Part shown: positions 1 through 64,000 of the stretch, in pieces | Position numbering within the stretch: the stretch's first letter is position 1 | Layout of the letters: each line of letters opens with the position of its first letter | Source of the DNA: Paramacrobiotus metropolitanus | Lineage: Eukaryota; Tardigrada; Eutardigrada; Parachela; Macrobiotidae | DNA length: 64,000 nt | Reading direction: 5' to 3' | Assembly: GCF_019649055.1 (NCBI RefSeq) | Contig: NW_026570225.1 | Coordinates: 682,001-746,000 of the forward strand | The notes under the pieces: generated by a model | Database searches by the model: none | Told to the model about the DNA's origin: nothing | Seen by the model: only the letters and a program-made list of their open reading frames with translations | Made by a program: the position numbers and the translations under genes

Positions 1-3000
1 TTGTTGCAGCTGGCGCGGAAACCGATAGCAATCGCATTGAGATTCTGACGGAAGAGTCGTTGTTGGAAATGATTGAGCGTGCCTTCCCTAACGGTCTCGC
101 TTTCAAAGATATAGCCAAGTTAGTAACGTATTGTATTTGGCCGTTCGTATTGTATTTGGCCGTTATTATTCTTTAAAATAAGTCACGATAATCGTGCCAG
201 CTGATTTTATATACCGTAACAGTTTTTTCGAAAGATTTTGTAAATTATTTCACACCATTTGATTAGGTTTTAGATTTACATGGTTTTATTAGAAGAGGTA
301 TTGTAGGCAGTGACTAAACGAGACCCCCATCGACCTCGGGACTTTTTTTTAGAGAAATCTGACCTCGGGATAATTTTCAGCGCATTTTTCTGATTTAGAA
401 ACCGTTTTTCAAAATTTTTTTCGGAAGAAAAAATTTCTGACTGCCGGGGCCCCAAACGCCCCTCAAATACGTTGGGCGGCTGCAATGGCGCCACAAAAAA
501 AATGTTCTATTTTTGCGTTTTAAACACTTTTTCTAGGTAAATCGATATCGCTGATTCTGAATATGTTGCCAGAAAAATTGTGTTAGTTATATGAAGGAAG
601 AATTTAAAGTTTGAAATTTTTGGACAAATTTCGCAAAATTTTGTTTTTATCGAAAAAAGTTATTTTCTTCGAATTAAACTATTTTTCTGATAGCATATTC
701 AGAATCAGCGATATCGATTTATCTAGAAAAAGTGTTTAAAACGCAAAAATAAAACATTTTTTCGTGGCGCCATTGCAGCCGCCCAACGTATTTGAGGGGC
801 GTTTGGGGCCCCGGCAGTCAGAAATTTATTCTTCCGAAAAAGTTTTTGAAAAATGGTTTCTATATCAGAAAAATGCGCTGAAAATTATCCCGAGGTCAGA
901 TTCGCTCTAAAAAAAAGTCCCGAGGTCGATGGGGGTCTCGTTTAGTCACTGATTGTAGGTATCTCAACGATATTATTTTTGGCGTGCTTTACAGTTGAAC
1001 AAATATTTGTGCACCAGGCAGGACCTCATATTTAAATGGACTGGTCTGCTTTCTAATTTAAACTGATATTGTGTTACTGATAATGTTTGTTCTATCGGCC
1101 ATACAGTGCGTACTTGTGCATAGACAACAGGGGAAACACTTTCGCACGTAACAGTTGTTACCGAATATCGCCGAACGCGAAGATCTCTTCGACAAAATTA
1201 ATTATAAATATTTGTATCCAAACATGAATGGACAATGAATAATTTATATGTATGTACGTGCAAAAATGGCATTAAACAGATGCAAGTACTGGGAATTGAA
1301 ATGGAGCAATTTGAAGAGATGTATTATTTCCTTCGTTGCAGGTGCACTCTGAGCAGTGAATCGGACATACACGAGTTGTTGATGGTTCTCGCTCAGAAAG
1401 GCCTCATTAAGCAGCTGGACAATGGTACATGGATTCGTTGGTCAGCGCCTAGAGAGGCGGAATCTTCCTTGGGACAGGAAGCCCAGACTACCTTTACCAT
1501 TACCAAACATATGCCCAGTCTGCAGCCATGGGAACAACCTACCATTGCGGTGATTACAGCGCTGTTCTGCGAAAAGCTGGCAGTGGATGCCATGATGGAC
1601 AACAAGGAGACCTTTGTGCGCTACCAAACCCAGGGGGAGGGCACCGTGTATACGCTGGGAAACATCGGCCCCCATCGGATTGTGTCCACAAAACTGCCGG
1701 CTGTCGGGCATGACCGGTATGTTCGTTCAAATATAAAAATATTAGATTTATAAATTGTGTAATTTTCTTACTTTTGTCGAGGGGCTTCGAACATTATTAG
1801 TGCTGTTTCGAATGGATTGTTGTTGCGTTTTTAGGGCGGCAATAATTGCTGCTGGAAATACCACTACACGGCTGCTGGGAATTTTCCAGCGCGTAGAATA
1901 TGTCTTCGTCGTGGGTGTTGGCGGTGCGGTGCCGCATTTTACTTCCTATCAGAAGCATGTCCGATTAGGTGACGTGGTCGCCAGTGCGCCTTCGGGAGCG
2001 GAGAGTAAGCATCCCTATATATATGTCTTCTGCGATGAAGCTAAGAAGGACCCCAAAGCTGGCACAGTGACATACGCCACAAAGTCTTGGCGACCGCCTC
2101 AACAGGATCTCCAGATGCTAGCACAGCAACTACGCGGCATACACGAAGCTGATCCCACGTTCCATCCTTGGATGGAATTTATTAATGAAGGTATAATCGT
2201 TTACGAAAATCTGAAATTTATTATGGTAAATTTTAAATCATCTTTTGAAAGATTGTGCAATTATTACGAAGCGAAAGTAAATGTTGCCTTAAAAGGAAAA
2301 CGCTAACAGCGATTAGGCGAGCCATTCTGTTACATTACAGGTAGCGATTCCATTTCGTTTAGAAAGGCGATTACTTTTTTTCTGGGACAATTTTGAATGC
2401 CATAATATGCGGGCGTAATAAGAGTTAACCGAAAAAGATGTTATGAAACGACCGGAAACTGAAGGCAGGTGAAGGTTATTGAATAACTGATACCAGCATC
2501 ACTTCCGCTGTTTTGTTGGTAACATGTACTACTGTACCACTGGAAAAAGCGTTCTTGCTGTGCTGACATTTAGCACAAATGAAATACTTTTTTTCTTTTG
2601 CAAGTGCTTTTATAAGTGGTGTTTTGCTAGGCACAATGCAGAACCTCTTAAAATACATGAACGATTAATTTAAGAAAATGGCTTTTACTACTTTTATTGG
2701 TTGCAAAACCGGCTTGCCGCTCTCTGCACATGTACTCATGCATCCCAAAGCTCTGGTTACAGGACCGAATAGCCAGTAAAATCACCGTAAAGCAGAGCGT
2801 TTACGATGTGAATGCAATGCAATCTTTGTTGCTTTGCTTTCTTCTTTCAATATCACGATGTTTTCGAAACTTTCATATAACATTCTGAACTGTTTCGCTT
2901 CATGTGAAATTGTGAATTTGAGAATATAAGCATGTATAACAAATCGTTATTTGCGTACAACTGCTGTAAAAATTGCTAAGAAGCAATATAATTGCACATA

Positions 3001-4436
3001 AAAACAATTGAAGAATTACAAGTTTCACATTAATAACAGTTAGTCACAACTGAAACATGAAGCTATCAGTGTACATGTGATAAATGGTGTCAATGAATGC
3101 TAATGTTGTTTAAATAAATTTTACGTTTGACAAGTGATTTTTGCATCAAAGAACTGTTTTAACAGGTACGGAACGATTACGGCTGCAGAATCAGGAAATG
3201 AATTTCGCTCGACCACCTTCCGAAACCGATAAACTGTATATGGGCATTGGTGAGACGGATGTGATCCAGGTGTCACATCCGCAGCCTATCCGGGCGACCT
3301 CGGTGGACGATGGCGAGCAAGAAGTGGACGATATGGGCAGCAACAAAGATACCGGCCCTCGTGTACATTTAGGCCCTATTGGTGGTGGACGAGCCGTGGT
3401 CAAGGACCAGATTCTCCGCCAGGATTTCGCAACCCACTATGGCTGCCTGGCATTCGATTACGAATTTGATCCAGGTAACTTTATGTTAATACTCGAGATG
3501 AAACTAAATACCGCCCTGCGCTAGTCAACGTGCATGTGAAATATTATAAAGAAAACTAGTAAACATAAATATGAATGTTAGTAGATTATAGATACAATAC
3601 AGGTCTCATGGTCGTTCTGGTAATACCGTGCTGGTCTTTTAGTGTTGGAATCGATATTCGGTAACCGTAAGGATCATTACATGTGCATTCGAGGGATGTC
3701 CGACTACCGGGACGGTATGCGGAATAAGGAGTGGCAGCCGTATGCTTCGCTGACGGCGGCAGCCTTCATGAAAGCTGTAATTATGAGCATGCAGGTTAGT
3801 ATTCTCAACAAGTCGACCAGGTATTGTGCATGGCCATGACGTCCGGGAAATTAAAACATCAGCAACTATCACTAGAAGTAGCGTATGTTTCTTGATGGTA
3901 TCACTAGAAGTAGCGTATGTTAACGTCCTTGATGGGATGGCTTTTCCCAAATTTGTATAGAATGTTCGTTTTCATGCATTTCAGTTTTGTCGTTAGCGCT
4001 ACATAACGAATAGGTAGAATGAATTTGCTGTTGTGCGCTAGACTTTTTTGGCAAATAAAGAGAAATCCCGTGGAGTTGGGTAGTATCTTCAGATGTAACA
4101 ACTAGAGGAACAAGCGATTATTTGACTCCTGCCATATTGATACAGGTGCACGAGCCTGAGCCGTCTAGTCCCCCTCCGGCCTACAGCTACAGTCCCCAGT
4201 CCACCACCCAGCGCAACCACCACAACGGCCACAATCCCCACCAGTACGCGCACGCGCCCCCCGTGCAAGTGCTGCCGCATTCCGCGTCGCCCCTCCAAAT
4301 GCCGCGGGTGCACCATGCCGTCGCCCCGCCCCCCGGGGAGTACATTCGCGCTGGTCACTACGTGCCGGATTACAACGGCAAACCGCCCCGCGGACCCTCC
4401 ACCCCGCCGCAACAAGCGCGCCAAAGTTTTGTCTAA
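1..4436 (+). CDS. Winged-helix plus nucleoside-phosphorylase-like protein (5' end outside window)
   Basis: Exons are <1-118, 1342-1716, 1835-2190, 3166-3474, 3643-3794 and 4146-4436; all junctions are GT-AG and agree in phase. The first two exons encode a small helix-turn-helix-like domain (helix around LLEMIERAFPNG, then a helix ending in QKGLIKQLDNGTW), as in winged-helix DNA-binding or RecQ/Cullin-type folds. Exons 2-5 form a nucleoside phosphorylase fold: a VVGVGGAVPHF strand-loop, then IRGMSDYRDG and the NKEWQPYA...TAAAFMKAVI helix, which are hallmarks of the PNP/UDP phosphorylase family found fused to NACHT, ankyrin or death domains. The last exon is a Pro/His/Gln-rich disordered tail ending in RQSFV. 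The enzyme would act on a nucleoside glycosidic bond, but no substrate can be read from the sequence. The family assignment is firm; the physiological role is unknown. Confidence 0.8.
308..951. mobile_element. hAT-type MITE inside intron 1 of the phosphorylase-like gene
   Basis: The 644 bp element has very long terminal inverted repeats: the left arm (308 to about 575) is the reverse complement of the right arm (about 690 to 951) with few mismatches, so almost the whole element folds back. The ends read CAGTGACTAAACGAGACCCC, fitting the CAGNG start of hAT transposons. It is flanked by a perfect 8 bp target-site duplication ATTGTAGG at 300-307 and 952-959, the hAT length. No transposase frame is present, so it is non-autonomous. 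The short frames in its arms are mirror images and not genes. Confidence 0.9.
3868..3922. repeat. Two-copy 22 bp direct repeat in an intron
   Basis: The word TCACTAGAAGTAGCGTATGTT occurs at about 3869-3889 and again at 3901-3921, separated by 11 bp. It lies in the last intron of the phosphorylase-like gene and looks like a simple local duplication. Confidence 0.7.
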
Positions 4437-5488
4437 ATAACGAGAAGTATAAGTTTTTTGTATTCTGTTTTGGTTTTATTTGTTTTCTCTTCCGGACGGG
4501 ACCGAATGCGCGGGACATAGTAGCGGTTTAGTTTTATTGAGTCGCCAGTGGTTGCGGCCAGTTTTTAGCCTTTTAGCAATGTTTTTGTTGCACACTGAAA
4601 TATAAGATTTCCTTCTCTTTAAGTGCAGTGCAAGGTGTCGATGGCAGAGATACCAAGCTCGTTATAGATTTCTTGTTTTTTCTGCTTGGAATCGAATTGG
4701 AAGCGGCAGCTGGTGGATTTTATGTTTGCACTGCATTTTGGCTGCGGTTGATGTTTTAGTGGTATTCCTTTTAGCTTTTAGTCTGTGTGGTTGTATGATT
4801 TTACGGAATGCTAACAGGTTCAGATAACTAATTGTAACCAATGCGTGAATTTTGGAATAAATTATGATTGCTGACTGCTTACTGAAAACGCCCGAATTCC
4901 GATTTCCGCTGTGATCAGGCACTGTGCTATGTGACACTGTGACTTGCCCGCTTGGATGGGCATAAAATACTCGTAATACAAACACGTAAAATATTCGCGT
5001 AGGAACGGCTACTCTATCGTACAATTGCCTACTAATTAATTTTTTGGTTTGGTCTGTGGTCTCAGTGTACAGTTAGTTATTCGTCCTCTAGCACTAGTCA
5101 CCCAGGAAATGCGTATAGCGTGATGACTTTCGCCCATCGCGATTACTGATACGGCGCGCATGTGCGCGTTATCGGCAGATGGGTAGTGGATACGAGAAAG
5201 AAACCGTAGCCGGTTTAGTAGCCTATAGTAGCGGATAAGATGGCATGATAACAAGAAACTATTACTACTCGTACAATACGTAAGTACTGTACATGTATTA
5301 CTATGTCTTATGGAACGTTTGCGCAGTCGTCAGTGACAGATCAACTTGACGAGGAGTGCAACTTCGAAACCTCTATAACCATTCTGTTGCATTTCGTAGG
5401 ATTAGTTGAAAAACCAAGCTCAGCTACTTCTGTCCTGGTTAATAAAGTGGCTGGCTTCCTTGTATCGAACCCTTCTACAGCAATTAAA
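4437..5488. other. Intergenic region and probable 5' UTR of the aldo-keto reductase
   Basis: No coding frame with splice support was found here. A possible 5' UTR intron acceptor (CCTTCTACAG, ending near 5480) lies just upstream of the chosen AKR start, so transcription of the reductase may start in this stretch. Frames at 4662-5254 on the minus strand have no family similarity and are ignored. Confidence 0.5.
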
Positions 5489-7965
5489 ATGTCTGCAAAT
5501 ACAATGAGTTACCAGACTCTGCCAGGCACGGATCTGAATGTGTCTCGGATATGTTTGGGTACTTGGCAGTTTAATGGGGGTGCCGCGGATTTAACCTGGG
5601 ATCGTCAAGACGAAGCCGTGAGTTGTACTTTCGCTTTCGTAGAACTAATTAAAGTGCAGAACGACATTGACAATACAAGTCCTGTGCGCATATGTAACGC
5701 TATCTGACGAAACTACCGGTGCTTTTATGTTTTCATATGTCTCCGAAAATTAGTTGCTTGCTGCCTGCTGTTTTCCAGTTGTTTTGCTACGTAATTTTTT
5801 TGCTGCAGACGTCCAAAGCCATTGTGGATAAAGCGCTACGGTTGGGAATAAATTTTTTCGACACAGCGGAAGCCTACACCAATTCGGAGGCGGTGTTGGG
5901 GCGTATTTTGCAGGGCAGTGGTCAGCGCAGCCAAGTTATTATCGCTAGCAAGTTCGGGCAGTGTTTGGCGGATGGACGGCAGGGCTATACTGCGGCGGAC
6001 ATAGAGAAGGCACTCACGAAATCCCTGGAGCAATTACAGACAACGTATATTGACTTGTATCAGGTACAATACATGTATGTACTATGTACAATGTACTCAC
6101 TAAAGGGGTAACGACTGTTAAACGAGAAAAACGTAAGTAGTACAGTATTGTAGTTGCGCATGCAAAAGTGTTGTGTCGCTTTGTGGCTGATGTCTGATGG
6201 TCACTGGTTCACACTGATTTTCTGGATCTAGATACGTCCAGAAGTTGTAAAATGGCATTGATATTATATTTCTTGCAGATTCACTGGCCCATTTGCGTGG
6301 CCGATATGAAAGAAGCCGTCGAACAGCTGGAACGGGAAGTGCAGAAAGGGCGCATTCGCTATTATGGCCATTGCAATTTCGGAGTAGAAAATATGAATGA
6401 ATTCGAAGCAGCCGGCGGCAGGGCGGTCAGTTCACAGGTAGACCAGACCAACACAGGTTACAGTACTTATTCGGAAACCAAAGGAAATAATATACGAGTT
6501 CGTGTCGGTATTTTTCCTTCGCTGAAAATTATTCTTCTTACGGTACCAAGTATTTACAAAATCGGAAAATTTAACACCAGAACGTTTAAAGTCATATGCT
6601 GCATGCGTTAAGTATTAACTTCTTTCCTTGTTTTTCCTTTGTCAAAAATACAACTTCCTTTCGCTGGAAAACGCGTAATTCTTGTAGTTGGCATATAATC
6701 TGCTTTGGCGTCCGATCGAGCATGAAATCCTTCCTAAAGTAAAGCAGCTGAATATGTCCGTTTTGGCATACTCTCCTCTGCAACAAGGACTGCTCACTGG
6801 AAAGTACCATACCGTGGACGAAATTCCCACGGGACGCAAGCGAACGCGCCTTTTTAGCAGCAACAGGTGCGGAGCTTGTTTTGCTGTTTTCGAATAATAA
6901 TTCGCGCCATATTGTCTTCTTTTTCTTTGATTAACAGCGAACAGCTTTTCAGTAATAAACGTTTTATTGCAGTTCTTCTGCAGCACGACATGGGCAGGCC
7001 GGAGCCGAAGTGGAAACTTTCGAAGTGCGGTTCTTGAATATTGATCAATTATTAAATTTCCAGATTGGGTGACCTTATTAGTCACCTTAAGAATTTACGA
7101 TCATACTGGATTTGCAGCACGAGTATAGTTAATACTGTAAATGTAGAGAACTACATCAAATTTTTGTCACACATTGGGATTCTGTTTAGGCTATCGACAA
7201 TATACGAAAGATCTGTGCCGACAAGGGTTTGGATATGAGCAGCGCTTCTTTGTCCTGGCTGCTCGGAGAGGAAAATGTAGCCAGTGTTATTGTTGGCTGT
7301 AGCAGTCCCGAACAGCTAGAGGCCAACACGAAAATCACACATCTAGACCAGGTAAGTTCGTACAATTGATAATAGAAGCTTTGAGCAACTGCTCCACTTA
7401 ACCATAGCCATACACTTAACCAGACTATATGGTTAAGTGCGAGCGTATGGTAAGTGTGAATACCATACAAACGTGTCGTATGGTGATGGACTTTCAAAGG
7501 CTCCCCTTAACACCTGCCCAATTTAACTTCCCCAGATATACACTTTTTGAATAGAGAAAATATTTTTGAATGTAAATGTAATTTTTTGGAAAGAGATCGT
7601 TTCACGCAGTGCGAGAAAACAAATTAAATCTGAAGGGACCCAGAGTCAGCTATGCGCCTTCGCTGAATACTTTGTACACTGCTACCTCGATGGCGGTCGT
7701 CCAACTAAACGATAAGGGATGGTTAAGGTATGGTTATGGTGTTTTCTGCTCAAAGCCTCTAATACCTAATCTTTAACATTACGTTAGTTATTAGATTCAA
7801 AAAAGGCAGTTGGTGCAGAATTCGAATTCGAAGAATTCGCAAGTCTTACTGTACGTTCTCACTTTCCAGGATACGCAGAAGAGACTGCGAGCGGCCACGG
7901 ATAGATTGAAAGCCAAGATAGGCTCCAACTGTGACCTGTGGGCAGCGGAGTCCCGAATAAAATAG
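5489..7965 (+). CDS. Aldo-keto reductase, 343 aa
   Basis: Seven exons (5489-5617, 5809-6063, 6279-6437, 6688-6866, 6973-7024, 7190-7351, 7870-7965) close in one frame of 344 codons including the stop, the usual AKR length. The catalytic tetrad is visible: Asp and Tyr in NFFDTAEAYTNSEAVLG, Lys in IIASKFG and His in IHWP. Further family marks are the start YQTLPGTDLNVSRICLGTW, the segment KGRIRYYGHCNFG and the NADPH-site segment SVIVGCSSPEQLEANT. It should reduce carbonyl substrates with NADPH in the cytosol. It resembles the bacterial/plant Tas or L-galactose dehydrogenase type more than the mammalian AKR1 type; the substrate is unknown. The start was chosen at MSANTMSYQ because it directly precedes the conserved N-terminal strand; an upstream frame continues but crosses a likely UTR acceptor. 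Confidence 0.88.
7956..7961 (+). terminator. Polyadenylation signal overlapping the AKR stop codon
   Basis: AATAAA spans the last coding bases just before the TAG stop (7963-7965). If used, the 3' UTR would be only about 10-25 nt long. Confidence 0.5.
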
Positions 7966-10012
7966 AAATTATTTTTGCCTCTTCCGTGTGAACCAAAACA
8001 CCGACGTGAAATTTCGCTGTTCAGTGTCTATGCAAGCTAGAGTTGAACATTTTCCTAAAATCACAATACACTACCTGACAGACATGTCGTCGGTTTTTCG
8101 TTAGCGAGGATTCAAAGCTACAAAACGCTTTAAAAAGCTTCACGGTTTATAATCTGGTTTGCCCTTTTCTGCATGCATTGTAACAGTGTGTTAAACACAG
8201 CTGCAAACAGAAACTGTGTGGTTATTATGTTAAACCACTTTGAACGAATGTTTTTTACACTCACCGCTCCGGTATCCAAAAGTAAAAATAAGAACACGCT
8301 TCAGCATGCTGCGAAACTTGTGCTTCGGCAAAATATATCTGAAATAACTGCGGTGTGTGCGAATCATAACCGCAGTACTGCAGCATATTGATTAATAGTT
8401 TACCTAACCAGTAAGCCTTCAGTCCAGCATCCTACGGGGAATTATGCATCCGTGAACAGCTCATATCTAGTGCATTTTGGGTCCGCTGGAATTTTTATAT
8501 AACCGGTTGCACTGCCTCTTCGTGATGCCGACATTTTGTTTGATTCGCGCTCTCCCATCACCCACAGAACGAATGCAGAATGTACTCCTGTACGGTATGC
8601 TTAATTGTTAGCACATCAATATCGCATCAGCCTGTCATCGCGTCCGGTGAGAGCTGTCAGACAATCTCCCGTTTAAGTATAGCGTCATCTGTTCGTCCCA
8701 AGGATACGGGTTCGAACAACTGAAAGTATCCAATTAACCTTAGCCGGTTTCCACCGAATCTGTCAGGATCTTCAAAGGGCACGCGCAGGGTAATGCGAAA
8801 GTACTTCCAATCACCGAGTCCAAATTCAGAGGATAAATTCGGAGTCCGCGTTAGGATAACGAACTATCGGACTAGTCAAAACTTAAAAGCTGGTAGCGAA
8901 ATATAAAGGACTAGAGCGTATATCAGTTAATTATGCAAGAACGCCTAATTAAAGGCAGTGTTGCACCTCAACTGTCCTGTCTGTCCATCATCAAAGTAGC
9001 GGTCAAACCGTTTCCTGTGTCTAACTGAAAGCTCAACTGCTCGCTGCTGTACTACCATTGTTGTCGGGGTTCGGATCCGCTGCATGGCTATCAAAAATAA
9101 ACCGGTATAACAATTTAAGACAGAGTGAATCTGCAAACCGGAAGAGAAAGCCATCAATTCCCACCTACATTACATACGTATACAGTAGTTGCCCACCTGA
9201 CTTCACAAACGAATTACTATAAACGAACGAATTACTTCACAATCTATAAATTATTACGCAACTAGACGATAATAATTACTTTATTTTAATTATCTAATTA
9301 CTAAAATAATTTTTGCCAATTTATAACATACCACGGTGAGAAAACTCGCATTTGTGAGACAGGTTACAGTAGGCTTACGCTGATTCAAGAGACTCGTCTT
9401 ATGATTCCAAAATACACCAACAAACCAAGGACAGCCGCAACGCGAGAGATAAATTCAGCGAAGGGCTCCATAATCAGTGAACTGGGGGCAATAAAAACTG
9501 AAATCCCGGGTAAAAATTAAATGACTTCAAATCACTGTGAGTGTGTACAATTACTAACCTGAACTAACATCAAGGTAAAATTTAATTTACAATTAACGTT
9601 TCTTCTGTCCGTGTTGAATATGCTTTAATATAAAATTTTTCCTGGTTTCTGTGTTACAGATGAAGTTTACACTGTCACTGAGAAGTCAAAAGCGCTTTCT
9701 CAATCATCATAATACAACTCATTAAAAAATGCGTAACACACATTCAAAAATTGTCGTATCTTTTAGGTAGCTAGCAGAACGCAAATCAAGACTTGAGCGA
9801 CAAGTTTCCACATTCTATCAGTGGATCAAAATAAATAGACAAGATAAAAAACTGCATTAAAATATATAGGTTAGACAGCTATATTGCTAGACAGCTCTAT
9901 AGGATTCAAGATAAAAAACTGCACCAGTAAAATACCGGCGAATGCGATTGGTATGTGCGATATAGCAAATTGTTAGCCAATACAAGATGTCTATTCGGAA
10001 CCGATTATCCCT
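7966..10012. other. Gene-free intergenic region between two convergent genes
   Basis: About 2 kb of AT-rich DNA between the convergent AKR and GST genes. Frames at 8173-8391 (+) and 8945-9157 (-) have no splice support or recognisable motif. I see no RNA gene or repeat array. Confidence 0.5.
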
Positions 10013-11561
10013 TCAATCCGAGCATCCTTCATCGAACTTGGCCTCCTTGACTAAGTGGCGCATTTTGGTTCCCGTGGAATATATCCACTTAGTGGCTTCG
10101 TCGTAATGCGGACTGCTGGCTTCCCGTACCCTCTTCATCCACTGAACCAGTTCGGGATGTTTGCTGGCCAAATCGATACCGCATCCGGACAATTGTGCAA
10201 TTTCGCAACAGGCCTGAAGATCGGCCACGCTGACTTTGCTCCCCAGAAAGAACTGGCGATCGGCCAGGAAGTACGACTGAATCTCTGCCAAGGTCTTGTC
10301 GGCTGCTTTCCGGAAGAACTCCAGCTTTTTCATGTCCACAGGGCGCTGCTTGATTAAGGGAATCAAAAACTGCAAAGCGCATGCCGTGTTACAATATTTT
10401 CGAAAATTCTTCTAAGTATATATTAAACTTGGGAAGACAATAAGGTATTAATTAGCTTTCTCATTTGAGAAACATTTCCAGAAAAATATCGGAAACGTAA
10501 GACAACAGAATACTTCAGTTTTCAATCTTTACGTATTAAAAATAAAAGAGTATCTCATGCGTACTCAAAGTACAAACAACTGAGTGATTTCATAATAAAT
10601 ACTACAAAATAATATTAGCAGTAACACAATTCAAAAGGAGCTTAACCGCAGCTAAGTACGTACTCTGTACATATGTTTTTCCAAACAAAGTCTGACCCAA
10701 ATAACACATTTAATAAAAAAGAAGTCAAAACAAAAAATACCAGAAAAAAATCGGTATATTTATTATTCCAAGAGAGGCAAAGTGCTATAACCTATGAAAT
10801 CAAACATAATAATAACTAAGCACAAAAATGCAATCAAACAAAAACCAAAAGCTGGAATTACCCGATTGCGAAAATATTCTGCGCAATTCATTCGCGTGTT
10901 CAGATGATGCCAGTCCAAATACCTAACCAGTAAGCAAACATTAAAAGAGAACAAAACTCCCTCAGTATTACCAGTATTTTTAATGACACGACACACCATA
11001 CACGAAACTGAGGTAAGTACATATGTAAAGGAAAACAAAACAGAATTGCCGCGGTATTATTACGTACTCGTCAACTTTCGAACGCAGCCGAATATCTTTG
11101 GGATACCAGAATTGTTGCTCAGACGACAAATACTTGTCAGCCAAGTACCGCATTATGGTCCCACTACAACAAAGCTGGTTGTAATCACAGGAAACAGGGT
11201 GCCGTCGTGACAGACGTCAAAGATTTAACAATTTCACACGAAACGGAAAAGCAAAACAGTCAAAGGCTATGATATGACTGAAAAGTTGACAATTTACAAA
11301 CTGTCTCCATGCTGATGCATATACATCCTTTGATGTTGTTGCGAACCTCTCAAGCAATTTAAAATCTCCGTCCTCCATAGCCGGAACACGCTTAAAGGGA
11401 TTAACTTTGGCAAACTCGTCATCCAAGTGCTCCAGTTTGCGGAGTGCAATCTGTCTCTCTTGAAATGGTATTTTGTTAACACGGGCAAATATCACCACAG
11501 CGCGCGATGGCTGCGACATTAGATCAAAGTAGAGTTTCAACTTCCCACCGGCTCCCGACAT
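10013..11561 (-). CDS. Glutathione S-transferase, theta class, 242 aa
   Basis: Four minus-strand exons (11561-11347, 11163-11068, 10922-10862, 10369-10013) join in phase to 243 codons including the stop, typical of theta GST. The N-terminal thioredoxin-like domain begins KLYFDLMSQPSRAVVIF; the Ser of SQPSR is the catalytic serine position of the theta class, and NPFKRVPAMEDG carries the conserved cis-proline. Exon 2 gives the ESGTIMRYLADKY helix and the theta-type WYPKDIRLRSKVDEY segment. The all-helical C-terminal domain holds KVSVADLQACCEI, the usual N-capping SxAD motif. It should conjugate glutathione to electrophiles or reduce peroxides in the cytosol. Exon 3 (61 bp) is the least certain piece, but phase and sequence (YLDWHHLNTR) both fit. 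Confidence 0.88.
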
Positions 11562-14002
11562 CTTCCCTATTACGTATTCTTAGAATGTAAAATTAATGAA
11601 TTTCGAAGGAAAGCAGCCAATCTTTACAATTCATATCACTCAACAAATCAAGTCTGCATAAAGCAAATGTTGCATAAAACTCATAAAACTGTGAAAAGTC
11701 ACTTCATAAGTGAACAGCTGTTCATCGGAAGCAACCAAAAACAAAAACTGTCAGTGTAGACTGTTCTCTCGATATGGCAGTTACACGAATACTTATGGTT
11801 TTTACTTTTTAGTACGCGGATCGACAGTCGACATACAGTCGACATACTGTACTATCAAGCAACCACTCGGAGTCTCGCCATTCGAATCCTGGCCGGTCAT
11901 CCGAATTGGCGATAGTAGTCCGAGATCCAATAAAAGGTGATCTCGGATTGGACATTCAACTTCCGGTCCCAGTTAATTAAGGCGAGTACATGTGACGAAG
12001 GACAGTAGAGCTAGCCTGGCTGGATGCTCTCTCAGCAACATCGAATGGAAATTTCTTGAATGTTCCGCAGTTCGAATCGGTGTTGGCCTGCGCCTGGAAG
12101 CACTGATTACTGTCCCACATCCATGCATCCACAACGAGTGCACGTGCACAGACGCTTGGGGCTACCACGGCTTCAGCTGTAACTGGTAAGACAGTCGGGA
12201 CCGGAAGTCCAAGCATGGGACTTGATGGGACATGACGTCCAAACGCCGCTTTGCTTCATGGTCAACCGCCGTGGAAACCGACCTCGAAGCCTGATCCATC
12301 GGGAATATCGCGAACCGACGGCACACATCCTGGCAGAGCTAAACTACAATCGTGCAAAAGACGTGCATGGGAGAGAGGCAAAATGTTACAAACATTGAAT
12401 GACCTGTACGTTTTGTCTGCATATGCGGTGATGGAAACCTTGCGGTGATTTTATTTAATCGTAAATGCCGCATTAACTAAGTACCAGCACGGCGTACTAT
12501 ACTTGTAGCAATGGTACGAGAATGCAAGTCTGTCAATGAATAAATGGTGAATATAGTATAATAATTTTAACTACATTAAAGCAGCCTGTTTTTGTGAAGT
12601 ACGTATAAAGCGTAACAGCTGGCTGGCTTTTTGCTATGCGCGAAAACACGAAAAATTTTTACCTAATACATAGTGCATATATATATGTACAAGCCCGTCC
12701 AACAATTCTTTGACCGCTGTAAGCGCAGCGCATATAAATCGCGCACAGTAATGCAAATGCTTGTATATACTCTTTGCCAGTTTGACTGACAAAATTTGTT
12801 TCGTCGGTCTACAGTATACCGTATAGCAAATTACGAGTATCAACACACCTGCTCACCGGGTCAGTTTTTGGTCACTCCATAAGAGCTTGCCGGCATCTGT
12901 AAAAGATTAAATTTAAAACAACACTAAAACAACACCAGTTATCAAAACATAAAAAACAGTCAGTAACAACAGTCACTAAAACAACCTCAAAACAACACCA
13001 GTCATCTAAACATATCGTACTCTACATTTTTACTATAGATTTTATAGTTTACTTAATTTTACATTTACTATGCATGTTTACAACAATGAAGACGGTAGAG
13101 CTGAGCAGTTTGTTCTACTGGTCTACTTTGATCTTTTCATTTCCCTAGGTGAACAAAATGATTCTTTCATTACCCTGCAGTTAAAGATCTTCCGCAAATC
13201 TACTTACGAAAAACCAAATATCAAATTATAAAACTGTTAGCAGTATAATTGTTATTTCAGATTCATAAAACCGTGCGTTTACTCGTTTCAGACCATCGAA
13301 TATCTTCACGACGTTCTATATAATCTAAATCTAAACCTTTATATTATGCTTTTTTTTTGTTTTGCTTTTTTAGCGGATGATTTGGCATTACGCAGTACTG
13401 TATATCGAGGATTGGTAATATGCCCGCAGTCCGTTATGACAAAATACGAACACCTGCTCCGATTTTCGTTTTTTCAACAGCAAAACGAGTTCGGCTGTCA
13501 GGTGTTTAGTGACGACATTGCGCAGCCTGGTGGTGCCGTGAGGTTGCAGCTTTTGTTAACAATTTTCTTGAGAAATGTGATTAATGTATGACATGATTTA
13601 ACCAAAACGCCGACTGCCGTTTTTGCAAGAATGGTTGCGAGTGTATATACTCTGTGGTATATATATTCTATATGTATATATACAGTTCAGCTGACAGAAA
13701 ATACGATTATGAACCTATGAAGATTTTTCTTTGTAGTAAATAGTATAAAACAGTTTGGAATTAATTTTGTAGCAACTATATCTTGGTCGCCACGTTTGTA
13801 GTTTGTTCGTGCGTCACATAGCAGCGGGAATATGACACAGATCTTTATATATTATAAGGCGCAAAAATTCGTTAACAAGCTTCCTCATTTGCAGCACTTG
13901 TAATTCCGCAGTTCTTTTGAACATTAAGTACTGTATCTGAGTGGATGCAGAGTGGCGAGAAGCAGGAGTGTTTCTGCTGTTTGTTTTCTGTTGCATTTAG
14001 AA
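11562..14002. other. Intergenic region upstream of the fuseless-like gene
   Basis: About 2.4 kb with no supported gene. Short inverted repeats are visible: CTTCCGGTCCC near 11970 pairs with GGGACCGGAAG near 12200, and CCGAGATC/GATCTCGG flank position 11935. A 5' UTR acceptor (TTGCATTTAG) just before 14003 suggests that a noncoding first exon of the next gene lies here. Confidence 0.4.
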
Positions 14003-17000
14003 ATGAATATCCTTACGGCGCACTTGTTGAATAATGTCATAGCCGTGTTTATGCTCGCACCGTTAGTTATTCTGTACTGGCGTGGTGGATTTATGATATT
14101 ACAAATCTACAACACATTTCATACTTACAAGTATTTGGCTGCTTTTCTGGAGATAGCAGCAGGGATTGCGGGTGGACTGATGTTCAGCTACACGCAGGTT
14201 TGGATGGGGAAAACTAGCAACAGGATTCGATCACCTGTTGCACAGCTGATCATTCGCAGATGGTATGCTGCAGTTTATTTGCACAAATCTACGTATACAT
14301 TTTATAAATATCCTTAATATTTTTTCAGCGGCCGTTTAAACATTTTAAAAAATATCGTCATACGACACAGCATGTTTATATCATACTGCATTTGCTGTAA
14401 AGCATATATTTACCGCCCTGTGTATGCGAAAATACTGGCGTATTAATATATACTTTACAGCGAAAAGCCCCTTCGAATAGACGTTTTACTTTACTGTGGT
14501 CGCTCAAGTTAAAGATGCGCAATAAAATTATAAAGTTCTAATTTTATTGCGCATTATAATTATCATTTTTATTGCGCATTTATTGCGCATTAGTTCTAAT
14601 TTTATTGCGCGTTATAATTATAAGCTGCACAAGCATCCGCATTAATTCTTAACGACGTACGGGAATAGCCAATACAGGGCATCGCCTAATAGTACTATAA
14701 CTTCCCAATATACTGTAGTAAGAAAACGGTCACAAATTTAACGAAAGATTCCACTTCGTTTAGGTACAGCTACTTCTTTGCGTGGTGTGTTGTATGCGAA
14801 TGGAAAGGTTAGTTCATTTATTACAGTGTTCAAAGCCTAAAAATTAAATGCTTATCTTTGCGTAAATTCGCACATCTGGAAGGAGCTTGAAGTCCCTACT
14901 CTAGCACTAAACTGACTAAACTGACTAAAGTAAACCGTTGCGAGTGACAACTGGCAAGTGGCAACACAATCACGCCGGCAAGGTACATCAGTGTTACGGT
15001 GTTATCCTATACGATATAGATATACGAGTACCTTGACACCGGCAACAGTATCCTTATCTACAGTATACAAAACTTTTACGTAAACGCACAACGATATATA
15101 AGTTATTCAATTTGAATATACGCACGCTGATCTCTGGAATGGATCAGCGATTACTAACTAAATATGCAGCATTCTCTTAATAGTTAAAAAATGTTTAACA
15201 TATTTGTAAAACTTATGAGCACAAGAGATTGTTGCAGGTGTTTGGAGATTGTGGGATGTGGTGGATGCGATATCCGGGTGGGAGACTGCATTGTATTCCT
15301 TACTGGTTGGTTTGGTGCCTTTGTTGTTAACCCGCTGCTTTCGTAACACTCTCGCGCCTCCTCTGGCAACCGTTTCCGATCTGACTGAAACGTTCTTCCT
15401 GATACCAACCAGATTCCGCACAAAGGTACGCATATTTATAACCGTGACCGCATATAAGAAGTGTTTTTACACGCAGCGTGTGAATCCTCTGCAACGTACT
15501 CGACAAAATTAAACTTGTATGCCATCTACTGTACAAGTATATGTATTTTACTTGTGCAGCATATAGAACTATTCGTGAGCCACTGAGCCGTAATTATTTA
15601 TTGATTATAAATTAATAAAAATCTGGTAGTTCCACTGGTAATTTCAGCGCACTAGTCGCATTGCGCACTTTCTGGATAACATCTTTTCCATGGGCATCGT
15701 AATTCCTCTGATTACCAGTACATGGCGCGGCGTGTGGTATTTACTGGACTGGCTGATCGTCTTTCCTGCGGATGTGGTGGCGCCGGAAAGACAACTGTTC
15801 TGGTCGTACATGATCTCCACTCTATCCGGATTCGCAATCGCTGTGATTGCTGTTCTGCTACAAAAACCATCTTCCGTAATTTCTGCTTATCTGGAGCAAC
15901 AAGGACGATGGTTAAGCAAAATCGTATTCGAAGACATCCTAATGGCGGTAGCCACATTCGCCAGTATTGACCTGTGGAGAGGAGTGTGGGGGCTGTATGA
16001 CGAATACTTTTTCCCATGGGGTACCACACTACGAATAAATTCTCATATTTATATTACTACATTACTTATGCATATAAATGTAACGCACAAGCGAAACAAA
16101 ATAAAAGTCAGTGCATTTTAGTTTACAGATATTGTGACCTCAGCCTGGTTAAGTCACATCTTCGGCTTCTTTGGATTGGCGCTTATGTTCCACTCTAACT
16201 CGGCTGTGATGAAAGGTCAGCGGAGAAAACTGTATTACAATAACATGGATTTTATAGTTCACTACTGTAAGTAAAACCAAGTACGAATACTGTAAGTAAA
16301 ACTCGTATACGTTTCTGTAGGGTTCCAGTACGATGGAGAACATTCTGATGGAGGTAAATAATCGATTATGAATAAAATATAGCACCATACTGTATAATCA
16401 GATTTACAACTATATTTTTGTTTTTAGCCGGATGTTGGTTCCTGCAAAATGTTTATCTGTTTTTGACCACTTCATTCAGGTGACAAAATGTATATGATGC
16501 GATCGCACTTCTGAATATTGCGCCAAATATTGGAATACCTGCTTGCGCTATTGCAGTACCTGACTTCGTTAAATTATAACTACAATTGACTTTGCTCTTG
16601 ATCTGATTAGCCGTCATCAGATGATCCTGGCGGCGAAGGAACTGACAGTAACGACAGCGGGAATAACCAGCGCAGCAGCGCCGCTTCCTTAACACAGGCC
16701 ATGGCAACTCAGCCGGTGATAACGGTGGACGATTTGGCACACGGGGATCCCTGCGAAACGGCTAAACTGCGTCCTCTTCGTCGATCCCATAATTCTCTGC
16801 ATCGACTTCCTAGTAACAGTGATATTAATGGTCTGAATGCTGATGACGTTGCTTGGGCCGATCCCGATGAACTGAGAAAACTGCGCCGGACAACATTTCG
16901 GTCGCATTATCCGCACCCCGATTTAAGCTTAATGCGCAAAACTTCCCTTATTTCCGACCGGCTTTCTCGAGCGGATCGGCTCCATACACCAATTACACCT

Positions 17001-17048
17001 ATCGACAGCTTAGTCGGGCATACCAATCAGAATACTCAAATTAGCTAA
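14003..17048 (+). CDS. Fuseless-like multipass membrane protein (first, full-length copy)
   Basis: Exons: 14003-14262, 14329-14396, 15238-15425, 15648-16020, 16129-16215, 16321-16353, 16428-16479, then a terminal exon ending at TAA 17048 that probably starts near 16611. Hydrophobic segments alternate with a recurring motif: LYWRGGFMIL, CCVWRLWDVVD, STWRGVWYLLDW, IDLWRGVWGLYDEY. This pairing is characteristic of the invertebrate fuseless family, eight-pass proteins of presynaptic terminals. The last exon encodes a hydrophilic tail with repeats (DLAHGDPCETAKL, DVAWADPDELRKL). Through exon 7 the frame is open, but the phase into the last exon fails by one base: a CC run at 16441-16442 is CCC in the second copy. 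As read, translation would end with GCWFLQNVYLFLTTSFR plus stop; with one more C it would run into the tail exon. Family identification comes from memory of the motif pattern and is moderately sure. Confidence 0.6.
14517..14621. repeat. Short tandem/inverted repeat around TTATTGCGCATT in an intron
   Basis: The word TTTTATTGCGC with TATAATTAT flanks recurs four times (about 14540, 14568, 14580, 14603), and its reverse complement GCGCAATAAAATTATA lies at 14517-14533. It sits in intron 2 of the fuseless-like gene. Confidence 0.7.
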
Positions 17049-18848
17049 AACGGTACTGACAAAATATAAAAAAACGGTACTGAACTGGTTGGTTTGGTGC
17101 CTTTGTTGTTAACCCGCTGCTTTCGTAACACTCTCGCGCCTCCTCTGGCAACCGTTTCCGATCTGACTGAAACGTTCTTCCTGATACCAACCAGATTCCG
17201 CACAAAGGTACGCATATTTATAACCGTGACCGCATATAAGAAGTGTTTTTACACGCAGCGTGTGAATCCTCTGCAACGTACTCGACAAAATTAAACTTGT
17301 ATGCCATCTACTGTACAAGTATATGTATTTTACTTGTGCAGCATATAGAACTATTCGTGAGCCACTGAGCCGTAATTATTTATTGATTATAAATTAATAA
17401 AAATCTGGTAGTTCCACTGGTAATTTCAGCGCACTAGTCGCATTGCGCACTTTCTGGATAACATCTTTTCCATGGGCATCGTAATTCCTCTGATTACCAG
17501 TACATGGCGCGGCGTGTGGTATTTACTGGACTGGCTGATCGTCTTTCCTGCGGATGTGGTGGCGCCGGAAAGACAACTGTTCTGGTCGTACATGATCTCC
17601 ACTCTATCCGGATTCGCAATCGCTGTGATTGCTGTTCTGCTACAAAACCATCTTCCGTAATTTCTGCTTATCTGGAGCAACAAGGACGATGGTTAAGCAA
17701 AATCGTATTCGAAGACATCCTAATGGCGGTAGCCACATTCGCCAGTATTGACCTGTGGAGAGGAGTGTGGGGGCTGTATGACGAATACTTTTTCCCATGG
17801 GGTACCACACTACGAATAAATTCTCATATTTATATTACTACATTACTTATGCATATAAATGTAACGCACAAGCGAAACAAAATAAAAGTCAGTGCATTTT
17901 AGTTTACAGATATTGTGACCTCAGCCTGGTTAAGTCACATCTTCGGCTTCTTTGGATTGGCGCTTATGTTCCACTCTAACTCGGCTGTGATGAAAGGTCA
18001 GCGGAGAAAACTGTATTACAATAACATGGATTTTATAGTTCACTACTGTAAGTAAAACCAAGTACGAATACTGTAAGTAAAACTCGTATACGTTTCTGTA
18101 GGGTTCCAGTACGATGGAGAACATTCTGATGGAGGTAAATAATCGATTATGAATAAAATATAGCACCATACTGTATAATCAGATTTACAACTATATTTTT
18201 GTTTTTAGCCGGATGTTGGTTCCCTGCAAAATGTTTATCTGTTTTTGACCACTTCATTCAGGTGACAAAATGTATATGATGCGATCGCACTTCTGAATAT
18301 TGCGCCAAATATTGGAATACCTGCTTGCGCTATTGCAGTACCTGACTTCGTTAAATTATAACTACAATTGACTTTGCTCTTGATCTGATTAGCCGTCATC
18401 AGATGATCCTGGCGGCGAAGGAACTGACAGTAACGACAGCGGGAATAACCAGCGCAGCAGCGCCGCTTCCTTAACACAGGCCATGGCAACTCAGCCGGTG
18501 ATAACGGTGGACGATTTGGCACACGGGGATCCCTGCGAAACGGCTAAACTGCGTCCTCTTCGTCGATCCCATAATTCTCTGCATCGACTTCCTAGTAACA
18601 GTGATATTAATGGTCTGAATGCTGATGACGTTGCTTGGGCCGATCCCGATGAACTGAGAAAACTGCGCCGGACAACATTTCGGTCGCATTATCCGCACCC
18701 CGATTTAAGCTTAATGCGCAAAACTTCCCTTATTTCCGACCGGCTTTCTCGAGCGGATCGGCTCCATACACCAATTACACCTATCGACAGCTTAGTCGGG
18801 CATACCAATCAGAATACTCAAATTAGCTAAAACGGTACTGACAAAATT
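15302..18848. repeat. Tandem duplication of about 1.77 kb, nearly identical copies
   Basis: Copy 1 spans about 15302-17066 and copy 2 about 17084-18848, offset 1782 bp. Introns, exons and the 3' end all match. By eye the only differences are two one-base length changes in short homopolymers: five A at 15862-15866 versus four at 17644-17647, and CC at 16441-16442 versus CCC at 18223-18225. The junction carries a repeated AAAACGGTACTGA, a possible microhomology. The break falls inside an exon, so copy 2 starts in mid-exon. Confidence 0.92.
17084..18830 (+). pseudogene. Headless second copy of the fuseless-like gene
   Basis: It repeats the last part of exon 3 and all later exons but lacks exons 1-2 and the start of exon 3, so it has no initiator or first membrane segments. 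The shorter A run at 17644-17647 shifts the frame and produces LLQNHLP followed by a stop. In contrast, the CCC run at 18223-18225 restores a frame joining GCWFPAKCLSVFDHFIQ to the hydrophilic tail exon. Each copy is therefore broken at a different site. It could be a recent real duplication, or one locus assembled twice with consensus errors. It might also supply alternative 3' exons to the upstream promoter. Confidence 0.7.
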
Positions 18849-19669
18849 AATGACAATTGAATATCATCAGTGAATGATGGATTTGCAATTGATGTATTCT
18901 TCTCGGTCGCATCAATGCGGAAAATTACATCTTGATATTTTGAACGAGCAGAATTTAACTGCTGATTTCAGCTAATTTATATTACACGAAAAAATTACTC
19001 CGTCATATGAACGATGATTCTCGCATTGCGCTGGTGCTGACGGACCGGAAATCAAATGCGCAGCGAATATTACAGGTGGACGCTGAGCTGACATCATTCG
19101 TTCTCCATATTCGTACAAATTATACTCGTAGCAAGGTTCGTCGTATAGCGTGCAAATCTTTCTCTTATTTATTTTGTACTGGTGTACAGATACATACATA
19201 TTTGCACGTCAAATGCACTCGTGAAACATTAAATTAAGTCCGATTTTACGATACTAAAATTCGGGGAATAAGGTTTTCATCACAGCTATTGAGATTTCCA
19301 TAAAATCCCTTTGTTTGTTAAACTTTCTTTAGAGAAGCGGTCAAACTTTTATTACGACTGACCAGTGGCCAGTGATGCGGAGGTAGTGCGGTCAGCGTGT
19401 GCCTGCAGGCGCCGTTCTCAGTCAGGTTTGGACATGCCCGTCCAGCTCACCCTTTATTCGAACTTTCCCTTAATGCATAGTTGGTCGTGCATGCTTTTCT
19501 TTTGTCCAGTCTGTCTGTCCCGACTGTGAGATCTTTCACAGCTCTTTCTTGTCCACTGTCCAACTGGAAAAGGAAGCTTTCAATCGATGCCCAGCTGGCA
19601 CTGAATTTAGACCAAGGCATGCGCTATTTGCAAGGAGTTTTCGCAAACCTGGATTAGCCACACGGCAAA
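18849..19669. other. Intergenic spacer and upstream region of the secreted protein
   Basis: The frame at 19007-19237 (+) overlaps an equally long frame on the other strand and joins no neighbour in phase, so I call no gene. The region just upstream of 19670 probably holds the promoter and 5' UTR, but I see no clear TATA box. Confidence 0.4.
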
Positions 19670-22600
19670 ATGTTTTCACGTTTTGAACTCTGGAGTTTTT
19701 TTGCGTTGATATTCTTGATTATTAGCGGGGTTGTTTCTTACTATACGTCGCGAAGATGTTACGGTACTAACCTGTGGATATTTGATTTTTGAGATATTGG
19801 ATTTATGTGTCCTTCCGAAAAATAAAAAAGCTGGTTTAAGTCTTAAATTTTCCTTTTATGGAATAATGAAGTTGACTTTGTGACATTACGCAACGTCAGA
19901 GTCAGAAATAGTTATCGTATTTTTATTTATACGAAGTATAAACCACTGTGTCTTTATGCGGAATGTTCTCTTTTAGGAACCGGTGACTGCCATTTGTTCA
20001 CCAAAAACCAGGTATTTCTGCAAAGTTGTTTTTCCAACGCCAGTGCACACTTACTTATGTTGCATTCAAAGTCCAGCAGATTGTTTTGTCTTGTTCGTTT
20101 AATTTTGGGTACGAGCAATACAGTAGAGTACTCGTACATAGTGTGTGTACAGATACTTCTGTATAAATTCTTTCACGGAAGTACAGCTTATAAAGTAGCC
20201 ATTAATTCTTCCGCATGCTGGGTAATTTAGTAACTTTTTCGCTTTAATGGACGATAACTATTAAATTCTAGGATGGTGGTTTCGAAGATGCGCAGCACCA
20301 GTGGCTAGTGGAATGCAATGATGGAGAAGGAGCGGTATGTATTGTACCTCATCATAGAATATCACACGGCGCGGCATTTTTCCCCTCTTGTTTGGATTCT
20401 ACGAGTACTACTTCGTATGCCTAATACCAAGCAGCATTAGTTTAAATTTTTGACTTACCATTAGAGTAGTGATCATGTATTGTACACTCGTAATCGAAGT
20501 CCACCATGGTAGAACAACAACATAGCATTAACAAACTGTAAATGCACGTGTGAATTTCTATAAAATATGTAAATTGGAGAGATCTTCTTATACGTGAAGA
20601 ATTTTATTAGCTTCTTCCTGTATTGTTATCGCTGATTTCAACAGGTTGCTATCCGGGACGATGACACCCATTTTGAAGGCATTTCCGGTCGGTGTTCTTG
20701 AGTTTATTAAGCAGAAAGTATTGTACATGTACAACGGCTGCAGGCGTATGGTGCTCTTTCCTGTTCCCATTGAAGGAATCGACACGAGGATCGTATCCAT
20801 ACTACCCTTCCTGTGTCACTCGGTAAACGTGCTTCTACTTATGTAGCAACAAATACAGCACGAGTACTGTATTCGCATTAATTGTTAGTAGTGTAGAATT
20901 CTGGTCTACGGTGTGTGTACAAATCCAGCAACGAAAAATTATCATGAAACTACAAAACGCTTGTTTTCCGATAAAATGACCAATTTGGGATGTTGTCGTA
21001 TTCTTTGCAGCAACCTATCTGCCGGAGAATACCATTGCCGGAATGCGGAACAGCTGGATGATGCTAACACCACTCATGATCAGCTTTTTGTAACCGGTAT
21101 GAGGTTTTTTCTGCTCTCCTCGCATGTGTACAGCGCGTGCCCGTGTCGATGCTGCAAAATTAATACAGTTATTACAAAAGTTAAATCAGAAATGCTATTT
21201 CCAAAAACTGATCCCAAGCATGACTTTCAGGAGTTTATAAGGAGCCCGATGATCAACGTGTCTTCATACCATCTACCATGAAATGCTGTAAGTTTCTAAC
21301 TTCTTGTGAAATGATCTACTTTACGCTACTCTGTACTCATATATGTACGTCAGATGTTTGGATCATCAAACTGGTTCGCTTTTTTGAAATTGCCTGCATA
21401 ATTCCATATTTTTGAAAGTTTTTTAGTAACTAGCAAGTCATCGCACTGACATGACAGCACCACCATACTTAATTAATTAATTAAAAACAACCTTAATCAG
21501 ATATCACATAAAGTACTGCAGGAATTAATAATGGCATGGCTTATAATGTTATCAGCAACAAATGCATCGTGATGTTTTCCTTCGAAATTTTTCAACTGGA
21601 TCTTACATGTGTTTTTGGACTTTCAAGGTGAGACACCGAAAGGCTACCAGATTGATCACACTCGCTGCTATTACAAGAAGACCTTTGACAGGTATGTGTA
21701 ACGCAAATGTAGCATTCGTATGAGTGCAGTATTGCTATATACCGTAAAAGTCCGTAATTTGTGTATCTTATATGTGGGGTACATTTCTGCTGCAAGCTTT
21801 GTTTTCCGAATTTGTCACAAATTTGGGAATTCGTTATAAATTGCATATTTTAATATCGAGAACTCGTAGGTTTGGAGAACACTATACCGGAGAGTGGTTG
21901 GTAAAATGCGACACACACCATGTCGTCACCGGGATTGGAAAGGATGTGAGTCTTTGACCGGTAACATGGATTGCTAACTTGTAAAATAATATTAGTGCTC
22001 CATGAAATGGCAGATCAGTGCAGTATTTGCATCGCCATTAGTGTTAAATAATTACGTTTAACTCAGAATAAAGTACGTACAATACATGTAGATAAACATT
22101 TGTTCTAATGGTAAATTGCGTGGCTGTATTTCGGAATGGAGTAAAAACAGAACTTTGTATCTTGCAGGTGAATCCTTGGGATAATAAAGTAAGCTTTTAT
22201 AAGCCGTGCAATTATTCTGTACAATTATAAACTATTATTATTTACTTAAGCTTAAGTACTTTGCATATCCAATGTAATCCGTCTTCGTACGGGTATCAAG
22301 CCTGCATGATTTCCCTATTGTAACTAATTCAACGGCCCCAGTTAAAATGCATCGTAAAATAAACTTCTGCAACACAGTCGGTGTAAAATCGGCGTTAGAA
22401 ATTAATAGCAACTGCGTAAGTAATGCCACGAATATGAGTCTTCGACAATACTGGCGTGGAAGTAGTACTCGTAACCTACCTTAATATATAAACAGAGTGA
22501 TAAGATTAATTGTCCTTTTTAGGAGCATTTCACATGGATTCAGGTACAATACAAAATCCTTTTCGGAATTCAACAGTAAAACTTTTGTAAAAACTAAATT

Positions 22601-24396
22601 TGCCAAAGGGCAGTTTGCAAATGGTACAGTTTTTTGCCCAAATATGCAGTGCTGCCCGTTCACTTACGTGAGTGCCCCGGTTGCCACCTATTCGTCAGTT
22701 TCCGGATCGGTAAATCCTAATGCGGCGTTGGTCGAGCAGCTTACTGCAGTGGCCGGTTTAACCAATCTAAACGACCCGAAATACATGACTTTCCTGTCGT
22801 CGGATCTGCTCAACTACAACATGCCAACTGGTCTTGAAGCGGACACAACGGCAGCCAAAGATCGCGACACATCGCCGCTGATCGGTATGGCCCGTGTTGA
22901 CATCCCATCGGAAGCCATTCCCCAACGTTACCGCAACAGTCCGGTATTTGACCCGGCTTACATCCAGAGCCGCAGTGGAGTCGATTCGGACAAGATGGGG
23001 TACAAATACTCTACGGGTACACTTCTAGCGGAATTACTACGGAAGCAGCAGTTTGACCCCGACCAGAAGGTGACTCCGTTGGGCTACTTAAACCCATCAA
23101 TGGTCGGAGTTCCAAGTTCAACAAGTGCGCACACTGGCTACGGGGGATTTCCGGCGGATTATTATTTAGGATTGAATCAGTATCCGAATATGCTAAAGCA
23201 AATGCAACAGCTAGCTTGGATGAATTTAACCGGACAGAATTTTTCTCCCCCCACCACGACGCCGGAACCGATTCAACATAGCCAGGAGATATCGGCCATC
23301 CAGCATGCGGCTAATGTGGCGGCGTACAATCAGTTTTTGTCCACGTTCAACCAGCTGCTCCATACATACCGCGACCAAAAACTGAAAGCCGAAACAGAGC
23401 GCAATAATAACGAGGTACATCAGCAATGGCGGCACATCCTTGACGTATTCCTTGCAGTTGCATGATAGTGAATAACAGTTTATGATATAAAAACTGCAGT
23501 TCAGGTGTGAAAACCCTAAAGTTTGCATTAAAAATGTGTATATGTACAGTGCATCCGTAGATCGTATGTTTCAAGCTTTCCACTTCGTACTCTCTTTCGA
23601 TTCAACTATTTAAAATTGTTCCAAATTTACCGTTAATGCTTCCAATATCATTTAGCAAAGAACATCCGTGACATTTCCCGGAAACCAAAGGTCGACCTCC
23701 GCGACAAAATCCGATATTATGCCACCGGTAGCGGAACTCCGTACTCTGACCGCAATAAATCCCAACATTAATCCACTCACAACCGGAATCGAAGACGGCA
23801 TTCAGCAAAGTCACCCAATATCCGCACGCCATCATTATGTACCGTTTCCGCTGCCTTCCGGCTTGCAGAACTACCTGTTGCTGGCCTCAAGAAATCCAAC
23901 TGCCGCCTTATCACAAATATACGCGGACGAGCAGCTTCCTATTCCGACCAGTGACGCAGTGGATCCCTCCCAATATGTACAACAATATTTCCCGACAACA
24001 CCGGCGCCGAAGACCACCTCATGGAAAAATTTATCAGGATTGGAGCAGCTATTTTTTAGCAAACCAAACAGTGGCAATGGGTTTGCGCAGAAGCCGGTAG
24101 GACCGGATTTTTCCCGACCCATAACACTGGACGCGCAGTTGGCCAACAAATGGTTGGAAGCGCTGTTATTCAAACAGACTCCCGGAAGCGGAGTTGGCGG
24201 GCATCTGCAACTGGCACCGGCGCCCTTGGTGACAGTGCCGCACTACGAAGGCTCGTTGGTTTACCAGATGCCGGTATCGACCGTGGCTCAGTTTGCAACC
24301 TCCACCACAGCCAGTCTTAATGGTACCTACCTCTCCAAAGGTGAAACGACTTCGACTTATCCAACTATTTCCAATACGACAAGTGTCGCAGCTTGA
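19670..24396 (+). CDS. Secreted protein with a duplicated WLVxC module and long Pro/Gln-rich tail, 670 aa
   Basis: Eleven exons (19670-19763, 19977-20011, 20272-20334, 20645-20691, 21011-21096, 21628-21691, 21870-21945, 22168-22188, 22523-22543, 22650-23414, 23656-24396) close in phase to 671 codons including the stop. The first exon is a signal peptide with a hydrophobic core (WSFFALIFLIISGVV). Residues from about 30 to 175 form a Cys/Trp-rich domain with an internal repeat: QWLVECNDGEGAVAIRDD and EWLVKCDTHHVVTGIGKD, ending HFTWIQCCPF. The spacing of W, C and the closing CC recalls dermatopontin-like extracellular domains, but this is tentative. The remaining roughly 490 residues, from two large exons, are rich in Pro, Gln, Ser, Thr and Tyr with no fold I recognise. 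It is likely an extracellular matrix, cuticle or egg-coat component. Confidence 0.75.
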
Positions 24397-25445
24397 AGTC
24401 AGTCACTAGCGAAGCGTTAGGGTATCACTGCCCATTCCAGCCCGTTCCAGGCGCATTGGTATCTGTAGTTGTAGATAGTGCTCATTGCTCAAGACGGTTG
24501 CAGCACATACTACTCAAGACGCTCGAGTGCTTATTTGGATTTATTAATCCAAAGGACTATAGAATTCCAGTTTATTCCAGAGGCTGCTGGCATGTCATGG
24601 CTGCCATAGTATTTGTTCCTCCGTGTTGTATCTGCAAGCGCGACTACAGTACTCGTGCATTACTTGTGCTTGGCGGCATTAATATTGGCCTCGTGAAATC
24701 GTAATAAGAATGTCATTACTTACTTTTTACGGTCTATTTTCGTAATTTTTCGATATCGTGATAAAATGTACAAAAACCTCATCATAGTGGCGACCATCAT
24801 TTCCAGTTTTCTCAAACCCGATTTCTACTGTTAGGAGGCCCTTTAAAACTTTGACCTTTGTAAAGGCCAAAAGGGAAGCCAAATCTATTCTCTGTCCAGT
24901 ACTTAAGTGCCGAGCGCGAATGCGCCAGGCTCCCTTACATAATTCTTTACGATAATATATAAAGTAGATAATTATTATGTACAGTACAATATATTAGTTT
25001 TATAGAATAAACAATAAGTAGTACCGGCGCCTCCAAGGCTCCAACTATCCTGTTTGAATTCATGCGAATAGAATACTTCGAATAGAATGCGAGTAGAAAA
25101 AGCAGGGCCCTAGACTTTTACACAGTCGCTGGAATAAGTATAAAGAGTTAAAGACTACTATAAACATTACACAGCATTGTGACAGAAATCCGCATCTGTG
25201 ACAGCCTACATAAAGGCAGTTCCAGGGGCCCATGCAGGTAAGGGAGCTTGGCTTATGGAGAAATCTTTGCTACTGATGTTTATCAACACCACTGCCAAGT
25301 GCCAACGCGCCTTTCGAACGCAGCACCTTCTGACTTGTCGCTTGCGATTGAATCAAACTGATTTTCCTGGAGCTGTCAACTGTCTTTAAACATTCGGTTT
25401 CTGACCTTTCACAATCAGTCTTAACGTTTCATTAACTTCGTAAAA
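24397..25445. other. Intergenic region before the hydrophilic-protein cluster
   Basis: About 1 kb. The frame at 24393-24704 follows the previous stop directly and has no coding character; it is probably 3' UTR and spacer. A TATA-like AAGTATAAAGAG at about 25137 lies 300 bp before the next start and may serve it. Confidence 0.4.
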
Positions 25446-26059
25446 ATGGCCGAAGAGGGAGACAAAATCGATTTTGCGGAACTCGATAAGGGTGTTGGAG
25501 GGATCCCTGAACTTTCCCGCAGGACCTCACAGCCGTGTAAGTGCCAGTACTGTTCTGGTATGCAGCAGCACTGCAGCAGCCGGATGCTGTATGTTGAATC
25601 GCTGGATACGTGCGGTAGTTCAGTGGAAAATAGGGTTCAGTAATCAACGATGTCGAAAGTTGCGATCGGTACTAGTACTTTTATGTCTGATAACGAAAAA
25701 TTTGCAGACGCGCCTACTGTCGATGTACGTAAACCATTTAAAATTTCGATACTAAGTCTTGAAGTATTATTTGCGGCTCCACATCCTGCCTCTACAGAGT
25801 ATTTCAGAACCTGAGACTGAGAGCATTAAAAAGTTTAATAATTTTGGGATTCGCATTGCGCTGCTTAGAATTTCCCCCTGTACTTGCTAATTCTTTAGTA
25901 ACAGAGATACGCGTGGGAGCAAGGTTAATGGTTCCCCAGCGGATAAGCATCGAAATCGAACGAGGAAATGCGGCATCAATCTTGGGGACAGCACCGATAG
26001 GGGCAAATTTAGACCAAATTTTCTCTGTGATTAGGCCGCCTTTGTCGATTGATGCTTAA
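25446..26059 (+). CDS. Small hypothetical protein, about 83 aa, two exons
   Basis: The ATG at 25446 has a strong context (AAAATGG). Exon 1 (25446-25536) encodes MAEEGDKIDFAELDKGVGG and a short basic stretch, then meets a consensus GTAAGT donor. Exon 2 most simply runs 25899-26059, after the acceptor ATTCTTTAG, and ends at TAA. A poly(A) signal AATAAA lies at 26111-26116. An alternative donor two bases upstream (GTGTAA) would put exon 2 in another open frame, giving a hydrophilic tail NRDTRGSKVNGSPADK; I cannot tell which is used. No family is recognised. It opens the run of small hydrophilic-protein genes. The gene is likely real because start context, splice sites and poly(A) signal agree. 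Confidence 0.5.
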
Positions 26060-26110
26060 TGTGATCGTGTTTGAAGTTACTGTGAAATCTTTCTGTGAAC
26101 TGAATGTAAG

Positions 26111-26116
26111 AATAAA
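26111..26116 (+). terminator. Poly(A) signal of the small hypothetical gene
   Basis: AATAAA, about 50 nt after the stop at 26059. Confidence 0.5.
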
Positions 26117-26267
26117 TATGGTTTTATTTAACACATTAAGTTCCTTGTACTGCATATTGCTTTAGCGTAAAATCAAAAGCTGCATGGCGTAGTCCACAAA
26201 GCAGAACGAATTTGAGAAGTACGATAGTAAAACGAAATTTCTTTGGATTTAGTTTGCATGGTTTTGA

Positions 26268-26618
26268 ATGGCTTCAGATGATTACTCGGAGCAGCAACTG
26301 GAGCAGAAGACTCATCTGTCTGCCAAAGAAGATCCGCACGCTCAGGGAAAAGGCAAAGGAAAGGGCTGCGGAAAGCCGGGCTGTACATGCGACAACTGTC
26401 AGTGCGGAAGCAACTGCAAATGTGGTGAGTCGGGAGCGGGAAAGCAGCAAGGGAAAGGATGCGGAAAACCTGGATGCACTTGCGATAACTGCCAGTGCGG
26501 AACCAATTGCAAGTGTGGCGACTCGGGAGCCGGGAAGCAGCAGGGGAAGGGAAGTGGAAAGCCGGGTTGCACCTGCGACAACTGTCAGTGCGGAGCAAAC
26601 TGCCAGTGCGGAAACTGA
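26268..26618 (+). CDS. Metallothionein-like protein with three Cys-rich modules, 116 aa
   Basis: A single-exon frame. Residues 1-31 are Cys-free, acidic then Gly/Lys-rich. Three copies of GKPGCTCDNCQCGxNCKCG follow, centred near residues 43, 74 and 105, separated by (E/D)SGAGKQQGKG linkers with an exact 31-residue (93 bp) period. There are 20 cysteines: 7, 7 and 6, the third module having Ser in place of its first Cys. CxC and CxxC pairs with no aromatic residues in the modules are the signature of metallothioneins, which bind Zn, Cu or Cd as thiolate clusters. The modular design is unlike the two-domain vertebrate or nematode forms. A poly(A) signal lies at 26664-26669. Function is inferred from composition; the gene call is strong. 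Confidence 0.82.
   Translation: MASDDYSEQQLEQKTHLSAKEDPHAQGKGKGKGCGKPGCTCDNCQCGSNCKCGESGAGKQQGKGCGKPGCTCDNCQCGTNCKCGDSGAGKQQGKGSGKPGCTCDNCQCGANCQCGN
26361..26615 (+). repeat. 93 bp coding repeat, 2.7 copies, within the metallothionein-like gene
   Basis: Units starting near 26361, 26454 and 26547 repeat with few substitutions. They differ mainly at third positions and in one Cys-to-Ser change (third unit), so the modules arose by tandem duplication inside the exon. Confidence 0.85.
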
Positions 26619-26663
26619 ATGGCGCGCGGGACCTATTAGTCTGCTGCACACTTCGCTCTTTCT

Positions 26664-26669
26664 AATAAA
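26664..26669 (+). terminator. Poly(A) signal of the metallothionein-like gene
   Basis: AATAAA, 45 nt after the stop. Confidence 0.6.
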
Positions 26670-27118
26670 CGTTCTGTTGTTTTCATTCCAGTGATTTGTA
26701 CTTTAACTGTATAACTATAATCAAAATTGATCACAGGCCGATTCCTACGGAAATGGCTTGCAGTTTGTAACGTCATGAGTGAATGCATGCAGACATGATG
26801 CAGTCAGTTTTGGTGGTGGTGAAGACATACATATTTGCATTCGGTCTTGAATCGTTTAATCGAATTTCTCGTTTCCCTTTGTGTCAGTGTTTTATTGAAG
26901 TGGCAGGCAGATTATCAAAAATTTTGAAATGAACTCGTTAAATGTTATATTTTCGAACTTGCTGACTGACGGTCAGCTATAGAAGTACTGCAGTAGGGGT
27001 TCGTAAAAACTAAACTGCTGTCTGTTATTAACAAACAAGTTAACATCCATCTGAAAAAAGCTTTACGAACTTAGAACTTATCTTTATTAGCTCAAGCCAG
27101 TCTCATTAAGTGTATTTC

Positions 27119-27346
27119 TTAACAAGAACAAAGCGAATTAGGGCCAAGAGTTTCAAAAGCTAGCGGGACAAAAATGTGTCCGCCTTCAAGATAAGCGTAG
27201 TTCTGAACTGGTCCAAGTCTGGTTTTCTTGTCCTCGGCCTGGGCAGCGGTGGAATCCGCCACAACGGAAGTCGACTTGACGTGGGATGGGGCGACCGTGT
27301 CCGTGTCCACTCACTTGAGAATGGTTGAATCCGTGGATAAATTAAG
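27119..27346 (-). mobile_element. Remnant of a non-LTR retrotransposon C-terminal region
   Basis: The minus-strand frame reads HVKSTSVVADSTAAQAEDKK and then ends FVPLAFETLGP. The pattern HV..T....A..AAE.KK......F.P.A.ETLG.. is typical of the segment after the reverse transcriptase domain in many LINE-type proteins. The rest of the element is missing and a stop follows soon after, so this is a short dead fragment. Confidence 0.5.
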
Positions 27347-27769
27347 TACAGCACTTACTCGTACAGTACTCGCCAGTCGCCACATTCCACAGTCACACCC
27401 CGCGACGGCCGAGCGGCAGGCAAGTGTTTCCACTGAAACACGGTGTTTCCACGGAACCTTCAGTGTTCCGCACTCGGGTTGAGGTTGTCGGATATGTGCA
27501 GAAAGCTAGGGTAGAAACTAGAGCAAACACCGCAATCTCTACAGTCTACAGACTCTACATACACTAGACTTGTACAATTCAAGGCTTTTTCAGTTTTTTT
27601 TTGTTTTTAATGGAAGTGTTATAAAGTTTTCTAAAGGTTGTGAACTTATGTGTGAACATAAAAGAGGTGGATAGCTTTGTTTATTCTAGTAGGTCCGGAC
27701 TTCAGCGACGCACGGTAATTTTATACAGATACAGAAGGTAAGCCGTAAGAACTAAGAATGTTCAGCGAA

Positions 27770-27818
27770 CGAACGTTCAGCCATTTTATCTGTAACAGAT
27801 AAAATGGCTGAACGTTCG
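27770..27818. repeat. Perfect 23 bp inverted repeat with a 3 nt loop
   Basis: CGAACGTTCAGCCATTTTATCTG (27770-27792, given in two parts here: CGAACGTTCAGCC then ATTTTATCTG) is followed by TAA and its exact reverse complement at 27796-27818. It would form a very stable hairpin in DNA or RNA. No gene surrounds it. Confidence 0.9.
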
Positions 27819-27970
27819 TGTGCTTCGACTTTGTTATGAGATTTTTAACAGCGAAATAATTATTATTGTATAACTTATGAATTATGGACGATTTCCAGGT
27901 TAGCAGTTACAACTTAGCACTATAATTTCCCTTAATGCAATTACAGCGTTCTGACGGGTGTGGAGATTGT

Positions 27971-28042
27971 CGAGTGGGAGTGGGGTTCAGTAAAAATTAG
28001 ATTTATTGAATGAAGGTTTTTATTGAACCTCGTTCCCACTCG
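27971..28042. repeat. Imperfect inverted repeat of about 26 bp
   Basis: CGAGTGGGAGTGGGGTTCAG at 27971 pairs with the reverse complement CCTCGTTCCCACTCG region ending at 28042, with a roughly 20 bp AT-rich loop. It may be the terminal repeat of a tiny decayed element. Confidence 0.6.
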
Positions 28043-29363
28043 ACTGTCTTCCAAATTTTGGGAAGACCGCTGGTAGCACTAAATGTAAAGCCAAGACCAA
28101 CTGTAGCCCTCAAGCGGGCAGGCATCTCATTAATCTAAATATTCTCAGCATCAGATTCAGACATGTTATACGGTGTCACCAGCTTGATCGTTGCGGGTAT
28201 AATGTTGTAATTAATAATAATTATGAAGTGAAGAATACTGAGCGATCTGTTTCCGTATAAGGATATCAGGGCAAAGAGCAGAAGAAATTTTCTCCAGATT
28301 TTGGAAACTGCCGGTGTATGAAATTAATATTTGTTGGAAATTGAACATACCTAACCATAAGCACTTTAGCAGCTCATGACTGCATGGAAACATCCATCTT
28401 CGTTTACTGCAACTTCTATTTCTTGTGTGCTGTAGGCAGTACCAGTATGTATCTGTAAACTGTAAAGGTGGCAAAATGACAGTGCTTGATTTCGCTGTTT
28501 TTCTTGGAGGCGGAATGTAATACAGCACTGAGGGTTTATGAATTATGTCAGCCATGGATAAATACTTTTTACTTAATTTTCTGTTGAAATTTGCAGTGTC
28601 ATTAATTGTACGAGTAGCTCAGATTAACGGTTTAAAAAACAGTCACAGGTTTTCTAAGAAAGTAAAAGATGTCATGAATTACCTCATATCAAAGCTCTGT
28701 TTTTTTAATTAGATCCGGTTTAAGTTTCGTGTATAGAATTCGTAAACAATCGATAATAAAACATGGTTTAAATAAAACCGTTTAACCACTTTACCGGTTT
28801 AAAAAGCAATATTTGTTGGGCTAAAAGTTATTGGAATCAGAATGATGTGTGTGAATTATGTAGCATGATTCTCGTCTAAGTTCAATAACTGTTATATGCG
28901 TATAGATATGTCATATGTGATAATTATGACAATTTTTAATTCAACCATTTCAGTTTGTGTGCCTGAAGAAAAAAGTTTGGTTTGGGCATGCTCATGCTGT
29001 TTTCACTTCAGATGATTTTTTAGTTTGAGATCAGAAGAGTCACTGTAGCTTAAATAAAACATTTGCCAGGTCGCTTTACTGACTAACAAGAAGTCCAGTA
29101 CTGTACTGTACAAATACACAGTACAATACATACTTCAGTACTCATAATAAACTGAATTATTATAAACCTTCGGTTATAATTAAACTTTACAAGGTTGCAA
29201 ACTTGTGTTCCTAGAGATCATAGTTATTCATTTCAAATTCAGCATTTATCAGTTCAGGTTTTTCGTTTTTTTAGAAGTGCGTCACTAAGCGAAGTAGCAG
29301 TCAGTGGAATTTCCCTTTAGAATTTCAGGATTTTACTTTGATTGTTTACTTCTACAGTTAATA
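28043..29363. other. Gene-poor spacer
   Basis: The 114-residue minus-strand frame at 28211-28555 has no recognisable domain and no splice partner; I do not call it a gene. A pyrimidine-rich acceptor (CTTCTACAG, ending 29357) precedes the next start, so a noncoding exon of that gene may lie here. Confidence 0.4.
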
Positions 29364-29690
29364 ATGGCTACTCCCGCTAAATGCCCGGACGGACAGCGGA
29401 TTGGAGAGCAAGTGTTCAGCCCGGCTTCTTCTAATAAGCAAGCAGAGAGCAGCCACTCTGGTAGCGGACGTGTGGGAGGTGATGTGGTCGTAGAGGATCG
29501 CATCGCACAGCGCGAAGAAGATCTGGGGCAACCGGTCCAACTGCGGGATCCGGTGACGGAGAGCGCTACACAGGGCGACAGCCTGTTGGACAAAGTCAAG
29601 CAGAAAGTGGATGGTGTGGTGGAGACTTTGACGGGAAGTACGGTTGATGAATTGGTGCAGGGACAGCGCGGGCATTCGAAGAAAGATTAA
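29364..29690 (+). CDS. Small hydrophilic LEA-like protein, 108 aa
   Basis: A single coding exon with ATG at 29364 in the context AATAATGGC, directly after a likely 5' UTR splice acceptor. The protein is very hydrophilic, rich in Gly, Ser, Gln, Asp, Glu and Val, with one Cys near the N-terminus. The middle is acidic and probably disordered. Residues about 74-98 (GDSLLDKVKQKVDGVVETLT) form an amphipathic helix with alternating Lys and Val/Leu, like group 3 LEA or apolipophorin-type helices. No formal family match is claimed. It lies in a run of genes for disordered proteins, so a stress-protection role is possible but unproven. Confidence 0.65.
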   Translation: MATPAKCPDGQRIGEQVFSPASSNKQAESSHSGSGRVGGDVVVEDRIAQREEDLGQPVQLRDPVTESATQGDSLLDKVKQKVDGVVETLTGSTVDELVQGQRGHSKKD

Positions 29691-30772
29691 TCCGTACTCC
29701 GTAGCAAAGTGCTTCCATGGCCTGCAGAATTCGCATTGAGAATGCTGCTTTTTGGAACTGCCGTATTAGCTATGTTGCTGTTCGTTTGTCTCAGCTCGAA
29801 TTCCTGCACAAATTCCTTTTCGCTAATGCCTCCGAGACTATCGAATTTTCTCACTAGATTGTGAACTGCAGATTTTTTTCAGTTGACCCTGAATTTGCAC
29901 CGAGATATGGTTGATTAAATCTGTGATTGGCAAACTGCAGTGGTTTTTTATGGGTTCAGTGCGAGAACTTTGCACTTCCGCTTTATTATGTCTACTTAGA
30001 ATAGCCGACGGAATCCGCATTTTTTTTCGATTGGAGGAAAATCGAGATTTCCCCGCTGTTTTCAAGAGTGAAGTTGCTAGATGCTGAACTCGCTACTTTT
30101 ATTCAATAAACTATCGATCAAAAAGGTTTTATTTTGCTATCGTACATGCTGGCAGCTTTCAGTTCATTGTCACAATCAAAACTCCCGCGTTACAACAGAT
30201 GCCGGAAGTCGTAACTTGCAAGTAACGATATCCTGCTTCTTCCGCTCGCGAAAATCACTCACTTTTGGTGCTTGGGTTTTCCCTGTAGTGTTTCAAGCGA
30301 GATTTGGTTCTTTTGTGAAAGCATTCGGATTTTCCCGAAGCCATATTTATCATAAGGAAAATCCATCACATTGAACGGTTCGGTGATGTTAATCGTACAA
30401 TCATACACTAGTGGCTACTGCTCCAAAATACAGTACAATTCAGACTTTCAGAGTCTCCATACGGTAGCTCATCCATGGTGGCATATACAGTATCTTTGGC
30501 TGCTGCCCACACTTTGCAAAGGGCACAAAATGAATGGGAAATTCCATAAATAATAACACGGACATTTTTGTTTGTTGTTATTGTACGTCGGCTCGGCGTA
30601 CACTTGTATCAATTGCACAGCACCCATTGCCACCCAATACCTTCTGCCTGATCCGAGGTATACGGTGGGTGCAAGCGAGCCCTCGGCAATTGGCTGATTC
30701 TTATACTCCAGTTTAGTGCGTGTCTACCGAGTACGGGCACGCCCAAAGCAGAGTTCAGTCAACGGTGTACGG
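29691..30772. other. 3' UTR and promoter region
   Basis: Holds an AATAAA near 30105 that may end the preceding transcript. The frames here are unsupported. The last 100 bases lead into the TATA box of the next gene. Confidence 0.4.
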
Positions 30773-30780
30773 TATAAAAG
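30773..30780 (+). promoter_or_regulatory. TATA box of the first disordered-protein paralogue
   Basis: The block GGTATAAAAGCCGACCG stands 108 bp before the ATG at 30881. The same core GGTATAAAAGnCCGA precedes the paralogue at 35091. Confidence 0.7.
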
Positions 30781-30880
30781 CCGACCGTAGCTGTCCTTGT
30801 ATACCATGTTTCGATTTTTGCAATTTACAAAGTGCACAGAATCTTCGAAATTTTTTTCGTTTCCGTGAGAGTGATTTAAA

Positions 30881-32091
30881 ATGTCTACTACTAAGGATAC
30901 TGAAAATACTACCTCTACCTACGTCCGCTCGTCTGACGCTGACAAGGACAAGACGACAGGCAAGAAGGACACAACGAGCACGAACAAGGACACTACAAGC
31001 AGCAGCACCCATCAGGACGACACAACCAGCTACGCATCGTACAACCGCGGCACCACAGGCACTACCGGAACCAGCACCCAGAATCAGCAGCATGGCCGCT
31101 ATGGGCAGGATTACGATACCAGCAGCAGCACTCAGCAGTATCGTGGAACGGCTGGAACCGCTGGCGCCATGAATCAACAGGAAGTGCAGAGCAAGCTGCG
31201 CGAGGTGGGCAACCTGCTGCAGCGTGCTGGCCAACTCCTTCAGGATCTGCAAGTGTCCGCCGGAGGTCAAGGAAGCGACTACCAGTCTTACGGTCAGCAG
31301 TATACGGGACGCAGCCAGGGAGGAAACTATTCTGGGGTGAGTTACCGAAAATGTAATTTTCACGGTACTGCAATAAATCTTTACTTTCCAACCTCAGTAA
31401 ATGGTAAACCGCTCATATTATGATTTTTGAATTATTCGTACAGATTTCAGAATAAGTTTTTTGATTTGTCACTGCATAATCAGCTAGCTGATGTGTTTTT
31501 TTATGGCTGCATTTCTCGCTTAAAATATGTTTTCAGCTTTTCATGGCTGAGCGCTGCTCTTAAGGCTTGGTACAGTATAATAGTTTCGATAGATAAAACG
31601 TAAGTTCTCTGTATTTTATCGGCCGGCAATCGTTTTGTTTTATCTTTAACAGCCATATGGCGGATTTGAATCTCACAGTCAACAGTATCGTCAGCTGCAT
31701 GGCGGCAATCAGTTCGGCGATGAATACAGCGGTCGTTATGGACAGCAGCAGCAGTTCGGTGGCCGTTCTGAGCGTGATACCGATCGCGACCGTGAATACA
31801 ATCGAGGTGAGATCTTCTTTCAGTTAAATATTCACCAGACAAAGTTCGATAAGGCCGGAAGTGTTATCGCTGATGTGGACGACTGGACGTAAATTACAAC
31901 GGCTGTACTAAATAGAACTTAATTTTAAAGGGCGCTTTGAAGATCGTGACCGATTCGGTGGTAACCGAGATGTGGATCGTTTTGGTGGTTTCGGTGGCCC
32001 AAACCGTCCCGATCTGGCGTATGGTGGACGCTATGAGCGTGGAGAGACGTTTGTGCGTGACAGCGACCGCGATCGTCGCAACTGGATGTAA
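30881..32091 (+). CDS. Intrinsically disordered Thr/Gln/Arg/Gly-rich protein, 256 aa
   Basis: Three exons (30881-31336, 31653-31806, 31931-32091) close in phase to 257 codons including the stop. Residues 1-60 are Thr/Asp/Lys/Ser repeats (KDTTSTNKDTTSSSTHQDD). There follows a Gly/Gln/Tyr segment, then one helical patch (EVQSKLREVGNLLQRAGQLL, residues about 105-125), and finally an Arg/Asp/Tyr/Gly-rich tail with DRDRF, FGGxNRD and a closing RDRRNWM. There are no cysteines and no signal peptide. The composition predicts disorder apart from the single amphipathic helix, as in heat-soluble stress proteins or RNA-condensing RGG-type proteins. It is clearly related to the gene at 35091 in its tail and promoter. 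A poly(A) signal is at 32169-32174. No named family is recognised. Confidence 0.8.
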
Positions 32092-32168
32092 ATGACCCGA
32101 GTGCGATCCAGTGATTCCATTCGAATTTCCATTCTCATTTTTTATTTGTGGTGTTATGGTCACAGTGA

Positions 32169-32174
32169 AATAAA
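32169..32174 (+). terminator. Poly(A) signal of the 256-residue disordered protein
   Basis: AATAAA, 78 nt past the stop at 32091. Confidence 0.6.
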
Positions 32175-33347
32175 TTCTTTATCGTTTGTTTATTAAATGT
32201 TGCGTGCTCGTTTGAAGTCGTTTCTATTCAATGCTGTGCTAATATTATTGTGAGGGGGCAGTGCATTAGTTATGCTTTTGTGAGTAAACTGAAATTATCT
32301 TTGACCGTGAACAAGAGGTATTAAAGATCAATAGATACTGATAAACAGATTTAGTACGGTAGTTACTAACAGGAAGTAATGCATTAGGAAAGATGAAACT
32401 TGTTCAGTACCTTATGTTAGTCGCGAAAACGAAATAAACTACCGTTAATGCGAGAAAAGTGATTTCCTTGTTAGTGGTGGATATGTGTAACCGTTATGTG
32501 AAATTGGCTATAACAGAAATGATAAATAGGTATAATTATTATATGAGTAACAGATACTATAACAGGCATGAGTATACAATGTTGGTGCGAGTATAGTAAG
32601 TTCAGTACATAAACACAGACGTACGATATTATTAAATTTTTATACTTCTATGTACATAATAATATGTGGTGCACGTAATATAGTATGTGGTGGCAGTGAG
32701 CTCGCTGATGTAGTACCTGACAACCTGTGGATTCTGGCTGTTTGATTCTGAGTTTTTTGTTAGTCTTTGTTAGTCTCTTTGTTTGCTAGGTTCGCAAATG
32801 TCGTAAAATCATCTGAATTGTGAGTTGTTTTCAATTTTCGTTTCAAATTTTGCCTTTTCTGATTTTGGAATTTGTTCGTTATATTATATATATTTTACCC
32901 AAATTCACCAAAACCTAAGATTTTAAAATATTTTATAATCTAATAAAATCATTCGAAGAAAAACCGGCCGTAGGCCACAAGAAACGCGGAGACAAAGCCG
33001 CTGCGGTTTCCTGTAACTACCTAGGGCCACTCCCGCTACGGGTATAATATTGTACCTATTTCGCTGTTTATGAAATCCATGAACTATGAAGGCATGTCGC
33101 ACCGCAAGAGCATTCCATTCCTGGCTCACTTAAATCATAAATTCGGGAAATCTTGATTTTCTTGTTTCTCCACTTCTGGTACATGCTTGAAAGATTAATT
33201 CACTATGTCTTGCTTTGCTGATCCTCTATTACGATAAACGCTTACTATACTGTGCATCTGCGAAAATATTGCACTCTAAAGTTCAAAGTACTGTATGTCT
33301 ATTGTCTGCAGCTATATACTTTGTATACGAGTATAAACTATGAAATA

Positions 33348-33379
<32 letters not shown>

Positions 33380-34976
33380 AATTTTTATATCAAGGAAACA
33401 CATCTATATTATGAGCTCTCTTATTCTGATAGATATTACACTTGCATCTCGTGCAACTCACTGACAGGCTTTTTTGAAAATGAACTCTTTATCAGCGATT
33501 CACTAATTGATCAAGTTCGCAATCGTTTCTGAAAGGGCAATCACAATTACATGACAAACTAACCTTGTTTTGTTACAGCGTGTCGTGCAGCAAAAATTGT
33601 AAGCAAAATTCTTAAAAAATCAAATAAAAAAAGTCGCATTAATTTATCACAAAGTGCAATTTCCGCTCAGCCCATCCAGCGCACACACTATGTCAACGAC
33701 TTCACTTTTTATTGAAAAACGATGTCTTTCTCTGAACAAAAAAGGTGTAAGCACTTGAAGTACTGAAGTGTTTCGTACGGTAAACCATTGACGCGAGCTT
33801 CTGTGTTTTGTGAGCTGGGGCAAAATTAATTTTTACATGATTTTAATAAACGCTGGAATTAATAAGGACGTCTTGATTTCTAAAATAAGTTTAATTGTTG
33901 CTTGTAGGCCTGTAGCTAATGAAAATTTTTATCGAATGAATCTAACAAGTTCACATTGCGGCAAACCGCTCATGAGAAACAGGTAAAAATCGGAGAGCGA
34001 TATCTGCCACCCGGTTCCCGGCATATGTGAATGCCGGTAGAACAAAATCAAGAAACCAAGAAATAACAAAACCAAGAAAAACATTTTTGTAAAAAGTGCG
34101 ATAGCTTTTATCTTATTTTGGCCGTTCCTCAGTGTGGAAATTTTAACTTTTGTCGCTTTATAACCTTGACAATGACCTTGTTTACAAACACATCGGCAGA
34201 CAACAATATCATAGAGCAAGTAAATATTGCCAATTCGGCTGCAGCACCTGGAAATGGATGTGCCCTCAGTACCCGCCATAACCTAAATAAATAAGTAATG
34301 AACAGAGATCTCTCATGACGTACTGTGTACGACTGTAAGAGTTTGAAGGATTGCAGTTCTACAGTGTCAATTATTAAGTGCAGTTATAATTTTTTCCAGG
34401 TACAATATCTGTACTCAACAATCATTTATCATTTTGTTTCGCTTGCAACTTCATCGTTCATTTACGTGCCTAAAGTGGTGTTTACTGTTTATTAACTGTA
34501 ACGAGGGTAGCAACGCCAGTAATTTTGTTGCATTCCCAGATTCAAGGAAATCAAGTTGCGACGATGAGAATGCAATAATATATTACTAACGATTGGCGAA
34601 TAACTGTTAGAGGTTCACCTGGACAAAAAGGCAACAAACTGCCCTGAACACAGCTGGGAATCTTCCGTTCACCGATCCAACCAAGGACAGCTCATCGGTA
34701 TTGTTCCGAATGGACCGGTGCCTCGATTTCAGACGTCTGATAGCGCCGCGCCGGCTTCTGTGAACAGCTCGGCACATGGACAACACGAAAGAACTCAACT
34801 GTATTAACTTCAACCGGTCTTGTTTGTACGTACTTACCTATTGTACATAATACGCATAATAATGCAGTGCGTACAGTACTGTACTTTCAATCTACAGCCA
34901 GTGAAGGGGAGGCTGGACCGAGCACGCCCTCAGCTATTCTCGCTGTCATCGATTTGGAAAATCCCTGCAATCTGGG
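32175..34976. other. Long gene-poor AT-rich spacer
   Basis: About 2.8 kb. The minus-strand frame at 33929-34279 (116 aa) contains a strongly hydrophobic stretch (MFFLVLLFLGFLILFY) and could be an exon of an unrecognised membrane protein, but it has no partner exons. The frame at 34607-34813 (-) is equally unsupported. A TA-dinucleotide run lies at 33351-33381. Confidence 0.4.
33351..33381. repeat. TA-dinucleotide microsatellite
   Basis: An almost uninterrupted TA run in intergenic DNA. Confidence 0.85.
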
Positions 34977-34984
34977 TATAAAAG
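34977..34984 (+). promoter_or_regulatory. TATA box of the second disordered-protein paralogue
   Basis: The block GGGTATAAAAGACCGAGACG stands 114 bp before the ATG at 35091, almost the same spacing and sequence as the block at 30773. Confidence 0.7.
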
Positions 34985-35090
34985 ACCGAGACGAGCTAGC
35001 AGACCAGCACCATTGTTTGAGTCTAAGATTTCCTGCAAAAGATTTTCGTTTTTCTTCAAAACGTATTTATCTGTGTATAACCCAATCAAC

Positions 35091-36294
35091 ATGTATCAGC
35101 GATCGGAATATACTTACCGCCGTGATGACGATCACGACCGGGATCGTGAAGGAGGATGGCGCTCATGGTTCGGAATGGGAAAGAAGGATGATGACCGTGA
35201 CGTGAGTGATAATTTGCTTGCGTAGAACAGGAGCATATTTTAAACGTTGCAATTCTTCTGTTGGAGCAGCTTTTACTTCCTCGTAATTATTGAAAAATTC
35301 CAAATTTTTTATACTGTAGTATCACTACGCCCGCACCACTACCTACCGCAACGACGACCGCGACTACAACCGTGACTATAACGTTAACCGCGATTACAAC
35401 CGTGACCGTGATTATAATTACAACAATACGACGCGCACCAACACGTATGTCCGTGATGATGACCGTGACCGTGGATTCGGCGGACGTCTGGGCACTGACT
35501 ATCGCGGAGGATATGGTTACCAGACCAGCGGCGAGTACAACCGCGGCTATGGCGGATACGGCACCAACTATGATCGTAAGTATAAAGTAACGCTAACTGT
35601 ATTAAATTATGGAAAACGGAAATAAGTTTGATTCAGCTCTAAAAAGAGTGCTTTGAACTTTTGCGGTTTAAGTTTTCTGACGGTAATTATAGCAATTTTA
35701 AACCAGATAAATTTGAAGACACTGATGGTTTCCCAGGTTCACCGTTGGCGTTTATGGTTTTACTAACATTCCTGAAGTAACCCGGCCCGCTAATTGTGGG
35801 CTGGTGGCAGTACTTGTATTATAATTTTATGGTTTATGATAATATTTATGGTTGATGTGCACTGATTGGTTTATCGCTTCGAAGGTGACAATCGCGGATG
35901 GTCCAACACTACCACCACTTACGATCGTGATCGCTATGATGGAAACCGCTACACAACTGGCGGAGAGGCAACTGCGCGTGGCGGCTATTACAGCAGCAGC
36001 TCTAATAACTGGGATCGTCCAACTTACGGTGCCGATAACTACACTAGCCGCAATTATGGCGGATACGGCAACAACGATCGCGACAACACTCGCGGTAAGT
36101 AGCTTTACAATGATAAGAAATTATAAAAATTCAAAAATTTGATTTTTATTATTGAGAAGGCCAAGCCGATTTTTTGCAAATCTTGGAAGTTGTAGTAAAG
36201 GTCCCAACGGGACTACGAAAAGCGTCGGGATTAAGATTTTTATTGCTTCCCTTTGTTTGCAGGTTATTCTTATACCAGCCGTACCAACTGGTAA
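35091..36294 (+). CDS. Intrinsically disordered Arg/Asp/Tyr/Asn-rich protein, 202 aa
   Basis: Four exons (35091-35201, 35320-35575, 35885-36094, 36263-36294) close in phase to 203 codons including the stop. The protein is dominated by DRDYNRDYN-type repeats, Thr/Asn clusters and GGYGxNYDR units, with a short aromatic patch WRSWFGMGKK near residue 28 and the ending YTSRTNW. There are no cysteines, signal or membrane segment. It shares the R/D/Y/G repeat style, the Asn-Trp C-terminus and the promoter block with the gene at 30881, so the two are probably diverged paralogues. Such sequences are expected to be disordered and heat-soluble or to phase-separate; this is inference. A poly(A) signal lies at 36516-36521. 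Confidence 0.8.
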
Positions 36295-37399
36295 ATTTCT
36301 CTTTCTCCTGTGAATCATCCGGATGTGCTGATTTTCCGCTCGTTTCTTTAATTCCATATTGGGACAGATGTTCTTTAACTTATCGTTGAATCTGCGCTTG
36401 GTTCAAGGTTCTGGTTGTCTTTATTTTTTAACGCTTTATTTGTCTGATCTTTTTCAACACAGCAGTTCTAATGTTGTGGTGGCGGTTTTGTGGCTTCACT
36501 TAAAGTGACGAATTCAATAAAGAATCGCTTTAAATTACCTGTGGGGAATCAGTAGTCTGCAGGAAACAGAAATTGACGTGTACTAGTGGATAAACATACT
36601 GTGCATATTAATAAAGTCATATAATTATGGTGCGGTACTTACGTTAGGTAAGTTCGACAGGAACAAAGATCGTAAAAATCTGGTGCCTTACTATGATATC
36701 AGCCCTGAGGAGATTAAAATTCTGCAGATTAAAATTTGAATTTTGATATATCTATTATATAGGTGTATAGTATGCTATCGATTTCCCCCTATATATAGTA
36801 TAAGGTACAATACTCTGTGTGCATGCCGCAGTAATGGCAGAAACCGTACCCGGGTATCTTTTCATATGTACTTACAGTACATGCCAGTTGCTGAAGCAGC
36901 GATAATTTGTATAATATAATCTGCATAAGTACTTTCATACTGCTTACATAGCGTGAAGTCGTGAACCAGATTATAAAATTATTACACTTTACAATAATGT
37001 CATATGTCATATGCATTGCGAGTTTGCGACTCATATTGGTATGATGTACGGCAGGTGTGGTACTGGCACAGTTCTTATTGATTTCCATTTCAACTTTCAA
37101 CCCAGCGGAAGTAAAAGCCGTCGTTGGGACTTTTCCATTGCTTCCGTTGAAGCTGTATTTGCTTCGGTAAATCGCTTCCTGGTTGGTGCGTATGTTTTTG
37201 TGTTGTAATTTCAGTGACACCATACAGATATACGGTATCGTGAAATTCAGATGAAAGATTATATTTAAAGTGCAAACCATTGGTGTCTGTTAAAAGCACA
37301 ATACATATTTGGTAAATATTGTTTTGCTTCTACGTGAAAGCAAAATAGTCGTAGCGTACATTTCTGTTATTTGGACTATCCTAGGACGCTAAAGAAATC
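36295..37399. other. 3' UTR and spacer
   Basis: AATAAA at 36516-36521 probably ends the preceding transcript. No supported gene: the 163-residue minus-strand frame at 36789-37280 has no recognisable domain and random-looking composition. Confidence 0.4.
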
Positions 37400-37735
37400 A
37401 TGGATACGGCACATGGTGGATTCGACAGTTCAAAAGGAGCAGGTGGGTCAGCAAAAGAAAGTGGGGATAATGTGAAGCAGGATTTATCCCAGCGTCAGGA
37501 GAATATGTTCGATAACCAGGCAGACAACCAGGCCAAAGATGTGCGCCTGGATCAGGGAAATGCTTCCTTTCACGCAGACAACGCAGGCCATGCCGTTCAT
37601 ACTGCAACGTGCGAGCATGGCAGGGAAATCCCTCCGCTCCACGATGAAGGGTTTGGGGCAGGTGGAAGCGTGCAAGACGCACAGAAGCAGGTGCGTCCAC
37701 TGTCCAGTGAGCAGTTTCACGGGTTACAGACTTAG
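37400..37735 (+). CDS. Small hydrophilic protein, 111 aa
   Basis: A single-exon frame with start context AATCATGG. It is rich in Asp, Asn, Gln, Gly, Ala and His: GAGGSAKESGDNVKQDLSQR, then DNQADNQAKDVRLDQGN, then a His-rich middle with one Cys. It has no hydrophobic core or signal peptide, so it is probably disordered. The DNQADNQAKD repeat looks like the 11-mer style of LEA proteins but is too short to assign. It belongs by composition to the neighbouring run of hydrophilic proteins. A candidate AATAAA lies near 38035. The function is unknown. Confidence 0.6.
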   Translation: MDTAHGGFDSSKGAGGSAKESGDNVKQDLSQRQENMFDNQADNQAKDVRLDQGNASFHADNAGHAVHTATCEHGREIPPLHDEGFGAGGSVQDAQKQVRPLSSEQFHGLQT

Positions 37736-39126
37736 AGATACCTTTCCGAGTTCTTCGTTTATTGTGATAATATGGCTTCTGATCCGCGGTGGAAATGAAT
37801 GCAGTACCGTGTTCCCCATGGGCACGGTACTGCGAACGCGAGTATTCTTTCTGAAGTCGTAAGATAATGTCTGCAAAGTTATATTAATAAGTTATTTAAT
37901 TTATACAATTTTAATTATTAAATGAAACTTCTGTGTTTGTTTCGTTAGCCGTAGGCCCGTAACGTATTAGTCAGCTGCGATTTAATACAAAAGTAATTCC
38001 AAGTTTTTAACCCTTATTTTCCCAAACGATATAAAATAAAGAATGATGGCAGGTTATATCCAGTTTTTATCCAGCGTATTACTGTGGTTTACCTTGCTTG
38101 TTTCCGGTTTATGAGTACATAATTCTAAACATAGAACTTTGTCTTATAATTTCTTATGTCGACCTTTCTAATACTATGCATTTCCTGATTGATTACCGCA
38201 GTTGACTTGTTATTATTACCATTCCACTATAGTATTGTTATTTGTTCTTTTCACTACCTACTACTGATGGTGAGTAGCACGAGTGCTGTACAAGGGGAAC
38301 ACGATATCGCGCAAAATATCCTCCCTGTAGTGCCGCTCCAGTCATCCGCCTTGAATCAGTCCCATGAGTTTCGCGTCATGGCTGCAAATGCATGATGTCC
38401 AAACAGCCCGCAGCATCTCGATGGAGGAAGCAGTACAGGAAACGTAACTGTACAGGGTAGATCAGTTGGCAGCTGGGTTGCTTGTGCTTGCAAAGGAAAG
38501 TTCAGGAAATAACAGGCAGTTACAGAAGATTGTCGGATTGAGCAGAGCTGGGGACAGGTGTACAGTACGCTCTACACAATGCTCACTTCCGAGTCCCGAC
38601 CGGAAGTCGGGAAGTGTTCTTTACTTACCTCGGTTGACTTGCAAGTGCCTGTGTCGAATGGCGATATAGTAATAATAGTACTAGCGGTGGTTGTTAACCA
38701 CATCATTTGCAACCTCAGCGTGACAGCGCGCGTGCAATATCACTGGAAAATTTTATTGGATTTGAGGAACTGGAAAACAGTTATACTACGCACTTCGAGG
38801 GGTCAGGCGAATTTCTGCTCTTGACGAAAGCTTGTTAACGATATTGCAGCATGTCGCTGCGTTTGATGCAAAATATAGAATTATACATGATAAAGCACTC
38901 GTGTATGTGTTTTATTTTTATGTATTTAGTAGGCAAAGTTGCACAAGATATGAGCTTTCATAATTTTTCAAAAAATTGACTGGGACTGTTTGTTTATTTT
39001 TCGAACTGCCAAAAACTAGTCAATTACAAAATGGTTTTGTTCTGATTTCCGGTAGGGACGGACAGTCTGATTCGTCGAGCAGCATTCTGATAAGGAAATA
39101 ATGATTAAAATTGCACTTCTCTTCAG
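37736..39126. other. Spacer, possibly with an unseen first exon of the next gene
   Basis: The next protein lacks an obvious start codon in its exon, so its first coding exon probably lies here as a very short piece that I could not place. The frames at 38189-38395, 38466-38669 and 38558-38824 lack other support. Confidence 0.35.
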
Positions 39127-39410
39127 CTCGGGATGAGAAGCGGAACCAAGCCTTGATAGGAGAGCCGTTCATCACCGGCTCGAATCCCGCCAGCGGGCAG
39201 TTGTTTGAAGGAGCTCCTAATCCACCGCCGCAAGAGCCTGGAGCGCACAATTCGGGGGAGAAGCCTATTGCATTGGGTGGGGAATACGACAGGGATTTCG
39301 CGAAACCTTCGGGAGAGCTGGATTTTGACGCGGAGCACGGACATAAGACAGACATCCCGTGGGACAGTGGTCAGGGATCGGGCTTCGACAAAGACTGGCA
39401 GTACAAGTGA
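39127..39410 (+). CDS. Small hydrophilic protein, last exon (start not located)
   Basis: An open frame follows the acceptor TTCTCTTCAG and runs to TGA at 39410, giving about 94 residues beginning ARDEKRNQALIGEPFITGSN. It is rich in Gly, Pro, Asp, Glu and Ser, with a Pro run (NPPPQEPG) and an acidic/aromatic tail (DIPWDSGQGSGFDKDWQYK). No Cys, signal or membrane segment. The incoming phase is 1, so a first exon with the ATG is needed upstream. AATAAA repeats near 39496-39510 would end the transcript. No family is recognised; the coding call rests on the acceptor, open frame and codon character. Confidence 0.55.
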
Positions 39411-40121
39411 CGGGATGGTCTTGTACAAGTTTACAATCGCTGACCATTGTATAGTCTTGTAGTTATTAATCGCTTCGTTCTCTTTTTCGTTTGCTGAAAT
39501 AAATAAATAATCAGATTATTGTTGGTCTCGCTGTTAAGCGTATGTATCTGAAAATGTTGATATTTCTGCGATGTGGCTTTTTTGTATTCACCTGCAGTGT
39601 AATGGTTGTAACTGGTCCACGTCCTTTAAGTTTAAGCAGTGTGTGTGTGGGTTAAATCTGCGCAATCCGTGCTCCTCGTCAAAAGTTCCTGTTCTTCGGT
39701 GCTGTTCTTTTTGACTGCTTTTGATGTGTCCGGGCACTTTTGAAAAGTATATGTATACCCTTGACTTTTGGTTATTTGCGAATCTTTTACAACACCAGTA
39801 CAAGACACAAGTTGTACGAGGATTTGGGATTTTCTGAATTCGCAGTCACGGAAGTCTAACACGAACCGAGTTTTCCGGGACGAACTTACTACGCGTACTT
39901 TCCATTGTCCTATCCAGCGGAAGCGTGAAGAAATTTTAATTCTGTTAGCAATAGAAAAAATTGTCTGCCTGTATGACTCCAGTGAAATAACGTAACGAAA
40001 CGAATGTAATACGTACTAGTAACTAAAATTTTTTTCGAACACGTGAATTGGAAATTTGGAAGTCTATAACAGTACGACTCACTGGTCAGTTTAGTAGCTG
40101 TAGGACTAGTAGCTGTACGAC

Positions 40122-40398
40122 TAGTAGCTGTAGTCGCTAATCGCTATGTTATTTCACAAGAAGATAACTATCTTATCTATATAACGTCGTTATAGTTATC
40201 TTCTTGTGAAATAACATATTTCACAATAACTTATTTCACAAATAACATATTTCTTGTGAAATAACATATTTCACAATAACATATTTCACAAATAACATAT
40301 TTCTTGTGAAATAACATATTTCACAAGAAGATAACTATAACGTCGTTATAGTTATCATCTTGTGAAATAACATAGCGAGTCAGCGACTACAGCTACTA
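40122..40398. mobile_element. Foldback/MITE-like element with nested repeats
   Basis: The left end TAGTAGCTGTAGTCGCT followed by CGCTATGTTATTTCACAAG is mirrored at the right end (CTTGTGAAATAACATAGCG ... GCGACTACAGCTACTA). Between the arms are several direct and inverted copies of CATATTTCACAATAACA and TTCTTGTGAAATAACATATT. GTAGCTGTAnGACTA also repeats just outside the left end. There is no coding capacity. No clear target-site duplication was found, so the class is open. Confidence 0.65.
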
Positions 40399-40534
40399 AA
40401 AAGTTATTTTCAAGATTTTTCGGGACGGAAGGGGGGACTTTTCTTCGGTGTGGGACGTGTGTGTGTGGGGGGACGTGTGTCGGAGAAGGTCGGTCGATAG
40501 TCTGGACTCTGGACGGAGTCTGTCTTAGTCTGGA

Positions 40535-40567
40535 CCGACGGACGGTCCAGACTGGACCGTCCGTCGG
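40535..40567. repeat. Perfect 14 bp GC-rich hairpin
   Basis: CCGACGGACGGTCC, loop AGACT, then GGACCGTCCGTCGG. It lies in an unusually GC/GT-rich patch (40430-40640) and is flanked by further GTCTGGAC words. Confidence 0.85.
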
Positions 40568-41807
40568 GCACCGTCCACAATCCTGATTTCCTGATTCCGC
40601 GCATCGGTGCCGCTCTGCACAATGCGCCGTTGCGCGGCGTGTTGAGCGAACTTTTGTGTACAGAGGTATGTATGTATGGCTTGTTAGTCAACGACTAGTC
40701 CAAACATGTACTTTATACTCGGTGAAATGTGGTTTTTTTTAAAATTTTCTTTCATCTTTTTTCAATTTTCCGCGAGTTGGTGCAAGTACTGTACTGTACT
40801 AATGGGGACATTTCCTGTTAACATTATTATTATGTTGTTGTAATGTTGTGGCGTACTCTAAAGCGATCAAACATCTGGGTTTATTAATTTTGATTGCAGT
40901 GTTGGACGTTTGCTGCTCGACCCGTTTTCCACAGTCAGCTGCAGTAACATCGCCAGTATCATAGTATGCAACCATAAGTGATAAGTTGGCAGTTTCCAGT
41001 TTCTGGGAAACCTTCACCTTAGTTGAGGTTTGATTTGTTACGGTAAGCTTTGGTCATGATTGTATTAACTAATGACTTTGCGCTTTATTTTACGGTACAG
41101 TATTGCAGTAAGGATCGGAATCGAAGGCAGCATTTTGTTCGCATTGGTGGACTGGTGGCACAGTTCCTGAAGCGTATATCCTGAACCCAGTGGTTACTGG
41201 TTAATTACACACGCTGTGACAGTTTTACCATTTTCTTTAAATTATTATTAGCCCCGTTAAAGTGGTCGATTTGGGTGATTGACCTTAGTTTGCGCAAGTT
41301 GGATGTTCAAGCCAAGAGCCAGGCTCCAGACGTTGGAGATCTGGAAACACCGAAAGTTTTGATTATTGAATATAGATATGTGTTTTACAATCCTGAAACG
41401 AGAACCTCAACTTATACTTACATCTGTTACATTATAATCTATCCGTTATCGTTACAAATTGACGAATAAATAGTAGAGAAGTTTAAATCGTTACTTAGCA
41501 CTTGATAAATTTTTCATGTGAAATGTTGTTAAAATCACAAAATGTGACAAAATGCCAGAATTTCTGAACAGTTCTTTTCGTTGTAACTTTGACCAGTACG
41601 GCAGTACCGCTGCGAAGCACATGGTAGCCTGTAGAAGAGAAGTTGTATTGTTTTACAGGATTCCGTATGAAAAGAATGTGCCATTTCTCAGATTCTTTAA
41701 GTTTGCTGATGCTTACGATCTTGTTTTGTATTGAAGATTGTATCCATCAAAAGTAGTGAGAAACACTCGCTAACTGCGTCGTCAGCCTGCGTGACTTGCA
41801 AAGCAGC

Positions 41808-44300
41808 ATGGAGATGCTCGAGGAGCCATTTGCGTCGCCTCCACCTCCGCGATCGCAACGCAAAGTGCTTCGTCGCAGTGAGGAAAGTGGGGAAGCTGAT
41901 CTGTCGGATCCCGATCTGGATATCATGCCTAACAAACGGTTAAGCTTCGATGAGAGTGACGATGATTTGGTTGTAACCGAGAATCCCGAGCCGGAGGAGC
42001 GTTGTTCGCAAGATGTGCCTATGGCGGACGTTAGTGGACTGCGTCATCAGCTGGGTGAGTGCAGCGAAGTTTGATCATGGATTTTCTCGTGGTAGTGAAA
42101 CGTTCCTTATGATTTTTATGTATATTTTATTTCTGTATTATTGGAAAATTGTTTAGTTACTGCGTTAGGTCAGGAGCCGCTTTTTCTAATTGTAAGTAAT
42201 TAGTAAGTAATTAATTTCAGGAAGCATGGATATGGAGCGAGACGAAGAGCTGACCGAGCGCAGTATGATCTTCTTTGCTTCGCCTGATCCTATCATGGGA
42301 TCACCACCGAGCCCACTGGCAACTGTGTCTGAGCATGATGAATCCGGTTTGCATGATATGAGCACATCTCCCGATCCGAAGGTTGTTCAGTTTGTGGCCT
42401 CGATTCCTGCTACACCGGCTCATTTCCCAGCGGATAAGCCGTCCATGCCGCATCGCCGTACATTCGGTGAAGCTCCGAAAAGCCCTGTGAAGAGCGTCAA
42501 TCATCGATCCAGGTTCAGTTTGGACGCGAAAGACGAAATGGCCGAACAGACTGGCCTGGACTCAGGCTGCAATGTGAATCCTTTTAAAGCAGTCGGATGT
42601 GTGGGTGGTGACGCCGCGCAGGAGAGTCGAGGATATCTGCAGACGAAGCGATCCGCTGCGACTATGCTAGCGACTCCAGATTTATTACTGTAAGTGAAAC
42701 AATGAAACCATACAGCTAATGCGGTGGCGAATTGGTGTTTTGATTTTCTAGAAATCCTGACATATCGCCACCTGAATCGGGCTACGGATCGTGCAAGAGC
42801 AGGCCAAAATACATGAAAACTGAGAAAGTCCGTTTCAGCTTGGGCTCGCCTAGTTCGTCGGCTAGTAGTGTCTCTAATTCCCTGAGCCGATACGACAACG
42901 ATTTTAGTGAATTAGAAGTGGTTGGAAATGGCCATTTTGGGGTGGTTACCAAAGTCAGGAAACGATTGGATGGTGTTGTTTATGCAATTAAACGTACAGA
43001 TGATAAATTGAAGCAACGAAGTTTGTAAGTTGCAATTGTTTTAATATTGTATTGAACGGTACAAACGTTTAGCGCTTTATATTGCAGCACCGATATTGTA
43101 ACCGAAGTCTTTGCACTGGCTGCTCTGGAGTCGCATCCTAACGTTCTTCGATATTTTTCTTCCTGGGTGGAAAACGGATATCTCTATATCCAGTCGGAAT
43201 ACTGTGATGGTTTGTTGAAATTGAGTCGTTAAACTTTGTATTATGAACATCTAGAGTTGTTACGAATACGATCCTTGTATCAGTTCTCCTGAAAATTTTG
43301 CCATATAATTTTTTCTGTAATCGTTGTAATTTATTTGTAGCCGGCAGCCTCCGAACTCACATAAATCAAAATATAGCTCTTGAAAAGCGATTCGAGGAGG
43401 ATGAAATTAAGAGGATTGCCCGTCAAGCCGGAAGTGGTCTGGTTTTCTTGCACGAGCAGAAACTTGTACATCTTGATGTCAAGCCAGGTACCAGCTTTGT
43501 GCCAGTTCCGAAATCGCTGTAAAAAGTCTGATTCATTATGCATTTTAGATAACATATTTATGTCGTACCGGCGAATGCAACAGTCCAGCTGTTCGCCGAA
43601 CGAACCTAAGCCGAGCGACAATGATTCCGGCCGTTATCTGTATAAAATCGGTAAGTCAAAGTTGGATTTTCGTTTTTGATCTTTTTGTCACTTCCTTTTA
43701 AGCGGAAACTCTTCCAGGCGACTTGGGCCATGTAAGGTCATTTCGCAGTGGAAGCCTGGATAATTACAATGACGGAGACAAGCGGTATCTAGCACCTGAG
43801 ATTTTGCATTGCATGAGCGAAGCCATAGCGGATCCATCCAAGGCTGATGTTTATTCGCTTGGCATTACTCTATTCGAAACGGTACATAATATACAGATGC
43901 TGAATGTTAAGCACATCGTAATCCTACTAGTACATATTTAGAATGTCCTGCTATTATTCTGTACGTACTTCTGATATAGGTAATGCAACACTCTGCTTTG
44001 CAGGCTCGAGTATGTCGGACGGAGGAAACAGGCACTGATTGGAAATGGCTGGATGTCGCTCAACGGAATGGGATGATCCCAGGGATAGCACACCTGAATT
44101 TAAGTTTGAACGTTTTATTCCAGCGCATGACTGATTTGAATCCTTGTCAACGATTATCCATGCATGAAGTATTGAATGACGCGGCCGTGCACGCTCCGGT
44201 GGCCAAAAGCATGTCGGAATTGCAAAAGGATCTGGAAGTGGCGCATATTGAAAATATGGTTCTTACGAGGCGAGTTATACAAGAAGATGGGATTTGCTGA
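41808..44300 (+). CDS. wee1: Wee1-type CDK-inhibitory kinase, 606 aa
   Basis: Eight exons (41808-42054, 42221-42689, 42752-43024, 43088-43209, 43341-43487, 43549-43650, 43718-43881, 44004-44300) join in phase. The first roughly 260 residues are disordered, with many SP/TP sites (SPPPPRS, PDPIMGSPPSPL, APKSPVK), typical of a cell-cycle-regulated N-terminus. The kinase domain follows: ELEVVGNGHFGVVTKV glycine loop, VYAIKR catalytic lysine, LVHLDVKPDNIF catalytic loop, and IGDLGHV, where DLG replaces DFG. DLG-H-V is diagnostic of Wee1 rather than Myt1, and no membrane anchor is seen. It should phosphorylate CDK1 on its inhibitory tyrosine in the nucleus. The frame stops after RRVIQEDGIC; an extra open segment, ELKASRGSG to STQF* (about 44381-44518), looks like a further C-terminal exon but has no matching GT donor. 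Confidence 0.92.
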
Positions 44301-44380
44301 TACTGTTAAAACTTTGTTTTCGGTGTGTGTTCGGGTTGTAAGGCTCGTAGCAATGAAAAGTAAGACCTCATTTTAATTAT

Positions 44381-44518
44381 AGAGAACTGAAGGCCAGTCG
44401 GGGAAGTGGGCCTGTGTTGGGCGACTGCGGGCAGCGTCGTGGCATCGGGGCCATCAAGCCGAAGATAACCCTGCTTGGTCGGACTATCAAAAACCGAGCC
44501 TTCAGTACGCAGTTTTGA
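44381..44518 (+). other. Possible alternative last exon of Wee1
   Basis: After the acceptor TTTAATTATAG an open frame encodes a basic tail (ELKASRGSGP ... IKPKITLLGRTIK) and stops at TGA 44518. The Glu-Leu start would continue the RRVIQE helix of the kinase tail well, as other Wee1 proteins end in a coiled helix. No consensus donor near 44285 fits, so either an unusual splice site or a one-base sequence error is needed. Confidence 0.45.
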
Positions 44519-46727
44519 GATTATTGGATAGAATCTCGGTTGGGCTCCGATGTTATGCTTTCGAATGGTCTTGGGTGAAGGCTTTAAATGGGGAATCCAT
44601 AAGGTATTCAGTATTCTTTAGTGGTCTGAACTAAGCACCTTCGATTCGTTGACTGCAATACTTTTTTTTTACTTAAGCACGGTAGAAAGAATGTGGCTTG
44701 TATTGAGCCCGTGTCTTTTGTTCTTTTAGAATGCTCGTTACTGCACATTTTATTATGAACTTATGCAGAATGGTACAACATGTTTTAGTCTTTGTTAAAG
44801 ACTCATTGGCGAATGACTTGTGTAAATTTTTATTGGCTACAAAAATTAACGTACCAGATCAAAGTTGCGAAGAGGCAGCTTTTTCGATATGCACTGGAAT
44901 TCATTCGGCCTTTACTACACCTCAGCCAAACTAAAAGTATATTTAGCTGTATTGCTCCGCGCTAAAGTGATGCTATTCTTTTTTTGGAAGCTGTGAACTG
45001 TCTTTCATGTGCCCTTCTGCCGGCATCTAATTTTGCACTTCACCCCATGCACCCATGCGTTTTTTGCCAAGGAGAAAAGATGAAAATGTCCCACAAATAG
45101 CCACGTGTCGTGGGAAATGGGAATACATGGCTGACAATCAGCCATAACGCCCAGGCAATTGGTGATTGCCCAGACCCAGGTGTGGTTGCAGTGCACCGGC
45201 GCAGTCCATCCAGCCGTTTCTCGCTCGCTGTCTTTTTGCATTCCGGGTTGTTCTGGAATATGAAATTTGGCGGTTGCGCATGGCCGATGATACACCGATA
45301 ATTATGATAAAAGGGCAAGACAATGCAGCATTAACAAATCACAACTACAAGAACTTGTAACTGACGGTGAAAAATGAGGATTTTGAATTTTAACCGGTTT
45401 ACCGTTTCCGTATGTGGAATTATTACTTACTTATCGTAAATTAACGAAGCTTCGTGGGTGTGCACTGCACAGAATATGACCAATTGTCAGAGGCATCCGC
45501 TCTACGCATAAGAGCGTTTTGTAATTTCGCGGGAACTGGATAAACAACCCGTTTAGGGCATAAAAGTACTTACCTACATGTACCTATACTACCACGGGCC
45601 GCAACACAATAAAAAACAAATACTGCTACTCGTGGAACGTTCAGTTGTTTCTTTTTCAGTTTAATAGTTTCATCTCGGTAGCAGGTAACCCATTAACCTG
45701 CTGTGTTTTGCATACACAGCATGGTACTTACTCGTATTCATGCGGACAGACGTAATAATTATGTTAAAAGCTCTCGTGTTTATTTAAAAATGTTCCTGCA
45801 GTCAATAACTTACGTTAACAGTCATTTTCAACTTCGCGGTGATGTATGCATTATGCAAGCGCCAAATGACTGAAAACTGCGATGCAAGAGAAAAATACGT
45901 ACGCCTAACCTATTTACAATTACTGTAATAAGTGAGTTTGATTTTGATAAGCTTTTATACAAATGCCGTGGTCACATTTTTAGTTAGGCGTAGTCCAGCT
46001 GAACTCCCTGCCTTCTAGCCTCTATTCAGCTAGACTACGGTTTAGGCGGTAGCCGTGCCTCGTGCGGCAGGAATCGATATGGAACAGGGAAATCGTTTTA
46101 AAAGCCTAGTAGCAAACGTTTCACTCGTGGCGCTAGCAACCTTGGTGTTCAATCTACCAAAGTATTGCAGATACATGAAACGCATTTCGAAGTTTAAATA
46201 CGTTTCAATCGTTCCTTTATTTGTAAAATTGTTCGTGGCCCGTTGCGAGCCCGATGATGAATTGTTGATCACTTGCTACAGCTTAAGAGTCAGAAGATAC
46301 AGTTGCTCTAGTGATCCGTGAACGGATCTTCTCTTTGAGCATCTTGTTTTTTATTATACTTTTAACGGTTTGGACGGATTTCTAATCTTGGGTAAGTACG
46401 AAGTAAGGAGACGCGAACACACTTTTGCTGCCTCGTGCAAATGACCTAAATACGCTACGTAATGCTTCAATGGATTATGGGCATATTTCAAGTGCTTTGA
46501 TTTGTTGCTTTGACAATGCTGAACTTCGGGAGTGGTTGGGAAGAGTGAGAAAACGTTTCGAGTGAGGCAGCAATTGTGTTACTGTATTCGTTGTCACGTT
46601 CTTGGGACACTCATACAGTACGTTTGGTGATAAGAAAAAGTTATAATCCGTAGTAAGTACGGAGCAGGAATAATGATTTTAACAATTGCTATGGGAGCGT
46701 GTGAAATATGTCCGTTATTCGAAGGTT
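44519..46727. other. Intergenic region between Wee1 and the chromodomain gene
   Basis: About 2.2 kb. The overlapping frames at 45005-45360 on both strands have no recognisable domain. Apart from the GPCR-like fragment at 46055-46321 I see no gene. Confidence 0.4.
46055..46321 (+). pseudogene. Possible fragment of a peptide G-protein-coupled receptor
   Basis: The frame contains VANVSLVALATLVFNLPKYC, which resembles transmembrane helix 4 of FMRFamide-type receptors (hydrophobic stretch ending N-(I/L)-P-R/K-(Y/F)). Nothing upstream or downstream provides the other six helices, and there is no clear start or splice partner. If real it is a relic; chance similarity is quite possible. Confidence 0.25.
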
Positions 46728-49700
46728 ATGGACCCCGCTGAACAAGGCGAACGATGGCGTGTGAAGCGGGAACCGACCAGTGGCTCCAGTCAGTCGTCGT
46801 CACTGGCGCACAGTCCGGAATCGAATATGGCCGTGCCACTGGTCAGACGGTCGCCCTCCAAGTACCGGACGATCCTGCCCAGTCCGCTGCCGAATTTCAT
46901 TGTACGAACGAAGGATAAGAAATTCAATGAAGCAATTCCCCTGCCTCCGCGCTGTTCCCGCTTTAATGGAGTAAATTTATGTTGCCAACGTTAAATGCTC
47001 CACTCCGTCTGTGCACACTGGCTTCTTTCATGCTTGGCTGGTTTTCTTTCGTGCTTGCACGCATACTCTCTTAACGGTATCGGGAACTCGACTCGAATAC
47101 TCATTGGTCGTTTTTTTTACAGTACTCTCGATTGCGGCAGCCACTGAGTTCCTCCAGCCATACCACGGCCACATCATCCTCCGAACTCTCGTCCATTCAG
47201 TCCATCGACGATGCAGCATCACCACGGGAAAATACAGCGGACGCCAATGGTAAAACGATTGTTTGTGCAGTGGGAGATTTTGTCGTGAAATTGTGCAACG
47301 CGTGATGCAGGAGACGCAGTGATCGTCGGCAATCGTTCCCGCGACAGCGGATCCAGGATGCAGATCTTTATCCCGATTCGTATGGAAGCCGCGCTGGATG
47401 TGTCCGGGGAACCGGCCACGATGGCGGAAAACATGGACAACGTGGACTCACCCGTTGTTAAAGTGGATGAGCAGCCGGCTTCGGAGCCAGAATCATCCTC
47501 AACTAACGCGCCGCCGCAGTCTCCCACTCCTACCAGGATCTCACTGCGTCCTCGACTGTCCGGACGCGCATCTTATCGCAAGCATACACCAGGCGGTGAT
47601 AACGCGCCAGACAGGCAGCGAAGTAAAAGTCTGACTCATGTTGCAGAATTTGACAGTCCCGAGCTGGGTAAGTGTTGACTTTTCATAGCAGAGCAGTTGT
47701 TTTCTTTTTGCTGCTTGGTGGGCCCCTGAGACCTTTCGGTTCTTGTTTTGGACGCTTATTGTTAGCAAGGCATAAGCTTCCATTTGACGTCGGAATTTAA
47801 TATTTGCTTCACTTTTAAATAGTTTTAATGGCTGCCTGAGTGTCTGAATGCTGTGTTGGTTCTCACAACACTTCGTTATTGAACTGTTCTCGTGTGTAGA
47901 AGAAAAGCCGGCCAAAAAGAAAAAGCATTCTGCAGCCGACCAAGATTCCCGCTTCCAGACTTTCGAAGTGGAAAAAATCCTTCGAAAAAAAGGAGTGAAA
48001 GGAAGGGCTCGATACCTCGTAAAATGGCTGGGCTTTGACGACTTAACATGGGAACCGGAGAAGCATTTTCCCAAGACGAATGAGGCGTTGCGTGTCTTCA
48101 AGCAGCAGTTACTAACGAAAGCTAAAGCCAAAAAGCTTAATTTGTGGGATAAAGGGGCGGAGAGCACGAAACCGGACACTGAAGCCAGTTCATCTCAACC
48201 TGAAAGTGATCCTGTTGTACAAGATGAAGTCATCGCTGAACACCATGGCATTCCGCCGGCACTGGGGGAATACCACAGTAGCTTGAGTTTCTCCAAAAAG
48301 AACAACGCATCATCGTCGCACAGCGGTAAAGCTTGCATCTAATGATTTGGATTCGAATCTGATTGTTTTGCATCGGTTTTGGCTGCAGATGATGGTGTGC
48401 AGTTTATTGTCCCGTGTAATAAAGCCACGTCTCGGAAAAATCTGAGTGCGGTTTTAAAACGCGGAAGGGCTGCTCGTCGCTCACCGGAAATACTGCTCAA
48501 ACCTCGAGGTGATTTTTCAGTTAATTGCTAAGTATCTTACTGCATAGTTTATTCATCTTGATGAACGGCTAGTTGGAGCATCCAAACTACTCCCAAAATT
48601 GCGGGGCACCGTAGTGGTGAATCATAATTCCGATTCCCGACCTGGATGGGCGAAACGCACAGGCGTTCCGGCTGTGCAGAACAAGGAGAGACCGGGAAAG
48701 GTTGCTTCTGTATCTGTGCAGCTGCATCCGCCGCCAGAAGTACCTGCTGATACAGCAGCTGGTGATCTTATAAACGGTAGGAACCCTGTGGTGAGTTGAT
48801 GACAGCTGAATTGCATCAAGGTCTTCCTTTTTGTTTAAGTAGATCAGGAATCCATTGTTCCGGTGACGTTCGAGATGGACCACACGTACTGCAGTGCTCC
48901 TCCGACGGTCCCCACGCTTTCGTCGGCAGAAGCAGGAGTGAACGAGTCTCATACTTCTCCTGAAAAACAAGTGTGAAAATTATAACAGTTATTGCTGCAG
49001 CCAATAGCCCCGTTTTTTGTTTATCAGGACGGTATGGACGCAAAACCACCTTCCCCGGAGCTGCCGGAAGTCCCTCCCGTCTACCATGGACGCATCCGTT
49101 TGTTGTTCGATAAACCGATAAGCGAAGAAGCAAACACACAAGACACTCAGCAAACGGATTCCATTTCTCAAGCCAAAGCCAGTGTGTTGCCTGTGATATG
49201 TGATAAACGCAAACAGTTACCTCCTTCGCCGCCATCCACCAGTTCTGATGAACCTGTTATTGTGGCCATTCGCCCGCCCCCACGTGATGCTGGGCCCTCG
49301 ATCGCATCCATTATGGATTGTGAGGAGGAAGCAGAAGCGCAGGATAAGAATCTACCCCACGGTAAAGCGCTGGAACGCGAAATCCAGAAGCAGATCTCGT
49401 CGGTAGCGGGAACGCGGCCGATACCACGTGCACCACGCCCACCACCGCCCGTCCGGGAACGCGGCCGACAACCGGCTGCTGCTGTTGCGACAACGTCTTT
49501 TGCAACTTGTTTGGCGAAATCCAAACGCGGTCCGTCTTCGCCGGAATCAGCCAGCACGGCGGCACGGTTAACTCGTGATGCCTCCACCAATACGCGTACG
49601 GAATGGGTGCACGCCCGCGAATTGGTCCGCGTAGCTGAGTCCGGGCGATCCGGTTTACAGACGGACTCATTGGTTGTTAATATCAGTGGATTTAAGCCTC

Positions 49701-49876
49701 GCGAATTGGCCATTACCTGCTTAGATGACATCTGTTTTTTGGTTACGTACGCGGATCGAGAACCTGAGTTTGTTGAGTACCAAGAGTGTATCCGGAAGAT
49801 TCCCCATATGGTGGCCGAGTTTTTGTTCCAGAATAAGGTCCACGTTTCGCAGCCAGTGAGATGGACACGCCGATGA
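46728..49876 (+). CDS. Large HP1-like chromodomain protein, 817 aa
   Basis: Eight exons (46728-46970, 47123-47249, 47311-47667, 47900-48325, 48389-48508, 48573-48776, 48843-48970, 49028-49876) close in phase to 818 codons including the stop. Residues 1-245 are disordered, Ser/Pro-rich and basic. A chromodomain occupies about 264-314: FEVEKILRKKGVKGRARYLV, KWLGFDDLTWEPEKHF; the aromatic cage positions Phe/Tyr, Trp and Trp are present, so binding of a methylated histone lysine is expected. A long Pro/Ser/Glu-rich linker follows. The last 70 residues (LAITCLDDICFLVTYADREP, ECIRKIPHMVAEFLFQNKV) match the strand-strand-helix pattern of a chromoshadow domain, the HP1 dimerisation module. HP1 proteins are usually about 200 aa, so this one is four times as long. 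The chromodomain is certain; the shadow domain is probable. Confidence 0.87.
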
Positions 49877-50156
49877 AATGATTCGAACACTTTTCAGGAA
49901 AGATTGTCATTTTATTGTTACTGTTGCTTTGCGTTGCGTGTATGTTGTGGTTCGATTTGGCCGTTCATTGAAGTGTTTGTTGCTTTTCAATTTGCAAAGC
50001 ATTCTATCGACAGAATATGTGTTGTACAGGTCAAATCACGGTTAGCAATTTTTTAATGTTTTTAAGTTGTCCTTCATAACATCCAGTATAAATCGGTATG
50101 AATGTTGCCAAAGTAAATTATCGTTTGTCGTTGTTCTAATTCATCTCCGTGCTAAT

Positions 50157-52019
50157 TTAAGCCAGGCTGACATCTGATCCCGAGTTAGCGATAATCCAGG
50201 GCAGATAGCTGGAGATTCGCGAGTACATTGCGCCAATGGCCACTCCACACGGCGGCATGAAGGAGGCGATGCCGGCCAGATAGTGACCGGAAGTCGTTGG
50301 GTCCAGACAGACCAACGCTGCACCGCTGTCTCCGACGCAGCTTTCTTGGTTTTTCAGGCCGCCTGCACATATGAATTTCCCTAGATCGGTGGATTTTCCC
50401 GTGACGTCGTCCACGTTAAAGCCGCAGTTAGAGCTGGTTAGGCTGGCTTGGCGCACTTGTAAAGCTAGCCATTTGGTGGACGTTGAAAAACCGGGAATAT
50501 GTATACCTGAAACATGAGCAATGTATCGATGTTGGGAAGAATTGGAAAGAGATTGAATGCCGTACCGCCTGCTGTAACGTCCAACTCCTCGGCCGAACCG
50601 GTAATAATGCACTGCTCGTCCACCTCCGGGGCTTTGGCTCGTAAACACAGAGCGCAAGGTAACGGACTGCACAGCGAGGGACGAATGGGACGGGAGAGAA
50701 TCAACAAGGCCAGGTCGTTGTCAGCCAGGACGGGATTGTACTCTGGATGCCGGATGACCTTGCTGACCGTATAAGTATCTGCAGTGCAGTCACTGTCTGA
50801 GGCATCGCCGCTAAGCGTTGTGTCGGCTACGCGGGATGCTGGCAAACCGGAATTACTGGCGTTCTTCGGCAACTTCCTGCTGCTGCACTGGTCTGTACGG
50901 TCACCTAAACGGATGGTCAGTTGACCGGGAAGGAAAATCTTCGTTGTGCCACTACAACACAAACACAAAGTATTGTATAAGAAATTATTTCACTGTGTAA
51001 CCGTAAGTTAAACTGGATGATTTGAACTGTTTGTGCTGTGGTTAATATTAGGCTGAATTTAGAGAGTATTGTCTTGCACACAAAATTTTCCTTTTTTAAA
51101 AAGATACTTTGTCGTTCCAAGAGGACTGGTTACGCAGTGCGCCGAAGTAATAATAGTGGCAGCGCCGATTATTGCTCCTCCACAATTAAATTTGGCAAAC
51201 CGACCGGTCGAGATGCGAACCGTAGCTGTAAGGCGTGCCTATAAGGAATTCGTTATGCTAATGTGCTAACAATTAATACATACATTTAACTGTTCAGTTT
51301 TGTTTCTTTACCTGCCAACAAATCTGGTTCGGCAGCGCTTCATTGCCACTTCGGGATTGCCGAGATCTCGGCATGACCTCGCGTTTACGCAGCATACGTG
51401 GCACTACCTGGCGCGGTCGATTTAAGAAGCTCTGGTTGAAATTTGCCGGGTTCTGTTTTTGTGATGGAGTTAGCGCGGCCAGAAGGATATCGTCCGATAC
51501 CAGTCCTGATGTCTTGGGGAGATTCTCGTGACCCTGCACGGTATCCAACGACACATCGGGGCCGGGTATCACGTCCACATCCATGCCACCGGAACTTTCG
51601 CTACTCCCACTACCGGCATTACTAATACCGCCCTGTCGGACACTTAATATTTCATTTAATTTCGCTGGCTTTTCTGTGGTAGTTTTGCCGGTGGTTGTGG
51701 TGGGTGTCGTGGTGGTAGTGCTCGTTGTCGTAGTTGTCGTTGTAGTCGTTGTCGTGTGCAGTAGGAGTATGCCGTCTGAATTGAACTGCGCTTTTAATCC
51801 GAAGGGATCTTGCCCTTTGGCCTCACACTGCAGTGGCAACGGGCTGATTATGTCAGAACGTTCCTCTGGCCCCGGAACACTGACCAGCGATGGCTGTAAC
51901 TGGATAACCGGGGATGCCGGTGGTGATGCTGATGTGTTGGAAGAAAAATTAGCCGATGGCAGAATGCCGGTTTTGTTGGCCACTAAAACTGAATCGTTTT
52001 CAAAGAAATGCGTGTTCAT
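50157..52019 (-). CDS. Secreted trypsin-like serine protease with a mucin-like N-terminal region
   Basis: Exons 52019-51312, 51238-51108, 50951-50566 and 50506-50157 join in phase (525 codons including the stop); a probable signal exon lies upstream at 52556-52366. The N-terminal region has a Thr tract (11 Thr in a row, then more) and is likely O-glycosylated. The S1 catalytic triad is intact: His in IITSAHC, Asp in ADNDLALL, Ser in CVGDSGAAL. The domain starts RSGNEALPNQICWQARL, aligned with the usual RIVGGxEAxPxxxPWQVxL, so the Ile-Val-Gly-Gly activation start is absent. Glu sits where trypsin has Asp189 (QESCVGDSG). Proteolysis in the extracellular space is likely, but activation and specificity look non-standard. 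The C-terminus SYLPWIIANSGSDVSLA is the normal S1 end helix. Confidence 0.85.
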
Positions 52020-52365
52020 CTTCTAATGCTATTTGTATAACTATGTAGGTGTTGCTGGTATTTTGATGCATTGAAATAATAGTTATCGGTTTAATAATAC
52101 CCCGAGTCCCCGACCGTCATAACGCACATACAATAGTTAAATTTTTAAAATCAGTGTCGCCTACACATGCATGGTACTCCTTGACCTTGGGCTTGTAATG
52201 TATACAAAATTAAATTTTATTGCAACTTAAGTAACAAACGAACTGAATTATGAAACTTAAAATTTAACAACGATGCATACCAAATGTAACAAACCAAAGC
52301 AGTGTAAAATGTGAATTTATGTAGCAGTAAGTTATTCTGGCATGCAATGTGCAGATCATACCTGT

Positions 52366-52556
52366 TGCGTTGTTTCCAGCATTAGCCGTTCCATTGATTT
52401 TCGTCGTTATAGTCGTAGCAAGATTAGTACCTGCAGTTGATGAAATTATTCGCGGAGTACTCATGGCAGTAGATTTTGTCGTTATAGGTGTGCTGGTTGC
52501 ACAGTCACACAAATTTGGTGTAAGGAGAGAAATTGCTAACGAGATTAAAATAATAA
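52366..52556 (-). CDS. Signal-peptide exon, probable first exon of the protease
   Basis: The minus-strand frame has a signal peptide, MLIILISLAISLLTPNLCDC, followed by a Thr/Ser-rich stretch (TPITTKSTAMSTPRIISST) and a GTATGA donor near 52365. It lies immediately upstream of the protease and shares its mucin-like composition. Its donor leaves phase 1, while the next exon needs phase 0, so a small exon between 52020 and 52365 is missing from the model or the junction is different. It could instead be a separate small gene. Confidence 0.5.
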
Positions 52557-52623
52557 GCATTTTTATATAGTTACAAATATTGAGCACACAGTGAGACAAT
52601 AAACATTCAATACGTTTGTCCAC

Positions 52624-53652
52624 TAAGCAGTTTGTATTCCAGGTGAAATTTACTACGTTAATTTTGTATTAAGAAAAGGTTTCGACTGTGACAAATAATG
52701 CAGATTATCGTCTTTATGCATATCATCGCATATGGACAACATCGAAAGCTGATGAATGGACAAGACTCACAGCAAATCGGCGGGGTGGAATGACCTTAAT
52801 TATCTCCTGTACCTGTACGTAGTAGTTAAGCAAGTCACCTCGGGTTCACATGAGCAGTAAGGCGTGAAAATGTGCGGAAAGGACCTTGTTATGATGCTCC
52901 TAGTGGCACAAGTTTTTGTCAACAAATTAGCCATGTACACTAAACCGTCAAATGTGAAGTACATGTACGACGAGTTCAGTATCCCATAAATTACGGTACC
53001 GCACCCATGCAGACGCTACATGTGCCTAGTATATGGATCAAATTTTTCTTTCAGTTGAACATGTTTTTTCACAAACCTTTGTCAAACCATGGGATAAAAT
53101 TTCGTCAAAATTGTCTGTAAAATTCTGTGCTAACAATAGATTTACATCATCATTTACTGTACGTTTGACGGTTTTTAAATGCCACACGTTTACCGGATGC
53201 AGCGAGCAGTGTGCAGTTAACAACAAGTTTGCAAAACCTAGAGTATGTGGCGAACGGATAGCGAAAACGTATACACTTTCTGTCTTATGCAGATAATTAG
53301 TAATGCAGATAATTACCCTCCTAGATGCCTAATGTTCAATAATTGTTGGTTAAAATATTTTAATTTCGCAGTCAAAAAGCCAAACTAATAAATGAGTTGT
53401 ACATAACATCAGTTTTGAGTTACCATCACCAGCGTTCGAGAACTTCAGCTGCATGTAGCGTTAAAAGCATCTGTGTCAAAATTCTGAAAAAATTCGTTAA
53501 CATACCTTGTTTAATTATGATTTTTTATCATGACAAACAGATTCGTTACTTTAAAACAGTCTGCACTGCGACAGAGAACGTGATAACAGAAAATTAAAAA
53601 GAATCTACTTTTGAACTACGAGTCTTACTAATGCTAGTGTATATACTCGTAT
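52624..53652. other. Intergenic region between the LRR gene and the protease
   Basis: About 1 kb of AT-rich DNA. The short frames at 53033-53296 and 53397-53597 are unsupported. Both flanking genes run on the minus strand, so this is the 3' side of the LRR gene and the promoter side of the protease gene. Confidence 0.4.
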
Positions 53653-56518
53653 CTAATCGTAAGACATTATGCCGGTACCGGCTAATAGAACGCCCAAGAA
53701 AAAAACAATGATGCCACCGCTGCTCTTCACGAGAACACCCGAATCAGCCACCATTGTTAAGTTGCCGACTGCGCCCGTTGAATTCCACATAACCGTACTG
53801 TTATCCACACTGACGTCAAAAAGCGGACTTAATGTACTAGTAGTGGTAGTTGTGCAGGCATCAATCATGACTAACGCACGGTCCAACGGTACCCCCTTCA
53901 GCCCATCGGGTGTTTCGCACAACGGACACGTAGCATTGCCGGTTCCGGTACAAACAATTTGATGTCCCTTTTCCTGGGTCAACCAGCGGATCAGCGGGAG
54001 CGCCGCACAATCACACTGCCACGGGTTGAGGTTTAGTCGCAATGCTCCCAGTGCCTGGGAATTCGTAAAGGCCATGAGCACACTTTCCGGAAAAACGGAT
54101 ATACGATTGTTGCGAAAACTAATGGCTTGGATTTTGGAAAGATTTTGCACACTCAACGGGATGGCGGTCAGCTGACTGGATCCCAGCTTTAGATTAATCA
54201 GGTCTTTGGTCTGACTGAAGAATTCGTCGCTCAGTTTACCTAATTTATTTCGCGACAGATCCAGGTTTTGCAAAACGTTGGGATACGCAAAGAAATCATC
54301 GGGTATTTGACCTGCAGTTATAAATTTATTACCATATTATGCATGTTTTTGCATACTTGTGGTGTATATACAGTAGGTAAAGTCTTCAATTAGTTCAATA
54401 TATTATACTTTGTGCCATAATTCTATTACGAGTACAGCAAACTACAGTGTGCACACACGATTACACATGGACTAACATGCAGTACAAGTTTATAGTAACA
54501 CTGAAATTCGCTATTACCTACAATTATCTCATATATGTAACACAGGCTAGAATTTAGAAACAGATATACTTCTGTTGAAAGATAGATGATACTGGTCAAC
54601 TGCATGAGCCCTTATATTATGAACTTACTTTGTACATAATACATCACGCTGCCATTACAAAGATATCGGTATGTGCGTAAAATCATTAATAACCATCCTC
54701 ATCATTCGTGCGTAATATCTATATAAGTTACGAAGCCACCTTAGTAATTATTTGTAATCAATTTTGAACCTAATTACTGAGTGTATAAGTATATTGCTTC
54801 GGCCTATAAAGCGTACAAGTCAAAAATGTGGAAGTTTGAGTTACCTTTAATTGTTCCTGCCATGCTTAAATTTTTCAACTTTGAAAACGGGGCGAACATC
54901 TTGGGCCGAAGTTTAATTTGCGGATTAGCACTAATATCCAGGGTGTTCAAATCCGCTGCAAGCGGGCCAAATGTTTCCAGGCTGAACGAAGACAGACTGG
55001 TGTTGCTGATGTCAAGAAATGAAACATTGGCGTTCGAGAAAACTCCCGGCAATAGTGCTCCAGCACGGATTCCAGTGAGATGCAAATACTGCAGTGATAA
55101 TCCACTAAAAGTGCCGGAGTCAATGGTTTTGATAGGATTGTTGGATAATTTGACCGCTTGCAGTGCCTTATTCAGCGAAAAATCACTGGCCCCGAGATGT
55201 TTGATATTATTATCCGAAAGGTCAAGCTCCCGCAGTTGCGGTGAGCCTTCACCCATGGCCGCCCACGGCATCGACTCCGAACTGGTGTTAACTAGCCGCA
55301 AGGCCTTCAAATTCGGCATATCGGCGAAAATTGTGCTGGGCAGCGGTTCCCGGTTGACGTTAACGGGAAAACCGGCAAAACGGTCGCCCAAAGGATTGAA
55401 GCTTAAATCCAGTACTTCCAGATTTTCTAACGGGTAAGCCATGCGAGGCACCATCTCACGGATGTGATTGTGCGACATTGTCCAGACTCGTAAGGCCTTT
55501 GCATACTTAAACTGGCCCGTGAACATTGGTTCAATATTGTTGTAATCCAAGTGGAGGTGGGTTAGTTGGACTGCAGGTGGCACTTTGGGCCCACCGAAAT
55601 TCTGTTCCACGACATAGCGCAGTTGGTTATGCGTGAGATTCAACACCTATAATACCAATAACCCGCTAAAATCAAATGCATTTATGCGCATTGCGCACAA
55701 TCTTGATCTGTTCGGCTACAGTCAGTTTGCAGTGAAATATGCCTACGCAGATAGGCACAAATTAAATTGCTCAGAATGTATACTTTCAAGCGCACAAGCA
55801 TGATTGAATACAATTTAATTTCTGATACCGTATGATCTGCGCTATTTGTGAGATCATAATCTTACACGGCCGCACATATTAAAATTGAAAATTAGCGTAG
55901 TATACGTATATTACTGTTTGTACGGCATAGCCGCAGGTGACAATGGAGACTATCGAACGAACTTGAAATTTTCTAGGCGAAAATAAGGAGTCGACATAAA
56001 GCCATAATTATACAAACTCAACAAATATTTTTTTTTCGCGGAAAGAAGTTTCGGTAGAATACACAATAATTCGTACACAAGACTTTATTGCTAGTGTAGC
56101 CAAATAACATGAAAAACAATGTCGGATTCATGATATGATTTTTATCAGTGCAAATGCTTACCTCTAGAGTGCGGTGCACATGGCGGAACGGTGATTCTCC
56201 AATGTGCTCTAGCTTGGAAAAAGATAGGTGGATCTCTTTGAGACCCTTTCCCGCAAACATTTCCGGTTCGAGGAGAAAAGTATTGTGATTATTCCAGGAG
56301 CCAGAGACTACCAGTACCTCCGTATCGCTATCGATTGACTGGATGTCCAATGAATTCGGTATATGAATACCTCCTTTCTCACATCGAACCTGTTTCCGGC
56401 GTATCGCATCAGTGTAGCATCGGCACTCAGCCGGACAGTACAGAGCCAGAGCGGTCTTCAAACCAAGGAAAACGACCACATTTAGCGCTACCATCGTTCC
56501 CAGCCAAGACTCGTTCAT
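53653..56518 (-). CDS. Leucine-rich-repeat type I membrane protein, 605 aa
   Basis: Three exons (56518-56162, 55646-54845, 54311-53653) close in phase to 606 codons including the stop. The start at MNESWLGTM was chosen because it begins a good signal peptide (MVALNVVVFLGLKTALA). CPAECRCY is an N-terminal LRR cap. About a dozen leucine-rich repeats follow, e.g. LTHLHLDYNNIEPM, LEVLDLSFNPLGD, LRELDLSDNNIKHLG and LQNLDLSRNKLGKLS, then the C-terminal cap NPWQCDCAALPLIRWL with four cysteines. After a Thr/Ser stalk with N-glycosylation sites, the protein ends in a hydrophobic segment (GGIIVFFLGVLLAGTGIM) and only three residues (SYD). With almost no cytoplasmic tail it may be a GPI-anchored or co-receptor-type surface protein. 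The ligand is unknown. Confidence 0.88.
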
Positions 56519-57239
56519 GATTGCTAATCGGGGGAAGGAATTAATTTTAGATTCGATGGAATACACGGGTGGGTGACCTTAAGTTAGCACGAAGTTGTCA
56601 CCAAAAAGTATCTAACTGAAAATACAGGAAGTCTTTGTAATGATATCAATGTTAGCACGGCTGTTGATTGCAACGTTCTTTTTTAACTTTTAAACAGATA
56701 GCTGGTGGCAAAAAAACAGGAATTGATGCTTTGTAAGTAAACCGTTCCGCCGTTCTGGTGAATGCAACAGGGTAACACGACCTATTACCGCATCACTCAC
56801 ATATATCTATATAAACTTATTTTATTGGTGATGGCCGTCCAGCACGGAGCGACGATTGTTATACGGAAACAGATAGAAAGATCAAAAGCACAATATCATA
56901 TTAAAATACAAAAATGTTTGTGTGCAGATCAATCGCTGTTGCGACACAGGTACAATGACATGAAACGAAGCCGCTTCGATTAGTTGCAAATTGTACATAA
57001 TGCAAACTGATTTACAGTAATCTAGCGGAATCTCCATATATATAGCGAAGGAATGTACGGACTTAACCATATCCTATACAGCAATTACCACCTTCCCTGA
57101 TTTGAACTTTGGATGGATCATTCTTTTGCGCCTGTCCGCAAGCTGTTTAATTTTTTTCGTCGTAATACAAATTCCCGAAAAACTGAGTGGCAGTAACAAA
57201 TAAATTAAAGTAACAAAAAGACACCCACTTCACTGCAAA
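56519..57239. other. Intergenic region upstream of the LRR gene
   Basis: No supported gene. It separates the LRR gene start from the 3' end of the next minus-strand gene; the promoter of the LRR gene should lie at its left edge. Confidence 0.4.
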
Positions 57240-58288
57240 TTAAGGACAAGTAACCGTCACGGTGACTGTATTTGTGCTGAGTCGACCACAGACATCCCGC
57301 ACTTGCACGACAACACTATACGGTCCCGCGATAAGCGGCATGTTGACAACCAGTTGACCGGTGGCCGCGTTTATCGTCATTTGACTGAAAAAAGGCAAAA
57401 TAAGATAAGACATGAAATACTCCTGCAACGTGTTTCGATTACACACCGAAATCTAATACCAAAAATAAGATCAGAAAAAGTTTACATTTATAATGACAGA
57501 TAATGCGCGCAGGCTGCTATCTCTAGCACTCGTATCGTAGGTATTATACGAGTAATATTGCACTTCACACAGTCGTACAGACTGAATGCAGTAATTTTAT
57601 TCCGAAATTTAGTATAATTGGCAGACCCTTTTACTCTTTCTTTTATACCGCCTGTATATAGATATAAGCTTGGTTGGTAAATCTTAACAATTGCCAGCAT
57701 ACCGCAAGCAGGGTTACGAGGCGTTTTTCTCACGATGAGTAACAGCATTATAGTACCATACAGTACTGTCATGATCATGATTTCAATTACGTATAAATTA
57801 TATGTTTCTCACCTGGCACCGACAATCGACCAACTCAACGGTGCAATCCCACCAGTGGCGGTCACCGTTCCCACCGGTGTATCTGGTGCAATTGCACTGA
57901 AGATCGTGCTGCATCCGCTGAGCGGGAAGGCAAACGGCCCGTTAATCGTTGGACCTTGGGAGTTGGTGCAGGGATCGTTGGTGTTTGTGCCGGTTACCGT
58001 GCCCGTGATAGTGTTGGCCGACACCACGCTGTTGACTAATCCGGATGGTGCACCAACAATAACCGTCGGTGGCGTAGACGAGCCCAGCGGGGTGCCGATT
58101 AGCGTGTTAGATGCCGTTGCCACACCGGTCCCCGTCCCGGAAATAGGCGTGCCCACAATAACGTTGCTGCCGGCCGGGACCGAGGTCAAGCCGTATACGC
58201 CGCTGGATGCCGATGGTAGCATGTTGTACGAGTTGTACGACCCTATAAATAGATTTCTTCGCATAATCAGTCTCCCAAAATTTATCAC
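57240..58288 (-). CDS. Valine-turn-repeat protein with an Ig/cadherin-like C-terminal domain (5' end uncertain)
   Basis: Two exons (58288 or nearby down to 57813, then 57384-57240) join in phase 2 and end at TAA. The first part carries GSNVIVGTPISGTGTG and related units (NTLIGTPLGSSTPP, TVIVGAPSGLV), the same repeat as in the neighbouring Gly-rich gene. It is followed by about 100 residues of a beta-sandwich repeat: FAFPLSGCSTIFSAIAPDTP, GTVTATGGIAPLSWSIVGAS, QMTINAATGQLVV, AGPYSVVVQVRDVCGRLSTN. This pattern is like cadherin-type or bacterial He_PIG domains. The ATG at MRRNLFIGSY is in frame, but an acceptor (CTATTTATAG) right after it suggests an upstream signal exon, which I could not place. 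It is probably an extracellular structural protein. Confidence 0.65.
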
Positions 58289-58869
58289 ATGCTGAAATCA
58301 TGGTTTTAGCTGTTGCTATTGCACTCTGCATTCTGCGTATACAGAAGTATAGTTCCTTATGTCATCGACAATATACTGAAGTTTTTTCGACTGTTTATTT
58401 ATTATTTATTAGTTTTCATTACGTCGTTATCGTGCGACATAATCAGTACGGCGACTAACTACTAAAACGGGTTCCGGAAGTAATATTCCATCATTCTTAA
58501 TGCATGATTGCCGTGAATGTTAATTTACAGTATTTCTCCGACTGCATAACAGCGTAAGTATACTGATTATAAATCAATGGTTTGCATTTTTGTGTCAATT
58601 TGCTAGATTAGCCATGCGATATTCACATTTGCCATCGTTTTTTCTTGACCTTTCCACATGTACTCGAAACAAACGGAAACGAATGGGGTTTTCGCAATTT
58701 ATTAGAAAGCAGTTTGACCATTAAAATGTTAAAACGAAAGCATCGTGATAAAATGTCTAAAGTTATTTAATACATATGTACACATTTGTACACAAAACTG
58801 AAGAACTGATATTTGTGACAGTTTACATCAAATGAGGAAAACAGACGGTTCAGTGTTATCCAGAAACAA
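58289..58869. other. Short spacer between two related minus-strand genes
   Basis: A first exon of the valine-turn-repeat gene is expected here but not identified; MQSAIATAKTMISAC (58331, -) is a weak candidate without a fitting donor. Confidence 0.35.
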
Positions 58870-58870
58870 G

Positions 58871-58876
58871 TTTATT
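58871..58876 (-). terminator. Poly(A) signal one base after the stop of the Gly/Leu-rich gene
   Basis: The reverse strand reads AATAAA beginning one base downstream of the stop codon at 58880-58878, so the 3' UTR may be extremely short. Confidence 0.5.
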
Positions 58877-58877
58877 G

Positions 58878-60779
58878 TTATCCAAACGTACCGTAACCAG
58901 AATTGATTGATCCATATCCCCCGTAACCACCCGTGTTCCCATACATATTTCCACCAAAGCTTCCATACCCGGTGGATCCGATTGGAGTGCCGACGATGAT
59001 ATTGCCGGTTCCAGTGCCGCTGATGGGCGTACCGACAATAACGTTCCCGGTGGTACCGGTAACCGGCGTGCCTACCACCACGTTGCCGGTCGTGGAACCG
59101 GTGACCGGTGTGCCGACGACAATGTTACTTCCGGTGGTCCCGGAAACGGGTGTACCGACAATAATATTTCCATTGCTTCCACTGACCGGTGTGCCGACAA
59201 TGACATTGGACCCGCTGCCATAGGCCACCGGTGTTCCCATGATGACATTACCGCCTCCGTTGGATCCGTAACTGTTGTAACCGCCACCACCGTAACCACC
59301 GCCACCGTAGCCGCCACCACCGTATCCACCACCACCACCGTAGCCCATATTGCCATAGCCTAGTCCGGCGGCGGGCGCGATACCACCGTAGCTCCCGAGC
59401 CCTAGCCCGCCCAGTCCGAGGCTGCTGAGACCGCCTAGACCACCGAGACCACCCAGGCCCAGTGTGCTCAAGCCGCCCAGACCTCCCAGACTGCTGAGTC
59501 CTCCCAGTCCTCCCAGACCACCTAGAGAGCTCAGTCCCCCTAGGCCCAGCAGACTGGAACCGTACAAACTGCTTCCGATGCCGCCTAATCCTCCGAGGCC
59601 GGTTAAGCCGCCCAGACCCAGACCGAGACTGCCCAGTCCCAAGCCCAGCCCACTTCCGATGCCCAGTCCGGACCCGTAGCCGCCACCACCACCATAGCCG
59701 CCGCCACCTCCATAGCTGCCACTGTTTCCGTACGATCCGCCGCTGCTGTAGGATGGCTGTGAGTAGGAGTTGCCGATCATGCCGTAGCTGCCGCCCGACG
59801 AGTATTGTTTTAGGAGATTCGTGGGCGGATTGCGGGCGGCCTTAATCATATTCGCCGCGAAAGGATTGAAGTTTGGCGGCAGCCCATTCTGGTTTACGGG
59901 GTTTAGTAGGGACTGAGGTTGAGCAGGAAGAGGCTGAGCGTTACGGGGTTCCGGTGTTGCGCCCTGCAAAGCAGGTCGCTTATTGATAAGTGTCAAAGGT
60001 CGCAGCATATGCTGCAATAAAACCTAAGTTGCGCAGCTTTCCGAGTACCGTTTTGCCAGCGGTGCATGCAGAAGCTATGCACTTATCATCAGCGATAACT
60101 CATACTTTGACAGCATTTACAGCATTTGCGTTAGTTTAGAAGTTTACATGGTACAAAACCGATCTGGGGTTTCAAAAAAAGGAAGTTAACTAGTACACTT
60201 TATTTCGTAATGTTATTCTCCTGGGATCTTACATTCTGGCAAGCAGTTTCTCTGAAGTACAGATAGTTTACGAATGCTAATGCATACCTTCATCTTTACT
60301 GACTTTCGTGCTTAAAAATCGCGCTTTTTAAAATATCACAGCAGCTTGAAAAAAAAAACAGAAAGCCCGTCAGCTGTCAGTTACTCCGCTAGGAGTACAG
60401 ACACCTATATGGGACAGTAACCTTAACGATCCCTTTTTTCGGGAATATGTATTAATTATTACACGAGTAAAACACAGTTTCTACCAAACAGTGCGTAATG
60501 CGGAAAACCATTAACTATGTATATATCAAAAACCCTATGCAAAAGTGGATTAATTCTCGTGTTAAACAAGTGTTGCCAATATGTTTAAGAGTCTAAGCGG
60601 AAAAATTACTAATAGTATCTCACGACAACTTTAAAAAAACTGTACATGTGAAAAGATGAAATGGATGCAATAATAACGATGTGCAGGAAGTATACCTCGA
60701 GAGCGGAACCGGAATTCCATAGACCGAATAGAGCGGAACAAAGAGCAGTCACAAGAACACTGGAGATGAACTTTCTCAT
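58878..60779 (-). CDS. Secreted Gly/Leu/Tyr-rich structural protein, 405 aa
   Basis: Two exons: 60779-60696, a clean signal peptide (MRKFISSVLVTALCSALFGL), and 60011-58878; they join in phase 0 to 406 codons including the stop. After a Pro/Asn-rich leader, the protein has three low-complexity blocks: GSYGGGGGYGGG, then LGGLGGLSSLGGLGGL-type Gly-Leu repeats of roughly 100 residues, then GYGGGGYGGGG. A distinct block follows, seven units of about 15 residues such as SGSNVIVGTPVSG and TGNVIVGTPISGTG, ending in a Gly/Tyr tail. The Gly-Leu and Gly-Tyr blocks resemble cuticle, silk or shell matrix proteins; the valine-turn units would form a beta-solenoid or amyloid-like stack (inference). It is related to the next minus-strand gene through this unit. 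Probably a secreted fibre, cuticle or eggshell component. Confidence 0.8.
58933..59256 (-). repeat. Tandem 45 bp-scale coding repeat (NVIVGTPV units)
   Basis: Seven units of about 42-48 bp, each with a core encoding (N)(V/I)(I/V)(V/M)GTP(V/I) and a Ser/Gly/Thr turn. Copies also occur in the neighbouring gene at about 58070-58200. Confidence 0.8.
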
Positions 60780-62319
60780 GTTATCCTCGGCATGGACCGG
60801 GTCTGTCTATATGCAGCGAATCCCACTTCCGTCCCCAAAATACAAATACTATCAAATTAATTCACCAGCAAAAGTTATCGCACATCCAATTGATTCTTAT
60901 GTGCTATTATAGCGATGTGCGGTGTTGTCAATTAGGAAAGCATGTCATTCAACATAGCCGTAACAACAAAATAATTATAACAACCGACGCCGGTTAAGCA
61001 TTAGGAGAGCTCGAATCCGCGTCTAACGGGGCAGCCTTGAAGAGATTTGCCGAGAAGGTCTATTATGTAACAAACCCAGCTACTGCCGGTTACTATCGTG
61101 CAAATACGGTTACAGTGAATGGCGGACATACAGTGCACTGTACAGCATCTCGATCCCCATCCCCAAATGATCGGCGACTTGTTTGTGCACTGTATATATT
61201 TGTTAATCTGGTATTAACAATGGCAACAATGCCGACCGAACACTTGTTGCTTAATAACACGCTTACACAGGCCTGGTCCGGCGGCGCGTAAATACGCCGG
61301 CATAACTAACCGGCTTGTGGTGCGCATTGTTGTGTGCGCGAGTACTGTCGCCCCCGGAAGGATGCCTCGGACCAGTGACGGGAGGCTAGTGATTACGCGT
61401 CCGGGCCTGCTGCTGTCAAGAACGCAGTGTTTAACACCGGTACAATCGCCACTGGACACTTGCCACCGCTCGTTAAGCGCCTCTGTTGGTTTTTCCGATT
61501 AATATCGATCAATAACCTTTAAATGTAGCTCCGTGGTGATTGTGGCGACTGCCTGGCGGCTGTTACGGAAGCCGGATGTACGCGTGGCTGGCAGAATTTA
61601 GGGATGTGTTGGTGTCTTGGTAATCTATGTCGCAGTAAGGCTAGTTTTGATGATAATGACAGTCACACCACGCCGAACGCATGATTACAGGTGCTGTTTG
61701 TGTTCGCCTGTTATTCACATTCATTCACAAACACCAACGGAATTATGCTGCTATCAGTTTGCTATTGCTTCCATAATGAATGGCAACCAAAATACCTATC
61801 ATGTGCAGCACTGTTACAATCGTCGGTCGTGAGCAAGCTTTATTTGACTAGATACGTAGCGTTTATTAAACCTACACAAGCTCAAAATTCAAAAAGCATA
61901 CATATACGATTCTCTCAATAAAAGACCAAACTAGTCATTGTTTACTACGAACTATAACTTTTGGATTACCAAGCTATTGTTCAATGAAGTCGAAGTAAGC
62001 AGAAAGTTAAGAAAGGTAAAACACGTAAAAACAGCATGTCTTCGCACGGTCAGGTACGTAAATTCCGGCTAACATCATGATGCAGATTAATCAGAGATTA
62101 AGAAATGACGTATAGGCCTGGCGCATGAATCTGACATGTAACCAAGGTTGTTCTGCTCTTGGGATATCAATGGGATAAATCGGGTAATAGTTACCATAAA
62201 TCCGAGTAACAATAACGGAATGCGGGATATCGTTACGATGATGATGAAACTGACGATCATAATGGAAATGGATAAGTTTCCAGGCTAAATGTTGTTCCTT
62301 TTTACAAACCCTGGACACT
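60780..62319. other. Intergenic region between the structural protein and WBP2
   Basis: About 1.5 kb. Contains CCGGCGGCGCGTAAATACGCCGG around 61277-61302, an imperfect GC-rich palindrome, but no supported gene. Both genes are on the minus strand, so this is the promoter side of the structural gene and the 3' side of WBP2. Confidence 0.4.
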
Positions 62320-63819
62320 TCACTGCTTCTCTTGATATGGCGGAGGAGCCTGCAAACAGAACACGACAGCCATCAATAATCCAGACTAGCTAGTCAATCA
62401 AGATTCACCCACAAAAGAAACACATGAACACATAGGGAGTCACATACTTTATTTTCATTCACTTCACATTAAAAGCGTGACCAAATTGATTACCGGAATA
62501 CATACAAACTACAATAATCTTTTTTTAGAATTCCAACAGTAATACAAAGCAATTATTACTAAAATCAAAAGAAAGAAACTACTCTTTGCCGGATAGTCGT
62601 CCTCGTAATTGAATGATCAGCGAAGAAACGCTGCACCGATAACATACAGACCACATAACGAATTCAAATAAAAAGAAGTTGCAAAAGGAAGTTGCAGCAG
62701 AGCTGGCAAAGATACAAGCACAAAAAAGTCGACAAGCCAGTTTTACCGATGGATAAGATCCAGCTGGATATTGTTGCGGGTAGTTGCCCTGATAGGTGGG
62801 TGGTGGTGCCGTGTTGACATAAGCTGCTCCTGCTGGTGGATACGGAGCAGCGTATCCGGCTGGCATTGCTGTAACAAGCCATAAATGCGTAAGATTTAAA
62901 CCCAAACGGGCATACACACCTTATCCACACGCTCGACATACCGTAACCAGCAGCCGGAGCCGGCGCACCATACGGGTTGTACTGCTGCTGCTGCTGCTGT
63001 GGGATCTGGGGATAGATGGATGCATACGGCGGCGGCTGATCCGTCATCCAGACTTCTCCCGCTACAATTCAACAGTCAGCACAATGTACGAAACGTCCCT
63101 GAGAGTAAATGACCGCACTTAAAAAAATGTACCCATAATGCTCAGCAGCATTATCCTGGTTTAGAACGCATGAGCAACGTTTATGGAAAAATCAAACCCA
63201 CTTCAAAAATGGAAATACCAAAATGCCGCCCTACTTAAATGAAGCTACTAATTACTAAGAAAGTGAACGGAATACAAAAATCTACCTAGGTGGCACTTTA
63301 ATTAGGTAATGGCTGTGTTAGTACCTGGTGGGGCCGTGGGAAACTTGTCCTTGGGTGGGACGAATCCGTTGATGTTCGAATCTTCCGACATGTACTGCTT
63401 GGGCTGCGGATGGTAGAAGTTTCCGCCCTCAGCGGGACTCGTATACGGTGGACTGTAGGGCGGCGGCGGATTGCGAGAAGCTACACATCGCGCAAAACAC
63501 CGCTGAAGAAACTTTTACACGACACCTTATTTCCTCTCGAGTCCGTAAACGTTACTGTTAGGCAGTAATAAGCAAGACCGCAGTTACCCAGTTTCGCCGC
63601 CTGGACCATAGCCTGTCCGAACTCAATGGCGCCTCCATGGCTGAAGGTCAGTCGGAATTTGGCCTGTCCATTCCAGTTGCCTCCGGGCAGAGACTTGACG
63701 CTGCCCTTGATGGCATTAGCGCCGAAAACCGGCTGATCAATGTCCACCGAGCCCAGATTGCTGAAGGGCATCGAGAAGGACTGCAGCGCGTCCTTCAGAT
63801 CTTTGCTGGTGAAGATCAC
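62320..63819 (-). CDS. WBP2: WW-domain-binding protein 2 (3' part, start outside window)
   Basis: Exons 63819-63588, 63480-63325, 63061-62942, 62868-62747 and 62349-62320 join in phase; the 5' exon or exons lie beyond the right end. The first visible exon is the second half of the GRAM-like domain: [19 protein letters not shown], then [14 protein letters not shown], then [17 protein letters not shown], which closely follows animal WBP2. The rest is a Pro/Tyr/Gly-rich tail with PPxY motifs ([17 protein letters not shown], and APPPYQEKQ at the very end) plus a run of five Gln. PPxY motifs bind WW domains of YAP and NEDD4-type proteins, so the product is a cytoplasmic/nuclear adaptor and coactivator. 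If the last intron is retained, a different hydrophobic C-terminus ([20 protein letters not shown]) would result. Confidence 0.9.
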
Positions 63820-64000
63820 CTAATTGCACGTCACTCAGTTGGTCTCCTCGCGAACACTTTCTTAAGTTCCGAAAAATAGATACGTAACCTAGTGCGTATT
63901 ATTTCTCCTTCACAGACACATGGAAACCATTCGTGTTTACGTTTCGTAACAAAGTAATACGCAAACTGAAATTCTGGTATTAGACCAAAGCAGTATCTGT
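63820..64000. other. Intron of WBP2 reaching the window end
   Basis: The preceding exon begins at acceptor GCAATTAG before GTGATC; the exon with the start and first half of the GRAM domain must lie further right. Confidence 0.6.

What the first reader, a model, noticed from the sequence alone, without database searches (positions are those of the whole stretch)
25446..39410. Run of small disordered or hydrophilic protein genes on one strand
Seven plus-strand genes in 14 kb encode short, very hydrophilic products without a recognised family: an 83-residue protein, a Cys-module protein, an LEA-like helix protein, two R/D/Y/G-rich paralogues and two Asp/Gly/Gln-rich proteins. No globular-domain gene interrupts them. 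Co-localised heat-soluble proteins are a feature of desiccation-tolerant animals, and none of these match the CAHS, SAHS or MAHS patterns I know. This could be a new set of stress-protection proteins. The sequence shows the gene run and composition; the role is inference.
Basis: partly seen in the sequence, partly recalled or inferred. Interest (0 to 1): 0.8.

Follow-up and report, generated by a model that had tools for sequence, protein, structure and literature searches.

The report
Small hydrophilic-protein gene run, metallothionein-like gene
In a tardigrade genome, a 14-kb stretch holds a cluster of five or six small, mostly very water-loving protein genes, among them what looks like a metal-binding metallothionein; they match no known family here, but nothing yet shows that they act together in stress survival.

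Summary
The run is real in outline but smaller and more mixed than described. The genome is a tardigrade's, probably Paramacrobiotus metropolitanus. Of seven claimed genes, five regions look coding by sequence tests (g2, g3, g4, g5, the g7 exon); g6 is borderline and g1 at background. g7 has no start codon; its best-scoring first exon is the first 43 nt of g6, so both may be one gene. The 'paralogues' g4 and g5 are not alike beyond composition. Five of seven products pass the compositional hydrophilin test. Such ORFs are over-represented: 3 of 12 ATG-ORFs of at least 100 aa here, 2 of 85 in 160 kb of control DNA; by hydrophilicity alone the excess is weaker (4 of 12 against 10 of 85). No Pfam or NCBIfam model matches any product above cut-off. 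The Cys-module protein is most likely a metallothionein: modules kept despite near-saturated synonymous change. g7 shares a 50-residue block with a gene on another contig; g5 has partial copies on two. No CAHS match was found on this contig. Best reading: unrelated, apparently lineage-restricted hydrophilic proteins beside a metallothionein-like gene. A co-regulated stress set is possible but untested.

The parts
25446..25890 (+). g1, doubtful gene. Exons 25446-25536, 25660-25724, 25798-25890, 82 aa; or a single-exon 65-aa ORF 25446-25643
   Evidence: Open spliced frame, one of 4 open among 18 tried splice combinations; the first acceptor lacks a pyrimidine tract; synonymous codon usage at background (26% of noncoding windows as high). 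No other match in the genome at E<=1.
26268..26618 (+). g2, metallothionein-like gene, one exon, 116 aa, three 31-residue modules (the last one truncated) with C-x4-C-x-C-x2-C-x-C-x3-C-x-C (first Cys is Ser in the last module)
   Evidence: Tandem repeat at 26353-26603. Between modules pS 0.71-0.86 and pN 0.03-0.11. Only match in the genome at E<=0.1. No Pfam or NCBIfam match at E<=1, no PDB sequence at E<=10.
29364..29690 (+). g3, one exon, 108 aa, N-terminal part without confident structure and one C-terminal helix (residues 70-102)
   Evidence: Coding-like synonymous codons (0 of 4078 noncoding windows as high). Single-sequence AlphaFold2 helix 70-102, pLDDT 80-85 for residues 71-90, 67 for 91-100. 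Only match in the genome at E<=10.
30881..32091 (+). g4, three exons (30881-31336, 31653-31806, 31931-32091), 256 aa: T/S/Q/G-rich part, one helix (residues 99-127), R/D/Y/G-rich tail
   Evidence: GT-AG introns of 316 and 124 nt. Coding-like codons. AlphaFold2 of exon 1 only: helix 99-127, pLDDT about 95 for residues 101-120; blocks outside 91-130 at 44-54. No other copy; one chance-level match at E 0.44.
30772..30780 (+). TATA-like box GTATAAAAG 108 nt (counted from TATAAA) before the g4 ATG
   Evidence: Four STATAAAAG sites in the window against 1.6 expected; 9 of 100 shuffles have four or more. Two of the four sit upstream of g4 and g5.
34976..34984 (+). TATA-like box GTATAAAAG 114 nt (counted from TATAAA) before the g5 ATG
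35091..36294 (+). g5, four exons (35091-35201, 35320-35575, 35885-36094, 36263-36294), 202 aa, R/Y/D/G/T/N-rich, GRAVY -2.05, net charge zero
   Evidence: GT-AG introns of 118, 309 and 168 nt. Coding-like codons. Partial copies on C10 (end of exon 2, three exon-3 copies at 94-95%) and C30.
37400..37735 (+). g6, one-exon ORF, 111 aa; its first 43 nt (37400-37442, then GTGGGT) may instead be the first exon of g7
   Evidence: borderline codon usage (4.9% of noncoding windows as high; one antisense frame scores higher, 0.23 against 0.005); donor CAG|GTGGGT in the phase g7 needs. Only match in the genome at E<=10.
39127..39410 (+). g7, terminal exon coding about 94 aa after a good acceptor (TTCTCTTCAG), no ATG in frame; C-terminal block shared with a gene on C6
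   Evidence: 24 of 50 residues identical, 56.2 bits against at most 18.9 in 100 shuffles; pS 0.96 and pN 0.26 over 26 codons.

Best explanation
The stretch is a cluster of about five genes without recognised family (g2, g3, g4, g5 and g6/g7) that mostly encode hydrophilin-type proteins, one of them metallothionein-like. They are not one family. Shown from sequence: coding character, module and motif conservation, hydrophilin composition, one predicted helix each in g3 and in the first exon of g4. Inferred: g2 binds soft metals (Cu(I), Zn(II), Cd(II)) through CxC clusters, one per module, and so buffers metal and quenches oxidants. Inferred: g4 and g5, nearly or exactly net-neutral chains rich in Arg, Asp, Tyr and Gly, stay soluble and flexible in water and form weak multivalent Tyr-Arg contacts that favour a gel or condensate when water is lost; g3 and the g4 helix fold or bind in crowded or membrane-bound states. 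Each would act alone as a cytosolic protectant. The neighbourhood may reflect a permissive stretch between larger genes rather than a regulated unit.
For: Hydrophilin test met by g2, g4, g5, g6 and g7, five of seven (criteria as quoted in PMC7448490, passages). Excess of such ORFs over control DNA, 3 of 12 against 2 of 85. g2: pS 0.71-0.86 against pN 0.03-0.11 between modules. g7: block shared with the C6 gene, pS 0.96 against pN 0.26. g5 against its copies: pN/pS 0.33-0.64 in the in-frame comparisons. No Pfam or NCBIfam model above cut-off for any product. A charge-hydropathy test calls six of seven disordered, not g1. AlphaFold2 gives one long helix each in g3 and in g4 exon 1. Genome is tardigrade: 20 CAHS-like matches on 12 contigs, none on C5.
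Against: No expression, heat-solubility or metal-binding data. g3 and g1 miss the hydrophilin cut-off. By GRAVY alone the excess is modest: 4 of 12 against 10 of 85. One control stretch (L040) carries three long hydrophilic ORFs in a row, one of them hydrophilin-like, so the background is not zero. The codon score does not tell the strand: one antisense frame of g2, g4, g6 and g7 scores as high as or higher than sense. The g5 ratios rest on few differences and on incomplete copies. Mean TOP-IDP values (0.03-0.23, lowest for g5) were not calibrated. AlphaFold2 was run on single sequences, and only for g3 and g4 exon 1. No metal-response core TGCRCNC lies in the 500 bp before g2. Lineage restriction is inferred from missing family matches; no other tardigrade genome could be searched.
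Confidence: 0.5

Rival explanations
1. A co-regulated stress locus: the genes are switched on together on drying, heat or metal load and their products act as a set of protectants.
For: Same strand; no Pfam-matching ORF above cut-off among the 20 gap ORFs scanned; hydrophilin excess; GTATAAAAG boxes 108 and 114 nt before the ATGs of g4 and g5; a metallothionein-like member; a GAANNTTC pair 34 and 42 nt before the ATGs of g2 and g4.
Against: No shared ancestry among the members. Scanned stress elements upstream are not clearly above chance, and no three-unit heat-shock element occurs there. No CAHS match on this contig. The GTATAAAAG box precedes only two genes; an extended box shared by both is not supported; g1 and g3 have a TATAAA 203-307 nt upstream, g2, g6 and g7 none within 400 nt.
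Confidence: 0.2
2. Fast-evolving orphan genes of mixed, ordinary roles (for example RNA- or cytoskeleton-binding tails, or germline products) that collected by chance between larger genes; only g2 has a stress role.
For: g4 and g5 resemble each other in composition only; partial g5 copies on C10 and C30 show turnover; g7 is a relative of a gene on C6 whose product begins MGNHESS, a possible myristoylation start (recalled motif, not tested); dispersed repeats sit in the stretch.
Against: The hydrophilin-ORF density is about 17 times that of the control DNA (3 per 14.1 kb against 2 per 160 kb).
Confidence: 0.35
3. Part of the run is over-reading: g1 is noncoding, and most of g6 is intron of a two-exon g6/g7 gene or an alternative form of it.
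For: g1 codon usage at background; best-scoring first exon for g7 is 37400-37442 (ad hoc donor score 9.0 of 10.5; the five other candidates listed score 6.5); one antisense frame of g6 scores higher than its sense frame.
Against: The implied intron (about 1.7 kb) is longer than the five introns of g4 and g5 (118-316 nt); g6 alone reads 111 codons with a hydrophilic product, and its part after the possible exon end scores slightly better than the whole (3.0% of noncoding windows as high).
Confidence: 0.5

Closest known systems
Metallothioneins; in tardigrades the EST cluster 'Metallothionein superfamily (Type 15 family./Thioredoxin like)' of PMC2768748 (section 5 read)
   Same: Cys-rich, small, CxC motifs, no aromatic residue in the modules.
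   Different: Spacing CxC-x2-CxC-x3-CxC in three tandem modules; no Pfam or NCBIfam model at E<=1. Whether g2 belongs to that EST cluster could not be tested (no sequences at hand). A search of the Echiniscoides sigismundi transcriptome found no metallothionein (PMC5328964, passages).
Hydrophilins / LEA-like proteins (criteria as quoted in PMC7448490, passages)
   Same: Gly above 6% and hydrophilicity index above 1 for five of seven products.
   Different: No Pfam match for g1, g2, g3, g4, g6, g7 at E<=1 and only a weak DUF6695 match for g5, so no LEA model; no induction data.
CAHS proteins of tardigrades
   Same: Hydrophilic, disordered (recalled), encoded in the same genome.
   Different: A CAHS query finds 20 matches on 12 contigs, none on C5.
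Tardigrade-specific TDR1 and TRID1 (PMC11233135, PMC13389832, PMC13407396; passages)
   Same: Tardigrade-specific; TDR1 is short (146-291 aa), TRID1 is described as disordered.
   Different: Not compared: no sequences of TDR1 or TRID1 were at hand.
Novel hydrophilic proteins of the drying bdelloid rotifer Adineta ricciae (title seen in a reference list)
   Same: Unnamed hydrophilic proteins in an animal that survives drying.
   Different: No sequence compared; paper not read (a search listing of other papers only).

Membership tests
Metallothionein (g2) | Small, Cys-rich, repeated CxC motifs, few aromatics | tested here: met
   116 aa, 17% Cys, three modules with CxC-x2-CxC-x3-CxC; one Tyr, outside the modules.
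Metallothionein (g2) | Match to a curated metallothionein model | tested here: not met
   0 families at E<=1 in Pfam and NCBIfam; 0 PDB sequences at E<=10. The superfamily is polyphyletic (recalled), so g2 is called metallothionein-like and filed under no metallothionein family.
Metallothionein (g2) | Binds Cu, Zn or Cd in thiolate clusters; often metal-induced | not testable with these tools
   No biochemical data; no TGCRCNC core within 500 bp upstream of g2.
Hydrophilin | Gly >6% and hydrophilicity index >1 | tested here: met
   g2, g4, g5, g6, g7 meet it; g1 and g3 do not.
Hydrophilin | Accumulates under water deficit | not testable with these tools
   No expression data.
LEA protein (g3) | Match to a LEA family model | tested here: not met
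   No Pfam family at E<=1.
LEA protein (g3) | Amphipathic helix in an otherwise disordered chain | tested here: inconclusive
   Helix 70-102 in a single-sequence AlphaFold2 model; hydrophobic moment 0.49, reached by 5% of 1000 shuffles.
CAHS | Sequence homology to CAHS | tested here: not met
   A CAHS query (recalled sequence) has no match on C5 among 20 matches from 40 scored candidates.
SAHS / MAHS | Sequence homology | not tested
   Only Pfam and NCBIfam were scanned.
TDR1 / TRID1 / Dsup | Sequence homology | not tested
   No sequences at hand.
g4-g5 paralogy | Similarity beyond composition | tested here: not met
   37.4 bits; 6 of 100 shuffles reach it; neither finds the other in genome searches at E<=1. 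A blastp-short run without composition correction gave E about 1e-7, which the shuffle control explains by composition.

The most novel reading that the evidence does not exclude
A dedicated drying-survival locus of macrobiotid tardigrades that couples a tandem-module metallothionein with condensate-forming, net-neutral R/D/Y/G polyampholytes and single-helix protectants: metal and oxidant buffering and water-loss gelation encoded side by side, independent of CAHS.
Probability: 0.13. Interest if true: 0.75.

Novelty: new member of a known kind. Interest (0 to 1): 0.4.

Why it matters
Tardigrade tolerance is mostly credited to CAHS, SAHS, MAHS and Dsup. If the hydrophilic products here are induced on drying, they widen the list of candidate protectants with proteins that family searches miss. 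A metallothionein gene with no second copy found would give tardigrades a testable metal-buffering gene. If nothing is induced, the locus is a useful warning that hydrophilic orphan genes can cluster without a shared role.

Tried and rejected
Heat-shock, metal-response, antioxidant, CRE and ATF-like patterns in the 500 bp upstream of g1-g6 (g7 has no start): nothing clearly beyond chance; one TGCRCNC before g4, GAANNTTC once each before g2, g4 and g5. Extended shared TATA box GTATAAAAGNCCGA: 4 matches with up to 2 mismatches against 1.5 expected, g4 not among them. Rfam on 22-42 kb: 0 matches at gathering score. Relatives of g2 in prokaryote genomes: 42 pattern matches, none confirmed. g3 as a chemosensory protein: one PDB sequence at E 0.0077 (best domain 0.051), the only PDB match up to E 10, no Pfam family at E<=1; taken as chance. 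PDB matches of g4 exon 1 (E 0.86) and g5 (E 0.65), and none for g6 and g7: nothing usable; g1 was not searched there. Weak family matches far below cut-off: g5 to DUF6695, g1 to a transposase model, g3 to argP. C6 exon as ribosomal uS17: PDB E 0.6, NCBIfam E 0.06, below cut-off. g4 and g5 as paralogues: not supported. The C30 copy of g5: exon 1 lacks the start and has a stop in frame. In one search one exon-2 comparison was out of frame and was redone. Paper searches: six terms for novel disordered Gly/Tyr-rich tardigrade proteins gave 0 papers; four terms for a tandem seven-cysteine metallothionein gave 1, on ferroptosis. Of the 12 papers holding 'tardigrade' and 'metallothionein' (listing), passages of three were seen and section 5 of one.


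Full report
Organism. The window is G000:C5:682001-746000 of a 169.8-Mb assembly in 533 contigs. Contig C1 is 4,484,719 bases; the published Paramacrobiotus metropolitanus assembly has a longest scaffold of 4.48 M (PMC11191345, passages) and 13 CAHS orthologues (same paper, section 19 read), and its genome is given as 170 Mb (PMC9224920, passages). I take it to be that species; no name was given.

Gene models. I rebuilt the genes from the sequence. g2, g3 and g6 are single ORFs of 116, 108 and 111 codons. g4 has three exons (256 aa) and g5 four (202 aa), with GT-AG introns of 118-316 nt. g1 needs two introns with a poor first acceptor (four of 18 tried combinations read to the same stop), or is a 65-codon ORF. 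g7 is an exon of about 94 codons with a good acceptor but no start codon. Among ATG-started exons up to 400 nt in 36.3-39.1 kb, in the phase that g7 needs, the best donor is at 37442, inside g6 (ad hoc score 9.0 of 10.5; the five others listed score 6.5). So g6 and g7 may be one gene; the intron would be about 1.7 kb, longer than those of g4 and g5.

Coding tests. A synonymous-codon score was trained on 2042 codons of 13 flanking conserved or long ORFs; 12 of 13 score above zero when left out. Fraction of noncoding windows as high: g1 0.26, g2 0.0035, g3 0 of 4078, g4 0 of 3062, g5 0 of 3434, g6 0.049, g7 0.0034. The score does not tell the strand: the best antisense frame of g2, g4, g6 and g7 gives 0.08, 0.15, 0.23 and 0.11 against 0.078, 0.148, 0.005 and 0.102 for sense. 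Sense is backed by splice sites (g4, g5), by the tandem modules (g2) and by the C6 relative (g7). More than half of the noncoding set is the gaps of this same region.

Is it more than chance? ATG-ORFs of at least 100 aa with GRAVY <= -0.7: four in the region, all on +, against a mean of 0.005 on + in 200 Markov simulations. Against real DNA the excess is modest: 4 of 12 here, 4 of 38 in the rest of the window, 10 of 85 in sixteen 10-kb control stretches. With the hydrophilin cut-offs (Gly >6%, index >1, as quoted in PMC7448490, passages; the ORF count used index >=1) it is clearer: 3 of 12, 0 of 38 and 2 of 85, Fisher p 0.013 against the controls; 11 of 85 against 16 of 915 for stop-to-stop ORFs of at least 60 aa gives 4e-6. 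Overlapping frames are not independent, and the region was chosen after the fact. Control L040 holds three long hydrophilic ORFs in a row.

g2, metallothionein-like. Three modules in tandem, Cys spacing C-x4-C-x-C-x2-C-x-C-x3-C-x-C, the first Cys replaced by Ser in the last, which is also shorter. Between modules pS is 0.71-0.86 and pN 0.03-0.11: synonymous sites are near saturation while the protein stayed nearly the same, which means strong constraint since an old duplication. It is the only match in the genome at E<=0.1. No family model or solved structure matches, which is common for metallothioneins (recalled). A 2009 survey lists a tardigrade cluster of 84 sequences as 'Metallothionein superfamily (Type 15 family./Thioredoxin like)' (PMC2768748, section 5 read), so a tardigrade metallothionein is not a first; a search of the E. 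sigismundi transcriptome found none (PMC5328964, passages).

g3. 108 aa, only match in the genome at E<=10. AlphaFold2 on the single sequence gives one long helix, residues 70-102, and a short one at 63-66. Its hydrophobic moment is modest (0.49; 5% of shuffles reach it). No LEA model matches. A lone PDB match to a mosquito chemosensory protein (E 0.0077) looks like chance.

g4 and g5. Both are R/D/Y/G-rich with net charge near zero (g4) or zero (g5) and GRAVY -1.55 and -2.05. AlphaFold2 of g4 exon 1 gives one confident helix, 99-127, in an otherwise low-confidence chain. No other g4 copy was found; one chance-level match had E 0.44. g5 has partial relatives: on C10 the end of exon 2 and three exon-3 copies at 94-95%, on C30 an older copy whose exon 1 lacks the start and has a stop. 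Nonsynonymous to synonymous ratios for g5 against them are 0.33-0.64 in five distinct in-frame comparisons, all on few changes, whereas one C10 copy against the other two gives 3.16. The best-alignment score of g4 with g5 is reached by 6 of 100 shuffles, so the word paralogue is not earned. Each has GTATAAAAG 108 or 114 nt before its ATG; the window has four such boxes against 1.6 expected (9 of 100 shuffles have as many), and a longer shared box is not supported.

g7 and the C6 gene. g7 shares 24 of 50 residues with a 172-aa product on C6 that begins MGNHESS and has no Pfam family at E<=1. The score is 56.2 bits against a maximum of 18.9 in 100 shuffles of g7. The shared block ends in a DS.QGSGFD.DWQY motif, unnamed as far as I know.

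Surroundings. Of ten flanking ORFs scanned, five matched Pfam: aldo/keto reductase, GST, Fuseless, chromodomain and leucine-rich repeats. Twenty gap ORFs had no match above cut-off. Dispersed repeats lie at about 25932-26118 (40 further matches among the scored candidates) and 27140-27302 (24 further matches).

Verdict. A real, moderate enrichment of hydrophilic-protein genes, with one metallothionein-like gene and several orphans, and no evidence of one family or shared control. The protective role is plausible for single members and untested for the set.

Noticed in passing
15519-17069 and 17301-18850: Tandem duplication of at least 1.55 kb at 99.8% identity within the Fuseless-like gene (the comparison was cut at 17301, so it may be longer); recent event or assembly artefact.
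   Followed up: partly
25932-26118: Dispersed repeat with 40 further matches in the genome at 81-97% identity, just downstream of g1.
   Followed up: no
27140-27302: Second dispersed repeat, 24 further matches at 66-80% identity.
   Followed up: no
27769-27819: Inverted repeat, 98% identical to its own reverse complement.
   Followed up: no
40201-40333: 50-bp tandem repeat array, 2.7 copies, 96% matches.
   Followed up: no
L019 4424-5589 (minus strand): C6 gene for a 172-aa product that begins MGNHESS (possible myristoylation start, recalled motif), no Pfam family at E<=1, sharing the QGSGFDxDWQY block with g7.
   Followed up: partly
L020 3622-5189 (minus strand): Three tandem copies of the g5 third exon and the end of its second exon on C10; two exon-3 copies are identical over the compared 62 codons.
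   Followed up: partly
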